Source of the DNA: Schlesneria sp.
Lineage (GTDB): Bacteria; Planctomycetota; Planctomycetia; Planctomycetales; Planctomycetaceae
Length of the DNA stretch: 64,000 nt
Assembly (NCBI GenBank): GCA_028291515.1
Contig: JAQGHU010000019.1
Location: 1 to 64,000 of the forward strand
Direction of reading: 5' to 3'
The position numbers and the translations under genes were made by a program. Position 1 is the stretch's first letter. The number at the start of each line of letters is the position of its first letter. Shown piece after piece: positions 1 to 64,000 of the stretch. The notes beneath the pieces were generated by a model. That model made no database searches, was not told the origin of the DNA, and saw only the letters and a list, made by a program, of their open reading frames with translations.

Positions 1-126
1 ATGTCAGAACGAATTGACAGTCGTCTGGTCGTCGATGCTTTGCAGATGGCCGTTCACAGGGAACTTCCCGATGCCGGTCTGGTGGCCCACTCCGATCGCG
101 GGGTGCAGTATGCCAGCGAGCATTAC
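1..126 (+). pseudogene. IS3-family transposase (OrfB) fragment
   Basis: This is the middle of an IS3-group transposase OrfB, cut by the window edge on the left. The readable peptide runs from the SRLVVDALQMAV segment to the HSDRGVQYASEHY segment, which contains the second acidic residue of the DDE catalytic triad. Homology stops at about base 126. The frame then continues into unrelated residues and ends at 195 without the usual segment carrying the third catalytic residue (Glu), so the element is truncated. The first in-window ATG is internal to the family alignment and is not a real start. No inverted terminal repeat was seen. It sits beside relaxase and antirestriction remnants, which marks the left 3.5 kb as mobile-element debris. 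Confidence 0.8.
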
Positions 127-383
127 CGGCGAAGGCGCAAGGAGAACGCAGTTAGACCAACACGAACGTGTTCGAGTTTCATACCTCGGGCGTAGAGGTG
201 CCAGCGATGAACCGTATCGTCAGTCCCGCGATCCCTCATGTTTGACGAGTCTTCATCCAAGCATAAGTTTTTCGGTTTCCGTGTCGATCCACCACTTCGC
301 ATCTCTAGTATTTTGATCAGGGGCACAGCGCCGATCGTCCCAAAGCGGGGCAGCGTCGCTGGACACTTTGGTTCGCAAATCCG

Positions 384-2652
384 GTGTCACCGCCAATTCG
401 TGCCATGCGTGATTGGGACGCACTATGTGATAACCTGCACCCAACAACTGGCGAGTCGTTGACTCTCCGTACCCGCAACTATCGTCGGATTGGCTATGAT
501 TTTACATTTAACGCACCGAAGAGCCTCTCTGTTTTGCATGCGTTGACACGAGACGAGAGATTGCTCGACGCATTTCGGGAATCGGTCCGTGAAACGATGG
601 TCGACATCGAATTAGAAATGCAGACTCGGGTGCGCAAGGGCGGTCATAACGAAGACCGGGTAACCGGGAATGCCATCTGGGGTGAGTTTACGCATTTCAC
701 ATCGAGGCCCGTTGAAAATGCCCTCCCCGATCCCCAACTCCACACGCATTGCTTTGTTTTCAACGCGACGTACGACGAGAAAGAGCAAGCCCACAAAGCC
801 GGCCAATTCGGGCATCTCAAGCGAGATGCCAGCTACCATGAAGCGAAGTTCCACGTCCGCTTGGGCGAGAAGCTCGCCGCACTTGGCTTGCCGGTTGTCC
901 ATAAACGAAAGTATTGGGAAATCGACGGTATTTCTCCGTCGATCGTCGAGAAGTTTTCCCTTCGCACCAAGGAGATCGAAGCGGAGGCCAGACGACGTGG
1001 AATCACCGATCCCGTCGCGAAAGCGGAACTCGGGGCGAAGACGCGGTCGCGCAAGCAAAAGGCTATCCCGATGGACGTGTTGCGTGCCCATTGGCGCTCG
1101 CGACTCTCCGATGATGAAAGGGATACGCTAGCTGTGGTCGCGGACCGTGTCGGCGGGTTGGCTATTGCATTGGACGAAGCCAATGCCAGGCAGGCGGTCG
1201 GCCTTGCCTCCGAACATTGCTTCGAGCGCCAGTCTGTGGTTCCTGAGCGACGGCTGCTCGCAGAATCCCTCATGCGAAGCGTCGGACGGGCGTCCGTTGA
1301 ACATGTCGAGCAGGCATACCAGGCGCAACCCTTCCTCGTTCGTGAACGCGCGGGCCGCCGGATGACGACGACGAACAAAGTCCTCGCGGAAGAGCAGCAC
1401 ATGCTGGAACTAGCGAGGACTGGGCTCGGTACCCGGCGCGCATTTAAAGCTGGACCGCACCACTTTACGCGAGGGTACTTCAACAAGGGACAGCGTTCCG
1501 CCGTCGAGCACATGCTTCATTCAACCGATTTCGTGATTCTTGTTCGTGGCGCGGCCGGGACGGGCAAGACATCGCTCCTGCTTGAAACGGTCGAGGCGAT
1601 TGAAGCCACTGGCACCAGAGTCTTTGCTTTTGCTCCCTCCGCACGCGCGAGCCGGGGAGTGCTACAGGAAAAAGGGTTCGCGGAAGCCGATACCGTCGCC
1701 CGCCTGCTCGTGGATCAGGAGTTGCAGGAGCGAAGTCGCGGCCAGGTCCTCCTGATCGATGAGGCGGGGATGATTGGTGTACGGACCATGTGCAGGCTAT
1801 TCGAACTCGCCGACACACTGGAATGTAGGGTGATCCTGGCCGGGGATAGATACCAGCATGGCAGTGTCGAGGCCGGAGCAGCACTCCGGTTGCTTGAAGA
1901 GCAAGTCGGGCTACGCCCTGCCGAAATTAAGGGCATCCTGCGTCAGAAGGATCAATACAAACGTGTGGTGCAAGACTTGAGCGAGCAGCGGGCAACTGAT
2001 GGATTCCGCAAGCTCGATGCCATGGGGTGGATCCACGAGGTCGAAGATGACCATCGCTATACAGCCCTCGCCGCCGACTATATCGAATCTGTGGCCCAAG
2101 GGATGTCCGCTCTCGTTGTTTCACCTTCGCGCCTCGAGTCCGAGCGATGTACCGAAGCCGTTCGCCATGGATTGCAACAACGTGCCCTGCTGGAACGAAC
2201 CGAGCGGCGTTTCGCCACCCTCCGTAACGCTAACCTGACCGAAGGGGAACGCAAGGATGTGGCGAATTATTCCCCAGGTGACACACTGATCTTCAACCAG
2301 AACGCGAAGGGCTACAAACGAGGCGAGCGAGTAGAAGTGGCGGCGCCCCCTCCCCCAGTCGATCAGGCGGCGCGATTCCAGCTCTTTCATCAGTCATCCT
2401 TGGATATTGCCGTCGGCGATGTTCTCCGCATCACCCAAAACGGCAAGACACTCGACGGCCGTGGCCGGTTGCACAACGGCGATTTGGTGCATGTGACCGG
2501 CTTTGACCCAAAGGGGAATATCTGCACACGCGAGAACAAGACAATCGCCCAAGACTTCGGGCACCTCGCCATGGTTATGTCCTTACGAGTTATAGCGCGC
2601 AAGGCAGTGACACGGACCGGATCATTATCGCCCAGTCAGCCGATTCCTTCCC
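384..2652 (+). pseudogene. MobF/TrwC-type conjugative relaxase-helicase, decayed
   Basis: Relic of a TraI/TrwC-like protein that nicks plasmid DNA and unwinds it during conjugation. Visible are the relaxase core (CDNLHPTTGE, then YDFTFNAPKSLS), the metal-binding histidine motif PQLHTHCF near residue 115, and a RecD/TraI-like helicase with Walker A GAAGTGKTS near residue 393 and Walker B LLIDEAG near residue 458. The N-terminal catalytic-tyrosine region is absent: the frame opens at a GTG (384) and the expected residues are scrambled over frames upstream. Near 2567 the frame changes. The native continuation HGYVLTSYSAQG, a helicase motif, is readable one frame over up to about 2652 and then meets the ArdC-like gene. 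Homologues are usually longer at both ends. It is certainly non-functional as a relaxase. Confidence 0.85.
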
Positions 2653-3520
2653 CTTTCGCGGCATGCGACGCGGCGGTAAATACCGCCCGCTTGTCATCCT
2701 TCAATACCTTCAGCCAGGAATTGATATAGCTGGCATGGTCCTCGCGAACCTCCGGCGTGATCTGCAAATCCGCACACAGGAAGGCCGACCCCAATTCTGC
2801 AACGAGTTCCTCAATGGCGTAGCCTTCATCGCCCCAGCGTTTGCGGCCGAATTCGCGGGCAAGGCGGGACGGGTGCCGCGTCCAGTTGGTCATCTCGTGG
2901 GCGAGGGTAGCGGCATGTGACTCCGCATCGCGGAATGTCTCAAACGGCGGCATGCGAACATAGTCGGCATCCATCGCATAGAACGCCCCATCGCCCCCGA
3001 CACGAATATCAGCTTTCGTATTCGCGAAGAACGCATCCGCCTGCTCAATGCGTGGCAGCATCTCGGTCGGCGGTGTGACGGTCGCATAGAAAATGATCCG
3101 GCAAACCTTCACACTGGTCGGCACAAAAGACCGTGTATTCCTTGAGGAACGGAATTTCCTCTTCGTCTCCTGTCCGTCGTCGCTTTCCTCTTTCTTCTTG
3201 AAAGTCGAGGCATAGACGACCGGCGAACCATGCTCGCCCTTCTTCACATGTCCGCCAAGCTCCAAAGCCTGTTTGAACGTCATCCAGAACGGCGAAACAA
3301 ACCCCTGTAATTCCGACGACATCCACAGCGTCAGGATGTTGATCCCGGAATATTTCTCTCCGTTGTATCGCAACGGTCGGGTAATTCGTCCCGCGGTATG
3401 TTCCGCATTCCATGGCTTGAACCAGGGCCGGACGCCGCGTTCAAGCTGTTCAACGATTCCATTGGTAATGCGAGTGTAAATATCCTCGCGGACCGTCTTT
3501 GGTGTGAATTTGGCACTCAT
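2636..3520 (-). pseudogene. ArdC-like antirestriction / zincin protein, damaged
   Basis: Homologue of ArdC-type proteins (N-terminal ssDNA-binding domain plus zincin-like peptidase domain) carried by conjugative elements. The start at 3520 is chosen because GGGAGG lies just upstream; the open frame extends further without support. Family segments seen are DIYTRITNGIVEQLERG, WFKPWN, YSGINILTLW and AHEMTNWTRHPSRL. Two lesions stand out. First, residues of the family block EEIPFLKEYTVFCADQCEGLP are readable only in another frame between about 3165 and 3090, so two indels of opposite sign bracket that block. Second, the metal-binding HExxH motif reads HEMTN, losing one zinc ligand. The 3' end overlaps the broken relaxase by 17 bases in convergent orientation, which suggests a recombination junction. 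Confidence 0.78.
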
Positions 3521-4037
3521 AGAAGTCGCCTCCCTTCTGAAAATAGATTTGTTCGCAAGCCAAACGGCTGTTCGTTTGGCGAGCGGAACAAAAAGCCAAA
3601 GGCAGGGGGGAGTGCAGTCAGGGACGACCGATTGGGAGGGGACCCGTCTGCACAAGCGAAGCTTTGTGAGCGCGGAAGATGGGGCCTTTGAACGTCTAAT
3701 TATAGGGCTTACCTCCAGGGCCGAAGGGCCCTGGCTGGGCAAAGTTCCGGCCCCTTGGGCCTGAGGACAACGAACCGACCGACGATCTTTCAGATCGCTC
3801 GGGGGGAATGAGGTATAGATACCCTCGCTCCAAAACGACTTGGAGTCCTCGACATGGCCGTGGCTTTGACCGGAGACACGACCACACCGAAGGCGGTGAG
3901 ACCGTGGCACCCAAGCCAGACCCAAACAACCATCGTGCTGCGCGGTCAATTTACAAAAAAGCCAGCCGCCCTAACTGCCGAAGCAGTCAGAGCGGCCGGG
4001 CTCTGTCGCGAGACGTAATGCAGGTACGAAGACCTGC
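3521..4037. other. Intergenic, no gene recognised
   Basis: About 520 bases between the ArdC relic and the TPR lipoprotein. It holds a strong small hairpin at 3715-3734 (CCAGGGCC, loop GAA, GGGCCCTGG) but no coding frame with family resemblance. It probably marks the boundary between mobile debris and chromosome. Confidence 0.5.
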
Positions 4038-5573
4038 TTAGTAAGTTGCGAAGTTTCGTGGAGTGGCTCGGAAGGCGGCCAGGTTCTCGGCAGTGCTGAA
4101 CATGTGCAGCTTATGTCGGAACCAGCAGGCGTGATCCAGCGACCCTTGGGTCACGGAACGTCCGCGTTGCACTTCGATCACATCCAATCCACCGGCGGCG
4201 GGGACATACCAGTCCGGATGAGCGATAAACTGGTCTCGCGCTGCGGCGGAGCTGAATCGATAGATTTGAGCCTGGTGCTCGTACGCAAACTCGGCCTGGG
4301 CAGCGGCCAGCCGACGTTCATCGCGGAGAGCCACCGGGCAGAAGCCGTGCAGGAAATCGTCTGCCAGAGGTGACTCTTTCAAACCTGCGTCGACGGCCGC
4401 TTTTTCTCGAGCGAGCCCCTCTTTGGCCCAATCGAGGCTGGCCAATTCACCGGCTTCGGGCATTGGTGTTTCCGTGGTGACGTCGCCCGCTTCGAAGACA
4501 TTGGCCACGTCATCCGGAATCGCGGCTTTGGTAGCGGCGGTCGTCGTCGCGTCGTTCAGCATCGCAGGCTGGGCAGGAACTTCGGCCAATTCGCTGGGTG
4601 GTGCCGATCGTGTCGGTAGCTCGAATGCCTTGTCGGCAGCAGTCTCAAGCGGATGTTGTTGAGCGGCGGTCGTGGTGGTGGTCCACTGGGCATCGATGGG
4701 GATGATAACAATCGGGACATCAGGAGCCGTATTCGATGCCAGGGCTCGATCGGCTGACGCTGTGGTTTGAGCGGGAGGGCTCGGAGGAACAGCGGCGATC
4801 ATGGGAGGCAGCGGAGCCACTTCCCAAGCGGGTGCTGCCGACGGTGAGGGAAGGCCTGCGAGCGAGGCGAATTGATCGCCCACTTGATCGAGCACGTTCG
4901 GCTGTCGCTGTTGTGCGGTATGCAACTGCTGCAACGAGGCGGAAGCGATCTTATTGCCGGGATCCTGGGCGAGGACGCGGCGATAGGTCGCCATGGCGGC
5001 GTCCGGTTCATTGCGCTGGTTCTGGATGAAGGCGACGTTTAACTGAGCCTGCGTTTCCGAGTTGCCTCGGCGGAATTGGGCGAGGCTTTCGTCGTAACGC
5101 CCCAGGTATCCCAGCGACATGGCCAGGTTGTTGACGGCCCGGGAATCGCCAGGAGCCAGTCGAACCGCTTCGCTCAGCAAGGTTTCGGCGCTCTTGTAGT
5201 CTTTTTGCAGGTAGACGCAATAACCCATATCGGCGAGCAGTGCGGCGTCGTGCGGGGCCAGGCCGCGAGCGTGTTCGAAGTATTTTCCGGCAGTGGCATA
5301 GTCTTGCAGTTCAGTGCAGACCACACCCATCCGATGTGAGTATTGCGGGACGTTGGGCGAGTGCCGTTGGAGAGCCGCGTACAGTTCGCGCGCTTTCTCT
5401 AACTGACCACGTTGTTCGGCCTGCCAGGCGGCATGATATTGCGAATCGGCCCGATGACGGGCGAGCGACGGCAGGACTCGCAACTTGGGCGACAAGCTGG
5501 CGCAGCCGGTGCTGAAAATTGAAGACACGCAAGCGAGCAATAGACCCAACTTGACGGCGCGAACGACTCGCAT
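4038..5573 (-). CDS. TPR-repeat lipoprotein with YHS-like C-terminal region
   Basis: Predicted outer-envelope lipoprotein of about 511 residues. The start at 5573 is chosen over the upstream ATG because a GGGGGG Shine-Dalgarno-like stretch precedes it and a signal peptide follows directly, with lipobox FSTGC placing the lipidated Cys at residue 24. Residues about 45-250 form tandem tetratricopeptide repeats (for example AAWQAEQRGQLEKARELYAA and repeated GxxxxExxxxxxxA patterns), a protein-protein interaction scaffold. A low-complexity Pro/Ala/Thr linker follows. The last 110 residues resemble a duplicated YHS-like domain: GFCPVALRDERR, then F-x-Y, a Y-x-F-S-S segment and a P-x-x-Y motif, ending DHACWFRHKLHMFST. 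The ligand is unknown. Gene family typical of planctomycetes; no operon partner on this strand. Confidence 0.75.
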   Translation of the reverse strand: MRVVRAVKLGLLLACVSSIFSTGCASLSPKLRVLPSLARHRADSQYHAAWQAEQRGQLEKARELYAALQRHSPNVPQYSHRMGVVCTELQDYATAGKYFEHARGLAPHDAALLADMGYCVYLQKDYKSAETLLSEAVRLAPGDSRAVNNLAMSLGYLGRYDESLAQFRRGNSETQAQLNVAFIQNQRNEPDAAMATYRRVLAQDPGNKIASASLQQLHTAQQRQPNVLDQVGDQFASLAGLPSPSAAPAWEVAPLPPMIAAVPPSPPAQTTASADRALASNTAPDVPIVIIPIDAQWTTTTTAAQQHPLETAADKAFELPTRSAPPSELAEVPAQPAMLNDATTTAATKAAIPDDVANVFEAGDVTTETPMPEAGELASLDWAKEGLAREKAAVDAGLKESPLADDFLHGFCPVALRDERRLAAAQAEFAYEHQAQIYRFSSAAARDQFIAHPDWYVPAAGGLDVIEVQRGRSVTQGSLDHACWFRHKLHMFSTAENLAAFRATPRNFATY

Positions 5574-6097
5574 GACATCCCCCCTCGCGTGACCTCTGAC
5601 TGGCCACCGCACTTGTCATTTATTCTGCTTCTGGATGATGGATTCCTCTTCGGCCGATCTACCGATTCAGAATCGCATCTATTTACATACAGAAGATTTA
5701 AGCTTCTGCCATTTCGAAAAACCTGATTTCCTATGTCCCTTGTCTGCCGGCGGGGCAACACGAAACGTAGCGGTCCCGCGTCTAGTCGCATCAGTTGTAT
5801 CGGTTTTGCCGAGATTGCCATTGCAGTGAAAGTTTGACGGTTGTCGGGCATCTGCCAGATTTTCCTTGGTGAGCATAACCCACTAGCAAGGCAATATTTT
5901 CGTAAGGTGGTTGGTCTCTGCATCAGTCACTGCTTGACCGTCCCTTCGGGGAGCCGTAGCATCACTGTCCGGAGTTGCTCATCCTTTTATCCCGCTTGCA
6001 ACCCTGTCTTTTCTGATGAATTTGTCATGAATTCTTCGAACGTTTCCGTGTTCACCGAAGGTGATTTATCGCCAGCTGGTGAATAGTGAGACAGCCA
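5574..6097. other. Divergent intergenic region
   Basis: About 520 bases between two divergently transcribed genes, so it must hold both promoters. No coding frame, RNA family or repeat was recognised. It is visibly less GC-rich than the flanking genes. Confidence 0.4.
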
Positions 6098-8092
6098 ATG
6101 AGTACTCAGCACGTGACCCCCCCACCTACGGTCGCTCCTCTGAATGGAGCGTCGCCGCCGAATGGCGCTGTTCCGATGGCGGCCGTTCCAGTGGCAGTAA
6201 ATCAGCCACCCGTCGTGGCTGCGGTTCCGGTCGCTCCGCCGATTGCTGCTCCTGTAGTAGCAGTGCCGGTTGTTGCAACTCCTGTGGTGGCAACGCCAGT
6301 CGCGACTCCTGTCGCGGTGGTCCCTCCTCAGGCAGTCCCTGTGGCCCACGCCCCCGTTGCAGCCCCGATCGCTCCTGTAGCGGCTCCGGTGATTGCCACC
6401 GCAGCACCAGTAGTTCAAACACCGACAGCGCCGATGACGGCCGCACCTGTGATTGCCGCACCCGCTGTTGCACGGGTCGCTCAAGCTCCCGTTGCCACCG
6501 CGCCAGTCGCTGTTGCTCCTGCTCCAGTTGCGACGACGGCACCGGTTGCCGCTCCTCAAGCAGCCGCTGCAAAACCCGCCGCAGCAGCACCAAAACCGGC
6601 GGCGAAACCCCTTCCGAAAATCATTCCGCCAACTCGATATGGTAAACCAAAGACCGATTGGAAGACGCTTTCCACAGTGATCATGATCAGTCTGGCGATG
6701 CATGGCGTCGGACTGGCCGCATTAGGGTTGATCGCCTTAAGCAATCCGCAGATCCTCGAAGAAATCTTCACCGAGGTGATGGATACCAAAGAAGAAGTTC
6801 CAGACGAACCGATCGTGGAACAGTCGCTCGATCAGCAGAAGGACGTCCAGGAAGCCCCCCAAGACCAAAATATGAGTTCGTCGGATCAGGTCTTCGACCT
6901 GGGACCGGCGAACATGAACATCAACGATCTGGCACCAGCGCAGGTGAAGGTCGAAGGCGACGGGGTGGGCTTGGCCGACATCAAGTTTGACAATGCTGCC
7001 AGCGGTCGGATGTCGACCGCTGCCAAATCCGCCCTGGTGCGATCGATGGGTGGTAACTCGGCCAGTGAAGCGGCTGTGGCTCACGGAATGCGCTGGCTGT
7101 CGAAGCACCAGTTCCCGGACGGTGGCTGGAGTTTTAAGCACGAAGCTCATGCCGATTGCAAAGGGCAATGTACCCAAAGCGGCACGCTGAAAGATGGCTG
7201 TCGGACGGGTGCGACCGGGATGGCACTGCTGGCCTTCCTCGGCGGAGGCCACACGCATCAGAACGGCGACTACCAGAAGGAAGTTAAGAACGGGATCGAG
7301 TTCCTGTTGAAGAATGCCAAGTCGACCCCGCAAGGTCTGGATCTGTGTCCGACCGTTGTGGCCAATGAAAAGATGTACACGCAAGGTCTCTGCACCATCG
7401 CCCTGTCCGAACTGGCGGCGTTGACCAAGGACAATCGCGTGAAGACCGCGGCCACGGGTGCTGTCGCTTTCATTGTCGCCGGTCAGAATCCAAAATCGGG
7501 TGGCTGGCGTTACATTCCGTACCCCGCCAGCGCCGATCCTGGCGATACATCGGTCGTTGGCTGGCAGATCATGGCGCTGAAGAGTGCCAAGAATGCCAAG
7601 CTTCCCGTCCCTGGCAGCGCGTTCAAAGGGGCCGAACTGTACCTGAACGCCGCTCAGACCAATGGCGGTGCCCAGTACATGTACGACCTGCAGCAGAAGG
7701 CTCCGACCCCCACGATGACTGCGGCCGGATTGCTCTGCCGGATGTACCTCGGCTGGGATCGCAAGAATAAGTCGCTGCAAGAAGGGGTGAAGTACCTGGC
7801 AGCCGCGAAGCCCGCCCCCAACAACATGTACTACAACTACTACGCGACCCAGGTCATGCATCACTGGGGCGGCGATGAGTGGACCACCTGGAACGGCGCG
7901 ATGCGAGATCAACTGATCCGCACTCAGAAGAAGTCCAAGGACGGTCACATGGAAGGAAGCTGGGACCTCGCCGATCCGCATGGAGCCACCGGTGGCCGCC
8001 TGTACATGAGCTGCCTGTGCATCATGACCCTGGAAGTCTACTACCGACATCTGCCGATCTATCGCCGCGAAGGTTTGAAGGTCGAGTTCTAA
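6098..8092 (+). CDS. Membrane-anchored prenyltransferase/squalene-oxidase-repeat protein with Pro-Ala-Val-rich head
   Basis: About 664 residues. Start 6098 is preferred (a GTGAG-like site lies upstream); an in-frame ATG at 6086 is possible. Residues about 5-175 are a low-complexity head made almost entirely of Pro, Ala, Val and Thr with repeats such as VAAPV and VATPV. One transmembrane helix lies at about 191-214 (TVIMISLAMHGVGLAALGLI), followed by an acidic linker. Residues about 320-660 form an alpha/alpha-barrel of the prenyltransferase/squalene-oxidase repeat class, with QFPDGGWSF, CTIALSELAAL, SGGWRYIPYP and CRMYLGW. No DxDD-type catalytic motif of hopene cyclases was seen, so enzymatic activity is doubtful. 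The layout resembles TonB-like proteins with an extended periplasmic part. Function unknown; widespread in planctomycetes. Likely transcribed with the next two small genes. Confidence 0.8.
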   Translation: MSTQHVTPPPTVAPLNGASPPNGAVPMAAVPVAVNQPPVVAAVPVAPPIAAPVVAVPVVATPVVATPVATPVAVVPPQAVPVAHAPVAAPIAPVAAPVIATAAPVVQTPTAPMTAAPVIAAPAVARVAQAPVATAPVAVAPAPVATTAPVAAPQAAAAKPAAAAPKPAAKPLPKIIPPTRYGKPKTDWKTLSTVIMISLAMHGVGLAALGLIALSNPQILEEIFTEVMDTKEEVPDEPIVEQSLDQQKDVQEAPQDQNMSSSDQVFDLGPANMNINDLAPAQVKVEGDGVGLADIKFDNAASGRMSTAAKSALVRSMGGNSASEAAVAHGMRWLSKHQFPDGGWSFKHEAHADCKGQCTQSGTLKDGCRTGATGMALLAFLGGGHTHQNGDYQKEVKNGIEFLLKNAKSTPQGLDLCPTVVANEKMYTQGLCTIALSELAALTKDNRVKTAATGAVAFIVAGQNPKSGGWRYIPYPASADPGDTSVVGWQIMALKSAKNAKLPVPGSAFKGAELYLNAAQTNGGAQYMYDLQQKAPTPTMTAAGLLCRMYLGWDRKNKSLQEGVKYLAAAKPAPNNMYYNYYATQVMHHWGGDEWTTWNGAMRDQLIRTQKKSKDGHMEGSWDLADPHGATGGRLYMSCLCIMTLEVYYRHLPIYRREGLKVEF

Positions 8093-8127
8093 GTCGCAGG
8101 ATGTTGTCAGTGTAGAAGGTTGAAGAG

Positions 8128-8150
8128 TTATGCTGAAGCATAACCTACGA
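8128..8150. repeat. Single arm of a dispersed palindromic repeat
   Basis: TTATGCTGAAGCATAACCTACGA, a 23-base unit that contains the palindrome TTATGCTgaAGCATAA. The same unit forms the arms of the 67-bp element at 8972-9038. It lies between two genes and overlaps the first ATG of the downstream frame, which argues against that ATG being the true start. Confidence 0.8.
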
Positions 8151-8180
8151 ACTTCATTCACGGACAGCGGAGTCGATGCA

Positions 8181-8603
8181 ATGGCCGCAACACTGCTGTC
8201 GGACTCGAGTGAGATCGAACTACACCAATCGATGCGGGATCAATGGGCCACTCCTTTGGCAGCGACCATCGCGGTCGTGCATCTGTTGTCGGGTCTGCTG
8301 TTGGTCGGCTGGTTTTATTTCCTGGTCCCGCGATTCAAACATGACTTTAACGACTTCGGCGTCGAGATCCCTGCGTTAGCGATCTCAATCATCCGCATGA
8401 GCGACTTAGTTGTGAACTACTGGTACCTTCTCATGCCGGTAACACCTGTCGCCCTGATTCTCGACTTCTTCGTGGCTCGCTGGATTGCCAAGCAGATTGG
8501 GCTGCGCGTCGCCATTGCCTATGGCGTATCCATCTCGTTGTTATTTTTCGCGAACGTCGCCGTCTCCAATACATCCTCAGTGAGACGAAGGCTCGCCTCT
8601 TGA
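8181..8603 (+). CDS. Small multi-pass membrane protein, unknown function
   Basis: About 140 residues. Start 8181 is chosen because GCGGAG precedes it at normal spacing, while the upstream in-frame ATG at 8130 lies inside the dispersed repeat. Three hydrophobic helices are visible: LAATIAVVHLLSGLLLVGWFYFLV, a segment around NYWYLLMPVTPVALILDF, and VAIAYGVSISLLFFANVAV. The segment VPRFKHDFNDFGVEIPAL between helices 1 and 2 is typical of a planctomycete family of short integral membrane proteins. It also faintly recalls the tail of type II secretion F proteins, though that resemblance is too weak to assign a role. It follows the prenyltransferase-like gene by 88 bases and may be cotranscribed with it. 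Confidence 0.65.
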   Translation: MAATLLSDSSEIELHQSMRDQWATPLAATIAVVHLLSGLLLVGWFYFLVPRFKHDFNDFGVEIPALAISIIRMSDLVVNYWYLLMPVTPVALILDFFVARWIAKQIGLRVAIAYGVSISLLFFANVAVSNTSSVRRRLAS

Positions 8604-8641
8604 GTCTTTGACTCCGACGATCGTCAATCAGAGATGTGTCG

Positions 8642-8962
8642 ATGAGCATGTTCGACTGGTATCGACCTTCCGGTACACACGTTTGTCCCGTGTGTCGAAC
8701 GTCGCTGCTCGAGTGGCAGGGAAAAGACGGAGCCTGCGCACTTTATATCTGGCAGCAAGGGATCGCCGTGCCGATCGGTCAGGATTGTGACGAGGACTGC
8801 CGTGGCTCGGCTGAAGTAATGGCGGCGACTCGCCTGCCAGTATCGTTTACGATCTATTCCGATGACTGCGGGCGACACTTCGTCGCCGCGAGCTGCCGGT
8901 CTGTCGAGGGCATTTGGACGGAGACACACGTCGAACTGTCGGTTTACGATCTCAAGTCGTAA
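8642..8962 (+). CDS. Small zinc-ribbon-like protein, unknown function
   Basis: About 107 residues. A CPVCRTSLLEW motif near the N-terminus and further cysteines (CDEDC, DDC, SC) suggest a metal-binding knuckle at the start of a small beta-rich domain. No signal peptide or membrane segment is visible. Start 8642 is taken; an in-frame GTG six bases upstream is possible. It lies 38 bases after the small membrane protein and ends just before a strong palindrome, suggesting it is the last gene of that unit. Not a family I recognise. Confidence 0.55.
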   Translation: MSMFDWYRPSGTHVCPVCRTSLLEWQGKDGACALYIWQQGIAVPIGQDCDEDCRGSAEVMAATRLPVSFTIYSDDCGRHFVAASCRSVEGIWTETHVELSVYDLKS

Positions 8963-8971
8963 TAGACGGCA

Positions 8972-9038
8972 TCTCGTAGGTTATGCTTCAGCATATCTCC
9001 GGAGCTCCAAAAGTTATGCTGAAGCATAACCTACGAGA
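8972..9038. repeat. 67-bp palindromic element between convergent genes
   Basis: Perfect 24-bp inverted repeat (arms 8972-8995 and 9015-9038) around a 19-base centre that itself contains GGAGCTCC. Each arm carries the unit also found alone at 8128-8150. It fills most of the gap between a rightward and a leftward gene, so in RNA it would form a long hairpin on either strand and could act as a bidirectional terminator or REP-like element. Confidence 0.85.
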
Positions 9039-9044
9039 AAATCC

Positions 9045-10493
9045 TCAAGCCAAAATGTTGCTGATCACATTCCCGCTGACATCCGTCAGCCGGAAGTCTC
9101 GGCCCTGGAACTTGTAGGTCAGGCGTTTGTGATCGATACCCAGTTGATGCAGAATCGTCGCATGCAAGTCATGCACATGCACGACATCGGTGACGGCGTT
9201 GTAACCGAAATCATCGGTCTGGCCGTGACTGATGCCTCCCTTGATCCCACCCCCGGCCATCCAGATTGAAAAGCCTTTGATATGGTGGTCGCGGCCATTT
9301 CCCTGGGCCATCGGCGTTCGACCGAACTCGCCGCCCCAGATCACCAGCGTCTCATCCAGCATGCCGCGTTGCTTGAGGTCCGCGATCAATGCCGCACACG
9401 GCGTGTCGACTTCCTTGGCGATCTGCGCGATCCCGTCGCGAACGCCGCCGTGATGATCCCAGTCGCGATGATAAAGCTGAATGAACCGCGCGCCGTGCTC
9501 GGCCAATCGTCGAGCCAGCAGGCAGTTCGCGTTCAATGACCCGTCCAATCCCGTGACACCGTAGGCGTCGAGAATGTGCTTCGGCTCCTTTGACAGGTCC
9601 ATCAATTCGGGGACACTCGCCTGCATCCGAAACGCCATCTCGTACTGATTGATGCGAGTGGCGATTTCGGGATCGTCGATGCTGGCATCCAATTGTCGAT
9701 TGAGCTGCGTCACCGCATCGACAACATCGCGCTGCTGATCGCGCGAGACTCCTGCCGGGTTGTTGATGTAGTAAACAGCGTCACCCTTGGAATTGAAGCG
9801 GACGCCCTGAAATCGGCTGGGCAGGAAACCGCTGTGCCACTGACGCGAGGCGATTGGCTGCTGCTGGCCGCTACGGCCCGTGGAAGTCAGCACGACATAA
9901 CCGGGAATGTCTTCGCAGTCGGCTCCCAATCCGTACCAGGCCCAGGACCCCATGCTGGGACGGCCCGAGATCGCGGTGCCGGTGTTCATAAACGTGTGAG
10001 CCGGGTCGTGATTGATCGCTTCGGTCACCAGCGAGCGGATGATGCACAGATCGTCTGCGACACTTCCCAGCTTGGGAAACTGATCGCAGATCTCCTGCCC
10101 CGACTTGCCGTACTTGGCAAACTTATGCTGTGGACCCAGGCACTTGAGCTGTTGCCCCTGCAATTGGGCGATCGGTTGCCCCTTCGTGATCGATTCCGGC
10201 ATCGGCTTGCCGTCTTGAGCGGCCAGTTCCGGTTTATAGTCCAGTGTCTCCAGGTGGCTGGGCCCGCCGGCCATGCACAGGTGAATGACTCGTTTTGCTT
10301 TCCTAGGAAAATGCAGTGGCGCAACGACACCTTGCTGGTAGTTCGCCGATTCTGCATCGGCCGCGGTCAATAATTTCGGGTTCAGTAGCGATGCCAGCGC
10401 CATCGCCCCCATGCCGCTGGTGGATCGCGTCAAAAACGACCGTCGCGACACTTCGCGCCGAGCGAATTCGTATTGTGAATCGAATGGGTTCAT
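9045..10493 (-). CDS. DUF1501 family exported protein (sulfatase/alkaline-phosphatase fold)
   Basis: 482 residues, full length for the family. A twin-arginine signal is visible (SRRSFLTRS, then a hydrophobic stretch MGAMALASLLNP). The body has the family landmarks: IHLCMAGGPSHLETLDYKPEL, the DHNPAH-like DPAHTFMNTGTAISGRPSMGSW, LLARRLAEHGARFIQLYHRDWDHHGG, and WGGEFGRTPMAQGNGRDHH, residues that in the alkaline-phosphatase superfamily bind metal. DUF1501 proteins are abundant in planctomycetes, often paired with DUF1549/DUF1553 cytochrome-type proteins, and are thought to act on sulfated or other polysaccharides. No such partner is adjacent here. The downstream end faces a strong palindrome. A second, divergent member lies at 28247-29614. 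Confidence 0.9.
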   Translation of the reverse strand: MNPFDSQYEFARREVSRRSFLTRSTSGMGAMALASLLNPKLLTAADAESANYQQGVVAPLHFPRKAKRVIHLCMAGGPSHLETLDYKPELAAQDGKPMPESITKGQPIAQLQGQQLKCLGPQHKFAKYGKSGQEICDQFPKLGSVADDLCIIRSLVTEAINHDPAHTFMNTGTAISGRPSMGSWAWYGLGADCEDIPGYVVLTSTGRSGQQQPIASRQWHSGFLPSRFQGVRFNSKGDAVYYINNPAGVSRDQQRDVVDAVTQLNRQLDASIDDPEIATRINQYEMAFRMQASVPELMDLSKEPKHILDAYGVTGLDGSLNANCLLARRLAEHGARFIQLYHRDWDHHGGVRDGIAQIAKEVDTPCAALIADLKQRGMLDETLVIWGGEFGRTPMAQGNGRDHHIKGFSIWMAGGGIKGGISHGQTDDFGYNAVTDVVHVHDLHATILHQLGIDHKRLTYKFQGRDFRLTDVSGNVISNILA

Positions 10494-10681
10494 GGCACAT
10501 CCCCGATCAATGTTTGCCGCGCCTCAGATCACGTACCATGCTGAAGCATTCGCCACGGCAGGTCAACGGAGCAGTTGTTCCAATCGTAGCCAAGGTCGCC
10601 AAGACCTTGGGCGAATGTCTTCGAAGTTGCTAGCCCATCGACTTAAGCTCAATCTCGTGGCAAGATTGGCGACGGTCCTGA

Positions 10682-11101
10682 ATGCTGACTTTGCGCGTCT
10701 GGAGAGCCGAATTGTTCGATCCCCTGAAATACGTTTCCGAAACCAGTCGACTACCGGTCGAAACATTCGACTGGGGAACGCTGCAGTGGCTGTGCAATGG
10801 TCGCCTCTTCCGAGGTGCTCAGCAGACTGTCGGCCTGTGCCATATCAAACCGGGCTGCCGGAACCAGCTCCACTATCATCCAAACTGCGAAGAGGTGTTG
10901 CATCTGCTCGCCGGGACCGGGCAACACAGTTTCGAAGACGACACGATCGAATTGCGGCCCGGAATGACGTTGAGGATTCCGCTCGGCGTCACCCACAATT
11001 TGGCGAATACCGGCACCGAGACGCTCGTCTGTCTGATCTCATTTAATACCGGAAAACGCGAGACAGTATTTATTGAGGCACTATCGGAGAACGAAAACTG
11101 A
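10682..11101 (+). CDS. Cupin-fold protein
   Basis: 139 residues, a single conserved double-stranded beta-helix (cupin_2). Motif 1 is seen as HYHPNCEEVLHLLAGTG and motif 2 as PLGVTHNLANTG, giving three His and a Glu as potential metal ligands. Such single-domain cupins are sugar isomerases, dioxygenase-like enzymes or ligand sensors; nothing in the context selects one. The start at 10682 has only a weak ribosome-binding site. It is convergent with rsgA, with 41 bases between them. Confidence 0.75.
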   Translation: MLTLRVWRAELFDPLKYVSETSRLPVETFDWGTLQWLCNGRLFRGAQQTVGLCHIKPGCRNQLHYHPNCEEVLHLLAGTGQHSFEDDTIELRPGMTLRIPLGVTHNLANTGTETLVCLISFNTGKRETVFIEALSENEN

Positions 11102-11142
11102 GTTCGCCGACTGCTCGTGTCGATGTTCAGGCGGTGAAACGA

Positions 11143-12288
11143 TCATCCCGCGTCGTCCACGATCATCCGCAGGTAACTCTCATAACGCGTCGGCGAGATC
11201 ATGTCGTGTTTTAATGCCAACCGCACGGCGCAGCCTTCTTCGTGAACATGCAGGCAGTCGGGATACTTACAGCGTGGGACAAACGGCCGAAACTCGGTGA
11301 AGTAGCCTTCGACTTCGACCGGTTGCACATCCCACAGTTCCAGCTGGCGGATTCCGGGAGTATCAACAACCCAGCCGCCCGTGTTCAACTCCAGCAGTTC
11401 CGAATACCGCGTGGTATGCCGGCCCTTCTGGGTGACCTGGCTCACTTCGCCGACCCGTAATGCCAGACCCGGCTGCAGCGAGTTCAGCAGCGACGATTTG
11501 CCGACGCCGCTTTGCCCTGTAAATACGGTCTGGTGTCCGTGCAGTTGCCGACGCAGACAAGGCATCCCCTGGCCAGTGGTCACACTGGTCGTGATGATCG
11601 TGCAGCCGAGACGAGCGTACATCCCGATCAATGGCTGCAAGTCAGCCACGTCGATCAGGTCACACTTATTGATCACGATGACTGGCGCGACTTCTCCCTT
11701 CGCAGCACTGACCAGGAATCGATCGATCAGGGCCGGCTTGAGCGGAGGATCATTCGCCGAAGCGATAATCGCCACTTGCGAGACGTTCGCGACCAGGATG
11801 TGCTGCTTGTACTGGTGTCCACGGGCAAGCACCCCCTGTCGAGGTTCCACTCGCTCAATCACGCCAAACTCGTCATCTTGTGGCCGGAACAGCACATGGT
11901 CACCGGCAACCACGGCATTCCGGGATTCGCGAGCGACTGTGCGGACCACTCGACGAACCGTGCATTCATAGCGGCGACCCGCTTCGACCTGTCCGGCATC
12001 CGCCTGGACGATGCACTGCGTCGACCCGATCGCCGCCAACACGCGTCCGCGTCGACACAGCGTTTCGTCGACATCAATGACGACGTTTTCTCCTTCGAGA
12101 TGCGCCCCAACGATTGTTCGCTTGCGAGTCTGATCACCCTTGCCGGAGACGCGTTGGCCGCGATCCAGATTGTCGACATCGACCCCTTCGGAATGGACAG
12201 CGCGCGTAATGTCGTTTCGCCGCGCGGTATTGTTGCGGTTCTTGCGAAAGTCGACTCGTAGTTTGCTCTTGGCCTGTTTCTTGGGCAC
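11143..12288 (-). CDS. rsgA: Ribosome small-subunit-dependent GTPase A
   Basis: RsgA/YjeQ releases assembly factors from the 30S subunit late in ribosome maturation. The circularly permuted GTPase order is clear: G4 INKCD comes first, then G1 GQSGVGKSSLLN, then G2/G3 with DTPGIRQLELW. An OB-fold lies before them (GRVLAAIGSTQCIVQA to DHVLFRPQDDEFGVIERVEPRQGVL), and the C-terminal zinc site is CKYPDCLHVHEEGC. The 381-residue frame is slightly longer than usual at the N-terminus, a basic, poorly conserved extension of about 80 residues starting at a GTG. A later start is possible. Confidence 0.93.
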   Translation of the reverse strand: MPKKQAKSKLRVDFRKNRNNTARRNDITRAVHSEGVDVDNLDRGQRVSGKGDQTRKRTIVGAHLEGENVVIDVDETLCRRGRVLAAIGSTQCIVQADAGQVEAGRRYECTVRRVVRTVARESRNAVVAGDHVLFRPQDDEFGVIERVEPRQGVLARGHQYKQHILVANVSQVAIIASANDPPLKPALIDRFLVSAAKGEVAPVIVINKCDLIDVADLQPLIGMYARLGCTIITTSVTTGQGMPCLRRQLHGHQTVFTGQSGVGKSSLLNSLQPGLALRVGEVSQVTQKGRHTTRYSELLELNTGGWVVDTPGIRQLELWDVQPVEVEGYFTEFRPFVPRCKYPDCLHVHEEGCAVRLALKHDMISPTRYESYLRMIVDDAG

Positions 12289-12466
12289 GTTCGGATGTTG
12301 CTCTGACGGATCGAAAAGACGTTGCGAGACACCGTCATCATACAGCCCGCGACACGCTCTGTCGTTTGATCAGCATCGACCGTTGCTATTCCACACGAAA
12401 CAAGCTTGGCCTGGGGTGCAGCCTTTCACATGGCCATATTTTTTGCGGTTGGGATTTTCTCCGTTT

Positions 12467-12516
12467 AATCTGCGTCATCTGCGGATCAAGATTCTTGTCC
12501 GCAGATGACGCAGATT
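12467..12516. repeat. Dispersed hairpin repeat, copy 1
   Basis: Perfect 19-bp inverted repeat (12467-12485 and 12498-12516) around TCAAGATTCTTG. It lies in the 277-base gap between two leftward genes (rsgA and the gene ending at 12566), upstream of rsgA. A second copy, with the same centre, the same right arm and the tail AGATTGAAGAC, is at 39310-39364, also next to the 3' end of a leftward gene. Could act as a terminator or REP-type element. Confidence 0.85.
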
Positions 12517-12565
12517 TCATAGATTGAAGACAGAGAACTGCGCGCACAATTAGATCAACAACGAT

Positions 12566-14599
12566 TCACTTGCCAGAACCGGCCGACAAGCGATGGATTC
12601 CCTTGCCGTTGCCGGCCGCGCTCAGTAAGTAGATCTCGCCCTGTTCGTCTTCACCGAAGGACATTGCAGCCGGATGGCGATCACCAATCTGCTGATTCGC
12701 GGTCACTCGACCCTTCCGAGCGTCATAGCGCAGCGCCCAGACCTTCGTCGAAACGTAGTCGGAATAGATGTAGGCTCCGTTTAAGCTGGGAATCTGCTTG
12801 CCGCGGTAGACGTAGCCGCCGGTGATCGAACGGCCGACATCGTGGTGGTATTCCCAGATCGGCTCGATCAGATCCTTGTGAACGTCGATCCCTTTGCGAC
12901 TGAAGGGATGGAACGCTTCCCGCAGGTTCCAACCGTAGTTGCCACCCTTCTTGATCAGCACGATTTCTTCAAAGATGTTCTGACCCACTTCACCGCCCCA
13001 CAGGTCACCTGTCTTGCGATCGAAACTCATTCGCCAGACGTTCCGCAGGCCGTAGGCCCAGATCTCCGGCAATGCGTCGCTTTGCGAGACGAATGGATTG
13101 TCCTTGGGGATCGCGTACTTCTTTCCGTCCGACTTGTGATCAACATCGATTCGCAGGACTTTGCCGAGCAACGTCGACATCTTCTGGCCGTTTTCGTGTG
13201 GATCATTCGCCGCCCCACCATCACCGTGCGAGATGTACAGATAGCCGTCGGGACCAAACGTGATGCAACCGCCGTCATGATTCCAAAACGGCTTCTCGAA
13301 GCGGATCAGTTCTTCTTCGGAGGCAGGATCGCCAACCGACTTGTCGACCCCTTTGGTGCGGATTCGCGACAGCACGTTGGCCATCTTGGCCTTCACGTCG
13401 GTGTAGAAGACGAAGATCTCGCCGTTCTCTTTGAACTTGGGATGGAGTGCAAAACCCAGAAAACCTTCTTCGTTCTGCTTGTCGTTGTAGCGCACCCGTG
13501 ACGAGAGATCGAGGAAGACTTTGGTCTTGGTCGCCTTATCGTCGTTCTCGAAGACATGAATGACACCTTGCTGTGTGGCGACGAAGATTCGATTCGAACC
13601 ATCGTTGGCATGTGTCAACACGATCGGTCGCAGGGCGTTGACCTGACCCTTTTCGCTGCCATCATCCCAACCGGTCCACTTCAAGTCGGGGAACGCGGTT
13701 TTGAATTCGAGCTTCAGCGGTGACTCGTCGACTTCCCAACCCGGAATCTTGGTCGAGAGCGAAGTCAGCGTTCCCGCTTTCATATCGAGAATGAACAACT
13801 GGCTACCATCGGATGACAGGCAGCAGTCGGCTGCCGATTCCAAACCTTCGCCCATCAGAATCGGAGCGACACCCGGCTGTGGAATCCCAAAGATCTTGCC
13901 GGTCTTCCAGCAGGTGATGAACAGATGCCCAAAATTGTCCCAGATCAATCCATCTGCGCCATCCATCCCTTCGGCGACTTTAGCAGCGGTGCGGTCTGAT
14001 GTCCGAACGCGAAACAAGTTGCCGGTCCCGAAGTCGGCGACCAGAATGCTGTCGCCTCCGTCAAAGGCGACTCCGTTAGGAGTGTGGAGTTCGGGAATGG
14101 TCTCGGTATCGGCGAGTGTGTCGATCTTGTTGAGTCGCACGTCGATCCGATAGACGGCTCCTCCTTTGCCCATCCGATCTCCCGAATCACTGACCAGGAA
14201 AATCCCAGCTCCCGAATCGATGGCGAGATCGTTCAAGAACAACGGGGGCTTCGGAAACATCTCCGGCGGAGCATAAACGCTGGTCTTGCCACTCGCATCG
14301 ATCTTCAAGACTTTCGTTTTATCGGTCACGTAGAGGTGATCCTTGAAGTAGACGAGCCCCTTGGGGTCATCCAGCTTGTCGGCGAACGTCTGCGTCTTGC
14401 CGTCTTTGAGCACGGTGATCTTGCCGTCACCATCTTTGCCGGGCTCGCCCATTTCCGAGATGTAGAGCGCCCCGTTCGGTCCGTAGCAAACGGATTCCGG
14501 ATAGGTGAGTGAACCGACAATCTTCTTCGGAGTTTCAGCCGCCACCAGTGGCGATGCCAGGCCAAGGCCCAGCAGAATGAATGACCAAACACGACTCAT
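12566..14599 (-). CDS. Exported PQQ-type sugar dehydrogenase-like protein with SMP-30-like propeller
   Basis: 677 residues with a cleavable signal peptide (MSRVWSFILLGLGLASPLVAAE). Residues about 25-300 are an SMP-30/gluconolactonase- or NHL-like beta-propeller (PESVCYGPNGALYISEMGEPG, DPKGLVYFKDHLYVTD, TPNGVAFDGGDSILVADFGTG). Residues about 325-670 match the glucose/sorbosone dehydrogenase fold: LRPIVLTHANDGSNRIFVATQQG, ALHPKFKENGEIFVFYT, FNHDGG-like WNHDGGCITFGPDGYLYISHGDGG and GLRNVWRMSFDRKTGDLWGGEVGQN. The family uses PQQ to oxidise sugars in the periplasm. Two propellers in one chain would allow oxidation and lactone handling together, which is an inference. A single cytochrome domain, seen in some relatives, is absent. 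Confidence 0.85.
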   Translation of the reverse strand: MSRVWSFILLGLGLASPLVAAETPKKIVGSLTYPESVCYGPNGALYISEMGEPGKDGDGKITVLKDGKTQTFADKLDDPKGLVYFKDHLYVTDKTKVLKIDASGKTSVYAPPEMFPKPPLFLNDLAIDSGAGIFLVSDSGDRMGKGGAVYRIDVRLNKIDTLADTETIPELHTPNGVAFDGGDSILVADFGTGNLFRVRTSDRTAAKVAEGMDGADGLIWDNFGHLFITCWKTGKIFGIPQPGVAPILMGEGLESAADCCLSSDGSQLFILDMKAGTLTSLSTKIPGWEVDESPLKLEFKTAFPDLKWTGWDDGSEKGQVNALRPIVLTHANDGSNRIFVATQQGVIHVFENDDKATKTKVFLDLSSRVRYNDKQNEEGFLGFALHPKFKENGEIFVFYTDVKAKMANVLSRIRTKGVDKSVGDPASEEELIRFEKPFWNHDGGCITFGPDGYLYISHGDGGAANDPHENGQKMSTLLGKVLRIDVDHKSDGKKYAIPKDNPFVSQSDALPEIWAYGLRNVWRMSFDRKTGDLWGGEVGQNIFEEIVLIKKGGNYGWNLREAFHPFSRKGIDVHKDLIEPIWEYHHDVGRSITGGYVYRGKQIPSLNGAYIYSDYVSTKVWALRYDARKGRVTANQQIGDRHPAAMSFGEDEQGEIYLLSAAGNGKGIHRLSAGSGK

Positions 14600-14938
14600 G
14601 ACAGATCCTTCTTCGATGCGATGATCTTGGGAAATGGTGGCCAGTAGAGTGCGGAGTGTATCTGTCAGGGGGGCTCATTCCAAGTTGCGGGGGAAGAGAG
14701 GAGAATGCAAATTGCGAATTGCAAAATGTAAATTTCAAATTGAAAGAGAGGATGATTCGGACCGCACTTGAGATTTGTTTCGTGGCAACGGCGTCTTGCA
14801 GTCTGGCGTCGATCGCTGACGTTTGTCAGACTGATTTCGACTGCGTTGCTGTCAGACTGTACACGTCGAGCGGTCAAGCACGCGATCGATACCAGCGGGC
14901 ACCGGTTTATTCCCAACTCTCTTGAAGGAAACTGAACG
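14600..14938. promoter_or_regulatory. Divergent intergenic region with a 10-base direct repeat
   Basis: About 340 bases between two divergent genes. TGTCAGACTG occurs at 14824-14833 and again at 14850-14859, 26 bases apart, about 80-110 bases before the HMA-protein start: a plausible pair of regulator sites. Further left (14706-14745) is an AT-rich stretch of repeated AAATTGC/AAATTTC-like words. Nothing else was recognised. Confidence 0.4.
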
Positions 14939-15463
14939 ATGAACGGTCTGAAATCTTCGCTGGCGGCATTCGTATTTGTGGGGGCCATTGCAGGCCAGGC
15001 CTTCGCTGATGTCCAGGTGGAATTGAAAAAGACGCACGTCTGTTGCGGACAGTGCGAGAAAGCTGTTGCTAAGGTTCTGGATGCCGAAGGCGTCAAAGGC
15101 GCCGCCAGCAAGACAGACGGCACGGTGAAGTTCACCGCGTCGGATGCGAAGACGGCTCAGAAGGTCCTCGACAGTCTAGCTGCGGCGGGCTTTCATGGCG
15201 TCGTCGACAATAAGGACTTGACCGTCAAGGACGACAGCGGTGCGAAGGAAGGCAAAGTCACCACCCTGGCGTTGAAAGGTGTGCACAACTGCTGCGGACA
15301 GTGCAACAACACCATCAAGAAAGCCATCAAAGCCGTCGACGGAGTTGAGTCCGAAGACGCCAAGCCCAATGCCGAAACCATCACCATCAAGGGTAACTTC
15401 GACGGCAAAGCGCTGATCAAGGCCCTGAACGACGCCGGCTTCCACGCCACTGTTGAGAAGTAA
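14939..15463 (+). CDS. Exported protein with two heavy-metal-associated (HMA) domains
   Basis: 174 residues. The signal peptide (LAAFVFVGAIAGQAFA) predicts export. Two ferredoxin-like HMA repeats follow, at about 26-92 and 106-172. Each has the unusual metal-loop HxCCGQC (Cys 35/36/39 and Cys 118/119/122) in place of the common MxCxxC, and each ends with an AAGFH or DAGFH motif. A periplasmic copper- or heavy-metal-binding or relay role follows from the family; the CCGQC variant could change metal preference. A good AAGGAA ribosome site precedes the start. No P-type ATPase or metal regulator is adjacent. Confidence 0.85.
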   Translation: MNGLKSSLAAFVFVGAIAGQAFADVQVELKKTHVCCGQCEKAVAKVLDAEGVKGAASKTDGTVKFTASDAKTAQKVLDSLAAAGFHGVVDNKDLTVKDDSGAKEGKVTTLALKGVHNCCGQCNNTIKKAIKAVDGVESEDAKPNAETITIKGNFDGKALIKALNDAGFHATVEK

Positions 15464-15545
15464 TCAAAGTATCCTCTGAGCGGGGGGCGTGAGCCCCCTG
15501 GCCGTATTCACTCAGACGCAATTCTTCTGATGGAGTCTTCAATCC

Positions 15546-16952
15546 GTGTCTGATCAGCCCGAAAAAGAAACTGCGGCCCTGAGCGTGTGGGATGCCGTCA
15601 GTCTGATCATCGGGATCGTGATCGGCACGACAGTCTTCAAGATGTCGGGGACGATCTTCGCGAATGTTCCCGACCCCTGGACGGGCCTCGGACTGTGGTT
15701 GATCTGCGGCGGGCTGTCGTTCGTCGGAGCCCTCTGCTACGCGGAACTCGCCACCACCTATCCGCGTCTCGGCGGCGAATACAATTATCTGACTCGAGCA
15801 TTTGGCCCGTCGATCGGCTTCCTGTTTGGCTGGTCGCAACTGGCGATCATTCAAACCGGCAGCATTGGAGCGTTGTCGTACGTCTTCGCCGAGTACGCCG
15901 TCAAAGTTTTCGGCGTTGATGAGAAACTGGTCGTCTGGTTCGCAATTGCCGCAGTCGCAGGCCTGACGGCTTTGAACTGCCTGGGGATTCATTCGGGCAA
16001 GTGGACTCAAAATTTGCTGTCGGCTTCGAAGACCCTGGGGATCGTCATGCTGATTGTGGGGGGGCTGAGTGCCAGCGGCTCGGCTTCACTGGTCGTGGAA
16101 CGTCCGGTAGAAGGACCAGGACTGTCGCTGGCGATGATCCTGATTCTGTACGCCTACGGCGGTTGGAACGATGCCGCCTTCGTCGCCGCCGATGTGCGTG
16201 ATCGGCAGCGAAACATTCCCCGAGCTTTACTCTTGGGAATCGGAATCATTTCGGCTTGCTACGTCCTGATCAACGCGGCCTATCTGGCAACACTCGGCTT
16301 TGAAGGTCTGCGAGCATCACACCAGCCTGCAAGCGACGCCATGAAGAAGGTGTTCGGGTCGTTCGGGGAACGGGCCATCAGTGTGTTGGTGATGGTGTCG
16401 GCTCTGGGGAGCGTCAACGGTCTGGTCTTCTCCGTCTCTCGACTACATGCCACAGTTGGGGCCGATCATCGAGTCTTCTCACTGCTGGGGCGATGGTCCA
16501 CCTGGTCGAAGGCACCAGTCTGGTCGCTGCTGGTTCAAGGCGGGATTGCGTCGGCCATGATCTTTTGCGTAGGGACCGATGCCGGTCGCAAAGCGGTCGA
16601 CGCGGGACTTACTGCCATCCACGCGTCTCCAGTCCCCTGGGGCCAATATTATGGCGGGTTCGAAACTCTGTATGCGGCCTCCGCTCCGATCTTCTGGTTG
16701 TTCTTCCTGACGACGGGCATCGCGTACTTTGTGCTGCGAGTGAAAGATCCGCAGATCGAACGGCCGTTTCGAGCCCCCTTCTTTCCGTTGTGTCCCCTGC
16801 TTTTCTGCGGCATGTGCGGTTTCGGATTGTTTTCGGCCACGATGTATGCCAAGCCGTTGCTGCCGTTAATCGCTGTTCCCTTTCTGATCGGCGTACCGTT
16901 GTACTTCGTCAGTGAACGATTTCAGCCCCATTCATCGTCCCGAACGAAATAG
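15546..16952 (+). CDS. APC-family amino acid permease
   Basis: 468 residues with about 12 transmembrane helices. Helix 1 has the family substrate-binding sequence GIVIGTTVFKMSG, followed by a PRLGGEYNYLTRAFG segment typical of the APC superfamily (LAT/YfnA-like group). Helix 6 includes ILYAYGGWNDAAFVAADVRD. It imports or exchanges amino acids across the inner membrane; the substrate cannot be told. It starts at a GTG (15546) preceded by ATGGAG. It follows the HMA gene by 82 bases with no visible functional link. Confidence 0.88.
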   Translation: MSDQPEKETAALSVWDAVSLIIGIVIGTTVFKMSGTIFANVPDPWTGLGLWLICGGLSFVGALCYAELATTYPRLGGEYNYLTRAFGPSIGFLFGWSQLAIIQTGSIGALSYVFAEYAVKVFGVDEKLVVWFAIAAVAGLTALNCLGIHSGKWTQNLLSASKTLGIVMLIVGGLSASGSASLVVERPVEGPGLSLAMILILYAYGGWNDAAFVAADVRDRQRNIPRALLLGIGIISACYVLINAAYLATLGFEGLRASHQPASDAMKKVFGSFGERAISVLVMVSALGSVNGLVFSVSRLHATVGADHRVFSLLGRWSTWSKAPVWSLLVQGGIASAMIFCVGTDAGRKAVDAGLTAIHASPVPWGQYYGGFETLYAASAPIFWLFFLTTGIAYFVLRVKDPQIERPFRAPFFPLCPLLFCGMCGFGLFSATMYAKPLLPLIAVPFLIGVPLYFVSERFQPHSSSRTK

Positions 16953-17163
16953 CGCGCAGTTTTCATGATCCGGAATGTCCAGTCACCGTTTTGACGTAGA
17001 TCACACGGAAGTTTATCGTGGCTCGCACCCACACTCCTGAGTCATCAACGGTACAGTACCGAGCCAACGCTTCCTGACAGACAACCGGGGCCACTTCAGT
17101 GTTGATCGAGGCTGCCAGACTCCGAACCGACTGCCAACGTAAGATCCTCTCAGGAGATCTCGC

Positions 17164-18729
17164 GTGAAGCAGCGCATTGCGAACTGCCCGGCCTGTGGTG
17201 CTCCGATTGAGTTTCAACTGAGCACCGCGCTCGTCACGGTCTGCGGCTTCTGTCACTCGGTCGTCGCCCGCACCGACAAAAAGCTGGAAGACCTCGGCAA
17301 GGTCGCCGACCTGTTCGAGACCAATTCCCCGGTCAAGAAGGGGATGACTGGAACGTTCGAGAAGAAGAGCTTCGACGTTGTTGGTCGAGTTCAGTATCAA
17401 CACCCCGCCGGCGGAGTCTGGGACGAGTTCTATTTGAAGTTTCCCGGTGATCGCGTCCGGTGGCTCGCGTACGCTCAAGGCAAATTCTACCTGACGACGG
17501 AAAAGCGACTCACCGACACCTCGCAGATCCCCGACTTCGAATCGATGACCCCCGGCCATCGTCTGAACCTGCCCGACGGCAAGTCGCTCGTCGTGGCGGA
17601 ATCGGGGACCGCGACCGCTCGATCCGCTGATGGCGACATTCCGTGGGCGTTCCATCCGAATGCCGCACATCGTTTCGTCGATCTGCACGGACCCGACAGC
17701 GAGTTCGCGACACTGGAATACGATGCCGACGGTCCGCATCTGTTCCTGGGTCGCGAAATCGCTGTCGACGATTTGAAGCTGACGGGTGACTCGTGGCAGT
17801 TTGAACAACCGCCGTCAGCGAACGTCGGTGTGTTGCAATTGAGTTGCCCGCAATGCGGTAGCCCACTCACGCTGCATGCCCCGGATGAAACACTACGAGT
17901 CTGCTGCCCCAGTTGTAAATCGCTGCTCGATTGTCAGCAGGGCAAGCTGGAATACCTGCAGACGCTGACGATGAAACAGGGCGAGAAGCCGCTGATTCCG
18001 CTCGGCGCTGTCGGCCATTTGAATGGCGTTGAAGTCACCGTCATCGGATACATGGTCCGATACGTCGTCTACGACGGCAAGAAGTTTCCTTGGTCCGAAT
18101 ACCTGTTGCACAATCCGAAGATCGGGTTTCGTTGGCTGGTCCTCAGCAGTGGCCACTGGAGTTTCGTCGAAGCGATTCCCGTCTCCAGTGTTGTCGAGCA
18201 AACGAACTCGGTCGTCTACGAAGGCGAGACCTTCAAGCTGTTCGATCGCGGGACCGCGTTTGTGCAGTACGTGGCGGGTGAATTTTACTGGCGAGTCACC
18301 ATCGAAGAGCAAGTCGTGTCGACGGACTTCATCGCGCCTCCGCGCATGATTTCTTATGAGGCCTCTGTCAATGACGCCGGCAGCGAACTGAATATTTCGC
18401 TTGGCACTTACTTGCCCAAAGAAGCCGTCGAAGTGGCGTTCGGGGTGAAAGATCTGCCCACGCCATGGGGAGTCGGCGCGATTCAGCCAGCCCCTCCACC
18501 TCCCAAAGACATCTACATCATGTGGGGGGTGTTTGTGGTGATCCTGATCTGGCTGAACGTGATGTTCCTGTCAAAGTTGGTCACGACCCCGGTCAACCAA
18601 TTCCATTTCTATGTCGCTTTGGTGATCTTGTCACTATGGCCACTGCTGACGATGCTCGGTCGACGACAATTCGAAGTCGAACGCTGGAAACAGAGTGATT
18701 TCAATCCTTATCAAAGATCTGACGAATGA
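17164..18729 (+). CDS. DUF4178 protein with two zinc ribbons and C-terminal membrane helices
   Basis: 521 residues, first gene of a five-gene operon. Start GTG 17164 has a strong AGGAG site. Two Cys4 ribbons are visible, CPACGAPIEF...CGFCHSVV near the N-terminus and CPQCGSPLTL...CCPSCKSLL near residue 230, each followed by a DUF4178 beta-rich unit (for example GVWDEFYLKFPGDRVRWLAYAQGKFYLT and YPLL-type KKFPWSEYLLHNPKIGFRWLVLSSGHWSF). Two transmembrane helices follow near the C-terminus (about 453-478 and 485-505). DUF4178 genes co-occur with DUF350 and spermidine-synthase genes in many bacteria and in a mycobacterial cluster. The proposed setting is membrane-associated polyamine metabolism or envelope stress; the biochemical role is unknown. 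It overlaps the next gene by four bases. Confidence 0.88.
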   Translation: MKQRIANCPACGAPIEFQLSTALVTVCGFCHSVVARTDKKLEDLGKVADLFETNSPVKKGMTGTFEKKSFDVVGRVQYQHPAGGVWDEFYLKFPGDRVRWLAYAQGKFYLTTEKRLTDTSQIPDFESMTPGHRLNLPDGKSLVVAESGTATARSADGDIPWAFHPNAAHRFVDLHGPDSEFATLEYDADGPHLFLGREIAVDDLKLTGDSWQFEQPPSANVGVLQLSCPQCGSPLTLHAPDETLRVCCPSCKSLLDCQQGKLEYLQTLTMKQGEKPLIPLGAVGHLNGVEVTVIGYMVRYVVYDGKKFPWSEYLLHNPKIGFRWLVLSSGHWSFVEAIPVSSVVEQTNSVVYEGETFKLFDRGTAFVQYVAGEFYWRVTIEEQVVSTDFIAPPRMISYEASVNDAGSELNISLGTYLPKEAVEVAFGVKDLPTPWGVGAIQPAPPPPKDIYIMWGVFVVILIWLNVMFLSKLVTTPVNQFHFYVALVILSLWPLLTMLGRRQFEVERWKQSDFNPYQRSDE

Positions 18730-18929
18730 ACTTGTCACCTGCGGCCAGGTATTACCTGGGCTTTTGTTTGATGACCTGTAGCTACTTTACCGCCGCCGCT
18801 GTGAATGCCTGGCCGGGCCCGACATTTGGTGACGGCACCGGTCGCAGTTCTTATTCATCGGGCGGCGGCTACATCGGTGGGTATGGCGGCGGACGCAGTT
18901 CTGGCGGCTTTGGCGGAGGAGGAAAATAG
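18726..18929 (+). CDS. Small exported Gly/Ser-rich protein
   Basis: 67 residues. A hydrophobic start (YYLGFCLMTCSYFTAAAVNA) acts as signal peptide or anchor, followed by a tail of Gly, Ser and Tyr (GGGYIGGYGGGRSSGGFGGGG). It overlaps the DUF4178 stop (ATGA) and its own stop overlaps the next GTG start, so it is translationally coupled on both sides. It occupies the position held by DUF4247 in related clusters but shows no recognisable DUF4247 sequence. Confidence 0.7.
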   Translation: MNLSPAARYYLGFCLMTCSYFTAAAVNAWPGPTFGDGTGRSSYSSGGGYIGGYGGGRSSGGFGGGGK

Positions 18930-19204
18930 TGTTCTCGATCAACTCGTTTTCGCTGGTTGCCGTGTTGGCTGAAGTAGTTGTCGACCCAGGTAGCATTCCC
19001 AGTGTCTGGCGGCACTTGCCCGCCGTCATCGTCTATTCAATGGTCGGGGTGCTGGTCCTGGGGGGCTGCTTCTGGATCATGAAGACGCTGATGCCGTTCT
19101 CGCTGCGCAAAGAGATCGAAGAAGACCAGAACACCGCCCTGGCGATCATCATCGGATCGGTCATCATCGGCATGTCGATCATCATTGCTGCCGCGATCCT
19201 GTGA
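18929..19204 (+). CDS. DUF350 (YjfL-like) membrane protein
   Basis: 91 residues with two strong hydrophobic helices (LPAVIVYSMVGVLVLGGCFWI and ALAIIIGSVIIGMSIIIAAAIL) joined by an acidic/basic loop (LRKEIEEDQNT). This is one DUF350 repeat; E. coli YjfL has the same repeat in tandem. It starts at a GTG overlapping the previous stop (TAGTG). DUF350 proteins are repeatedly linked to polyamine-type enzymes and to PspA-associated membrane-stress clusters, which matches its place before the spermidine-synthase-like gene. Confidence 0.85.
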   Translation: MFSINSFSLVAVLAEVVVDPGSIPSVWRHLPAVIVYSMVGVLVLGGCFWIMKTLMPFSLRKEIEEDQNTALAIIIGSVIIGMSIIIAAAIL

Positions 19205-19228
19205 TCGCATCATTTCAGTAAGGCCGAC

Positions 19229-20773
19229 ATGTCCGCAGGGTCGATGAACCGCGCTCCGCTGGTGCTGCTCTATCTGAACGTGCTGATCATCGCCACGTGC
19301 GGGCTGGTCTACGAACTGCTGGCCGGAACACTCGCCAGCTATCTGCTTGGCGATTCCGTCACGCAGTTCTCCCTGGTGATCGGACTTTACCTTTCGGCGA
19401 TGGGTGCCGGAGCCTGGATCTCGCGATTCGTCGCGGACAAATCACTAGCCCGCTGCTTTATCGAAGTGGAACTCGGCGTCGCTTTGGTTGGCGGGTTATC
19501 GGCCCCACTTCTCTTCGCCGCGTTCTCGCGAGTCGACATCTTCGGCGTGGTGCTCTATGGATTCGTGTTTGCGATCGGTTCGCTGGTCGGCTTGGAACTG
19601 CCGCTGCTGATGCGGCTGTTGAAAGAGCATCTCGACTTCGAAGATCTGGTCTCGCGCGTGCTGGCCTTCGATTACATCGGGGCTCTGCTCGCATCGCTGA
19701 TGTTCCCGATCTTCCTCGTTCCGCGACTCGGTTTGATTCGCACGTCTTTGCTGTGCGGCCTGCTCAACGCCGTCGTCGGCGTCTGGGGAACATATTTGCT
19801 GCGACCGCTACTCAATCGACACGGCCTGCTAAGTCTCCGCATTCGCGGTGCCTTAGTGATCGGCTTGCTGCTGATCGCCTTTGTGCAGGCGGAGACACTC
19901 ACGAAACTGTCCGAAGAAAGTGCCCTCGGACATGCCGTAATTCATGCGGAGACGACCCAATATCAGCGACTGGTGCTGACTCGATCCGAACAAGGCTTCC
20001 GCCTGTATCTCAACGGGCATCTGCAATTCAATTCGATGGACGAGTACCGCTATCACGAAGCTCTGGTCCATCCCGCACTGTCACCAATCAAGTCGCCCAA
20101 GCAGATTCTGGTCCTTGGCGGCGGCGATGGTCTGGCCGTGCGTGAGATCTTGCGTTACCCCTCGATCGAATCGGTGACACTGGTCGATATCGATCCCGGA
20201 ATGACAACGCTCGCCGATCGATTCCCGCCGCTCGCAGAACTCAGCAAGGCTTCATTGCGAGACCCCCGAGTCACCGTTATCAACGAAGACGCGTTCATCT
20301 GGACCGGGCGTGCGAATGGTCCCAAGTTCGATGCGGTCGTCATCGATTTCCCCGATCCCGGCAACTTCGCCATTGGCAAACTGTACACCACTCGCTTCTA
20401 TCGCATGCTGCGCGATCGCCTGAACGACGGCGCGATGATCTCGATTCAATGCACGTCCCCGCTGGTCGCACCCAAATCCTACTGGTGCATCGTCAGTACT
20501 CTGGAGGCGACCGGCTACCAGGTGCGTCCCTATCACGCCCCCGTCCCCACCTTTGGCGAATGGGGTTTCATCCTCGCGTCGGCAGGGCCCATCCCCGATC
20601 AGTTGGCACTCTCGAAAGATCTCACTGGAAAATCACGGTTTCTCAACGACGAAGTGCTCAACGGCATGTTCGTCTTGCCGCACGATCTGGTTCGCGTGAA
20701 AACCGACATCAATCAACTCAACAATCAGGCCTTGGTCCACTACTACGATGAAGAGTGGGGAGTCTGGAAGTGA
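19229..20773 (+). CDS. Membrane-bound spermidine-synthase-like protein
   Basis: 514 residues. The N-terminal 200 residues form about seven transmembrane helices (for example [23 protein letters not shown]). The C-terminal half is an aminopropyltransferase-type Rossmann domain: YQRLVLTR, the substrate loop [17 protein letters not shown]-binding [17 protein letters not shown] near residue 295, VDIDPGM, and [17 protein letters not shown] for the active-site Asp region. Soluble SpeE makes spermidine from putrescine and decarboxylated SAM. The membrane form probably acts on a different or membrane-associated amine. No speD (SAM decarboxylase) gene is in the window. The start may be 19229 or the ATG at 19244. 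Confidence 0.88.
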
Positions 20774-20788
20774 GCGGATCCACCTGTT

Positions 20789-20917
20789 CGTCATTCCCGC
20801 GCAGGCGGGAATCCAGAGAGTTATGGGCGGGTCGCAATGCAGCGGCAAGGAATTTAGTCGATGACGATGTAGAATCGCTGCGAAGCAACTGGATTCCCGC
20901 CTGCGCGGGAATGACGG
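20789..20917. repeat. 129-bp element with perfect 28-bp inverted ends
   Basis: Arms 20789-20816 and 20890-20917 are exact reverse complements. Each contains ATTCCCGC, a short centre, then GCGGGAAT, a 20-base palindrome of the form ATTCCC-N8-GGGAAT that also describes neisserial dRS3 units and similar repeats in many genomes. It sits inside the operon, between the spermidine-synthase-like gene and the amine oxidase, with no frame of its own: a MITE-like or REP-like insertion. Confidence 0.85.
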
Positions 20918-20978
20918 TAGGCGGCGACAAGGCGACTGGTAACAACGAAATCACTTCGAACAAACTCCGAGCCCTCAC

Positions 20979-22610
20979 ATGCGACTAAGCCGTCGAGAAC
21001 TGATCGCCCTCATGCTGGGGGCTCCGGCCGTCGCGACGGGATGTTCACCACCACCTGTCGTTCCGTTACATGGTGAATTGTTCGGTCAATCATTCGACAT
21101 CGGGCATCGACTGCGAGACGGCTTTCGACCACGTCCCGCCGATGATCAATGGCGAGATGTCCAAGTGGCGATCGTTGGTGGCGGCGCGGCGGGCCTGTCG
21201 GCAGGACGAGCCTTGCTGCAAGGAAAATGCGATGACTTTGTCGTACTTGAATTGGAACCCGTCGCCGGGGGAACGTCCCGCTCCGAGAAAAAAGGCGATT
21301 TCGCTTATCCTTGGGGAGCTCACTATGTCCCTGTTCCGCTGGCTGACAATGTCCCGTTGATTCGACTGTTTACCGAAATGGGAGTTGTCGAATCGCTCGC
21401 CGCAGATGGATCGCCGATCGTCGCCGAGCAGTATCTTTGCCGCGACCCCGAAGAGCGGTTGTTCTACCAAGGGGAATGGATCGAGGGTCTGTATCCCGCG
21501 ACCGGGGCTTCGGTAGATGACCATGTGCAGTTGAAGGCATTTCGCGAACTGATTGACACGTTTGCGGCCTGGCGAGATTCAACTGGACGCCGCGCCTTTG
21601 CGATCCCGACCAGCCTGGCCACCGACGATAAAGAGATCATGGAATTGGACAAGCTGTCCATGGCCGATTGGCTGAGGTACGAGGGGTTCAATTCGGCACG
21701 CTTGCACTGGCTGGTCGATTACAGTTGCCGCGACGACTACGGCCTTTCTGCGGAAACGACGAGTGCCTGGGCGGGGCTGCTCTACTTCGCATCAAGACTG
21801 CGAGCCCCCGGTGCCGACCATCAGCCCCTAATTAGTTGGCCCGAGGGAAATGGCCGGATCATCAATCACCTTGCGGAAGTCGTCGGCCCGCGTCTGCAGA
21901 CCGGCATGGCGGTCACGCAACTGACGCCGGTCACCAGTGACCGGGGAGACTTCGTCGAAGTCACCTGCTTCAACACGCAGACTCAATCCGTAACCGGCCT
22001 GCGAGCTCGACACGTCATCTTCGCCGCGCCCCAATTCCTGGCACCGAGATTGATCACAGAGTTCACCGAACGAACCAAGCGAAAAACCGATGAATTCGAG
22101 TACGGATCGTGGTTCGTTGCCAACCTGCATTTGAAGGATCGGCCGAAGCAACAGCAGGGCTATCCACTCTGCTGGGACAACGTCATGTTTCGCAGTCGCT
22201 CGTTAGGCTATGTCGTCGCGACCCATCAGGCCGGCCGCGATTATGGCCCGACCGTGCTCACCTGGTACTACCCGTTCACAGAATCGCACACGCGTGAAAT
22301 ACGTGAGAAACTCTTGAAGGCCACGTGGGCCGATCTGGCGGACGTTGTACTGACCGATCTGGAGGTTCCGCATCCGCAAATTCGACAACTCGTCGAGCGA
22401 TTGGACATCTTCCGCTGGGGTCACGCGATGATCCGACCGAAGCCGGGATTCATCGCCAGTCAGCAACGGCGTGAAGCTCGCCATCCCGACGGCCGCATTC
22501 ACTTCGCCAACACCGACCTCAGCGGCGTGGCCCTGTTCGAAGAAGCCTTCGACCACGGCTGCCGCGCCGCCGATGAGGTCTTGTCGATGTTGCCTCAGGA
22601 TCGCGTCTAA
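20979..22610 (+). CDS. Exported FAD-dependent amine oxidase-like protein
   Basis: 543 residues. The N-terminus combines a twin-arginine-like start (LSRRELIALM) with a lipobox (VATGC), suggesting a folded, lipid-anchored periplasmic enzyme. FAD-binding Rossmann motif VAIVGGGAAGLSAGRAL lies at about 63-79, followed by VLELEPVAGGTSRS and GAHYVPVP. The C-terminal FAD motif is around RIHFANTDLSGVALFEEAFDHG. The family includes polyamine and monoamine oxidases. Following a spermidine-synthase-like gene it may oxidise the amine made there, which is inference. Separated from that gene only by the 129-bp repeat element. Confidence 0.85.
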   Translation: MRLSRRELIALMLGAPAVATGCSPPPVVPLHGELFGQSFDIGHRLRDGFRPRPADDQWRDVQVAIVGGGAAGLSAGRALLQGKCDDFVVLELEPVAGGTSRSEKKGDFAYPWGAHYVPVPLADNVPLIRLFTEMGVVESLAADGSPIVAEQYLCRDPEERLFYQGEWIEGLYPATGASVDDHVQLKAFRELIDTFAAWRDSTGRRAFAIPTSLATDDKEIMELDKLSMADWLRYEGFNSARLHWLVDYSCRDDYGLSAETTSAWAGLLYFASRLRAPGADHQPLISWPEGNGRIINHLAEVVGPRLQTGMAVTQLTPVTSDRGDFVEVTCFNTQTQSVTGLRARHVIFAAPQFLAPRLITEFTERTKRKTDEFEYGSWFVANLHLKDRPKQQQGYPLCWDNVMFRSRSLGYVVATHQAGRDYGPTVLTWYYPFTESHTREIREKLLKATWADLADVVLTDLEVPHPQIRQLVERLDIFRWGHAMIRPKPGFIASQQRREARHPDGRIHFANTDLSGVALFEEAFDHGCRAADEVLSMLPQDRV

Positions 22611-22614
22611 TGAT

Positions 22615-23481
22615 TTATGTGCCGCTCGCCACAAGCTGAGGTCTCTCTTCAACAATCGGCACTTCGATTGAAGTCGGCATGCTCAATCCCAGTTCATTCA
22701 AGGTCGAAGCGAATCGAGTCCATGGTGGAGTACGGAACGGCTTCAATGTTCCGGCAGAGACTTCTTCGTCTGTGGGTTCCAGCATGTCGGTCGAGAGGCT
22801 GAGGTCCAAGAGCCACATTTCCTCGAGGTACTGCGTCGAACGGCCTTCCGCACGTGCTTGGGCCAGGCGTTGTTCCTGATCCTTGAATTTGCGGTAGACC
22901 TCCATCAGCGTCAAGATCTTGGCGGCATCGGAACCATGATGGACCAGCAGATCCTGGCATGAATCAAATGACGCAAAAATTGGCAGGTCCGATTTGCGGA
23001 CCAGCAGCACTGTCGGAGCCACGTATTGCAGCGGCCGGTACGTTTCGAGGATCGGAGCCATCAGCCACCATTCGCGTTTCAATCCTTTCTCTTCCAGTAA
23101 AGTCCGTAGGTGTCCATGCAGTTCTCGCAGCACGAACGAACCGAGCTTCCCTTCCATCGCGATGACCGAATTCAGTTCGTCTTCGGCCGATTCACGTGAC
23201 AGGCCGAGCAGATGTGAGCGAATCGCATCCTTGGCCACGAACACTTTCAGCGGCAGACAGCCAATCATTCGGACCACAAAGCGACGTTGACCCTTTCGAT
23301 CGGTCGTGACGAAGGCGTAGGCGAACTCCAACTGCTGGAACTGATGTCCCTGGTTGATCTCACGAAACTCGCGTCGCCGTCTTCGCCATGTCGCCACACT
23401 GGCAGCCACCAGTGCAAAGCTGGCACCGATCAGGAAGCCGATGGATTCTTCATGAATGACATTCCAATGGGATTGCCACAT
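22615..23481 (-). CDS. Membrane-anchored protein of unknown function
   Basis: 288 residues. One N-terminal hydrophobic helix (IGFLIGASFALVAASVATW) is followed by a basic stop-transfer RRRRR and a soluble cytoplasmic part. The soluble part has a beta-rich first half (FAYAFVTTDRKGQRRFVVRMIGCLPL) and a charged helical region (KILTLMEVYRKFKDQEQRLAQARAEG). No catalytic motif is recognisable. It is convergent with the amine oxidase, only four bases between stops, so it is not part of that operon. Confidence 0.6.
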   Translation of the reverse strand: MWQSHWNVIHEESIGFLIGASFALVAASVATWRRRRREFREINQGHQFQQLEFAYAFVTTDRKGQRRFVVRMIGCLPLKVFVAKDAIRSHLLGLSRESAEDELNSVIAMEGKLGSFVLRELHGHLRTLLEEKGLKREWWLMAPILETYRPLQYVAPTVLLVRKSDLPIFASFDSCQDLLVHHGSDAAKILTLMEVYRKFKDQEQRLAQARAEGRSTQYLEEMWLLDLSLSTDMLEPTDEEVSAGTLKPFRTPPWTRFASTLNELGLSMPTSIEVPIVEERPQLVASGT

Positions 23482-23895
23482 ACAATGCGATCCTTTCTTC
23501 AGGATAGGAGCTCACAGAGTGCGCGCCGATATCGCGGCGCTGAAGCATCTGGAGCCAAGGGACATTCAGCCCAAGAGCACTTTCGACGAGCACCCGTCGC
23601 GCAACTCACGATCTGTGAATGACGAGGGCTGCTGGCATATCGACTGAGGACATTGCACGAGGCAGTCCTGAGGACACCTTCCGTTAACAACGGCGACCGA
23701 GTTCTCCGGCGCTTCAAATAGTTGACGCACTTCAATCAGTTTCGAGGATCGCACTTCGATCCCTCCGCCACCTGTCAGCCGCAATGGCGTTGGCGATGGG
23801 ACTGCAAACGAAGCAGATTGTGAAAGGATCAAAATCCCTGCCAGAATTGTTCATCGACACGATGTAGCAGCAGGCGGCATCGTGACTTCCGCCAA
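23482..23895. other. Intergenic, no gene recognised
   Basis: About 410 bases between the membrane protein and the hairpin below ubiD. Open frames here are short and show no family resemblance. Confidence 0.4.
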
Positions 23896-23949
23896 TGTAG
23901 AAGGCACTCTCCGAGTGCCGATCGCGGCACACGGAGTGTGCCGTCTACA
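23896..23949 (-). terminator. Long hairpin directly after the ubiD-like stop
   Basis: Arms 23896-23919 and 23926-23949 form an imperfect 24-bp palindrome (TGTAGAAGGCACTC... against ...GTGTGCCGTCTACA) with a six-base loop, ending exactly at the stop codon of the leftward ubiD-like gene. There is no long T-run, so a REP-like or mRNA-end-protecting hairpin is as likely as an intrinsic terminator. Confidence 0.6.
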
Positions 23950-25776
23950 CTAAATAATGCCATGCAGCGGCCCACCCTTCGCCGCCAATTGATCGACGCG
24001 TCTCGTCACCGCAAAGTCTTCAATCAACGGCGGCGCATGATGCGGCTTGATGCGGGCGTCAATGATCAACGAGCCTGTGCAGCCCCAGTGCTTCTGATCT
24101 GTAAACGCTCCAATGCCATCAATGTCCGCGGCAGGGTTCGATCGAGTAAACGTCACCCACAACCAGTTGTTCAATGTCTTCGCAGCAAACTCACTGTCAT
24201 CGACGACGACGAGCAACGGAAACTCCGCCAGCGATGAGCTGCTTCCTCCATCCTCGTCACTCTCCACTTTCCTCTCGTCACTCTCCACTACTATTACCCC
24301 CGGCAAGGCGACACGAGGGTTGCGGAATCCATGCGGCAACCGTAGATCACTGGGAAGCTGTGTCCCCAGTTCACGCCGCTTTGGTCCCGCGGCGGCGATG
24401 ACGACCTTCGATCCCTGGTTGAAGCCACTACCGGAATAGTCGAGCGTGTCGATCGTCGTCCGCGTCTGAAAATGCAGATCGCTGCGCCAGTCGACTCGTT
24501 CAAGGACATGTCGGAAGTACGCCGCGATATCGTGAATCTTCAGGTCGGGGTTGTCCTCCCCGGCCATAATGAACAGATACTTGGCCAGCGACAGTTGGCC
24601 CTGGCCCAGGATCGCGTTTGCCGTGGTGAGCAATTCCTGTGGTGAACGCTTTGAGGCATACGGCACATAGCGTTCGCTGCCAATCGCCAGTAGCAACGGA
24701 TGAACGCCGGCCGCGTCAACCGCATGTACGGCCTTCACGCCGGCGATCACAGTGGGAATGATCGGGCCGGTGATTTCATGAATGATCTCACCGAACGAGG
24801 TGTCCTCCTGCGGTGGTCGGCCGACAACAGTAAACGGCCAGATCGCATCGCGGCGGTGATAGACTCGTTCGACATCGAGTACAGGAAACTCATGTCGCAG
24901 GCTGTAGTAGCCCAGATGGTCACCGAACGGACCCTCCAGCTTCGTGCGACTCGGGTCGATGGTCCCCACGATACAGAAGTCCGCATCGGCATAGATCGGT
25001 AGCGATGATCCTCCATTCGACTTGGGCGGCGTGACCATGCGAACGGGTCGGCGACCCAGAGCTGCGGCGAACAGCAATTCCGACAAACCCTCTGGCAATG
25101 GCATCACGGCAGACAATGTCATTGCGGGCGGACCACCGACGAAGATGTTGACCCTCAGCTTCTCGCCTCGTTGGATAGCCGCTGCGTGATGGACTCCAAT
25201 GCTGCGATGGATCTGGTAGTGCAGGCCAATCTCGCGATTGGGGACATAGTCGTTGCCCCCCAATTGGACTCGGTACATCCCGAGGTTCGAGTTCTTGAAA
25301 CCGGGGTGATCGGGATGTTCCGAGTAAACCTGTGGCAGCGTGACAAATCCGCCGCCGTCATCCGGCCAGCACTTCAGTTGCGGCAATTGATCGATCGTCG
25401 TCTGACAGGCCATGACTGGACCGGAGCGAGCCTTCCGAATCCACATCGACCAGAGGGTCCGAGGAAGATTCCAATAGCGGAATGGTCGCTTGGCCAACTC
25501 GCCGGGGTCAATCTTGAGCTCGACCAGATGCCGAACTGCTTCCAGCGAATCGCGAAACATGAACCGCGTACGTTCGATGGTGCCGAACAGATTCGACACC
25601 ATTGGGAAGCGACACCCCTTCACGTTCGCAAACAGCACCGCGGGGCCGCCCGCAGCATAGACGCGTCGCTGGATTTCGGCCGCTTCCAGATTCGGATCGA
25701 TCTCGGCATCGATCCTGACTAACTGCTTGTGGCGTTCCAGATCCTGAACGCATTCTTGAAGACTGCGATAACCCAT
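23950..25776 (-). CDS. UbiD-family decarboxylase
   Basis: 608 residues, a prenylated-FMN-dependent (de)carboxylase of the UbiD superfamily. Typical segments are LEAAEIQRRVYAAGGPAVLFANVKG, RVQLGGNDYVPNREIGLHYQIHRSIGVHHAAA, EGPFGDHLGYYS with the catalytic Glu-Asp region, and GPIIPTVIAGVKAVHAVDAAGVHPLLLAIG. Members decarboxylate aromatic acids in ubiquinone or menaquinone synthesis, including the futalosine route, or act catabolically. No ubiX gene is adjacent, so the substrate is open. An acidic insertion (ESDERKVESDEDGGSSSS) near residue 500, encoded by an imperfect tandem of GTCACTCTCCACT, is not a usual family feature. Confidence 0.88.
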   Translation of the reverse strand: MGYRSLQECVQDLERHKQLVRIDAEIDPNLEAAEIQRRVYAAGGPAVLFANVKGCRFPMVSNLFGTIERTRFMFRDSLEAVRHLVELKIDPGELAKRPFRYWNLPRTLWSMWIRKARSGPVMACQTTIDQLPQLKCWPDDGGGFVTLPQVYSEHPDHPGFKNSNLGMYRVQLGGNDYVPNREIGLHYQIHRSIGVHHAAAIQRGEKLRVNIFVGGPPAMTLSAVMPLPEGLSELLFAAALGRRPVRMVTPPKSNGGSSLPIYADADFCIVGTIDPSRTKLEGPFGDHLGYYSLRHEFPVLDVERVYHRRDAIWPFTVVGRPPQEDTSFGEIIHEITGPIIPTVIAGVKAVHAVDAAGVHPLLLAIGSERYVPYASKRSPQELLTTANAILGQGQLSLAKYLFIMAGEDNPDLKIHDIAAYFRHVLERVDWRSDLHFQTRTTIDTLDYSGSGFNQGSKVVIAAAGPKRRELGTQLPSDLRLPHGFRNPRVALPGVIVVESDERKVESDEDGGSSSSLAEFPLLVVVDDSEFAAKTLNNWLWVTFTRSNPAADIDGIGAFTDQKHWGCTGSLIIDARIKPHHAPPLIEDFAVTRRVDQLAAKGGPLHGII

Positions 25777-25892
25777 GCCGAGTAATCACCGATACCTGAG
25801 GAGACCGTTCAGAAGTCGTGACGCCAAGAGACCATCACGGGATGATAGTGGCATCGGCCACTGTGTCGCGTGATCTCGTCGAGCACTGTGGC

Positions 25893-26717
25893 TTAATCGA
25901 CCGGCGGCTGCCAGTCGCCCCAGTGAGACAGATAATGGAGATAGATCGGCTGAGTCTTCCCTTGCTCTTCCAGCCACACCTTGGTCGCAGCCACCAGTTC
26001 ATGCTCGGTTTCCAGCGTGATCTTGCCCAGCAGGACGCGCGACCGCAGGAAGACAAAGTAGGTGTCCAAAACATCGCAGCGGCAGTAGTCGTTGATCGCG
26101 ACCGTCTCGCCGCGATCGTACATATCCTGTACCTGCGACCCATCGACTCCCGCCTTACCCGGCTTCCCGATCAGGTTCGCCAGCAGATTCAGCCCGCCAC
26201 TCAACCGAGCTGCACCGTAGTTCGACAGCAGGTCGAATAGATCCAGATGCATTTCCAAGTTGTAGCGATTGCGAGCCTGATCGTAGGTTCTCGCTTCGAC
26301 ATTGAACCAGGCTGGAACCGAATAGCCATAGCGGTAGGCTGCCAGTTCCAAGACCGGCAAGTCGTAACCTCGGCCATTGAAGCTGACCAGGGTCGGACGA
26401 CCATAACCGTTCCAGCCCTGCCAGAAATGCTTCGCGATCACATGCGGCCGAAACTGCGGAGCATCCAGCACCGCCAGGTCCAGCAGTCGATAGTCGGCAT
26501 CAACCTTGGCCACCGCCACCGAGATCGGCAGCATGAACGTGACGGGCAGCACATCCTTGCCCGTCGTCGCCAGCAACTCGGCTCGATATCGCGCAATCGC
26601 TTCCGGCCCCTGCATGGATTCCCTCGGATAGCGAATCTTCGAAACCAGATCCCCATCGGCAATCGCTTCGATATCGAAGATCAGATACTGCACATTTTGC
26701 TTGCGATCAGTAGACAT
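25893..26717 (-). CDS. PolB-type 3'-5' exonuclease (DNA_pol_B_exo2-like)
   Basis: About 275 residues. The RNase H-like DEDDy exonuclease motifs are all present: Exo[10 protein letters not shown], Exo[15 protein letters not shown] and Exo[15 protein letters not shown] (Tyr-x3-Asp). It degrades single-stranded DNA or RNA ends in a two-metal reaction. It stands alone, without a polymerase domain, as in the predicted PolB exonuclease-like family. Start 26717 (MSTDRKQ) gives the family N-terminus; an in-frame ATG at 26741 is possible and both have weak ribosome sites. It is separated from the ubiD-like gene by 116 bases. Confidence 0.8.
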
Positions 26718-26979
26718 AAGAACTTTTTCTGCGTGAGCCATCGTCAAAAGCAGGCCAGGTCGCCGTTGACACCAACATAGCAAGTAGGGCGTGTGCAGTC
26801 TTCGGAACACACCAGAAGTGTTGCCCGTCGCCCCTTGGAGTGCTCCGGCTCGACGGAGCTTTGGTTCCAGTGATCAACGAGCCAACCACGGAGAATAGAA
26901 GCACGAGTTTGAAACGCAGAGCCACAGAGATCGCTGAGGAAAATGAGGCAGGACCGTACCGGGCTGTGCTTTGTGTTAC

Positions 26980-27360
26980 CTATCTTCCAACAGGGTATCC
27001 ATCCGGCCACATCTTAAAAGTGGAAGCGTAGATTTCCATGAAGCACATTTGAGCCAGAATCGCCGCAGGAGCGGTACAGCAAATTATCAATAGGATGAAC
27101 GCTGGCCGGAGATGACGATCGCCGACACCGATGGCGGCAAAGCAACTTGCGATCAGTGATCCTACAAAGCTCGATGCGGTCATCAGGATCAGGAAGCTCA
27201 AGACGCTCATTACGGTGGAGAACACCACATGAATCGTAATTCCGAAAGGCCATCCGTTCGCCCAGCCCGGGTTGAACGAGATGCCGAATCCCGTGTACAC
27301 CTCGCATGCAAGAACTGCGAACGACAGCAGAGCAAATCTCGGCCACTGTTGAGCTGACAT
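26980..27360 (-). CDS. Multi-pass membrane protein, unknown function
   Basis: About 126 residues and four hydrophobic helices (FALLSFAVLACEVYTGFG, ITIHVVFSTVMSVLSFLILM, SSFVGSLIASCFAAIGVG, AFILLIICCTAPAAILAQM). The start at 27360 is chosen because GAGGCG precedes it and because an earlier start would overlap the preceding gene, whose stop is 11 bases upstream. Likely cotranscribed with that gene. No family recognised. Confidence 0.6.
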   Translation of the reverse strand: MSAQQWPRFALLSFAVLACEVYTGFGISFNPGWANGWPFGITIHVVFSTVMSVLSFLILMTASSFVGSLIASCFAAIGVGDRHLRPAFILLIICCTAPAAILAQMCFMEIYASTFKMWPDGYPVGR

Positions 27361-27371
27361 CTGTCGCCTCG

Positions 27372-27719
27372 TCAAATCTCGGGCGTTGACCCACAACGAT
27401 GTTGAAGAGTCTTCCGTGTCTTCCAGAACATCAGGCAAGCTGCGATCAGCGAAAGCGGCAGCGTGATGATTGCGTAATGCACGACTATCAATTCTTCTTC
27501 GCGAAATGCTCTGCCAGATCCGAAGTGATAAATGAACCGGATCGCGTTGTCGTTCGAGCGAAGGTAATAGATCTCTTGCAGAGGACCGCTAAACTGACTT
27601 TCAAGAACGAATTGGTCGACCACGACGCCACTTCGTAGCCAGCCGATGAGCAACACCATGGAGACAATGAACAACGCACTCCCATACGTTCGTCGACCGC
27701 CGCGGTAGAAGTCGCCCAT
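27372..27719 (-). CDS. Small two-helix membrane protein of a planctomycete family
   Basis: About 115 residues. An N-terminal helix (ALFIVSMVLLIGWLRS) is followed by a periplasmic beta-rich stretch (VVDQFVLESQFSGPLQEIYYLRSNDNAIRF) and a C-terminal helix (YAIITLPLSLIAACLMFW) with a basic tail. This layout recurs in many uncharacterised short planctomycete proteins. Start 27719 has GGGGA upstream; an earlier ATG at 27776 lacks one. It is the first gene of a two-gene unit with the next membrane protein. Confidence 0.6.
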   Translation of the reverse strand: MGDFYRGGRRTYGSALFIVSMVLLIGWLRSGVVVDQFVLESQFSGPLQEIYYLRSNDNAIRFIYHFGSGRAFREEELIVVHYAIITLPLSLIAACLMFWKTRKTLQHRCGSTPEI

Positions 27720-27935
27720 TTGAATCGTCCCCTGCACAATCACTCTCGGTCTATCGCCACGGCCGTGGAATTGCAAATTCGGTCAGAAATCGCTTTCAAT
27801 CGGTTCTGTCTTTGAGGCAGGGCATATTTTTCGACCAGGCGGACGATAAGAGTGTCGGCAGGGTGAGTGTTGCTGGTAAGATGGCATCCGTCCGCGACTG
27901 TAACCAGCGATTTGACCGCGAAGAAAGCCAATATT

Positions 27936-28160
27936 GTGACGACTCCTGAAGCTGCACCGATTACTTTGGATCAGTTCCTCAAGACGACCGGCCTGGTCGG
28001 AACGGGGGGGCAGGCGAAGATCGCCATTCAGGAAGGGTATGTCACCGTGAACGGCGAACTCGAAACGCGACGGCGGCGGAAGTTGGCACTCGGGGATGTG
28101 ATCGTCGTCGATAACGAGCACAAGTTCGTCGTCACCGAAGAGGCGATCCGCCGATTCTAA
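27936..28160 (+). CDS. S4-domain RNA-binding protein
   Basis: About 75 residues, a stand-alone S4 domain of the YaaA/RlbA-like type: ITLDQFLKTTGLVGTGGQAKIAIQEGYVTVNGELETRRRRKLALGDVI is split over the alpha-L motif and basic strand. The conserved G-x-A-K, G-x-V-x-V-N-G and R-R-K-L residues predict binding to structured RNA, as seen in ribosome- or replication-associated S4 proteins. A GTG at 27936 is taken as start because the family begins just before ITLDQ; the frame stays open upstream to 27867. Confidence 0.8.
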   Translation: MTTPEAAPITLDQFLKTTGLVGTGGQAKIAIQEGYVTVNGELETRRRRKLALGDVIVVDNEHKFVVTEEAIRRF

Positions 28161-28246
28161 TCAGTGGACTGTCCAAATGAATTGGTGACTCTGGTAAGTT
28201 TCGCGAAGTGGCGAGCGACCCAGTGGCGATCCCAGCCACTCTATCG

Positions 28247-29614
28247 CTATACCAACTCCGCGATCGGCGCACCGCGCGTCAGTGGGATCGGGCGACCGCG
28301 GGGGTCGGGGAATTCGGCGGTGTGGTCGATGCCCAGGTGACGGTAGATAGTGGCCAGAATGTCGTGAGGGTCCAGTGGGCGAGTGCTCGGGCGAGCGGCG
28401 TGGTGGTCGGTCGCGCCAATCACCTGGCCCATCGGCATACCCCCTCCTGAAACCATGATCGACATCGCGCCGGGATGATGATCGCGACCGATTTTGCCGT
28501 CTTTGAATTCCAGACGTGGTGTACGACCGAATTCGCCTGTGACGACAATCAGCACGTTCTTGTCGAGACCTCGGTCGAAGACGTCCTCAATCAACGTACT
28601 GACGACATGATCGTATTTCGGCAGGCGAGCGTTCATCGCGCCCAGCATGTCCCAGTTGACCGCGTGGTCGTCCCAATCGTACGCCTTGGTCCCTTCGCCA
28701 CTCCCCGGGATCCGGACCGAGACGAAGCCGACTCCTGCTTCCACCAGTCGTCTGGCGACCAGGACTTCGCGGCCGTAGCCGTCGCCGTACTTGTCGCACA
28801 AGCGAGGATCTTCCTTGGACAGGTCGAAGGCGTCTCGCACGCGGTTCGTCGTCAGGATGTTGATGGCTCGTTCGTTGAAGACGTCCAAGCCTGTCATGGC
28901 CCCCGTCGTGTCCGCTTCGCGGCGGTAACGATCGAAAGACTGCAACATCGCCAGTCGATCGCCCAACCGCGGACCGTCGACACTCAGGCTGGCGTCTCGT
29001 AGCGCGAAGTTCGAAATGGGAACGCGGTATTGAGAACTCCAGAACCCCTGAGCGATGCCGGGACTGTAATCGGGGCCGTTCAACACGACTCCGTTGATGG
29101 CGACCGCGGCCAGTCCACTCCGTTGCTCCGACAGGACGCGGTTCACGACGGCACCGACCTGCGGATAATACGATTCGCTGGTGCCGGGCTTGAACTGGCC
29201 ATAGCCGCTCAGAAACCGGGCGTGCCCTTCAAAGTGATTAGCCTGATCGTGGCAGCAGGAGCGGATCAACGTGAACTTGTCGGCCAGTCGAGCTTGCTTG
29301 GGCAGATGTTCGCAAATGTCGATTCCCGGCACGTTGGTCGGAATCGGCAAGAAGGGGCCGCGAATCTCGGTGGGAGCTTCCGGCTTCAGGTCGTACGTCT
29401 CCAGTTGACTCGGCCCGCCATGCACGAATAGCAGAATGACAGCCGTCTCCTTGGGAGTCGTCTTGCCAAGCACGTCCTTCGGCGCGGCAATCGCCTGCAA
29501 CCGCAGCAAATCCGACAACACGAGCCCCCCGACACCCAGCATTCCGACTCGCAACGAGTCTCGCCGCGTGATCGTCCGTCGCTGCCGCCCAGGATCACTC
29601 GTCCACTGAAACAT
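28247..29614 (-). CDS. DUF1501 family exported protein, second copy
   Basis: 455 residues. The twin-arginine signal is RRTITRRDSLRVGMLGVGGLVL. Family landmarks are ILLFVHGGPSQLETYDLKPEAP, SCCHDQANHFEGHARFLSG, RRLVEAGVGFVSVRIPGSGEG, WDDHAVNWD and VVTGEFGRTPRLEFKDGKIGRDHHPGAMS, which hold the His/Asp metal ligands of the alkaline-phosphatase superfamily. It is clearly a different subfamily from the copy at 9045-10493 (for example SCCHDQANH against the DPAHTFMNTG segment). No DUF1549/DUF1553 partner is adjacent. Convergent with the S4 gene. Confidence 0.9.
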   Translation of the reverse strand: MFQWTSDPGRQRRTITRRDSLRVGMLGVGGLVLSDLLRLQAIAAPKDVLGKTTPKETAVILLFVHGGPSQLETYDLKPEAPTEIRGPFLPIPTNVPGIDICEHLPKQARLADKFTLIRSCCHDQANHFEGHARFLSGYGQFKPGTSESYYPQVGAVVNRVLSEQRSGLAAVAINGVVLNGPDYSPGIAQGFWSSQYRVPISNFALRDASLSVDGPRLGDRLAMLQSFDRYRREADTTGAMTGLDVFNERAINILTTNRVRDAFDLSKEDPRLCDKYGDGYGREVLVARRLVEAGVGFVSVRIPGSGEGTKAYDWDDHAVNWDMLGAMNARLPKYDHVVSTLIEDVFDRGLDKNVLIVVTGEFGRTPRLEFKDGKIGRDHHPGAMSIMVSGGGMPMGQVIGATDHHAARPSTRPLDPHDILATIYRHLGIDHTAEFPDPRGRPIPLTRGAPIAELV

Positions 29615-29993
29615 CTCGATTACCCCACGCCCGATGTCAGAAGTTCACACCAACATAGCATCAACATCGGCCGATGTCATGAGCGAAAGCGAGAGGATCT
29701 TGACGGGGACGTCAATAAGAGGAGGTGCCCATCAGAATCCGAGTACTGTCCTAACCTTGTGGCAGCGGGTCGACCAACGGGAGCCCCCAGAGCATGCATT
29801 GATGTTCCGATTGTTCGAGCGACAATCCCCAGCGATGCTTGTCCGCGGTGAGCATGTCGAACGTCGTTGACACCGAAATTCGTCCAGCGCAACCCTGCAG
29901 ACTAATTGGACTGATTGCTCGAACTGTACTTCACCCCGACTCTCGTTGGTCGACCCCAGGCACGCTGTCGAATACCTGATTTTGGAGTAAGAA
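29615..29993. other. Intergenic, no gene recognised
   Basis: About 380 bases between a DUF1501 gene and a lipoprotein gene, both leftward. Only short frames without resemblance to known families were seen. Confidence 0.4.
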
Positions 29994-30896
29994 TCACTCT
30001 TCTGATGAATCATCGTGGCGACGCAGCATCCTCGAACGCTGAGCGATACGAGTTTGCCCTGCCACATGTCCGATGCAGGCACCTCCGAGTGCCACGAGCG
30101 GGATTCCATAGAGCGGCATCGTTGTGAAGAACGTGGCAGTGGTATGACTTCCACCGGCAGCGTGAACTCCGAGTTGGGGGTAGACAACGCGATAGACTTC
30201 GCGCTCCAGTTCCCAATCCTGTTCGGCCTGAGCGTAACCGAGGACGTCATTCACAGCTTTGAAATGCCGCCACAATGCCAGGACCGGAACTTCGCTAATT
30301 GCGGCATAAGGACCAGGAAGTCGCTGCGATTGAATGTCCTTGGCATAAGCCGCTTCCGCCAGAACGACGGCCGGAACATCGGAGTTGATGTACAGACTAT
30401 TGGTGAACGGGTTGTACAAGTCGCCACCGAAGACACGGCCGGGGAAGAGGGTGTAGCCCAGCACGCCGACCGCCCCGACGGTATAACGCCAACCTGGGGC
30501 AATACGATCATTCTCCGTCAACCGACCCCATTCCCCGATTGGGTCATACTGGTTGACTCGGACATACACGTCACACAGTTGGTTGTCTTGAAGATATGTC
30601 GTGAGCTTGTCTGAGGTCTCGCTGGAAAGGCGGTGATTGTTCACCCCTGAGTGCAGCGGCAGGATCCGAGAGGGGAGTCCTGCCACCCAGGCCAATCGGT
30701 CCAATCCCACATGGGGTTGGCCGTAGGCAATTGTTACGTCATCGTCCAAGCGGACTCGACTGCCGTATCGATAAGGAGCCGATGCGCACCCCGCCCCGCC
30801 AAGGCAAACTAGCGCGGCAAGCAGAACAGCGAAGAGACCGGCAGCGGACGGCTTCGACCTCGCGAAACAGACGGAGATTTTGAAGCGATCGTTCAC
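29994..30896 (-). CDS. Lipoprotein of unknown function
   Basis: 300 residues. A long signal peptide (LFAVLLAALVCLGG) ends in lipobox GGAGC, with Cys 37 the predicted lipid anchor. The mature protein has a conserved-looking core, including YTLFPGRVFGGDLYNPFTNSLYINSD followed by VVLAEAAYAKD. In Zn-peptidase-like and other planctomycete envelope proteins similar stretches precede a helix that places an Ala-Glu-Ala-Ala motif. No HExxH was found. A second hydrophobic stretch (TFFTTMPLYGIPLVALGGACIGHVAG) near the C-terminus may cross or contact the membrane. The gene is alone on its strand. Confidence 0.6.
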   Translation of the reverse strand: MNDRFKISVCFARSKPSAAGLFAVLLAALVCLGGAGCASAPYRYGSRVRLDDDVTIAYGQPHVGLDRLAWVAGLPSRILPLHSGVNNHRLSSETSDKLTTYLQDNQLCDVYVRVNQYDPIGEWGRLTENDRIAPGWRYTVGAVGVLGYTLFPGRVFGGDLYNPFTNSLYINSDVPAVVLAEAAYAKDIQSQRLPGPYAAISEVPVLALWRHFKAVNDVLGYAQAEQDWELEREVYRVVYPQLGVHAAGGSHTTATFFTTMPLYGIPLVALGGACIGHVAGQTRIAQRSRMLRRHDDSSEE

Positions 30897-30951
30897 TTGA
30901 GCGTCTGCTTTCTGCTTTCATCCGATTTACTGAGCGACCTCAGACTGCCAT

Positions 30952-32061
30952 TTACTTTGAATTCCAAAGCTGCGTTTGAAGTCGAAATACTCCAGATGCC
31001 GTGTCCGCAGAGTGAGTGGCGCCGCTGTCAACCAGTTCGGTCTCCAACTCGTCAGACCGACGGCACATCAGGTAATCCACCGTCCCTGCGACAAGGTGTT
31101 GCACGAGGTTGTAAAAAATGATTGGCAGTAGAACTTGCGGGTGATCCGCCAGTGCCATAGATGCCAGGACCAGGCCAGTGCCGTTGTTGTTCATCCCCAA
31201 GCCAAACATCAGGGCTGTTTGGTCCGACCTATCGGATTTGCGAACTCGTGAAATCAACCATCCTGCGAAGAACGCCACTACGCACAACAGCAACGTGATG
31301 GCCAGCGTCACTGCTAAGAAGTCCAGGTCCGGGTTTGCGATCGCCTGTGGGAGCGAAACGGATGCGTTTGAGTAGTTCAGGAATAGCAGGATGGCCGAAT
31401 TCCCCAACTTCAGTGCTCCCTTGCTGGCGGCGATTCGCTGTGGCTCCAGCATTTGTCGGCAGGCGATTCCTAATAGTGACGGAACGATCACCGAGATCAA
31501 CAGGAACCATCCAGTCGCAGCGCCAGCCAACTCATGCAGATCTTCAGAGTAGTCGCCGGTCGTCATCAATCCCACAGAATGCAGGGCAATCGGCGTCGTC
31601 AGCGGACTCAGGAACGTCGAACACAGGACCAAGCCCAGACTGAGCGCCAAGTTGCCATTCGCATTCTGCGACCAGGCTGTCGAAGAGCCAGCGATTGGCA
31701 TCGACGCCACCAGCGCGAGGCCCACCAGAATGTTCTGGACTTCATCAGGGTTGTGCCAGAACTGCATCGTCAACATCACTATGCCGATGTACGCAATAGG
31801 GATTAGCAGGTTGGCCAATAACCCATAAACAAGCGATAGCGGACTGTGTCGCAATGCCTTGAGCGCCGAAAGGTCGACTCCCATCCCCGCGTTGAACAAC
31901 AGTAGACCCAGCAGGAACATGGGCAGACTGACTGTTCCCCATGACATCGATCGAACCGACAACCCCACCCCCGGGAAAAAGGCTGCGATGACGTAGGACG
32001 CCATCAAGAGCCAGATAAACCGAGCATGAACGAAGTGCGATAACTTGGCCAGTAAATTCAT
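30952..32061 (-). CDS. BASS-family (bile acid:sodium symporter-like) transporter
   Basis: 369 residues with nine to ten transmembrane helices. The SBF/BASS signature regions are seen as FNAGMGVDLSALKAL, a broken helix around GLALVASMPIAGSSTAWSQNANGNLALSLGLVL, and a second one around ALMFGLGMNNNGTGLVLASMAL. Family members move bile acids, pantoate, pyruvate or other organic anions with sodium. It is the last gene of the PepSY-regulator-kinase operon, five bases after the kinase stop, so its expression is probably tied to that two-component system. The substrate could be the signal sensed, which is inference. Confidence 0.85.
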   Translation of the reverse strand: MNLLAKLSHFVHARFIWLLMASYVIAAFFPGVGLSVRSMSWGTVSLPMFLLGLLLFNAGMGVDLSALKALRHSPLSLVYGLLANLLIPIAYIGIVMLTMQFWHNPDEVQNILVGLALVASMPIAGSSTAWSQNANGNLALSLGLVLCSTFLSPLTTPIALHSVGLMTTGDYSEDLHELAGAATGWFLLISVIVPSLLGIACRQMLEPQRIAASKGALKLGNSAILLFLNYSNASVSLPQAIANPDLDFLAVTLAITLLLCVVAFFAGWLISRVRKSDRSDQTALMFGLGMNNNGTGLVLASMALADHPQVLLPIIFYNLVQHLVAGTVDYLMCRRSDELETELVDSGATHSADTASGVFRLQTQLWNSK

Positions 32062-32066
32062 GTTCT

Positions 32067-33581
32067 CTATCCAATTGAAAGAGTTTGTGATTGAGCAGAG
32101 CGAGCAGCTTCATGCAGGCAATCATTGGCAGGTGCTAAGGTCGATGCTGGCAATCGCAACATGAAACAGCTTCCCAGACCGTGTTGACTGGTCGCCGTCA
32201 GTGTTCCGCCGATCGCCGCAGCCAGCCGTCTGGCGATCGAAAGTCCCAAGCCGGTCCCTTCGATCCCCAAATGACGAGTTTCGGCGGAACGGAAAAATGG
32301 AGCGAACAGAGAAGGCATGTCACTGTCGGCGATCCCGCAACCGCGGTCTTCAACTTTCAGGCAGACAGCATCGTCGATTCGCTCGATACGAATCTGGATC
32401 GGCGTTCCGGCGTCGCTGTACTTACACGCGTTGTCGAGCAGAATATTGACCAACTCCGCCAGCAGTGTCGGATGAGCACTGATTGCAAACGGGCCCGGTC
32501 CGGCGAATTCAAGCATGATGTCCTTGCTACGAGCATGCTCGCCCCAGGCTGGCAGGTATTGTGGTAGCCAGATCATCAAGTCCAGTGGCTCAGGTCGTGG
32601 AGTCTGCGCCTCGGAATCGGTTCGCGCGAGAAACAGCAGCGCCTCGACCATCTTCGCCAAATGACTCGCTTTCCTTTGAGCTGCCACCAGAACCTCGCGG
32701 TATTCCTCTGGTGATCGCTCCCTCCGCAAGGCCACTTCAATGCGTCCCAGGATCACCGTTAGCGGCGTGCGAAGTTGATGCGATGCGTCGGCCGTGAACC
32801 GCTGCTGCTGCTCAAAGCCCACTTGCAGTCGATCGAGCAGAGTATTGAATTTTCGATTTAAATCCCCGAGTTCATCCGCAGTGGTGACTTGGGGGAGGCG
32901 TTGAGAAAGATCGTGGGGACCGATGTCTCCGGCGGCGACCGCCATCCGATTCACCGGAAGCAACGCCTGGCGACAGACAAACCGGCCCCCGATAAATGCC
33001 ACCAGCCAAATCCCGGCCGACAAAGCGATCAGTGACATTGCCAGCTGCCGCAGAGTCCCATGGACCGGGGTCAGCGAGACTGCGGCTGTCACAGACAGTG
33101 CCGCATGCAACGAGCCGTGATCCGGTGCACCAAAGTGCGCCGCCCCGTCATGGTTCGGCAAATGACTCTCGGGATGAAACCAGCGTCGGCCAATTTCCCA
33201 GGAGTCGACAACCTGTTGAATGTTTTCATCGGTAGAATTCTTGAGCAGAGCGGCAACTGACGGATTGGCGAAGAATCCGTCCGTGTTACTCCCTTTGGAT
33301 CGATCAAGCAGTTCGCCTTTTTCATTGGCCACCGTCCAAACCACGGGATCGCCATGGAGCGCAAAATCCAGATTCACGTGTCTGTTCGCAGGCTCCCATT
33401 CGACCCCCGACGGTCCTCCTTCGATGGCCCCGCTAAGTGAATTCAGAACGGTATCCAACCGCTCAGCCGCCTGATGATGCAAATAGCGATCTGCCAGCAG
33501 GTAGATTCCAACCGAGAACCCCACCAGCACGACCGCCAACATCAACGAGAAGAACAGCGAGAGTCGTGTTGTTAGCGTCAT
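32067..33581 (-). CDS. Two-component sensor histidine kinase
   Basis: 504 residues. Topology: helix at about 10-30, a periplasmic domain of about 140 residues, helix around 180-200, HAMP (RMAVAAGDIGPHDLSQRLPQ), then the kinase core. The H-box is ASHQLRTPLTVILGR with phospho-His near residue 268, the N-box LLDNACKYSD, G1 DRGCGIADSDM and G2 GTGLGLSIARRLAA. This is the HPK1/EnvZ-like layout. It phosphorylates the response regulator encoded four bases upstream. The neighbouring PepSY-like exported protein may modulate the periplasmic sensing domain. Confidence 0.92.
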   Translation of the reverse strand: MTLTTRLSLFFSLMLAVVLVGFSVGIYLLADRYLHHQAAERLDTVLNSLSGAIEGGPSGVEWEPANRHVNLDFALHGDPVVWTVANEKGELLDRSKGSNTDGFFANPSVAALLKNSTDENIQQVVDSWEIGRRWFHPESHLPNHDGAAHFGAPDHGSLHAALSVTAAVSLTPVHGTLRQLAMSLIALSAGIWLVAFIGGRFVCRQALLPVNRMAVAAGDIGPHDLSQRLPQVTTADELGDLNRKFNTLLDRLQVGFEQQQRFTADASHQLRTPLTVILGRIEVALRRERSPEEYREVLVAAQRKASHLAKMVEALLFLARTDSEAQTPRPEPLDLMIWLPQYLPAWGEHARSKDIMLEFAGPGPFAISAHPTLLAELVNILLDNACKYSDAGTPIQIRIERIDDAVCLKVEDRGCGIADSDMPSLFAPFFRSAETRHLGIEGTGLGLSIARRLAAAIGGTLTATSQHGLGSCFMLRLPASTLAPANDCLHEAARSAQSQTLSIG

Positions 33582-33585
33582 GGCA

Positions 33586-34266
33586 TCACTTCGGTTCTTG
33601 TCCCAGCAGGTAGCCTCGATTGCGAAGCGTGTGAATCAGTCGCGGACCGTGAGCTTCGAGTTTTCGTCGTAGTTCCATCACATGCACTTCGAGCGTGTTG
33701 GACAACCCGTCATAGCGCTCGTCCCAGACCTGCTCATAAATTCGAGTCCGCGTCACGACTTCATTGGGGTGGCGTAGCAGGAAGACGAGTAACGCCTGCT
33801 CTTTCGCCGTCAAATCCAGCCGTTGCCCGGCACGTTCCGCCCGATGAGTCGCCAGGTCAACTCGCACATCCTGGTACGACACTAGCGTGCTTGTTGACTG
33901 ACCCTGAGTTCGCACCAGCACTCGAATGCGGGCGATCAACTCCTCAAACGCAAACGGCTTGCACAGGTAGTCGTTTGCTCCGTTGTCCAAACCTTTAACA
34001 CGGTCTGACACTGCATCTTTCGCGGTCAGGAACAGCACGGGCGTCACTTGATCCACTTGTCGAAATCGCTTTAGCAACTGCAACCCGTCTGTTCCTGGCA
34101 ACCACCAATCCATGAGGATTACATCCCAACCGCCGCTTTGCAGATGATGCCAGCCATCTTTCCCGTCCGTGGCCCGCTCAACGGTGAAGCCTTCTTCGCG
34201 AAGACCTCGTAGCAGGAAATCGGCGATCTCATCGTCGTCTTCGACGACCAGGATGCGAACGCTCAT
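33586..34266 (-). CDS. OmpR/PhoB-type response regulator
   Basis: 226 residues. The start at 34266 (MSVRILVVEDDDE) has GAGGT upstream; the frame extends further without support. The receiver domain has the acidic pocket EDDDE, the phospho-Asp in VILMDWWLPGTDGLQ near residue 52, and the Lys in FLTAKDA. The C-terminal winged helix shows LTAKEQALLVFLLRHPNEVVTRTRIYEQVWD and LRRKLEAHGPRLIHTLRNRGYLL. It probably binds direct or inverted repeats upstream of its own operon; a candidate palindrome is at 34955-34980. Confidence 0.93.
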   Translation of the reverse strand: MSVRILVVEDDDEIADFLLRGLREEGFTVERATDGKDGWHHLQSGGWDVILMDWWLPGTDGLQLLKRFRQVDQVTPVLFLTAKDAVSDRVKGLDNGANDYLCKPFAFEELIARIRVLVRTQGQSTSTLVSYQDVRVDLATHRAERAGQRLDLTAKEQALLVFLLRHPNEVVTRTRIYEQVWDERYDGLSNTLEVHVMELRRKLEAHGPRLIHTLRNRGYLLGQEPK

Positions 34267-34343
34267 GGTATTACCTCGTTTCATCCGCGACTCGCCCAAT
34301 GCGATGACCCCCTCAGAGGGGCGACTCACATGGACAGCACCGC

Positions 34344-34847
34344 TTACTTCTTTTCTTCTTTTTCATCTTTGTCCATGATCAGCTTGCCATCCGCTTTGAT
34401 CTTGGCTTCGATGGTTTTCTTGTCCGCTGTCTCAAGCTGAACTTCATAGAATTCCAACTCTTCCTTGCCATCTTCAATTTCGAAGACCGCTTCAGCCGAC
34501 TTTTTGGTGGCCTTCGGATATGTCTTGTCTAGTGTCGCAGTCACCGCTGCGGGTAGTTCGTTGATGGCAATTTCCTTTTCGTAGCCTTCAATCTTTCCAT
34601 CCGCTTCCACAGTGACATCAATCTTCTTACCTGCCACCTTCACAGTGACTTCGTACTCAAGTTCACCGTCCTCTTTCTCTTCTGTCGCCTCGACCAGTTC
34701 GGCGGTCGGAAACTTCTTCTTGATGGACTCGATCACTGCCTTGGGCAGTTTATCGAGCGCAACGGTCGATTCCTCGGCCCGGGCCTGGCATGCCAAAGTC
34801 GTCACCGCCACCATCAACACAGAAACAGTCGGCAAAAATGCTCGCAT
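34344..34847 (-). CDS. Exported protein with two PepSY-like domains
   Basis: 167 residues. Start 34847 has AAGGGAT upstream and leads straight into a signal peptide (MRAFLPTVSVLMVAVTTLACQARA). Two PepSY-like (PF11396-type) units follow: LDKLPKAVIESIKKKFPTAELVEA with strands EYEVTVKVAGKKIDVTVEADG, and INELPAAVTATLDKTYPKATK with EFYEVQLETADKKTIEAKIKADG. Such periplasmic proteins are typically encoded beside two-component systems and may tune sensing or bind cations. It is the first gene of the operon, 77 bases before the regulator. The C-terminus is extremely acidic/lysine-rich (DKDEKEEKK). Confidence 0.83.
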   Translation of the reverse strand: MRAFLPTVSVLMVAVTTLACQARAEESTVALDKLPKAVIESIKKKFPTAELVEATEEKEDGELEYEVTVKVAGKKIDVTVEADGKIEGYEKEIAINELPAAVTATLDKTYPKATKKSAEAVFEIEDGKEELEFYEVQLETADKKTIEAKIKADGKLIMDKDEKEEKK

Positions 34848-34954
34848 CGCCAATCCCTTTCGATTCCCAGAGACACGGCGTGACACTCGTCACGAATGCA
34901 CGCCATCAAGTTCACGACAGGATCTTAGGGGAGGGTGATAAGACTACCGTGAAC

Positions 34955-34980
34955 CGAAAATAAGAAAGATCTTATTTTCG
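34955..34980. promoter_or_regulatory. 26-bp palindrome upstream of the PepSY/two-component operon
   Basis: CGAAAATAAGA and TCTTATTTTCG are perfect 11-base arms around AAGA. It lies about 108 bases upstream of the PepSY-like start, in a divergent 316-base region (34848-35163) that also serves the alpha/beta-hydrolase gene. Read leftward, TCTTAT occurs again about 22 bases further (TCTTATTTT then TCTTATCAC), which would suit a regulator binding two helical turns apart. Candidate operator of the neighbouring response regulator. Confidence 0.5.
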
Positions 34981-35163
34981 ACATCGCATCAGGAATGGCA
35001 GATCCAACGGTCGAGTAAGTTCAACACTCAGTGAAGACTCGCCAAATCTCTAGTGAGTTTAACTGCGTGACAGGACGACGGAGCCTTGTCGTTTTGGATA
35101 GACTTCGCACAACTCAAAGTTGTCCGCTCCACTGCACTCTGAATCTGGCCAGACTGTCACACG

Positions 35164-36312
35164 ATGTTGTCGCCTGCGAATATCCTTGTGAGCTGGTTCT
35201 ACCGGCTCTTGTCAGTGGGACTGATGATTGCCGGGGTTGGCCTGATTGTGCTCTGGTTCAGCGGTTCGATTTCCACTTCTTCTGATGGTGATCATTCCGC
35301 GGCAGGTCGATGGGGACCGTGGCTTGGCTTTCTGGCCTTGATTGCCGGAATCGTCTGTTCATGCTGGGCCGTCGCCGGGCATCGATTGCATCCGGCTCGA
35401 CTGCGAGCGGCTAGTGACGGGAAGGTGCCGGCGACGCCGACCGGGGATGTGAAATTCATTGTTCGGCCTGATGGGTCTAAACTGTTTGTGGAATCACACG
35501 GGTCTACGGACTTGCCGACTGTCGTGCTGGTGCATGGTTGGAGTCTGAACAGCAATCAGTGGGTCTACCTGCAATCAGAATGGCGGCAGATCCTGAGGAT
35601 TGTCACGTGGGATCTGGCGGGAATGGGGCGATCGACTCCACCTCGTAATCAGGACTACAGCATCGACAAGATGGCTCACGATCTGCGTGCCGTGATTGAA
35701 GAGAGCGATGCCGACTCCGTCGTATTGCTGGGTCACAGTATCGGTGGAATGGTCATTTTGAAGTTCTGCCAGTTGTTTCCCGAACTGCTGGGAACGCGAG
35801 TCTCCAAGCTGGTGCTGGTGCACTCGACCTACACCAATCCGCTGAAAACGATGGCCTTCGGCAAGCAATTGCTGGCGATCCAGAAGTGGCTGATTGAGCC
35901 GTTGATTTATGTGCAGATCTACACCTGGCCTCTGATCTGGTTCGCTGATTACTTGTGCTATTTCAACGGATCATTGCACTGGACCGGTTTTGCGGGAAAG
36001 GGCACTCGGCAGCAGATCGATTTTGTCGCCCGCTTCTATGCGAACGACTCGCCAGCGGTCCTGGCGCGGGGCGCTTTGGGGATGCTCGCCTTCGATGCGA
36101 CCGAGGCCTTTCCATTGATCAAGATCCCCGTTTTAGTCGTGGGGGCCGAGCAAGACCCGCTCACCAACATCGAAGCCAGCCGCACGATCGCCAAAGAGAT
36201 CACGTCCGCGAAGCTCCTGGTCTTCGATCCCGCCAAGCATTTTGCGCTGATCGAATATCACAAAGATTTCGCCAAACAGACCGCCGCCTTCTGCCTGGGC
36301 CGCGATCATTGA
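35164..36312 (+). CDS. Membrane-anchored alpha/beta hydrolase
   Basis: 382 residues. Two N-terminal hydrophobic helices (about 7-35 and 50-70) anchor the protein. The alpha/beta-hydrolase domain follows: oxyanion loop LVHGWSLNSNQW, nucleophile elbow GHSIGG with Ser near residue 192, acid in VVGAEQDPLTN and His in DPAKHFALIEYH. The substrate is unknown; the class includes esterases, lipases and epoxide hydrolases. No ribosome site is strong, but the ATG at 35164 is well placed before the first helix. Divergent from the PepSY/two-component operon. Confidence 0.83.
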   Translation: MLSPANILVSWFYRLLSVGLMIAGVGLIVLWFSGSISTSSDGDHSAAGRWGPWLGFLALIAGIVCSCWAVAGHRLHPARLRAASDGKVPATPTGDVKFIVRPDGSKLFVESHGSTDLPTVVLVHGWSLNSNQWVYLQSEWRQILRIVTWDLAGMGRSTPPRNQDYSIDKMAHDLRAVIEESDADSVVLLGHSIGGMVILKFCQLFPELLGTRVSKLVLVHSTYTNPLKTMAFGKQLLAIQKWLIEPLIYVQIYTWPLIWFADYLCYFNGSLHWTGFAGKGTRQQIDFVARFYANDSPAVLARGALGMLAFDATEAFPLIKIPVLVVGAEQDPLTNIEASRTIAKEITSAKLLVFDPAKHFALIEYHKDFAKQTAAFCLGRDH

Positions 36313-36468
36313 TGGTTACGTCAGGTAGCGATGGAACATGGTTTGGGAGCCGTGGACCTCACGGCGGGTAGCGATTTTGTCGATGCAAGTATGGCACGGG
36401 AACATCGCACCTGGCGGCATCCGCAGCGTCATTGGCCATGAAGACATAGTCTTTCCTTATGCCCGAAG

Positions 36469-36756
36469 AGGCCTGAAAGGCCGCGACATACCAGCCCAGG
36501 GCAGAGCGCAGGGGCAACGCCCCGTAGCGTCGCCCTGGGTCAGGAGTTATCAGAGTCCTTAAGCCCTGAAAGGGCGAAACAAGCCTCGTCACGGTGATCT
36601 GCGATCTACAGAGAACACGACGTGAGACCAATTCTAGACAATGTTGCGGCCCTTCAGGCCTTTGCACTTCTCAATAACTCTCAACCTAGGGCGGCGCTAC
36701 GAGGCTTTGCCTCTCCGCTCTGCCCTGGGCTGGTATCTGGCGGCCTTTCAGGCCTT
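36469..36756. repeat. Composite inverted repeat of CCTGAAAGG-type hairpins
   Basis: The 36313-37472 gap (1160 bases) holds no gene. Within it, arms 36469-36508 and 36716-36756 are about 40-base near-perfect reverse complements, each with GGCCTGAAAGGCC and CCAGCCCAGGGCAGAGCG. Between them lie further hairpins (GCCCTGAAAGGGC at about 36564-36576; AACGCCCCGTAGCG). This looks like a dispersed intergenic repeat of planctomycete type, perhaps two inverted copies of one unit. Confidence 0.75.
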
Positions 36757-37041
36757 CTCAGAACAAGACTGAGGGTCGTTGCTCGCACTCCGTCGCACCC
36801 CTTGGCATCGACTCCGCCATCTGTCACAAAACATCCACTTTTTTGAGGAAAACTGCCGAAAACAGGCCGATTTTGTCCCCCATTGTCAAAATTTGTCAGT
36901 CAGCCGCCAACGCTTCAGCATCGACCTCACGGTATTTACTCACAAAATGCAAAAATCCCTCAAACGCCATCTAGCGTCGCGCACGCAGAACATGGCATAA
37001 CGTCATAAGCAAAGAGACAGCAAAACCCCGTGGACCGTAAC

Positions 37042-37096
37042 AAACGGCCACACCTGTTGACCCCGTGATTCCGGTCAATACGTGTGGCCGTTTTTT
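37042..37096 (+). terminator. Strong nested hairpin with T-run (terminator or RNA-based switch)
   Basis: Perfect 12-bp outer stem AAACGGCCACAC (37042-37053) with GTGTGGCCGTTT (37082-37093). A nested TTGACC/GGTCAA stem (37057-37062 and 37073-37078) closes a 10-base loop, and the whole is followed by T 37091-37096. It has the form of an intrinsic terminator on the + strand but lies 730 bases after the hydrolase gene and 377 before lysC. It could therefore end a small RNA or act in the lysC leader. No lysine-riboswitch core was recognised. Confidence 0.65.
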
Positions 37097-37472
37097 GTTG
37101 GAGAGCGATCGATGTGTCAGGCTTTATGGCAGAGACCCGGAATTTCACCTGCAAAATCGGCCCCCCCCTGAAAACCCTGCCATGGACTGACAAATTCTGC
37201 CATTTCGTAAGGTAAGAGATCGGCCCGTCACAACTCCTGACGGGTCTGGCAATTCGGGCGTCTTCGAATGATTTCACGAATCTAGGCGATTTGATGACTT
37301 CGGGAACCGTTTCACCGCCGATTCAGCCTCATCTAGGCCCGCGAAGTCGTCCTCTCTCGCTCAGTTTGCTAATCTTAATGGTCCGGGCGTCCGTCGAGTT
37401 GCCGGCCATTGCCGCAGCTCCAACAGGCGTAACGCTCGACGACCAGTCAGCTACTCAACAGGGATCAGCATT

Positions 37473-39266
37473 GTGGCGTTGATTGTGCAGAAGTTCGGCG
37501 GTTCGAGTGTCGCGGATGCACGTCGGATCATGGCGGCGGCTCAACGAGCGGTCGATGCGAAGCGAGCCGGTAATCAGGTGGTGATGGTGATCAGCGCTCG
37601 TGGCGACAAAACGGACGAACTGATCGACCTGGCGAAACAGATTGGCGATCATCCCGCCCCGCGCGAAATGGACATGCTGCTGGCGACCGGCGAACAGGAA
37701 TCGGTGGCCTTGGTGGCAATGGCGATTCAGGCCCTGGGCGAGCCTGCCATCAGCTTGACCGGCTACCAGATCGGGATTCAGACCGACTCCACATTCACGA
37801 AGGCGCGAATCAAGCGCATTCACACCGAACGGATGCGGCGGTTGCTGGCCGATGGCAACATCGTCGTCGCGGCGGGCTTCCAGGGGATCGACGACGACTT
37901 CAACATCACGACCCTCGGACGCGGCGGCAGCGACACCACGGCGACGGCACTGGCTGCGGTGCTGGAAGCTCAGGTCTGCGAGATCTACACCGATGTCGAT
38001 GGCATCTACACGACCGATCCACGGTTGATCAAGACCGCGCGCAAGATGAACCGCATTGCCTATGACGAGATGCTGGAACTGACCAGCCTGGGCGGCGGCA
38101 AGATGCATTCGCGTTCGATCGAGTTCGCGAAGAAGTATCGCGTCCCGCTGCTCGTGCGTCCCGCCTACTCATCGGGTGAAGGAACGCTGATTGCCCCTTA
38201 TGAGAACGACGACGTTCCGATGGTGACCGGCGTCGCTCTGGTGAAGAGCGAAGCGATCGTCAACTTGCGAAACCTGCCCGACCGACCCGGGGTTCTCGCG
38301 GCGCTGTTCGGCAAGATGGGTGAACGCAAGATCCCGATCGACATGGTCATTCAGGACGTTGCCGAAGGAGGCATCGCCGAAGTCTCGTTCACCGTCCCGC
38401 AGGACGATCTGGCTGAAGCCCTCACGGCGGCACAACATGCCGTCCGACAACTCGGGGCGGGCGAAGTTCATCACGGAACCAACGTGGCCAAGGTCTCTGT
38501 CGTGGGTGCCGGCATGCGCACGCATACGGGCGTCGCCGCGCAAATGTTCAAATCGCTGTCCGATGCCGGCGTGAACATTCAGATGATCACCACCAGCGAG
38601 ATCAAGATCTCGGTGCTGGTGAACCGCGATCAGAAAGAAGCGGCTCTGCAAGCGGTACATGACGGGTTTACGCTGCATCAGGAACGATCGGCCCCGCCGA
38701 CAATCGGCTATCGTCAGGCGCACGGGGACGTGAAGACTCACGTTTCTCGTGATGAGCTGGAACGCGACGTCGTGTCCCGTCTAGCCAGCATGGAAGATAT
38801 CGTCGTCAGCGAAGTGCAGTTGGATATCGAGCAGTCTCGCGTGACAGTGCGACATGTCGCCGACCAGCCTGGCGTCGCCGCCGAAGTCTTCGGTGCCGTT
38901 GCCGAAGGGGGCGTGATGGTCGACCTGATCGTACAGAACATCAGCCACGATACTCACGCCGATCTGTCGTTCACGGTTCCTCGCGGCGATCTGGAAAGCT
39001 GCCTATTGCTGCTACGCGAACTGATCGAACGCTGGCCGGGAGCGGAACTGAGTTATGACAAAGAGATCGCGATGCTATCGGTGATGGGGATCGGGCTGCG
39101 CAGCCACACCGGTGTCGGCGAACGAATGTTCCGAGCCCTCGCGACGGCGGGCGTCAACGTACAGATGGTGAACACCAGCGAGATCCGTATCAGCGTCGTC
39201 GTCGGACCAAACGACGCCGCCAAAGCCAACACCGCGCTGCTGTCCACGTTCGGCCTGAAAAACTGA
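37473..39266 (+). CDS. lysC: Aspartate kinase with doubled ACT regulatory module
   Basis: Aspartokinase phosphorylates aspartate in the first step to lysine, methionine and threonine. The catalytic domain (about 1-250) has KFGGSSVAD, the RGGSDTTATALA loop and a DVDGIYTTDP motif. Two ACT pairs follow, not the usual one: about 265-400 (NLPDRPGVLAALFG, VGAGMRTHTGVAAQMF, TTSEIKISVLV) and about 440-597 (VADQPGVAAEVFGAV, MGIGLRSHTGVGERMF, NTSEIRISVVV). At 597 residues it is some 190 longer than a standard bacterial enzyme. The doubling implies more complex feedback control by amino-acid end products. It starts at a GTG. Confidence 0.93.
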   Translation: MALIVQKFGGSSVADARRIMAAAQRAVDAKRAGNQVVMVISARGDKTDELIDLAKQIGDHPAPREMDMLLATGEQESVALVAMAIQALGEPAISLTGYQIGIQTDSTFTKARIKRIHTERMRRLLADGNIVVAAGFQGIDDDFNITTLGRGGSDTTATALAAVLEAQVCEIYTDVDGIYTTDPRLIKTARKMNRIAYDEMLELTSLGGGKMHSRSIEFAKKYRVPLLVRPAYSSGEGTLIAPYENDDVPMVTGVALVKSEAIVNLRNLPDRPGVLAALFGKMGERKIPIDMVIQDVAEGGIAEVSFTVPQDDLAEALTAAQHAVRQLGAGEVHHGTNVAKVSVVGAGMRTHTGVAAQMFKSLSDAGVNIQMITTSEIKISVLVNRDQKEAALQAVHDGFTLHQERSAPPTIGYRQAHGDVKTHVSRDELERDVVSRLASMEDIVVSEVQLDIEQSRVTVRHVADQPGVAAEVFGAVAEGGVMVDLIVQNISHDTHADLSFTVPRGDLESCLLLLRELIERWPGAELSYDKEIAMLSVMGIGLRSHTGVGERMFRALATAGVNVQMVNTSEIRISVVVGPNDAAKANTALLSTFGLKN

Positions 39267-39309
39267 CGTCGTTAGTGTTCGACATTTCTCAATCTGCGTC
39301 CTTCTGCGA

Positions 39310-39364
39310 AATCTGCGGATCAAGATTCTTGTCCGCAGATGACGCAGATTTCACAGATTGAAGA
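39310..39364. repeat. Dispersed hairpin repeat, copy 2
   Basis: AATCTGCGGA, the centre TCAAGATTCTTG and TCCGCAGATGACGCAGATT repeat the element at 12467-12516, and both share the tail AGATTGAAGAC. The left arm here is rearranged: AATCTGCGTC appears at 39291-39300, separated by CTTCTGCGA. It lies between convergent lysC and the RNase II-type gene. Confidence 0.85.
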
Positions 39365-39379
39365 CGGAATGCAGGTGGA

Positions 39380-40854
39380 TTAATTGCTGCCGTCGCTGCG
39401 AACAAAGTCAATGAACCCGCGAACGGTGTCCATTCGCGTCAATCGCACTTTGACTTTGTCGCCAACTTCGACCTTGGTTGGTGAACCTGTCAGACGACCT
39501 TCGACAGGTGGGTTCAGCACGCGAACCCATGTCCCCTTATTAGATGCTCCGGTGACGATTGAGTCGAAGACTTCACCGATCCGGCCTGAGAGGAACTGGG
39601 ACGCAGCCGATTTGCGGACCTGCCGCTCCACCTTGCGAGCGGCGTCTTCTTGCTTTGTGCAGTGCGTGGCAAGGGCCGACAGTTCCTCGGGGGTGTATGT
39701 CACTGCTTTAGCTGCCAAAGCCGCCTTCAACAATCGCTGCGTCACTAAATCGGGGAACCGTCGATTGGGGGCCGTGGAGTGACTGTATTCACGCACTGCC
39801 AAGCCGAAGTGACCCGGGTGAGCCGTCCCTGGTAGTTGCATGACATATTCACCTCGACCAATCAATTTGAGATCGTCAGCGAGAGATCAGGGAACCGCGC
39901 CGGATCTGCCTGGCGTCGTCGATCGAGGAACGCAGCCAACGCTTCTGAGTTCGGTAAGTCTGGGAGTTGTTCGTTGAATCCCTTGGCAATCTCGCGAATG
40001 CGATCCCAACGTTCGGGAGAGCGAACGATCCGTAGCAGTGTGGGGCAACCGTGTGCTTCCAGAAACTGTGACGACGCGCCGTTCGCGGCAATCATGAAAT
40101 CTTCGATCATCCGCTGAACCCGGTTCTGTGTCTCGTCACGTAGGCCGACGACATGACCATCACTGTAGACCACTTCCGCCTGACGAACATCAAGATCCAG
40201 GGCACCATGCTGGTATCGCAACCGTCTCATGACTTGGGAGATCTGATCCTGCATCTGAAGTTGTTCGGCCAACCCAGTAATCTTCGTGACCTTGGGCGGG
40301 GGTGGTGTTTTGCCATCCAACCAGGCCGCGACTTCGTGATAGGTGAGCTTCGCCTGGTTCTTCACCAATGCTCGATAGACAGTCGACTCCTGAACCGTGC
40401 CGTCCGCAGCGACGATCATCTCGACCACAACCGCCAACCGTTCATTCGCTTCGCCCAACGAAGTCAGATCCGTGGAAAGCCGCTCCGGCAACATGGGGAA
40501 GATTTCAGCAGTGGTATAGACCGACGTCGTGTTGATCGCGGCATGGCTATCGATCGGCGTGGCCTGCTTCACGACTGCATCGACGTCGGCAATCGCCACC
40601 AGGACTTTGACACCACCGTCAGGCAGTCGCTCTGCCACTGTCAGCTGATCAAGATCCTTGGAGCTGTCGTTGTCGATCGAACACCACACCAACTGACGAA
40701 GATCGCAAATCGACGGCTCGACCTCGTGAGCCGCCCCCGGGATCTGTTGCAACTGCTGAATCACCGCCGGAGGGAAGTCGGGGACCAAGCCGCGATCGAT
40801 CATGGCTTGCCGGGCAATCGCGCGAAGATCGAGCGGGATGGTTGTTGTTGTCAT
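39380..40854 (-). pseudogene. RNase II/VacB-type exoribonuclease, frameshifted
   Basis: A short-form RNB exoribonuclease that degrades RNA processively from the 3' end. The N-terminal frame (40854-39862) has the RNB core CSIDNDSSKDLDQLTVAERLPDG with active-site Asp residues, IADVDAVV, MLPERLSTDLTSL and FMIAANGASSQFLE. It ends at a stop just after FPDLSLTISN. The next frame (39865-39380) continues as IGRGEYVMQLPG, YSHSTAPNRRFPDLVTQRLL and the S1-like tail GEVFDSIVTGASNKGTWVRV. One base is missing at an AAA run near 39862; adding an A restores TISKLIGRGEY. This is either a true lesion, a sequencing/assembly slip or, less likely, a programmed shift. No canonical slippery heptamer is present. Confidence 0.85.
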
Positions 40855-41092
40855 ATCACAAATCCGGTCAGAGGTGCTGCGTGAGTGGATCGGAGCGGGA
40901 CATCGTAGTTATTCGTGGCCGCCAACAGGAGTGCAGCTTTCGCGCCATTTCGACCCTTGCGACTTTCGCCTACGCGTTAGACTTCAGTGGCTTTTGGCGT
41001 TCGCTCTGGCTAACGTCTGACGATCCCGCTGCAACGACAACGTTTGTGGCGTGTACTGCTGCCAGGAATCTTCCTCGATGGATGCCGACATC

Positions 41093-42385
41093 ATGAAAAA
41101 GCTTGCTTTGATTCCGATGCTAATCTGGGGATTGCTCGTTGCAATTCCGTCTGTCGCGCCGGCGGCTGACGGGGCCGCGAAGTATGTGGGACTGCCCGAG
41201 ACCGATGAAGGTCTGCCCGGAGCGGGACCGATCCGACGCTACGACTGGTTCAAAACCCTATGGGGGCAAAAGCGGTCTGCCTGGGCAGAACGAGTGGACC
41301 GAGATCAGAAAGGGCTCGTGTTCCTGGGAGATTCGATCACTCAGGGCTGGGGCGACGATCTGAAGGGGAGCTTCCCCGGTGTCAAAGTCGTGAATCGCGG
41401 CATCAGCGGCGATACCACGCGCGGGATGCTGATCCGCTTGAAGGATGACGTGCTGGCTCTGAATCCGACCGGCGTCGTTCTCTTGATGGGCACCAATGAT
41501 CTGGAAGAAAAGGCTGATCCCGAGACGATCGCTGGCAACTTCAAGCTGATTATCGCTGAGCTGAAAAAGCACAATCCCAAGATGCCGATCATTGTCTGCC
41601 AGGTGTTCCCGAGCTCTGAATCGAAAAGCCGCCCCGCAGATAAGATCAAGAAGATCAATGAACTGTATGCCGCGGTTGCGAAGGGCGACGCTCAGGTGAC
41701 GTTGATCGAAACCTGGAAGCTGTTTGCTGATGACAAAGGCGATGCGAAAGCGGCCGAGTTTCCTGATTTGTTGCATCCGAACGATGCTGGCTATGCGAAG
41801 TGGGCCGCGGCGTTACGCCCGATTCTCGCCACGTATGATTTCATCGAAACTGCTGATGACACATTTCAACCCGAAGCGGGATTCGTCAGCTTGATAAATG
41901 GAAAGGATCTCAGTGGCTGGGGATTTCGCAACGAGAAGACTCAGGAAAAGCTCGCCGATTTTGAGGGCAAGACCACTAGTTCCGACGGTCGCTATGTGTT
42001 CAAACACGGCCGCATCGTCGTGACGACACCTCCCGAAGGACGGCGGGTCGAACAGATGTGGACGACTCGCGAATTCCCTAAGAACTTCACCTTGAAGCTG
42101 GAGTTTCGTGCGACACCAAATGCTGACAGCGGGGTGTTCATTCGCAGGCCACAACTGCAGTGTCGCGATTATCCACTGGCCGGTCCGTACAAGGAACTGA
42201 AGAGCTACCGCCCACAGGATTGGAATGAACTGATGGTCGTCGTGAAGGACAATGTGGCTCATTGCACCTGCAACGGGGAAGTGCTCGAGGCGGCACTCAA
42301 ATTGCCTGAATCGGGTCCGATTGGCTTGGAAGGGGATTGCGGTCAGATGGAATACCGCCGCATTCGCTTGATGGAACAGCCGTAG
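41093..42385 (+). CDS. Exported SGNH hydrolase fused to DUF1080 (laminin-G-like) domain
   Basis: About 430 residues. The start at 41093 leads into a signal peptide (LALIPMLIWGLLVAIPSVAPAA). The SGNH/GDSL esterase domain has block I FLGDSITQGW, block II RGISGDTTRGM, block III LLMGTNDL and block V DLLHPNDAGY, supplying the Ser, Gly, Asn and Asp/His residues. The C-terminal 160 residues are a DUF1080 (3-keto-disaccharide hydrolase) domain: FVSLINGKDLSGW, FTLKLEFRATPNADSGVFIR, WNELMVVVKDN and GPIGLEGDCGQMEYRRIRL. The pair suggests deacylation of, and action on, a carbohydrate in the periplasm. Confidence 0.88.
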   Translation: MKKLALIPMLIWGLLVAIPSVAPAADGAAKYVGLPETDEGLPGAGPIRRYDWFKTLWGQKRSAWAERVDRDQKGLVFLGDSITQGWGDDLKGSFPGVKVVNRGISGDTTRGMLIRLKDDVLALNPTGVVLLMGTNDLEEKADPETIAGNFKLIIAELKKHNPKMPIIVCQVFPSSESKSRPADKIKKINELYAAVAKGDAQVTLIETWKLFADDKGDAKAAEFPDLLHPNDAGYAKWAAALRPILATYDFIETADDTFQPEAGFVSLINGKDLSGWGFRNEKTQEKLADFEGKTTSSDGRYVFKHGRIVVTTPPEGRRVEQMWTTREFPKNFTLKLEFRATPNADSGVFIRRPQLQCRDYPLAGPYKELKSYRPQDWNELMVVVKDNVAHCTCNGEVLEAALKLPESGPIGLEGDCGQMEYRRIRLMEQP

Positions 42386-42423
42386 TCCGAATTACGATAA
42401 TTGCACACCAACTCATTGTTCAA

Positions 42424-42780
42424 ATGCGCACTCTCCAGGGCCAAGAGATGCTCGTCCCCATTGATCATATTCCCACAATTCTCAGGTTACTCGGCGTCAG
42501 CGCGGCGGCAATGTTCGGCTTTTCATCAATCGGTGCCGTCTACCAGTCCTTTCATAAGAAGCCCGCGTCGTCCGTCGCTCAACTGGCAGTCGTCGTGGGC
42601 TTCTGTCTGGTGCTTGGGCTGCTACCGAACATCTGGGTCGCGTTGTTCACGCGTGAGGTCTGGACTGCCAAAAAGAAGTGGCGCAAGAACGGCTTGGCTC
42701 GCGGAACATGGCTGACGCTGCTGGCCATCGCCTATGGAATGGGTGTCGGTTGTTTTCTGATGGTGTTTTTCTCGTTCTGA
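42424..42780 (+). CDS. Small membrane protein, unknown function
   Basis: About 118 residues with three to four hydrophobic segments (TILRLLGVSAAAMFGFSSIGAVY, VAQLAVVVGFCLVLGLLPNIWVALF, TWLTLLAIAYGMGVGCFLMVFF) and a basic loop (KKKWRKNG). The start is uncertain: 42424 is taken, 42448 has a better spaced purine-rich site. Not a recognised family. It lies between the SGNH-DUF1080 gene and the monoheme lipoprotein on the same strand. Confidence 0.55.
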   Translation: MRTLQGQEMLVPIDHIPTILRLLGVSAAAMFGFSSIGAVYQSFHKKPASSVAQLAVVVGFCLVLGLLPNIWVALFTREVWTAKKKWRKNGLARGTWLTLLAIAYGMGVGCFLMVFFSF

Positions 42781-42847
42781 GGTTTGGTATCGTGTCGATG
42801 TTTATCGTGCAACTCGCTGACGCAACTTGATAGCGCGAGGATCGAGC

Positions 42848-44236
42848 ATGCTGCTTTTCATTATGAGATGCGTGACGCTTGTCTTCGCTGTCATTCTGAT
42901 TGGCTGCACCAGTGACGCTCAAGACGCGGTGAAGGCTCAGCCAATTTATGATGCGAATCCAAGTCATTTGTGGAATCGAGTCCATGCGGCCCAACTGTGT
43001 CGCGTCGGGCCTGACGGCAAGACCTATGGCGAGGATCGGTTGGAGCCGCTGCTGTGGATGCATTCCGAACATTTGCTGCGAGGGAAGTCTTTCGAGGATG
43101 CTATCGCAGTTCTCGACGAGTTTGATCGAGAGGGTGGCGAATCTTTAATCGAGGCACCGCTCAAGAAAGCCATCTTGCAACGCGATCTGTGGTTGGTGGC
43201 GAACTGGCTCACCCAGAAGCCGGACACCGAAGAGAAGCAGCGACTGCAAACGGCACTCGCCAAGGTCATTCGACGGCTGGCATTGTCCTCGGAGCAGATT
43301 GAGAAGCTACCCGATAGCTATGCAATGGCGGTCGCAGCGAAAGTGGTCAGCAGTCGATTTGATGCCGCACAGCCAGAGCGTTCGTACTTACCCACGCAGC
43401 TCTTTGATGCAGAGGGACCTTGGGTTTGCATCGGCCGCAGTGATGGTCTGATCGCACCGCAGCATCTGCGTGAAGATAGCAGCAGTCCGTTTACAAATTC
43501 GGTATTCCTGATCTTGCTGAAGCTGCCTGCAGGGCGCGCCGCGACACTCGAATTTCTGCTGCAGTTAGAATCCTTTGATCAGCCATATCTGATTGCGAAT
43601 CCTAATGAGAAGAGTCGTCGTTCGATTCCTCTACTACCCAATGCGGCTCTCCCAATCTGGCCGAAAGGGTCCGAAGTCGCGTTGGTGCGTCGTGCAATGC
43701 TCATCGATTCGAAGGGGAAGATCGTCGCCAGTCCGATTACGGAGAGCATTCAATTGCGAGTGATGAGAACGGAGACGCCCGTGCCGAGCTCAGCGATGTT
43801 TAATATCGAGAAAGCACGCGGCAACTGGGCTTTCTTCGAATTCCAGTTCCGTCGAACGGACTTGTTGGGACCATCGCCAATCGGACTGCGCGATGTGTCG
43901 GCCGATCGTGATTTCAAGACGGGATTCATGTCGCATCCGTCCGACGGATTTGATGAGGCGCCTCAGCCAACGAAGCCGTTTCCATTGGGAAGCCAGCCGT
44001 TCGATAATAATCGGGCGTCGTGCATCGGCTGCCATCAATTGCCGGGATTGTACAGCTTCAACAGTCTGGCGGGATTTCAGTTTGGGCGGTTACAGATTTC
44101 ACGTGATAAATCGGCCCGCGAAATCGGACCGTTTCAATTCAAAGCCGCGTCTCTCCCAGAGATCGAAGCCGCAGCGGTGCAGTGGAAGGAAACGCAGGCA
44201 AGCTGGAAACGGTTCGGTGCTTTAGCGAACCGATAG
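42848..44236 (+). CDS. Predicted monoheme c-type lipoprotein
   Basis: About 462 residues. Start 42848 has GAGG upstream; the signal peptide ends in lipobox LIGC (Cys 20). The only heme motif is CIGCH at about residues 392-396, with further context DNNRASCIGCHQLPGLYSFNS, typical of planctomycete proteins that carry one c-type heme near the C-terminus. The N-terminal half is helical (TPR-like or alpha-solenoid, for example EHLLRGKSFEDAIAVLDEFDREGG); the middle is beta-rich. A redox or electron-transfer role at the outer side of the inner membrane is inferred. No recognised family for the non-heme parts. Confidence 0.7.
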   Translation: MLLFIMRCVTLVFAVILIGCTSDAQDAVKAQPIYDANPSHLWNRVHAAQLCRVGPDGKTYGEDRLEPLLWMHSEHLLRGKSFEDAIAVLDEFDREGGESLIEAPLKKAILQRDLWLVANWLTQKPDTEEKQRLQTALAKVIRRLALSSEQIEKLPDSYAMAVAAKVVSSRFDAAQPERSYLPTQLFDAEGPWVCIGRSDGLIAPQHLREDSSSPFTNSVFLILLKLPAGRAATLEFLLQLESFDQPYLIANPNEKSRRSIPLLPNAALPIWPKGSEVALVRRAMLIDSKGKIVASPITESIQLRVMRTETPVPSSAMFNIEKARGNWAFFEFQFRRTDLLGPSPIGLRDVSADRDFKTGFMSHPSDGFDEAPQPTKPFPLGSQPFDNNRASCIGCHQLPGLYSFNSLAGFQFGRLQISRDKSAREIGPFQFKAASLPEIEAAAVQWKETQASWKRFGALANR

Positions 44237-44301
44237 AATCTCTGGTGTGTACGATTCGATGGTCTGCATGACCTCGACATTCGGCGAGCAAAGGAGCAAC
44301 G

Positions 44302-44622
44302 ATGATTGTGACTACTGGGAACGACGTTTCGGGTTATCGAATCTCGGATTATCTGGGGATCGTCCGCGGCATCGTGGTGAGGTCGCCGAGTATTGCTCAG
44401 GGGATCGTGGGTGGCCTGCAGCGGATTGTGGGCGGAAACAACGAAACCTATGCGGCCGTGTGTGAGCAAGCGCGCGAAGATGCCTATCAGCGAATGGTAA
44501 TTCATGCTGACGAATTGGATGCCGACGCCATCATTGCTGTCCGATACGATGCCACGGAATTTTCCGATTCCGTGACTGAAGTACTGGCCTATGGGACAGC
44601 GGTGCGGCTGGAAGCGAACTAG
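44302..44622 (+). CDS. YbjQ/UPF0145 family protein
   Basis: 106 residues, full length. Family motifs are the opening MIVTTGNDVSGYRI, GIVRGIVVRSPSI and the helix EDAYQRMVIHADELDADAIIAVRYD, ending VLAYGTAVRLE. The family has a compact pentameric ferredoxin-like fold, listed as a heavy-metal-binding domain from sequence; no function is proven. A good GGAG ribosome site precedes the start. It is often found as a lone gene, as here. Confidence 0.88.
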   Translation: MIVTTGNDVSGYRISDYLGIVRGIVVRSPSIAQGIVGGLQRIVGGNNETYAAVCEQAREDAYQRMVIHADELDADAIIAVRYDATEFSDSVTEVLAYGTAVRLEAN

Positions 44623-44716
44623 TGCAGGTGAAAGTTTGCAGTTTGACTTTGGATCGTGAAATGTACGAGAATTAGTGCGTTCACGATCTCTTCAGAAATG
44701 GCTTGCTCAGGAACAG

Positions 44717-45433
44717 ATGATGAATGGCTTGCGGCTGGCAGTACTGGCACTGGCTGTGATTTCGCTGAATGCCGCTGGGGCGGAAGCTCAGTTCTACGGC
44801 GGCGGTTTCGGCGGGAGCGCTATGGGAGGATTTGCCCCGCCACATTCAATCGGTGGTTACTACCCGATTCCCTACAGCACCATCTTTCCTGGTGTTCGTG
44901 GCGGCTACGGGAATCCTGGATACTATGGCTATGGAGCCGGGTTTGGGCCTTATCAGTATGGTGGATATGGCTATGGCGGGTATGGATACCCTGGTAACGG
45001 CTATGCCGGTTACGGGATGCCACCCGCGATGAACATGGTGCAGCAGTCCCCGCAAACCATCATTCAATCGCAAACAGTTGTGATGCCCACCACCCCGACG
45101 CTGATTCACACTGGTGAAGAAATCAAACTCGTTTGCCCCAAGACCGCGACGGGACCGCTCAGCTATTCTCTGAACGGGACTCCCTATACCATTCAGCCAG
45201 GCTACTCGCAGAACTTTCGCGATGATCGGACATGGAAGCTGGAGTTCCAGCGTAATGGCCAGGGTTCACCAGCAGTCGCTTACACGTTAAAGCCGGGGTC
45301 CTACCGATTCGGGAATGGGCCTGAAGGCTGGGATCTGCGCCAGGTCGTTGGTACGCAACCGGGCGATCTTCCTCCTGCGCCTCAACCAACACCGCTACCC
45401 TCGACACCGATCGTGCCGATGCCGCCGATTTGA
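44717..45433 (+). CDS. Exported Gly/Tyr-rich protein
   Basis: About 238 residues. The signal peptide (LAVLALAVISLNAAGAEA) is followed by a low-complexity Gly/Tyr region (GGYGYGGYGYPGNGYAGYGMP) at about 30-105, then a folded beta-rich domain from about 130 (KLVCPKTATGPLSYSLNGTPYTIQPGYSQNF) and a Pro-rich tail (PPAPQPTPLPSTP). The folded domain resembles small extracellular modules of unknown function in planctomycetes. The AGGAAC site precedes paired ATGs at 44717 and 44720. Probably a surface or envelope structural protein. Confidence 0.65.
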   Translation: MMNGLRLAVLALAVISLNAAGAEAQFYGGGFGGSAMGGFAPPHSIGGYYPIPYSTIFPGVRGGYGNPGYYGYGAGFGPYQYGGYGYGGYGYPGNGYAGYGMPPAMNMVQQSPQTIIQSQTVVMPTTPTLIHTGEEIKLVCPKTATGPLSYSLNGTPYTIQPGYSQNFRDDRTWKLEFQRNGQGSPAVAYTLKPGSYRFGNGPEGWDLRQVVGTQPGDLPPAPQPTPLPSTPIVPMPPI

Positions 45434-45493
45434 ACCATCAATTATCAAGGTGACGTGCGTGCTGCGTTCCGAAGACTGCGCACACCCTACATT

Positions 45494-48400
45494 TCAGGTC
45501 TGCGCTTGCAGCAAGGTATGCAGTCGTTCCAGGTCGAGTGGCTTGACCATGTGGTCATCGAATCCTGCCTCCATCGCCGCCTCGATATCTTCGGGACTAC
45601 CGTGTCCGGTGAGAGCAATCATCAGGATCTGGTCGCCCAGCCGCGCACGAACATTCTTGGCGACTCCGTAACCGTTCACGGTCGGCAAGCCCAAGTCGAC
45701 GATTGCCGCTTGTGGACGTTCGTTTACGATCAATTCGATCCCTTCTTCACCGTCTTTTGCGACTTTGACCTCATAGCCTTTCATTCTCAGGATCTTTCGC
45801 AGCATCTCGCGATTATCCGACTGATCTTCGACGATCACGACCATGTGAACCGGTCCGCACTTTCGCTGGCTATTTTGTTTTGGCCGACTCTCTGGCGAAG
45901 TCTTGGGATGCGGCCGGCCATCGACAGGGGGCGAGATCAGCGGCAATTTAACGGAGAACTCACTCCCCTTCCCTTCCCCGTCGCTATGAGCTTTGATCCT
46001 GCCGAAGTGACGTTCGACGATCGATTTCGCCAGCGAGAGTCCCACCCCCATTCCACCATCGCGATTGCGGCGCGTGCGTGACGATTGATTGAACGGTTTG
46101 AAGATCGATTCGAGTGAATCCGCAGGAATCCCGTTGCCATTGTCGATCACTTTGATCAGCACCTCAGATTTGTCAGGTTTGACCACCAATCGCACGGTAC
46201 CGCCCGTCGGCGAATACTTTGCCGCATTCACCATCAAGTTGACGACGACCTGGCTCAGTCGATGCTCGTCGCCGTAGACGAACATCGGTTCGGACGGAAG
46301 ATCTGCCATCAAGAGTTGTCCGTGTTGAGTGATCGCGGGGTTTGATGTTTCAATTGCCGCGTCGATGGCCTTTCGAAGGTCGAAGGAATTCATGCGCAGC
46401 TCGAGCTTGTTCTGCGTCATACGCGACACATCCAGCAGGTCTTCCAGCAAGCGGGCAATGTGTTTGGACTGGCGTTGAATCACAGCAGTCGCCTGCTCCT
46501 GGGCGACGGCATCTGGATGGTTTTCCAGCAGATGCGATGCGCTCAGGACTGCATTCACGGGATTGCGCAGTTCGTGCGATAGCACCGCCAGAAAGCCTTC
46601 ACGATCTTTGACCGCTTCGGCCAGCGATCTTTCGGCGCGTTTCAAGGTGTCGACATCGATCAACGTGAGCGCGACCCCTTTCACTGTTTTTTCCGAGCGA
46701 TACGGGAGTGCTCGCAGATACAGCCATCGTCCCTGGATCGTCTGGATCTCTTCTTCCAGCCGGATGCCTGAATCGAGTACGCGTTCAATCGCCGGGATCA
46801 GGTCATCGCGATTCAGATAGTGAGCGAAGTTGTCGATGCAACGACCGATGTCTTGAGGCAACAACTTGAAAATGGGGACGATCTGAGGGGTGAACTTGCG
46901 AATCCGTAGCTCTTTATCCAGAAACACCGTGGCCACGTCGGTACACTCCATTAGATTCTCCATATCTGCCGACAACTCGGTCAGTTCATAGATCTTCTTC
47001 TGGTATTCGGCATTCACTGTGTAGAGTTCTTCGTTAACCGAGTGCAACTCTTCATTGGTGCTCTGCAGTTCTTCGTTGGAAGCGATCAATTCTTCATTGG
47101 CGGCCTGTAGCTCTTCATTCGCCGTTTCCAACTCTTCGACCGTCGCCTGCAGATTTTCCTGAGCGAACCGCAGATCGCTTTCGAGTGCATCGATTCGATC
47201 TCGCGACAACGTATGGACATCGGCAGGCGCTTGACCTTTCATCGGCGAAGCGGGGGCCGATTGAGTCGGTGCGATCGTGATCAGATACTGTGCTCGAGTT
47301 GCTTTCGGATTTTCGATCGCCTCCAAGCCGACTCGGTACATCGGCGATGACTTGCTGGAATCAGCTTGCACCCCATCGTAATAGATGGGCCCTCCTTCTT
47401 TCTTGATCCGCTGCATGGCACCCATGACGGCCATGCGCAGTCCCCCTTCGAACAGTTCCAGCGCATCGGAACTGGGGCGCCCCGATTTGAGACGCAAGAA
47501 CGAATCCGCAGATCCGAAGATATGCAGAATCTGGTTGTGATCATCGATCAGGATCGCGGGCGGCATGTGTTTCGCCAGGATCCAATCGTAGGTTCGCAAC
47601 AAGACCGCGTCGACACCACCACGATTGGCCGGTGCGCTGGCGAACGACCGACCGTCCGGTCGAGGTGGGGTGAACCTGTTCAGCGGCAATGGCATCCGCA
47701 GGTTGGCGGGAAGGCGAGTATCGCGACGTTTGCGATACATCTTCCAATGACTGTCGAGTGGGTCGAATTCGTCGAGCAATTCGCCTGGTGATTCACTGGG
47801 CCCCAGGAAGAGGACGCCACCGGTTTTTAGGCCGAATTGGAATAGCGACAACGCTTTTTTCTGAGCCAACGGCTGAAAGTAGATCAGCAGATTTCGGCAC
47901 GTGATCATGTCGAGTTTGGTGAAGGGAGCATCCTTCAACAGATTGTGCGGGGCGAAGACGATCAGCTTGCGCAATTCCGGCACCACGACGTAGTTCTCGC
48001 CGTTCGGTTCGAAGTAGCGCTGCATCCGTTCCTCAGACACACCGGCAACCGAGTCCGCTCCGTATTCGCCCGTGCTGGCCAGGTCCAGCGATCTGTTATG
48101 CACGTCGGTCGCGAACAGCTTGAACGCGGGCTGGCGGCCCAGTTTGGTGAAGCACTCGTGAAGCAGGATGGCGATCGAATAAGCCTCTTCTCCTGTCGCA
48201 CAGCCCGCAACCCAGATGCGGACTTCTTCGTCTTCGCCGGCGCGTCCAACCAACTCGGGAATGATCTTCTCTTCCAACAGTTCAAAGGCGGCCGGATCGC
48301 GAAAGAAATGCGTGACCCCGATCAATAAGTCGTGATAAAGCGCGTTTAACTCGGCCGGATCGTCACTGAGGCGACTGGCGTACTCTTCGACATCAGCCGA

Positions 48401-49228
48401 TTGCCGCATTGACAGTCGCCGCTGGATACGACGGCCAACAGTGCTGGATTTGTAGTAGGAAAAGTCAATGCCGTATTCGGCGTGCAGTAACTTAAAGACC
48501 AGATCGACTCCTTCTGCCAGCAGGTCTTCCTCTTGAACCTGCTCTATTGATCCCGACTGGTCGCTCTTCACGTGGCGGATGATCGCTTCAGGAATCATCT
48601 CGGGACGCAGGACCAGATCGACAACGCCGGATTCTTGAGCGGCCATCGGCATGCCGTCAAACTTCGCGGATTCCTCGGTCTCGCAGACGACCAAGCCACC
48701 TGCTTGCCGCACATCACGAATTCCACGCGATCCATCGCTGCCACTCCCCGAGAGAACAACGGCAATGGCACGCGGCCCAGCTTCTTGAGCGAGTGAACGA
48801 AAGAAGTGGTCAATCGGCAGAGTCAATGCCTCGCGCGGTTCTTTATCACGCAAGCGAAACTGACGCCCCGACAAGATCGCTTCCTTCTTCGGTGGAATCA
48901 AGAAGATCGTATTCGGGACGACCTCCAAACCTTCCTCGGCCTGGCGAATTGGAATATCCGTTTGCCGAGCCAGCAGTTCGTCCATCACGCTGCGGAAGTC
49001 GGGTGAAAGATGCTGGACGACGACATAAGCCATGCCGCTGTCGCGAGGGACTCGTGCGAAGAGCTTCTCCAATGATTCCAACCCGCCGGCTGAGGCTCCG
49101 ATGCCAACCACGGGAAAGTCGTATTCGCCGTCAGATGCGCGACCATCACGCTCCATCTCACTATCAGGTGACGGATTGTCGGTCGACACGTTACTAGAAG
49201 TCGTTTGTTTCTGATTACTGGGATTCAT
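45494..49228 (-). CDS. CheB-CheR-PAS-histidine kinase-receiver hybrid
   Basis: About 1244 residues. The start at 49228 has GGGAGAGGG upstream. Domain order: CheB methylesterase (GIGASAGG nucleophile Ser, VVVQHLSPD His, [10 protein letters not shown] Asp) at about 40-230; CheR methyltransferase ([32 protein letters not shown]) about 240-500; a PAS region with a long coiled coil of repeated N-E-E-L heptads (about 700-790); a histidine kinase ([12 protein letters not shown]-box, [27 protein letters not shown]); and a C-terminal receiver ([13 protein letters not shown]). In this class the CheB/CheR parts are often divergent and the kinase acts in non-chemotaxis signalling. No chemoreceptor genes are adjacent. 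Confidence 0.93.
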
Positions 49229-49488
49229 GATTTGCCCTCTCCCATCGGTTTTTGGGTCTCCGCCCAAATGAAAAGAATCAGCTCCGCCACGGCGAACGCA
49301 ACCACTGTGCCGAAGGGAAACCTGTCGACGTAACTCCAATTGCGGCGATGACTTTTCCCGGAATGTGGTAGGACATCGCACAATTTGGCTAATCTGAAAC
49401 CACTTGAAATTGATGCTCGCTCAGGCAGTAAGACAGGGCTTTGTTCGAAAGCAGACACGTCTTTTGAACGGCGGGTGGTAGAAGAAGT

Positions 49489-49572
49489 GAACCACGGAAC
49501 ACACGAGAAATAACGGCGGATGTGATGGACATCCCTTCGAAGGTTTTCCCCTTTCGTGTGTTCCGCGTGTTC
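49489..49572. repeat. Inverted repeat in the 49229-49694 gap
   Basis: Arms 49489-49510 (GAACCACGGAACACACGAGAAA) and 49552-49572 (TTTCGTGTGTTCCGCGTGTTC) are near-perfect reverse complements. The rest of the 466-base gap holds no gene; AACCACGGAACACACG-type words are a recurring intergenic repeat style in planctomycetes. Confidence 0.65.
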
Positions 49573-49694
49573 AATTTCTTGAGGATGAAGAACAGACCAC
49601 GAATCTCGCGAATTCGCACCAATCAGAATGGGCTTGTGAGAAGTCGTGGCACCAGACCTTCATGATTCCAGCGGGTAGGATCGCACACGTTCAG

Positions 49695-50333
49695 TTAGCA
49701 GTCTCTCTGGCTGAACTGATGGACAAGGCTCGGATCGGCAATCCGCTGAAATGCGGCTTCGAATTCCGGTTGCTGTATGGTGCCGAGAATCGGCTGCAGT
49801 TTGCGGAACAGATAGCCCGCATCGCTGACCAGTAACGGATAACGGAGCAACGTGACTGGAATCGCGGTATTGGAGAGCGAAAGCAACAGCTTGTAGATCT
49901 GTTCCAGTAGCACCGCTTCCTGTTGAATCGGCTGCGAGGTGTGCCACACCCCTCCGGCGATGGCGGTGCTGAAGATGTGGGTGCGCAACCGCTTGAGCAC
50001 CGTCATGGTCGACAATGCCGCGTTGGTCACGAATCGGCGACTTTCCGCAGCCGCTTGCAGATCCCGCATCGGGATCAAGACACGCTCGATCGAGATGTCG
50101 TCTCGTCCCAGGACTTCTTCGGCATAGTCACAAAACCAGGGGCTCTTCACGATATAGGGAGCGTCCGATCGACGAATATCGTGTTCCAGTCCGGCTCGAG
50201 CCGTTTGACACTTGTGCTTGGCAATGTCCTTGGGTTGATACCCTGTTTCCAGTCCCAGATGAGTCAGCAATTCCACGAGAAACGAAGTCCCGGCGCGGCC
50301 TGTCCCCGAGATCACAATGTGCTTACGCGTCAT
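49695..50333 (-). CDS. Sulfotransferase-like P-loop protein
   Basis: About 212 residues. The start at 50333 (MTRKHIVISGTGRAGTSFLVELL) has AAAGAAGAA upstream; the frame extends further upstream without a start signal. The 5'-phosphosulfate-binding P-loop is SGTGRAGTSFL, and IERVLIPMRDLQAAAESR resembles the 3'-phosphate-binding motif of PAPS-dependent sulfotransferases. YIVKSPWF matches the usual conserved K-x-P. It is shorter than most sulfotransferases (about 250-300 residues). The acceptor is unknown; sulfated polysaccharides are common in planctomycete biology, and two DUF1501 proteins in the window belong to the same chemical neighbourhood. Confidence 0.7.
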   Translation of the reverse strand: MTRKHIVISGTGRAGTSFLVELLTHLGLETGYQPKDIAKHKCQTARAGLEHDIRRSDAPYIVKSPWFCDYAEEVLGRDDISIERVLIPMRDLQAAAESRRFVTNAALSTMTVLKRLRTHIFSTAIAGGVWHTSQPIQQEAVLLEQIYKLLLSLSNTAIPVTLLRYPLLVSDAGYLFRKLQPILGTIQQPEFEAAFQRIADPSLVHQFSQRDC

Positions 50334-51006
50334 GAGTTCTTCTTTACCTCTTGCGCGAATTGCATTCGCCGCCCTGACTCTGCAACGAAAATGCGACTGC
50401 GGTTCGTCAATCGTAATTGAGAACTCCGCATTGCCTGAATGTCCGACGATATTGGCGTTAAACGAAATCAGGACTGCAGCTTCCACGCTCGAATTGCAGA
50501 ATTCAGGCAAACCTCAGGTCGGGAGTCACAAGGTCGCAGAACGGGACTGAAATTAAGTTCGCATGAGTAGCAATCAATATCTCTTGCTGGTTTTCGAATG
50601 CGCCGACCAGTTCGTTTATGTGCCAAACGGGTTCGGAAGCCAAAGGATCGAAGTGGTCAATTTCAGTCCCTAGTGGGTTGCCCGCCATCACTCTTATGCT
50701 CGCCGTTAGCCCCCTGTGTCACTGGTAAAGTGGTATCTGCCTATTCGTGAGAGAGAGGCGGAAAGGTCTTGTTGGACGCGACTTCTGGTAGGAGCAATCG
50801 TGTCCACACGACTCGTAACATGGCGTTTCGTTCGAGCGCTCACGTCGGGCATTTGTCCGAACCAGGGTGGGCGAATCTGCAACCAATTCGATTGGCACGC
50901 GGATTGCCTTCACAGTCACCCGAGGGATCGAGAGGTTATGTGTCGCTGAAGATCGTGAGATCAAGAGCTACTTTCTCGACGCTATTCGAACGCCAAGGAG
51001 TGCATC
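50334..51006. other. Divergent intergenic region
   Basis: About 670 bases between the sulfotransferase-like gene and the CsbD operon, which are transcribed away from each other. It must contain both promoters. An AAGGAG ribosome site for the CsbD gene is at 50996-51001. No repeat or RNA was recognised. Confidence 0.4.
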
Positions 51007-51459
51007 ATGCTCAACCAGCAAACACTGTCGGGAAATTGGAACGATATCAAGGGTAAGATTCGTAAGAAGTGGGGACAGTTGTCCAATGACGATGTCCAAG
51101 TTTTCAATGGCAATGTCGATCAGCTGATCGGCATGATCCAGACCAAGACCGGCGAAGCCCGCAACAATGTGGAACGCTTCCTGGAAGAGGCGACCAGCAA
51201 TGGTGCCGCCGGCGTGAACCAGGCCGCAGAGGCGGTTCGCAATTATGCAACGGGTGCCGCGACACAGGCTCGCGACTATGCCGGTCAGGCGATGGAAGCT
51301 GTCGAGCAACGCTCGCAACAAGCTTACGACTCCGTTCGACAAGGTTACTCGGAAGCGGAAGATACCATTCGAAGTCGCCCTGCCGAATCAGTTGCCATCT
51401 GCTTCGGTGCCGGAGTGCTGACCGGACTGCTGCTGGCCCTGACGTTCCGTAACCGCTAA
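51007..51459 (+). CDS. CsbD-like stress protein with DUF883-type tail
   Basis: 150 residues. The N-terminus is a CsbD domain (LSGNWNDIKGKIRKKWGQLSNDDVQVFNGNVDQLIGMIQTKTGE), a stress-induced four-helix module. It continues into an amphipathic coil (AAEAVRNYATGAATQARDYAGQAM) and a C-terminal DUF883/ElaB-like membrane helix (SVAICFGAGVLTGLLLALTFRNR). This ties CsbD to the membrane in one polypeptide. A strong AAGGAG site precedes it. First of three similar small genes on the + strand. Confidence 0.85.
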   Translation: MLNQQTLSGNWNDIKGKIRKKWGQLSNDDVQVFNGNVDQLIGMIQTKTGEARNNVERFLEEATSNGAAGVNQAAEAVRNYATGAATQARDYAGQAMEAVEQRSQQAYDSVRQGYSEAEDTIRSRPAESVAICFGAGVLTGLLLALTFRNR

Positions 51460-51512
51460 GCCAAACGGACGCTGACCAGTCAGTTGTTTCCCAACTCCTG
51501 AATAAGGAATGC

Positions 51513-51755
51513 ATGATGATTGCCAGTATACCCACCTCACGTGACATGAATGAGTTTGCCACAGAGGCTCAAGAATGTGCATCGGGCATGGTCCGTGAAA
51601 ATCCGGCCCTGTCCATGCTTGTCGTATTCAGTGTTGGGATCGGCGTTGGGGCATTGATCGGTGAGGCCGTGTCGATAACGCGTGCTCGACCGAGTGCCAC
51701 CATGGCTGAACGCATTGGTCGCCAGATTTGCGACACGCTGAATATCAAGTTCTAA
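51513..51755 (+). CDS. Small DUF883-like membrane protein
   Basis: 80 residues. An amphipathic N-terminal segment (NEFATEAQECASGMVRENPALS) precedes one helix (MLVVFSVGIGVGALIGEAVS) and a short basic tail. Like ElaB/YqjD-type proteins that link ribosomes or stress responses to the membrane, though the match is loose. An AAGGAA site precedes the ATG pair at 51513/51516; the gap to the CsbD gene is 53 bases. Confidence 0.65.
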   Translation: MMIASIPTSRDMNEFATEAQECASGMVRENPALSMLVVFSVGIGVGALIGEAVSITRARPSATMAERIGRQICDTLNIKF

Positions 51756-51813
51756 GTGGCGAGTTGGCCGATGCAGTCTCAGCTACTGTAGCTTCGATGT
51801 TAAAGGAAGAATC

Positions 51814-52005
51814 ATGAGTCGATCACATTCCACGGCCCGCCGATTTGAAGACAGACCCTCTTCCTCGCGCGAGCGGGCCGTCCAGCAGCCTCTGGATGAC
51901 TTTGTCGCCTATCTCAGGAAGTATGCTCGCCAGGAACCTGAAGTCGCCGCCTGCGTTTGTCTTGGCGTCGGTTTCATCCTGGGTTGGAAACTGAAACCCT
52001 GGTGA
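51814..52005 (+). CDS. Very small membrane-anchored protein (DUF883-like)
   Basis: 63 residues, a charged N-terminal half (RRFEDRPSSSRERAVQQPLDDFVAYLRKYARQEPEVA) with a C-terminal helix (ACVCLGVGFILGWKLKPW). The AAAGGAAG ribosome site is strong. It closes the three-gene stress unit and shares the pattern of an R-x-x-P-E-x-A segment before the helix with the two preceding genes, suggesting duplication of a DUF883-type tail. Confidence 0.65.
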   Translation: MSRSHSTARRFEDRPSSSRERAVQQPLDDFVAYLRKYARQEPEVAACVCLGVGFILGWKLKPW

Positions 52006-52105
52006 TAGAAGCTCCAGTTTTTAATAGAAGCAGCCCGGTCGGCATTTGCGTTGATCGGGTTGTTTCGTTTTCTGAGGTGATTTCTAAGGCTTGGGAGCCA
52101 GCAAC

Positions 52106-52137
52106 AAAAAACGCCCCACGAGCAATCGCGGGGCGTT
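52106..52137 (-). terminator. Intrinsic terminator, leftward
   Basis: Read on the minus strand: AACGCCCC, a 12-base loop, GGGGCGTT, then six T (A 52106-52111 on the + strand). It fits a leftward transcript ending here, although no leftward gene is found in 52138-52423. Confidence 0.75.
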
Positions 52138-53073
52138 CCGCCAGTCTGGTGAGGGTCCACTACTGGCTTGCTCGCTGGTACACCCCTGAAGGTCTGCGTG
52201 GACATTCCATTCAAGAGGCATGTCAGCGGGTTTGATGTGTTACTGAAATTGTTCCGGGAACCCGGTGGCCGTCAAGCAACTGTTTCTACTTGCTCGCGAT
52301 TTATCTACGCTTGCTCGGTGAAGCGAGTCGAACACATCGAGACTTGAAGAGATTAGCGGGATCCATCAAGAGCGCAATGGAATCCTCCTCGCTCCAACAA
52401 GCCCGTCCTAGAGAGTACTCCGTAAAAAAAGCCCCCGCACAGAGCGCGAGGGCCTTTGGTCCCATCCCACAAAACAAGATTGTGGATCATCCTCCTTTTC
52501 GAGGGATGGGGGTCACTAGGGTAGCGAGCCTTGTGACTTCGTTGTTTCCCAATGCAATTGTTAAGGCACCCACCTTACAGTCAATGGCCTGTAGGCAGCG
52601 ATTTGGAATTCATCCGACTTCCCCATCGACTTGATTCCCATTTGCCAGCATCTCGGACCAGGGACAACGTGTTTGAAGTTCATCGGTCCCTCATGCCAGT
52701 TCAGGTCCGCTCTCGCGCGCTCGCCTGCTCCGCCAGGGCGACATTTTCAGAGGTCTTTCGTCCCGGTATCCGCCACCGCATTGGCAAAGGAGTTCGGCAT
52801 TTCGGGATGTCGGCTTTGGGCAAAGTCTGCAATCGCCATCAGACCCACGTCCGCATCGTAGCTACTACGACGCAGCGTGCCTTAGGCAAGCGTGTACGCC
52901 AACCCGCCCCTACCGAGGATGACGAAGCGGATCTAGAAGAAGTGCGGATCTCTCGGCTTCAGGGCTCCGATAGGAACCCAGGAAGTCCCGTTTACCATCT
53001 CTCGTCAGTGGGATACCAATTCCGCGCGTTCTTTCTAAATCACTTCCAGGAATACACCGCCTTTTGAACCTGG
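52138..53073. other. Gene-free region with possible small RNAs
   Basis: About 935 bases without a supported gene. On the minus strand it contains two ends marked by terminators (52106-52137 and 52424-52454) and a hairpin ATCCACAA-tcttg-TTTTGTGGGAT (about 52466-52487). The right part is where a long 3' untranslated tail of the serpin gene would lie. A small RNA in 52138-52423 is possible but not shown. Confidence 0.4.
52424..52454 (-). terminator. Intrinsic terminator, leftward
   Basis: On the minus strand GCCCTCGC, loop GCTCTGT, GCGGGGGC (one mismatch), followed by seven T. It could end the serpin transcript after a long 3' tail (about 620 bases) or end a separate small RNA. Confidence 0.7.
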
Positions 53074-54759
53074 TCAGGGAGCGACTGTAGACTTTGGGTC
53101 ACTAATCGATCCAGCAAACATCACCGTTTTGCTTGTCCCATCCACGACGAAAAACAGAAATGGACGATCGATATTAACTTCCGGAGGTGCACTCAATGAA
53201 CCGATGACTGCCGCCGTCACGGCCGTGGCAACGCTGCCGGACTCGTCGACTTTGAATTGTGTCCGTTGTTCGATCTCTTTTACGTATTGGGGTCCGTTGA
53301 GACCCAGAACATCGAACAAGCCATTTTTCGGACTGAACAGAGACTTCAAACCAAGCTTGGTCATTGTCTGCTTCACTGACTGCTTGTGTTCAAAAGTAAA
53401 CTTAGGAAGCCGTAGCGTGATATGCTGGGTTTGCACTTTGAGAACCGACTCGATCAGATTGCTGAGTTGACTCGCATCTGCTCGTGGACTTTTGACTGCA
53501 TCCGAGAGCTTTCCGTTCGGCATCACAGCAATAAAGTGCTGGTTTCCTGATCCGTACGGGATTGCCACCGACGTGAATGGATCGGAATCATCCTTTGATT
53601 TCAGCACCGCGAACCGGCCGGTTACGGTCATCGTCTCTCGTTGGACTTTTGTTCCGTCTGGCAATTCGAACATTCGAAGTGCAGTTCGATCATTTCGGAA
53701 GCGATTCGCCCAGACATTTCGAAACTTGCTGACGTTGAGTATCGCGACTTCGCTTCCACTCTCGTCCAGCAGTTGTTTCACTTTTGGCAGCAACGCGGCA
53801 GAACCACTTCGCTCCAACCACTCCGACATGCCTTTTTGGCCTTCACCGGAATTCGAGATGATCCCGATTCCAGCATCAACCGCCAGCGCCAGCCCTTCTT
53901 TGGAAGGTGACACCATCCCCGGTAGCAGAACGGCAGTTTCAGTTATCAATTGAGGCCGGTCTGAAGCTTGAGTTGCAGCGATGCTCAGGTCTCGTTCGAT
54001 TGCGAGTGCGCCCTTCTGCTTAAGAAGCAACTCGATCATGGCCTGACGAGACAAACTTGGCTGATCAGGTGTGGTTAGTTTGTCGCCGGCGCGTAAACCC
54101 ATCTGATAGGCGGGACTATCTCTAAACACAGTGGTGATTCGCCCCTGATCAGAAAGGACCAGGCCAAAGGTGCTTACCTGCAGCTCAAGTGGCGAAACCG
54201 GTCCACTGATTAAGCGCCGAAGCTCATCGCGGCCGGACAAATACCTTTTTGCCCCTGTCTCTATTGGTGGAATCCCCAGAACCTTAGCAATCTCCCCATC
54301 GTCGCCACTTCCGGACAATGCACCTATCGCTAACATGATCTCCAACGTCGCGAGAGGACAAGACAATGAATTCCCGCTGCCGCCGGCCGCTTCACGAAGC
54401 CCTTCGACGGCAATGTTCAACATTGCAAGTCGTGCCCATTCTGCGGTTGATGGCTTCGTAGATCGAACGAAGCTGTTCGCCTCGATATACCCACGTTCTT
54501 CTTTACCACTTAAATCCAGCTTAACTTCAACCCAGCCTGGGCTATCTCCAATCTTTTCAACGGACTGCCCGACTTGCAGCTTTGAAACAACCTTTCCTTG
54601 TAAACGAACTTCCAACGGACCCACTACCACTGTGAACGGTTCGCCAGCACACGATAGGCCAGACACTCCTAGGCCAACGCACGCTATCAGAACTCGCACT
54701 GTCCTTTCCCATTGCGTGGCCTTCATCTTCAATTCGCCAGAACATTTCGTGTATCCCAT
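53074..54759 (-). CDS. Exported serpin with SH3-like head and inserted PDZ domain
   Basis: About 561 residues. Start 54759 has GGAG upstream; 54726 is an alternative. After a signal peptide (VRVLIACVGLGVSGLSCAG), residues 42-97 resemble a bacterial SH3 domain. The serpin fold is then seen around 105-180 (NSLSCPLATLEIMLAIGALSG) and 300-561, with LRLPKFTFEHKQSV, the hinge VDESGSVATAVTA and the C-terminal RPFLFFVVDGTSKTVMFAGSISDPK. Residues 190-262 between them (GLVLSDQGRITTVFRDSPAYQMGLRAGDKL) form a PDZ-type domain inside the serpin fold. Counting from hinge Glu 506 as P17, P1-P1' is Leu 522-Ser 523, so a chymotrypsin- or elastase-like target is predicted. Third gene of the leftward unit. Confidence 0.85.
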   Translation of the reverse strand: MGYTKCSGELKMKATQWERTVRVLIACVGLGVSGLSCAGEPFTVVVGPLEVRLQGKVVSKLQVGQSVEKIGDSPGWVEVKLDLSGKEERGYIEANSFVRSTKPSTAEWARLAMLNIAVEGLREAAGGSGNSLSCPLATLEIMLAIGALSGSGDDGEIAKVLGIPPIETGAKRYLSGRDELRRLISGPVSPLELQVSTFGLVLSDQGRITTVFRDSPAYQMGLRAGDKLTTPDQPSLSRQAMIELLLKQKGALAIERDLSIAATQASDRPQLITETAVLLPGMVSPSKEGLALAVDAGIGIISNSGEGQKGMSEWLERSGSAALLPKVKQLLDESGSEVAILNVSKFRNVWANRFRNDRTALRMFELPDGTKVQRETMTVTGRFAVLKSKDDSDPFTSVAIPYGSGNQHFIAVMPNGKLSDAVKSPRADASQLSNLIESVLKVQTQHITLRLPKFTFEHKQSVKQTMTKLGLKSLFSPKNGLFDVLGLNGPQYVKEIEQRTQFKVDESGSVATAVTAAVIGSLSAPPEVNIDRPFLFFVVDGTSKTVMFAGSISDPKSTVAP

Positions 54760-54892
54760 TTGAGATCTCCGTATGCACATCGCTTCCGGACGATATCACT
54801 CGTCGCTGTCGTAGTACCACAGGCCTTTAGTCGCGAATATGCAATGCAACTCGCGTCGAACACTCTCGTCCACCTCAAATAGAAAGCTGGCA

Positions 54893-56059
54893 TCAGCTTC
54901 TCGGCTCGAGACGATATACAATCGTCTGCTTCCCTTGCTTTCTGAATTTCAACACTTCGTTCTTGACGTTCTCTTCGTGCGGATAAGTGAGTTCGAGATA
55001 ATCCAAGTTGGAAATGAACGAACCCTGCACAGCGGTTTGCAAAGCCGGAAACAACTCCTTCCACGAGAGCACCTGATTACCGTCCAATTCCAAGCCAGTC
55101 GAATCGATCGCGTACCGCTCAATCAGAGCGAGCAGTGGTGTTGTGAGGCAACCGCCACGATCACATATTAGGGCGAGTTCGGGAGGAGTACTTGAATTGA
55201 CATCGAAGAACCCTTTCGATCGCATGAACAAGTCTATCATCGATTCCTTGTCTGCTCTCACGTTCCCCAATGCCCCCCCCCGCTCGCTCCGAACAACCAG
55301 CTTACTCTTGAGCTTAATGCCGCTGCACGAATCCGAGATGAGGCAAAGCAGTCGAGCGCCACTGTCATTCATAGCTGTTCGAAGATCATCTCGCTTGAGG
55401 TCTTGGCCTCGCTCGTCATCGTTTGGTAGATCGAGTATGTGGTGCAATTCCCCGCTGTCGTCCTCATCTGTTTTCCCGTGCCCTAAATACCACACCACCA
55501 GGGTCTGAGAAGTGATCTGCGGATCACTTGAGATACTTGCAATTCTGGCCTTAAAGATCTCCGCAGTAGTGCCCTGTTCCATTCCCCATTCATCAACGAT
55601 CAGTTCATCAGGTGCAAATGTCGTCCGAAAATGCTTGGCTACGTGTGCCGCGTCGCTCGCCAAAAAACTCTTAACTTCGTCGTCTGCTCCATCATGAATC
55701 AACAAAAGCCGAACTACCGTTGCCAGCTGGCCCCCATTTGGCAACTTCTGACCACCGTTGGGTATGGGCAATTTGTTGGTATCGGTCGTACCGGGAATGA
55801 ACGGGACAACAGTATTGGGCTCGCCTCCGCCGCCAATTGGTGGAGTCACCGGCGGATAGTTAATAGTTGGCGGGCAAATGGGTGTGTAAACGGGCTGGCA
55901 AACGCAGCGTTGATTACATCTGCTCGCCCGATTGACGATCCTTTGGTACTTTCGAGGACTACAACACCCGCGAAGCGCACCGCCAAACACCGGCGTGGTG
56001 CCTATCACACTCGCGATGCACAGAATGACGGTGAGGACCTTAACTAGCTCTCGTCTCAT
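54893..56059 (-). CDS. Exported caspase-like (orthocaspase) protein
   Basis: 388 residues. GGAGAG lies just upstream of the start at 56059. After a signal peptide ending near residue 27, a Cys-rich then Pro-rich stretch (30-100) leads to a caspase-like domain at 115-390. The catalytic dyad is placed at His 194 (VVWYLGHG) and Cys 245 (LISDSCSG), and LLLIHDGADDEVKSFLASDAAHVAKHF forms the first strand and helix. Caspase-like proteases in bacteria cleave after basic residues or Asp and act in cell death, defence and development. Export to the periplasm is unusual. It sits between the CsgG-like and serpin genes, 74 and 133 bases away. Confidence 0.82.
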   Translation of the reverse strand: MRRELVKVLTVILCIASVIGTTPVFGGALRGCCSPRKYQRIVNRASRCNQRCVCQPVYTPICPPTINYPPVTPPIGGGGEPNTVVPFIPGTTDTNKLPIPNGGQKLPNGGQLATVVRLLLIHDGADDEVKSFLASDAAHVAKHFRTTFAPDELIVDEWGMEQGTTAEIFKARIASISSDPQITSQTLVVWYLGHGKTDEDDSGELHHILDLPNDDERGQDLKRDDLRTAMNDSGARLLCLISDSCSGIKLKSKLVVRSERGGALGNVRADKESMIDLFMRSKGFFDVNSSTPPELALICDRGGCLTTPLLALIERYAIDSTGLELDGNQVLSWKELFPALQTAVQGSFISNLDYLELTYPHEENVKNEVLKFRKQGKQTIVYRLEPRS

Positions 56060-56132
56060 TATGACTCTCCAAAATGATAGTATGGGGTAAAGCAGACTCG
56101 CGCGGGTTCATTATTGCCTTGGACACGCGGCG

Positions 56133-57557
56133 CTAGTCGCTGGTGATTGGTACAAATGTGATCTTTGGTTCTGGCACATTTGTGCGATAGAAGATGCGCC
56201 AGACCTCCACTGGATTAGAGTGCAACTTTACCGTGAACTGTTGGACGGGGTTCTTTTGATTAGCCCCGGCTCCGACCTTGGGACCCTCAAGACCACCGGC
56301 ACCCGTCCGCATGTCAGCATCTCCGAGGTCTTCTGGATAGAAGTGAACCTCAATCATGCCAATTGAATTTGTTACTCCAACGGTCTCGGCGACCGACGGC
56401 TTGGCATCGGTAAACAGAAACTTCGCTGCAGTTGCATCGGCGCCGGAACCTTGCTGGAAGCCTGGAATGTTCACCTGCCAGTGTTTCACATCATTGGGGG
56501 TGGGATTATCGATTAGTTTCCCGTCGCCCACCATTTTCCCCTTGGGTGTCAGAATCCACTTGTTTACATTCTTCGGCAGTCTGACTTCTGGCACATATTG
56601 AAGCTGCTCTTCTGGCATGGCGCTACCAGTTTTGTACCGAGGATTCGGAATGTAAAAAGAGCTTACCCCATCTAGTAGCACTGCAGCGGCGTAGCATCGA
56701 TTGGCGTCGTTTGGATGCTTCCACCCTACCGCCGGTGCACCGTTGTTTGTCAGGCGAATCGAGAACTCTTTTTCAAGCAATGACGGATCTAGTAGCAGGA
56801 AGAAGACGTTGTGATAGGGCGATTCCGGTTTTCCATCGACCTTTCCCTTCTTCAGCTCCAACTCTTGAGCACCGACGAAGAACTGGACATTAAAACGGCC
56901 ACTGGGTTTCTGCACGGGAGAGGGAAGTGTGCTGCCGGCGAATCCTTCTTGGGGGGGAATATTACTTGCCGCGGCCTTCGCCGAAATGACCACCAGCTCG
57001 GGCTTCACCTCGACCTCCTTCTTCTCCGCGGCATTTTTGAAGTCCAAGTTGCCCAATACGGCAGCATCGATTCCGACAGTCTTTAAGATCTTCCCTGTGG
57101 CCGCCGGATCAGCAGATATGACTCCCGAGGGGTCGACGCCAGCGGTTTGAAAATACCTTCGCAGGCCACCAGAAGGGATTATGAAGTATTTGCGCGAAGG
57201 ATCGGTTTCATTGGTTACGAGTGTGGTCAACTGACTGATTATCTCGCCCTGCATCGCAATGGATGTACTCGCACTCGACTCGGTGACATTTCCATTGCTG
57301 TCGCCGATTGGGAAGACGGCGGTCTTGAAGGTCTGAGAGGCCCCTTTTTGGTCTTCGATCTGCTTGTGAATGTCTTTAATAACGCGAGAGACGTAGTCGG
57401 CAGCGTCACCGCTCCCTTTAGGCTTAGGCTGCGGCTGTGCGTCTACCTGGTTCGTGGACACAATCGTACCCGCGGCGATCAACGCCGCCACGAACGACAG
57501 TCGTTTGTAGTTTGAGGATCGCCTATCGCTAAAGTGACGCAGGGTTGATCGGAGCAT
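56133..57557 (-). CDS. Exported protein with CsgG/FlgO-like N-terminal domain
   Basis: About 474 residues. The start at 57557 has AAAGGAA upstream; an earlier ATG at 57596 lacks one. The signal peptide ends near residue 41 (VDAQPQPKPKG). Residues about 70-190 (TAVFPIGDSNGNVTES, IAMQGEIISQLTTLV, KYFIIPSGGLRRYFQTAGV, GIDAAVLGNLDF) follow the strand-helix pattern of CsgG/FlgO-type proteins, which form periplasmic or outer-membrane assemblies. The C-terminal half is beta-rich, with a WKHPNDANRCYAAAVLLDG segment. No closer family recognised. First gene of the leftward unit with the caspase-like and serpin genes. Confidence 0.6.
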   Translation of the reverse strand: MLRSTLRHFSDRRSSNYKRLSFVAALIAAGTIVSTNQVDAQPQPKPKGSGDAADYVSRVIKDIHKQIEDQKGASQTFKTAVFPIGDSNGNVTESSASTSIAMQGEIISQLTTLVTNETDPSRKYFIIPSGGLRRYFQTAGVDPSGVISADPAATGKILKTVGIDAAVLGNLDFKNAAEKKEVEVKPELVVISAKAAASNIPPQEGFAGSTLPSPVQKPSGRFNVQFFVGAQELELKKGKVDGKPESPYHNVFFLLLDPSLLEKEFSIRLTNNGAPAVGWKHPNDANRCYAAAVLLDGVSSFYIPNPRYKTGSAMPEEQLQYVPEVRLPKNVNKWILTPKGKMVGDGKLIDNPTPNDVKHWQVNIPGFQQGSGADATAAKFLFTDAKPSVAETVGVTNSIGMIEVHFYPEDLGDADMRTGAGGLEGPKVGAGANQKNPVQQFTVKLHSNPVEVWRIFYRTNVPEPKITFVPITSD

Positions 57558-58033
57558 GGTATTCCTTTGTAGAACGATGGAGTTCAATCTAAACACTTGA
57601 AGGCTGAGGAAGCTGTACCTAAGTTCCCCGTTGATTTAGTTGGCTTTCGACGAAGCACAGCTTGGTTTGCAGCGCAACTGCCAGAATTATTGAACGCTTA
57701 CCCCCGTGAATCAGTCGGGCAACCGGGTTGACGTTCCGTCGATCGCGGAGCGTAACAGTGATGAGTTTGGACAGTCGCGTCGGCCACGCTGCAATCCCTA
57801 TCGCAATCGCCTATCAAGAATCTTGATTCTGAGGCATCGATTATCGGAATGCGGGACTCAACCAGGGCAATTCCGACGGGTGTTTATCCGTGAGAGTGCG
57901 CCGCGCGTTCTGGCTCGGGGGGACAATTTGAATGCACGCGTTCGCGCCTTGGCGACGGGTGCAGGGCGTTATAGACTGGTCGCTGGCGACTCGAAGTCTT
58001 GGGCCAATTTGATTCGTTGCCAAGGTACGAAGA
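57558..58033. promoter_or_regulatory. Divergent promoter region of the kinase/caspase locus
   Basis: 476 bases between the leftward CsgG-like/caspase/serpin unit and the rightward sigma factor/kinase unit. It must contain promoters for both. No unambiguous ECF -35/-10 pair or operator could be picked out by eye. An AAGG lies nine bases before the sigma-factor ATG. Confidence 0.5.
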
Positions 58034-58699
58034 ATGTTAGAGCTGGACGATAGGTATGTTGAGTACTCGGTAAGCACTATCACGACGACACTTTTGGAAC
58101 GCGCGAAAACCGGCGAGGAGGATGCCTGGTCTTGTGTGGTGTATCTGTATGGGCCGCTGGTCTACAAGTGGTGCCGAAAACGAGGACTTTCCAGAGAAGC
58201 AACGAGGGACGTCGCTCAGAATGTGTTTGAAGTCGTGGCGAGAAAGCTAAAGGACTTCCGTCGCGAGGACGCCTCGAATACATTCCGCGGGTGGCTCCGT
58301 GCTATCTCTGACAATAAGATTTCTGATTATTGGCGCGACCAATATAAGTGTCCGGACCGAGTTTCTGTCGAAGATCCGCACCGATCGTTGGAGCAGGTTC
58401 AATTCAGGGAAGAAATCGACAATGGGTCGGATGTACAGGACTCCCTCGATATTTTCGAGAGGGTACTGCAATACGGAAAAGCGCGCGTCAATCCTAAACA
58501 CTGGGAGGTCTTCTGGCGCGTCATTGTCGATGAGGAAGACCGACACGAAATCGCCGCTTCGCTCGAAATAAAACGCGCGAACGTCGATGTCATCGTGTCA
58601 CGAGTTCTGGCTAAGTTGAAGGAAACCTTCGGCGACGTATTCGAGGATCGAGGCAGTCCTTTTCATGAGCCACGCCAAGAATCTGATGGCCACCAGTGA
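58034..58699 (+). CDS. ECF-type RNA polymerase sigma factor
   Basis: 221 residues. Sigma-2 region: AWSCVVYLYGPLVYKWCRKRGLSREATRDVAQNVFEVVARKLKDFRRED and FRGWLRAISDNKISDYWRDQ. Sigma-4 region: NPKHWEVFWRVIVDEEDRHEIAASLEIKRANVDVIVSRVLAKLKE, a helix-turn-helix for -35 recognition. This is the planctomycete class linked to Ser/Thr kinases rather than to a separate anti-sigma gene. Its stop overlaps the kinase start (GTGATGA), indicating translational coupling. It is probably controlled by phosphorylation or by binding to the kinase N-terminus. Confidence 0.92.
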   Translation: MLELDDRYVEYSVSTITTTLLERAKTGEEDAWSCVVYLYGPLVYKWCRKRGLSREATRDVAQNVFEVVARKLKDFRREDASNTFRGWLRAISDNKISDYWRDQYKCPDRVSVEDPHRSLEQVQFREEIDNGSDVQDSLDIFERVLQYGKARVNPKHWEVFWRVIVDEEDRHEIAASLEIKRANVDVIVSRVLAKLKETFGDVFEDRGSPFHEPRQESDGHQ

Positions 58700-61600
58700 T
58701 GAATGAAGCAAGTACACCATTCGTTTGCGCTTGCCCCAGCTTGGAGGTCCTGGCGTCGTTCGCTCGAGGGCAGATGGCCGTCGTAGAGATCGACTTACTA
58801 GGGGAACATGTTATTCAGTGCACCCGCTGCGAGTCGTTACTCGATACGCTTCAAAAGGATCGGAACACTGTTTTCTCCCGACTCAGACAAGCTGCGCGAC
58901 GCGAGTCCAATGAGCTGGGCGAACTCCTAGCAGAACGAGAGTACCAGGAATTCGCAAGAAATGCTTGCGCCATCAAGCTTGCCAATTCTGTGGCGACCGA
59001 AACGACAAAAGTATACTCCCCCCAGCCGGGGCGTTCGGCAAGTTCGCTTCCCACAATGATCTCCCGCTATCTGATCACGCGTGAGATCGGTCGAGGAGGA
59101 TTTGCGACTGTCTACTTGGCTCATGATCCTCATAAAATGCGCCAAGTCGCCATTAAAATTCCGCGGCGCGACAAATTCATTTCTCCCGAAAATCTGGACC
59201 GATTCCTGGGCGAGGCACGGATCGGAGCGGCACTAGATCACCCGTCGATCGTTCCCGTCCTGGATTGGGGCACAGCGGACGGGATCGGACCATTTGTGGT
59301 CATGGATTACGTCAACGGTCAGACACTCGCGGAACTGTTAGATGCGCGCCAGATGGATCGACGGACATTGGTCGAGATCATGATCAATGTCGCTCAGGCC
59401 TTGCATCATGCGCACAAACTTGGACTGGTGCATAGGGATGTGAAGCCTCAGAACATTTTGATTGATGCTGGTATCAAACCGTTCGTCGTAGATTTTGGCT
59501 TGGCCATTCGCGACGAAGAGTTGTGGAATCATCGCGGAGAATTGGCGGGCACCCGGGCGTACATGGCACCCGAACAAGTGCGCCGCGAATCCCACCGATT
59601 GGATGGTCGAACCGATCTGTGGGCACTTGGGGTGATCCTTTTTCAGGCTTTGACGACTAAGCTCCCTTTCAGCGGAGGGACAGTCGCCCAATTAGAAGAC
59701 GAGATTCAACACAGAGACCCCAAACCGCCGCGCCAGATCGATGACACAATTCCCAACGATCTGGAACGCATCTGCCTAAAGTGTCTGTCAAAGAAAATGA
59801 CAGATCGTTATTCGACCGCTCTAGATTTCGCAAATGAATTGCGGCGCACGTCGGAATCCGGTTCGGCATTGGCACGGCCACCAGAAGTACGATCGGACTC
59901 TGTCATTCCAAAGGGAGTTCGGCCGTTCGGCTCTGAAGATCAACATTTTTTCTTGGAGTTGTTGCCTGGGCCGCGAGATGCGATGGGGTTGCCAGACTCG
60001 ATTCGTTCATGGAAAGCCCGTCTAGATATAGCCGATCCGGGCTTAGTGCCTCCGATTGCGGTCTTGTATGGACCATCGGGATGTGGGAAATCTTCGTTTG
60101 TGCGCGCAGGATTATTGCCTCGCCTGGGCTCGCACATAGTCCACGCTTACGTCGACGCGTGTGGCCAAGATGTCGAGCTACGTTTGCTGAGAACCTTGCA
60201 GCACAAGTATCGAGACTTACCCAAGGACGCGAATCTCGTCGAAACCATCGCCAGCCTGCGTGCCGGCAATTATTTTCCTATTGGAAATAAGAAGTGCCTC
60301 ATTGTACTGGACCAGTTTGAACAGTGGCTGCATTCCAGCGGAGCAAACATTGATGGGCCACTCATCCGAGCACTTCGACAATGCGATGGCGAACATGTTC
60401 AGTGCCTGCTGCTGGTGCGCGATGACTTCTGGATGGCGCTAACGCGGTTTATGAACGAGTTGGAGATCCCGCTCTCAGAGGGACAGAATTGTGCAGCGGT
60501 GGACTTATTTAATTCGCAGCATGCCCGAACAGTCTTGACACTTTTCGGCAAATCATTCGGCACCCTACCGACCCGTGTTGACTCGCTGACTGTTGAGCAG
60601 AATTCCTTCTTGGACTCTTCTATAGAGCAGCTCTCTTTCAACGGACGAGTTGCTTGTGTGCGACTCGCGCTTTTCGCGGAAATGGTGAAGAGTAAACCGT
60701 GGGTGCCGGTGACACTCAGGCAACTCGGCGGTGTCGAAGGGGTCGGAGTTACGTTTCTGGAAGAGTCCTTCGGGAAATCTGCGCCGGCCAGACATCGTCT
60801 CCACAGGGAGCCAATCCGAGCCATACTCGCCGCGCTCCTTCCCAAGGACGGGACTGAGATTCGAGATCAGAATCAATCGATTGCGAGTTTATTGACTATC
60901 TCAGGCTGCATCCCCTCTACAAAACAGTTTGAAGAAATCTTACGCATCCTCGACCAGGAGTTGCGGTTGATTACGCCAGTGGACTCATTTCTCGCGATCA
61001 ATAGCCGTCCCAATGATGACCCCGTTGAGTCGCCACTTTCCAGGCAATACTATCAGCTGACCCATGACTACCTTGTGCCATCCATACGGGACTGGCTAAA
61101 TCGCAAGCGTCGCGAGACGAGGCGAGGCCGCGCCGAATTGTTACTGGAAGAACGGGCTCGACTGTGGAGCACCAATTGCGATCGAAAGCAGCTTCCTTCG
61201 CTTTTCGAATGGTTCCGAATTCTGTCTCTTACTCGAAGGTCTGACTGGAATACTCACCAACTGCAACTGATGAGGGTAGCTTCTCGATATTACACAACTT
61301 GGACCACATTAAGACTACTAGGTCTCGCAGTCGTGGCCGTAGTCGGGATTGGCGCCTACGGTTATCTTCGCGGATCTTGGTTAGTCGATAGCCTGAGAAC
61401 AGCAGATACGGGCAGTGCTGGATTAGTGATACGGCAGCTCCAGAGTTATTCGTATTGGACCCGGGCAAAGCTACGTGGCAAACAACCTGATTCGAATCAA
61501 CAACTCCATTTCGAATTGGCAGCCTTCGCACTTGGCGACGAGATTGATTTGACGCCTTGGATATTGGAGGCTTCTCCGAAGGAGCTGGAATTATGCCTCA

Positions 61601-63279
61601 CAGTCGTCAATAATGGGCGCTTTAGTCGTGCGGTTTCCGAGCGTCTCTGGAAAGTGTTAGAGGACGATACGCGAGCGGCAGAATATAGGTTTCGCGCAGC
61701 GTGTGGTTTAGCAAGCCTGGATCCCGACAACAACAAATGGGCATCCGTCGCGGATCGCGTCGCTGACTTGCTGCTATTGCAGGAAAGCCATCTCGCGGAC
61801 GAGTGGGTTGAACTGATGAGACCAGTTGGCCATCGACTGGTCGACGCCTTGCAAAACCGATTCCTGCAACCTGTTGGCCGCAGCGGCAGCGAACGGTACG
61901 TCGCTGCAGTCGCTCTGGCGGAGTTTTGCGAACGAGACCTAAATAGACTCGTTGCAATGTTGAAAAACTCGACTTCTGAGCAAGTGCTATTCTTGCGTAA
62001 ACTTGAGCAGAAATGCTCGGCAGCGACGGCCATACTAGAAGCGGAGTTCGCGGCAACAGCATCTATAACCGGCATCCAGCAAGACCAAGAACTCTTTGAA
62101 CAACAATATGCTCGGATCGGAGCCAGTCTGATTCTGCTGGGGCAACCTGAGGCGGTCTGGCTCGCATTCGAACATCAATCCGATCCAACTCGACAGACTT
62201 TGTTGGTTGATCAGCTCGCTGCTTGGCATATTGATCCATTTGTGTTATGGGAACAACTTCAAAAGACATCCAGTCCTTCGGCTAAATACCTACTCATTCT
62301 GGCGCTTGGCGAGTACACTAATTACGAATTGATTTCAAAAAGCGGCGACGACTTGCTGAGCCACCTCATAAATCTACAAGCGGAAGATCCTGATCCTAGC
62401 GTCCATTCTGCGGCCGGCTGGCTACTGGGTCGATTGAATCCCCGACAAACCCAGTCGTTAACACGGCATAATACTATATATTCTTCGATCGAAGGCGGGC
62501 TGAAGTGGCACAATGACAATGAAGGCCATACCATGACGATCATAAACACGCCCGGTGAGTTTCTTATGGGGTCGCCGGATAACGAGTCCGATCGCCAAGC
62601 CGACGAATTACGGCACGCACGGAGAATCGACTACTCGTTCGCGATGGCTACCAGTCCCGTTACGATCGCCCAGTATCGACGCTCCGGTGGTATCGATCGC
62701 AGCAATCGCGAAAGCGATATTAACCAGCCAATTGATTTCGTTGATCTTGAGGACGCCATGAAGTATTGCAACTGGCTTTCCTCTAAAAACCACATTCCTG
62801 AGCACGACTGGTGCTATCAGTCTCGCGATGCCGGCGGAACTGCGGTGCTGCATCCGGTCGACACGATCTTATCGAAACCGGGTTATCGTTTACCCACTGA
62901 AGCGGAATGGGAATTCGCATGCCGGGCGGGGACTGTATCAACCCGCTTTTGCGGCAATTCACAAAAGGTGCTCAGCAAGTACGCATGGCTCTTCGAAAAC
63001 TCCGAAGGAAAAATGCATCCTGTTGCGCAATTGAGGCCGAATCAATATGGTCTCTTTGATCTTTACGGTAACGTCGGCCAATGGTGCCAGACGTCGTATC
63101 ACGATTATGACCAAAAAAGAAACGACGGCGTACTCACTTATCAACTGCATGGAAGCATGAGTTTTCGAGGTTGCACTTACGATTCACGTCCCAAGGTTGC
63201 ACGAAGTGGAAGAAGGGGACGTTCGCTATCAGCACCGTTGAGCGCGATTGGTTTTCGCGTAGCAAGATCACTTCCATAG
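58696..63279 (+). CDS. Ser/Thr kinase - nSTAND NTPase - FGE-like sensor membrane protein
   Basis: 1527 residues. Residues 8-60 are a Cys-containing head (CACPSLEVL...HVIQCTRCESLL), like the sigma-binding region of planctomycete kinases. The kinase is at about 127-390: Gly-loop GRGGFATV, Lys in VAIKIPR, HRDVKPQN near 246, DFG near 265, APE in MAPEQVR. An nSTAND-type NTPase follows, with Walker A LYGPSGCGKSSFVRAGLL near 458 and Walker B CLIVLDQFEQW near 535. One transmembrane helix is at about 867-890. An alpha-helical region leads to a formylglycine-generating-enzyme-like (FGE) domain at about 1270-1527 (GEFLMGSPDNESD, YRLPTEAEWEFACRAGT, GLFDLYGNVGQWC, FRGCTYDSRPKVARSG, IGFRVAR). The paired catalytic cysteines of true FGE are missing, so it is likely a binding module outside the membrane. 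Confidence 0.9.
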   Translation: MMNEASTPFVCACPSLEVLASFARGQMAVVEIDLLGEHVIQCTRCESLLDTLQKDRNTVFSRLRQAARRESNELGELLAEREYQEFARNACAIKLANSVATETTKVYSPQPGRSASSLPTMISRYLITREIGRGGFATVYLAHDPHKMRQVAIKIPRRDKFISPENLDRFLGEARIGAALDHPSIVPVLDWGTADGIGPFVVMDYVNGQTLAELLDARQMDRRTLVEIMINVAQALHHAHKLGLVHRDVKPQNILIDAGIKPFVVDFGLAIRDEELWNHRGELAGTRAYMAPEQVRRESHRLDGRTDLWALGVILFQALTTKLPFSGGTVAQLEDEIQHRDPKPPRQIDDTIPNDLERICLKCLSKKMTDRYSTALDFANELRRTSESGSALARPPEVRSDSVIPKGVRPFGSEDQHFFLELLPGPRDAMGLPDSIRSWKARLDIADPGLVPPIAVLYGPSGCGKSSFVRAGLLPRLGSHIVHAYVDACGQDVELRLLRTLQHKYRDLPKDANLVETIASLRAGNYFPIGNKKCLIVLDQFEQWLHSSGANIDGPLIRALRQCDGEHVQCLLLVRDDFWMALTRFMNELEIPLSEGQNCAAVDLFNSQHARTVLTLFGKSFGTLPTRVDSLTVEQNSFLDSSIEQLSFNGRVACVRLALFAEMVKSKPWVPVTLRQLGGVEGVGVTFLEESFGKSAPARHRLHREPIRAILAALLPKDGTEIRDQNQSIASLLTISGCIPSTKQFEEILRILDQELRLITPVDSFLAINSRPNDDPVESPLSRQYYQLTHDYLVPSIRDWLNRKRRETRRGRAELLLEERARLWSTNCDRKQLPSLFEWFRILSLTRRSDWNTHQLQLMRVASRYYTTWTTLRLLGLAVVAVVGIGAYGYLRGSWLVDSLRTADTGSAGLVIRQLQSYSYWTRAKLRGKQPDSNQQLHFELAAFALGDEIDLTPWILEASPKELELCLTVVNNGRFSRAVSERLWKVLEDDTRAAEYRFRAACGLASLDPDNNKWASVADRVADLLLLQESHLADEWVELMRPVGHRLVDALQNRFLQPVGRSGSERYVAAVALAEFCERDLNRLVAMLKNSTSEQVLFLRKLEQKCSAATAILEAEFAATASITGIQQDQELFEQQYARIGASLILLGQPEAVWLAFEHQSDPTRQTLLVDQLAAWHIDPFVLWEQLQKTSSPSAKYLLILALGEYTNYELISKSGDDLLSHLINLQAEDPDPSVHSAAGWLLGRLNPRQTQSLTRHNTIYSSIEGGLKWHNDNEGHTMTIINTPGEFLMGSPDNESDRQADELRHARRIDYSFAMATSPVTIAQYRRSGGIDRSNRESDINQPIDFVDLEDAMKYCNWLSSKNHIPEHDWCYQSRDAGGTAVLHPVDTILSKPGYRLPTEAEWEFACRAGTVSTRFCGNSQKVLSKYAWLFENSEGKMHPVAQLRPNQYGLFDLYGNVGQWCQTSYHDYDQKRNDGVLTYQLHGSMSFRGCTYDSRPKVARSGRRGRSLSAPLSAIGFRVARSLP

Positions 63280-63324
63280 CTTGGAAGTGCCTAGATCATT
63301 CCGCCCTACAATAGAAGGATGAAC

Positions 63325-63675
63325 ATGACGTCAAATTCTAGTGGTGATGCAATGCAAAGTAGTTCTAGCTCGATGTCCAGTTCTACCACTGGTTCGAGTT
63401 CTAGCTCTAGTTCTGGATGCGAATGCCCGCCGCATAACGCCAATTTGTACGCCGGGGATGCCTGCTTTGAATGGGCCGGTCTTGTCCCCGGATGGGTCGT
63501 GGTTAGCAACGATTGCAGGTCAGGCTACATCCCGTCCGAACCCCAGAATCCAGGTAAGTATGGCCAGAAAATCCGTACCGAATGCATTCTTGATCCCGGC
63601 CGCTCGAGCTCAAGCGCGGTGTCGAGTTCAAGCACGGTCCCGTCTCCCACATCTAGCTCTAGCGCAGGGACTTGA
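63325..63675 (+). CDS. Small Ser-rich protein with Cys-containing core
   Basis: About 116 residues. Start 63325 is chosen because AGAAGG lies six bases upstream; the ATG at 63319 touches that site. Two runs of serine (SSSSMSSSTTGSSSSSSS and SSSSAVSSSS) flank a 65-residue core with CECPPHNANLYAGDACFEWAGLVPGWVVVSNDCRSGY and TECILDPG, five cysteines in all. No signal peptide is visible. It lies 45 bases after the kinase stop, so it is probably in that unit. Ser-rich, Cys-containing proteins of this style occur in planctomycetes as surface or carrier proteins. No function known. Confidence 0.6.
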   Translation: MTSNSSGDAMQSSSSSMSSSTTGSSSSSSSGCECPPHNANLYAGDACFEWAGLVPGWVVVSNDCRSGYIPSEPQNPGKYGQKIRTECILDPGRSSSSAVSSSSTVPSPTSSSSAGT

Positions 63676-63776
63676 AGTTGGTTCGCCTCGCATGTTCCAC
63701 CTCTGCAGAATAGATCCTCAAAATCAAGGAGACATTTGATGCCGGAGTCGTGTGCGCCTGCGAACCACATGACCTT

Positions 63777-63934
63777 CTAGTCGATAGGACGAGCCGATTT
63801 TGGTCGCGCTTGCAACTCATGAAACAGCCGGAACGCCTCGCCTTGTTGGACCCGAGATTGATCTGCTTCCCGCTTGACACGACGAACCAGGCTTTTCGGG
63901 ATTTTCGATACCAAGGAAATGCACGACGAGCCAT
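63777..63934 (-). pseudogene. Degenerate N-terminus of a tyrosine-recombinase-type integrase
   Basis: On the minus strand from 63934, MARRAFPWYRKSRKAWFVV then SSGKQINLG matches the start of planctomycete phage-type integrases (an AP2-like or SAM-like N-terminal segment, W-Y-x-K-x-R-x-A-W-x-V, then a K-x-x-x-L-G motif). The expected continuation, GEAFRLFHELQARPKSARPID, is readable in a different frame and meets a stop at 63777. The piece is therefore frameshifted and truncated to about 50 residues, with no catalytic domain. It marks a past insertion next to the kinase locus. Confidence 0.6.
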
Positions 63935-64000
63935 GACGCAATCCTTTCAACTCAAGAAGTAAGAACATTCCCGAGCGAGCTGAAAGGTTCGCCGAACGCC

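Follow-up and report, generated by a model that had tools for sequence, protein, structure and literature searches.

A caspase-like protease gene repeatedly followed by a serpin gene in planctomycetes

Genes for caspase-like proteases are followed, in several lineages of planctomycetes, by a serpin gene on the same strand, and the serpins so linked form a group separate from other planctomycete serpins, with a domain make-up of their own. The locus from which this arrangement became apparent lies within the first 64,000 nucleotides of a Schlesneria sp. contig (JAQGHU010000019.1), the stretch of DNA analysed here and referred to as the window (Table 1). We consider it somewhat better than an even bet that the pair constitutes a module of an exported caspase-like protease and its dedicated serpin, which in this genome stands beside a divergent sigma factor and kinase regulator. 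The recurrence and the pairing suggest that dedicated serpins may keep caspase-like enzymes under control in bacteria as well.

The positions of the genes in the first-pass annotation were borne out by the open reading frames of the window. Its identities for the serpin, the sigma factor, the kinase, nSTAND1 and FGE were sound, that of the caspase was recovered through fold and alignment, and a "CsgG-like" assignment was lost. A Ser-rich open reading frame at 63319-63675 gave no Pfam or NCBIfam family match, and we saw no reason to include it in the locus.

Table 1. Features of the locus, in window coordinates
Feature	Position	Strand	Basis
Predicted exported serpin	53074..54726	-	Signal by eye; SH3-like region; serpin domain with PDZ-like insert
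PDZ-like stretch within serpin domain	54001..54141 (approximate)	-	PDZ_6; local PDZ profile
Predicted exported caspase-like cysteine protease	54893..56059	-	Dyad His (LGHG) and Cys (SDSC); alignment, PDB profile, AF2, Foldseek
Predicted exported protein of no known family, C-terminal CAB domain	56133..57596	-	Homologs near caspases
ECF sigma factor	58034..58699	+	TIGR02937, PF04542
Membrane protein: Zn-finger motif HX3CX2C, Ser/Thr kinase, nSTAND1, HEAT-like repeats, FGE-like domain	58696..63279	+	
Kinase domain	59074..59817	+	PF00069, E 5.6e-44; HRD and DFG in sequence
nSTAND1 NTPase domain	60052..61176	+	PF20703, E 1.1e-14
FGE-like domain, predicted outside membrane	62539..63267	+	PF03781, E 2.2e-32

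The protease and its linkage to serpin genes

The caspase-like gene of the window had no Pfam match and a weak NCBIfam match to EACC1-caspase (26.7 bits vs a cut-off of 140), and its identity was upheld by a caspase-type alignment and by PDB-profile and Foldseek matches. The His and the Cys were invariant across 21 aligned proteins (that of the window and 20 relatives). The family profile matched MALT1 (E 0.0015) and metacaspase-1 (E 0.0024) weakly in the PDB. An AF2 model of moderate quality (mean pLDDT 61, pTM 0.58) placed caspase-8, MALT1 and caspase-3 on top in Foldseek, at E ~1e-7, the best match having a TM-score of 0.35 by query. By its predicted fold and its His-Cys dyad, the protein appears to belong to caspase family C14 of clan CD. 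It carries an N-terminal signal, as judged by eye.

Among the linked caspases submitted to Pfam (eight relatives, G019 not being one of them), Peptidase_C14 was above its cut-off in G085, G031, G518 and G529, just below it in G078, and unreported for G146, G170 and G045; PDZ domains follow the protease domain in five of the eight. The His, the Cys and an acidic residue at Cys-2 are kept in all ten linked caspases. An acidic residue two positions before the Cys gives caspase-type proteases specificity for Lys/Arg, which hints at the same predicted cleavage specificity here.

Whether relatives keep the genes together was put to the test, and the answer differs for the two parts of the locus: the caspase-serpin pair recurs, and the six genes as a set are not conserved together. 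Of the 84 caspase-like genes that entered the comparison, 10 are followed by a serpin gene on the same strand, and these come from four taxonomic families of the class. This figure is a lower bound, because less than 600 nt downstream was examined for five of the 84 (one of them linked); the other 74 had no serpin in the downstream flank examined. None of 45 other serpin loci had a caspase nearby (in L338, L340 and L341 the upstream sequence stops at a contig end, close to the serpin). The serpin gene is the next same-strand gene in nine of the ten linked loci, with a CAB protein gene in between in G529, and the gap is about 166 nt in the window and -20 to +159 nt in seven other pairs. The linkage expected by chance was 0.0047, with P 1.7e-8 for three independent cases, under a null of 263 serpin matches, at most four scored per genome, and about 1.1 kb per gene. 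A first class-wide caspase profile (A1) was swamped by PDZ matches and was rebuilt without PDZ (A3). A scan of genome contigs found no usable stretch with A3, and five loci, including G019 and G031, with three close caspase rows.

The linked caspases were spread over several places of the caspase tree (84 rows from 81 chosen loci, matches better than E 1e-15, weaker ones left out; bootstrap not settled), with 6-7 state changes, at least three of them on strongly supported branches. The pair has thus been kept or made repeatedly. Three loci that passed the threshold (L264, L290 and L292, in G404, G527 and G516) were left out of this tree. In the serpin tree, one branch (support 98/86) separated all nine linked serpins from 48 unlinked ones, which were the best-scoring matches and not a random draw, and none of 500 shuffles gave a value as low. 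This tree is unrooted and fragile from long branches, and it omits the truncated serpin of G518, the fragment L137 and duplicates. With the longest branches removed, six of six linked serpins were still separate (support 94/88; bootstrap unsettled in the second tree of that run). The linked serpins appear to form a specialised lineage.

The divergent sigma factor and kinase genes

The sigma factor scored above the cut-offs of TIGR02937 (61.3 bits vs 42.9) and PF04542 (34.9 bits vs 24), and the kinase, nSTAND1 and FGE domains each exceeded their Pfam cut-offs, HEAT being under its own; long homologs of the membrane protein are found in relatives. The Zn-finger on a kinase protein adjoining the ECF gene is the arrangement anticipated for an ECF factor with an anti-sigma/kinase partner. 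A single hydrophobic stretch predicts that the FGE-like domain lies outside the membrane; its catalytic cysteine pair looks absent by eye. PMC8103513 names five modes of ECF control, regulation by a Ser/Thr kinase among them; the sigma factor and kinase are adjacent here, whereas this kinase also carries Zn-finger, nSTAND, HEAT-like and FGE-like parts. The divergent region, in which a shared promoter motif was sought, holds one 12-nt direct repeat and three inverted repeats.

It is possible, if doubtful, that the six genes form one circuit, in which an FGE-like sensor would act through the NTPase, kinase and sigma factor to induce the exported proteins; such a circuit is compatible with the explanation that we prefer. 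A like divergent layout occurs at G518, where the serpin, the caspase and another exported protein lie on one strand and an ECF gene followed by a kinase gene on the other. With the window counted, two of ten loci have this arrangement vs 0.053 expected (P 0.0014), an ECF match was found in none of the 45 other serpin loci, and CAB proteins adjoin a kinase of the kinase-nSTAND-FGE type in G005 and one of the Zn-finger type in G028. However, without the window the count is one of nine (P for at least one = 0.047), and G518 has a sigma factor of a different type (PF07638) and a WD40-bearing kinase, with nSTAND and FGE absent among the 25 families listed. Kinases are, moreover, common: one within eight genes is expected by chance in 1.5 of ten loci, and 8 of the 45 other serpin loci have one. 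All 14 loci of kinase-nSTAND-FGE homologs (L074-L087, L074 starting at a contig end) lacked a caspase or serpin in the flanks examined. The examined flanks of G085, G078, G146 and G170 gave no match to five ECF queries or the kinase query. The earlier proposal that the divergent sigma factor belongs to the locus is weakly supported, through G518; this one other locus is modest evidence that the sigma/kinase part may be joined to the caspase-serpin unit.

The first-pass annotation had also related the locus to described NTP-dependent conflict systems. The EACC1/EACC2 and VMAP systems of Kaur et al. contain caspase and FGE-type parts, with an ECF gene near EACC2/caspase (PMC7159879 and PMC8195603), and the locus resembles them in these components. 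Membership was not supported: the EACC1-caspase score is far under its cut-off, the kinase control loci are free of caspase and serpin in the flanks examined, and no EACC or vWA/MoxR family was above cut-off in the six window proteins. A difference from those systems is the N-terminal signal that we see by eye in the caspase of the window; a word search of the main texts of both papers returned no serpin.

The serpin and its proposed working

The serpin was firmly identified by PF00079 (136.1 bits vs a cut-off of 27; E 2.3e-39), which matches over profile positions 139-370 only and is also above cut-off in all nine other linked serpins; the best PDB match was conserpin-AATRCL (E 2.4e-20). Translation probably begins at the ATG at 54726, and an N-terminal signal is seen by eye. 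SH3_3 (20.1 bits) and PDZ_6 (18.2 bits, E 0.0021) were both under cut-off, and a local PDZ profile matched the PDZ-like stretch at E 4.7e-4. Five other linked serpins have Pfam PDZ matches at a like place. A PDZ-like insert is hence present in six of ten linked serpins (weakly in that of the window) vs none of 48 unlinked ones (Fisher 5e-6). The AF2 model of the window serpin, from a two-row alignment, was poor (pLDDT 32), so that the placement of the PDZ-like stretch rests on sequence.

A fuller reading, tentative and short of probable, is that in planctomycetes an exported caspase is braked covalently by a dedicated, PDZ-inserted serpin lineage, with CAB partners and sometimes a sigma/kinase/nSTAND switch. 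In the explanation that we prefer, caspase and serpin would probably be made from one transcript, often together with the third exported, CAB-domain partner. Surface or neighbouring proteins would be the substrates of the protease, which would work outside the cytoplasm, and the PDZ and CAB domains would gather protease, substrate and serpin. The serpin loop would then trap or restrain the protease, so limiting its activity to a short time or a single place. In the window genome, the unit may be turned on by the divergent ECF factor together with the Zn-finger/kinase/nSTAND protein, probably the anti-sigma regulator and sensor of that factor.

The reactive loop of the window serpin, with its small-residue hinge (GSVATAVTAAVIGSL-SAPPEV), aligns to the antitrypsin-type loop, and the alpha-1-antitrypsin-like frame puts a Leu at the predicted P1. 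Since the caspase looks Lys/Arg-specific, this Leu disfavours simple suicide inhibition in the window genome. The loop site has a basic residue in five of eight linked vs 12 of 46 unlinked serpins (8/9 and 46/48 being scored, G045 on a doubtful hinge), and at p 0.09 a basic P1 was not upheld as a rule of the linked family; with G529 added by eye the linked count is six of nine (p 0.046). The Leu, together with the G170 loop window, which has Asp and no basic residue, would suit a serpin that guards the cell surface against foreign or own proteases of the serine or subtilisin type, the caspase being a separate part of a shared surface or predation module. The two genes would then sit in one operon out of joint need and not for inhibition of one product by the other. 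Serpins free of caspases are also common (170 of 397 genomes have a serpin, and none of the 45 other loci a caspase). We nevertheless judge this rather unlikely, as the linked serpins are distinct and their PDZ inserts match the use of PDZ in the linked caspases.

Still less probable is a non-inhibitory serpin that serves as a scaffold, its fold and PDZ holding or folding the caspase or presenting substrates and its loop having lost the ability to trap. EEGTEAAAAT is the prevailing hinge type of unlinked serpins, and the linked serpins do depart from it; the linked branches are long, and the serpin of G045, with an unusual, degenerate hinge, may be non-inhibitory. Most linked loops, however, keep small residues throughout P12-P9 and a Thr or Ser at P14, as inhibitory serpins do. 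Coincidence of neighbours is very unlikely for the caspase and the serpin. In its favour, the caspase profile found nothing at E 1e-8 in 13 of the other 14 genomes of the genus and matched the remaining one weakly (1e-10), and the lower GC of the stretch (~0.52-0.53 vs 0.53-0.60 over most of the window) means that the locus may be a recent arrival; against it, the caspase-serpin adjacency is repeated elsewhere and absent around the 45 other serpin loci.

Related systems and the third exported protein

Serpin control of caspase-type proteases is already known in plants and algae: AtSerpin1 inhibits the metacaspases AtMC9 and AtMC1, and green-algal CrSERPIN inhibits CrMCA-I (PMC10609998). The pair that we describe likewise couples a serpin with a caspase-related protease, inhibition being established there and inferred here; those systems are eukaryotic, whereas the bacterial genes are adjacent in the genome and their products probably exported. 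Prokaryotic, metacaspase-like caspase homologs share the caspase domain and the His-Cys dyad and occur in operons with varied partners (PMC3501461); on a word search, the main text of this paper contained none of the terms serpin, PDZ and inhibitor. Prokaryotic serpins of periplasmic or secreted classes (PMC8233489, in the part available) share the serpin fold and the exported classes with ours; in that part, a word search found no mention of operons or planctomycetes. Among the literature matches listed, no paper concerned a bacterial caspase-serpin gene pair or a PDZ-inserted serpin.

If true, braking of the exported caspase by its serpin would be a bacterial counterpart of the serpin-braked protease cascades of animals and plants, and a recurring exported caspase would extend the inquiry into bacterial caspases beyond the cytoplasm, to the cell surface. 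The poxvirus serpin CrmA controls caspase-type proteases, and to our knowledge the own targets of bacterial serpins are mostly unknown; here the function of the serpin is directly testable, because a candidate target gene lies next door.

The third exported protein, called CsgG-like in the first pass, gave no Pfam, NCBIfam or PDB profile match; with a seven-row profile the best PDB match was no better than E 0.09, and the CsgG/curli family was rejected. The homologs submitted had no CsgG match and one chance-level Pfam match, to another family. Counting the window, 11 loci have homologs of this protein, or its C-terminal domain (CAB), in the neighbourhood of caspases, and the CAB domain also recurs fused to caspases.

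Genes of the locus

The open reading frames named in the first-pass annotation are present in the window as claimed. All three minus-strand products have, by eye, a hydrophobic N-terminus and are therefore presumed to be exported. The window caspase gave no Pfam match of its own; the profile of its family weakly matched MALT1, metacaspases and caspases (best E 0.0015), and its AF2 model (pLDDT 61, pTM 0.58) matched caspases with E ~1e-7 and a TM-score of 0.35 (normalised to query length). In the window serpin, an SH3-like region and, within the serpin domain, a PDZ-like stretch were recognised, each scoring under the Pfam cut-offs.

Features of the window locus
Feature	Positions	Strand	Remarks
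Exported protein, no known family	56133-57596	minus	first of three minus-strand genes in transcription order
Caspase-like protease	54893-56059	minus	second in transcription order
Serpin	53074-54726	minus	third in transcription order
ECF sigma factor	58034-58699	plus	overlaps start of the kinase gene
1527-residue protein with zinc-finger motif HX3CX2C, kinase, nSTAND1, HEAT-like and FGE-like parts	58696-63279	plus	Pfam/NCBIfam and motif check

A Ser-rich short ORF (63319-63675), 3' of the kinase gene, has no family match; it could represent either a genuine low-complexity exported product or a frame open by chance. The genome containing the window amounts to 8.59 Mb in 119 contigs. The GC content of window positions 50000-64000 is ~0.52-0.54, compared to 0.53-0.60 elsewhere in the window, and the caspase was not found in the genus, save for one weak match. 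On both grounds, recent acquisition of this region is possible.

Recurrence of the caspase–serpin pair

Protein searches of 59 genomes, the window's own among them, matched the kinase in all 59, the serpin in 23, the caspase in six and the exported protein of no known family in three. The serpin directly follows the caspase in the genomes G019 and G031 (Planctomycetaceae bacterium HKST-UBA52 and HKST-UBA70, both from the window's family), as read at the locus in the former and, in the latter, from two contigs that have 150 identical bases in common at their ends. The wider sets, which overlap one another, comprised 397 genomes of the class, 392 of the phylum, 170 of the window's family and 45 and 149 of two families, f2 and f5. 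Profile scans of the examined flanks gave ten loci with both genes (termed linked): the window, G019, G031, G085, G078, G146, G170, G045, G518 and G529. The serpin is the next same-strand gene after the caspase in nine of these; the order in G529 is caspase, CAB protein (CAB being the C-terminal domain of the window's exported protein), serpin. The first-pass annotation had joined six genes in one theme. As a whole the observation was mostly right, but the theme was drawn too wide, and the caspase–serpin pair within it is the better supported part. At 14 kinase-nSTAND-FGE loci neither a caspase nor a serpin was seen.

When linkage is mapped on the tree of 84 caspase-like genes, its ten cases require seven state changes (6-7 in bootstraps), at least three of them on well supported branches; a count as low occurred in three of 500 shuffles, and the bootstrap had not settled. 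The serpin neighbours expected among these caspases number 0.0047, a value resting on ~263 hand-summed serpin matches in 397 genomes; three independent cases have a probability P of 1.7e-8. The examined flank lacks a serpin in 74 of the 84, with less than 600 nt downstream examined in five of the 84. The control consisted of the 45 loci bearing 48 unlinked serpins, with flanks mostly of 5-8 kb on each side and a contig end just upstream of the serpin in three; within these flanks no caspase, CAB protein or ECF match was seen at any locus, and a kinase was seen at eight.

The linked serpins form a group of their own. In the unrooted tree of the C-terminal 275 residues, in which three linked rows stand on very long branches, a single branch parts all nine linked serpins from the 48 unlinked (support 98/86), and none of 500 shuffles was as low. 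Without the rows L318, L191, the window and the long unlinked L039, the remaining six linked serpins still split off (94/88), as did all seven once the window was restored (98/90; bootstrap not settled). A PDZ profile built solely from caspases matches six of the ten linked serpins (window E 4.7e-4) and none of the 48 unlinked (49 counting the fragment L137). Pfam places a PDZ alongside a two-stretch serpin match in G078, G146, G170 and G518 (over the cut-off) and G529 (under it), and none in the serpins of G085, G019, G031 and G045. Among eight linked caspases checked, the PDZ is over the Pfam cut-off in G078, G146, G170, G518 and G529 and in none of G085, G031 and G045. By eye, the caspases of G085, G019 and G031 have a PDZ-like C-terminal stretch, unreported by Pfam for G085 and G031.

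Among the matches listed, titles and abstract starts on serpins, metacaspases, planctomycetes, PDZ, conflict systems and orthocaspase, with few subscription papers covered, showed no published precedent for a bacterial caspase–serpin pair. The available main text of PMC3501461, PMC8195603 and PMC7159879 has no word match to serpin, and the available part of PMC8233489 mentions neither operon nor planctomycete. Serpins that inhibit metacaspases are known in plants and algae (PMC10609998).

Predicted relation of protease and serpin

All ten linked caspases have an acidic residue at the second position ahead of the catalytic Cys: Glu in G170 and Asp in the other nine. In metacaspases and MALT1, an acidic residue at this place favours Lys or Arg at P1. 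The serpins of G019, G031 and G085 have Lys-Ser at one shared loop place, and a basic residue (Lys or Arg) lies near it in those of G078, G146 and G529; the loop residue is Leu in the window serpin and Asp in that of G170. The excess of basic loop residues in linked serpins (5 of 8 scored, versus 12 of 46 scored unlinked) was not significant (p 0.09). On this basis we predict, with slightly better than even confidence, a protease–serpin partnership. Direct suicide inhibition would likely apply to some pairs only, and the window's own pair is the poorest fit to it.

Other neighbours of the caspases

A divergent ECF gene adjoins the caspase–serpin unit, with a kinase after it, in the window and G518, the two sigma factors being of different types. 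The expectation for ten loci is 0.053, and P is 0.0014 counting both loci and 0.047 with the window set aside. Among 14 homologs of the window kinase, three (L079, L082, L084) were read to have a sigma-like gene directly upstream, and HX3CX2C is found in three (L079, L083, L057) of nine other kinases with a checked N-terminus; the L074 kinase is cut by a contig end. The sigma factor and kinase thus seem to make up an independent unit, which is sometimes joined to the caspase–serpin genes. The kinase of G045 lies on the opposite strand, and by expectation 1.5 of ten loci have a kinase within eight genes. In G045 a transposase-like remnant (by eye; L191 11721-12308) lies between the pair and the kinase.

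Homologs of the exported protein lie near caspases in G019, G078, G146, G170 and G529, and Pfam gave no convincing match on six homologs. In the examined flanks, the CAB profile picks out CAB proteins at 11 caspase loci, counting the window, some matches being weak (L155, E 2e-5) or lying several kilobases off (L211, ~5 kb). In L265, L271, L295 and L298 the profile hit falls on the caspase ORF, as it does in L239 provided that the weak caspase match there is counted. A DUF2330-like protein precedes the caspase in G085 (19.6 bits, under the cut-off of 24.7) and G031. CAB proteins adjoin kinases in G005 and G028; in G005, of the same genus, three tandem kinase-nSTAND-FGE paralogs are followed by a CAB protein (L081 346-15461). 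At L055 (4251-6806), a caspase-PDZ protein is fused to a part related to the exported protein (phmmer E 5e-5); the caspase dyad residues look lost, and separate genes for both parts adjoin.

Caspase-PDZ genes adjoin a HEAT/alpha-beta-hydrolase-like protein (by eye) in G019 (L056 4242-5447 with 2089-4194) and G054 (L061 6576-7790 with 7787-10156), which resembles the coupling of a caspase with an alpha-beta-hydrolase described in VMAP systems (PMC7159879). In G046, one ORF (L062 6464-8686) combines a subtilisin-like N-terminal part (by eye) with a caspase-like C-terminal part, and a second caspase-like gene adjoins it.
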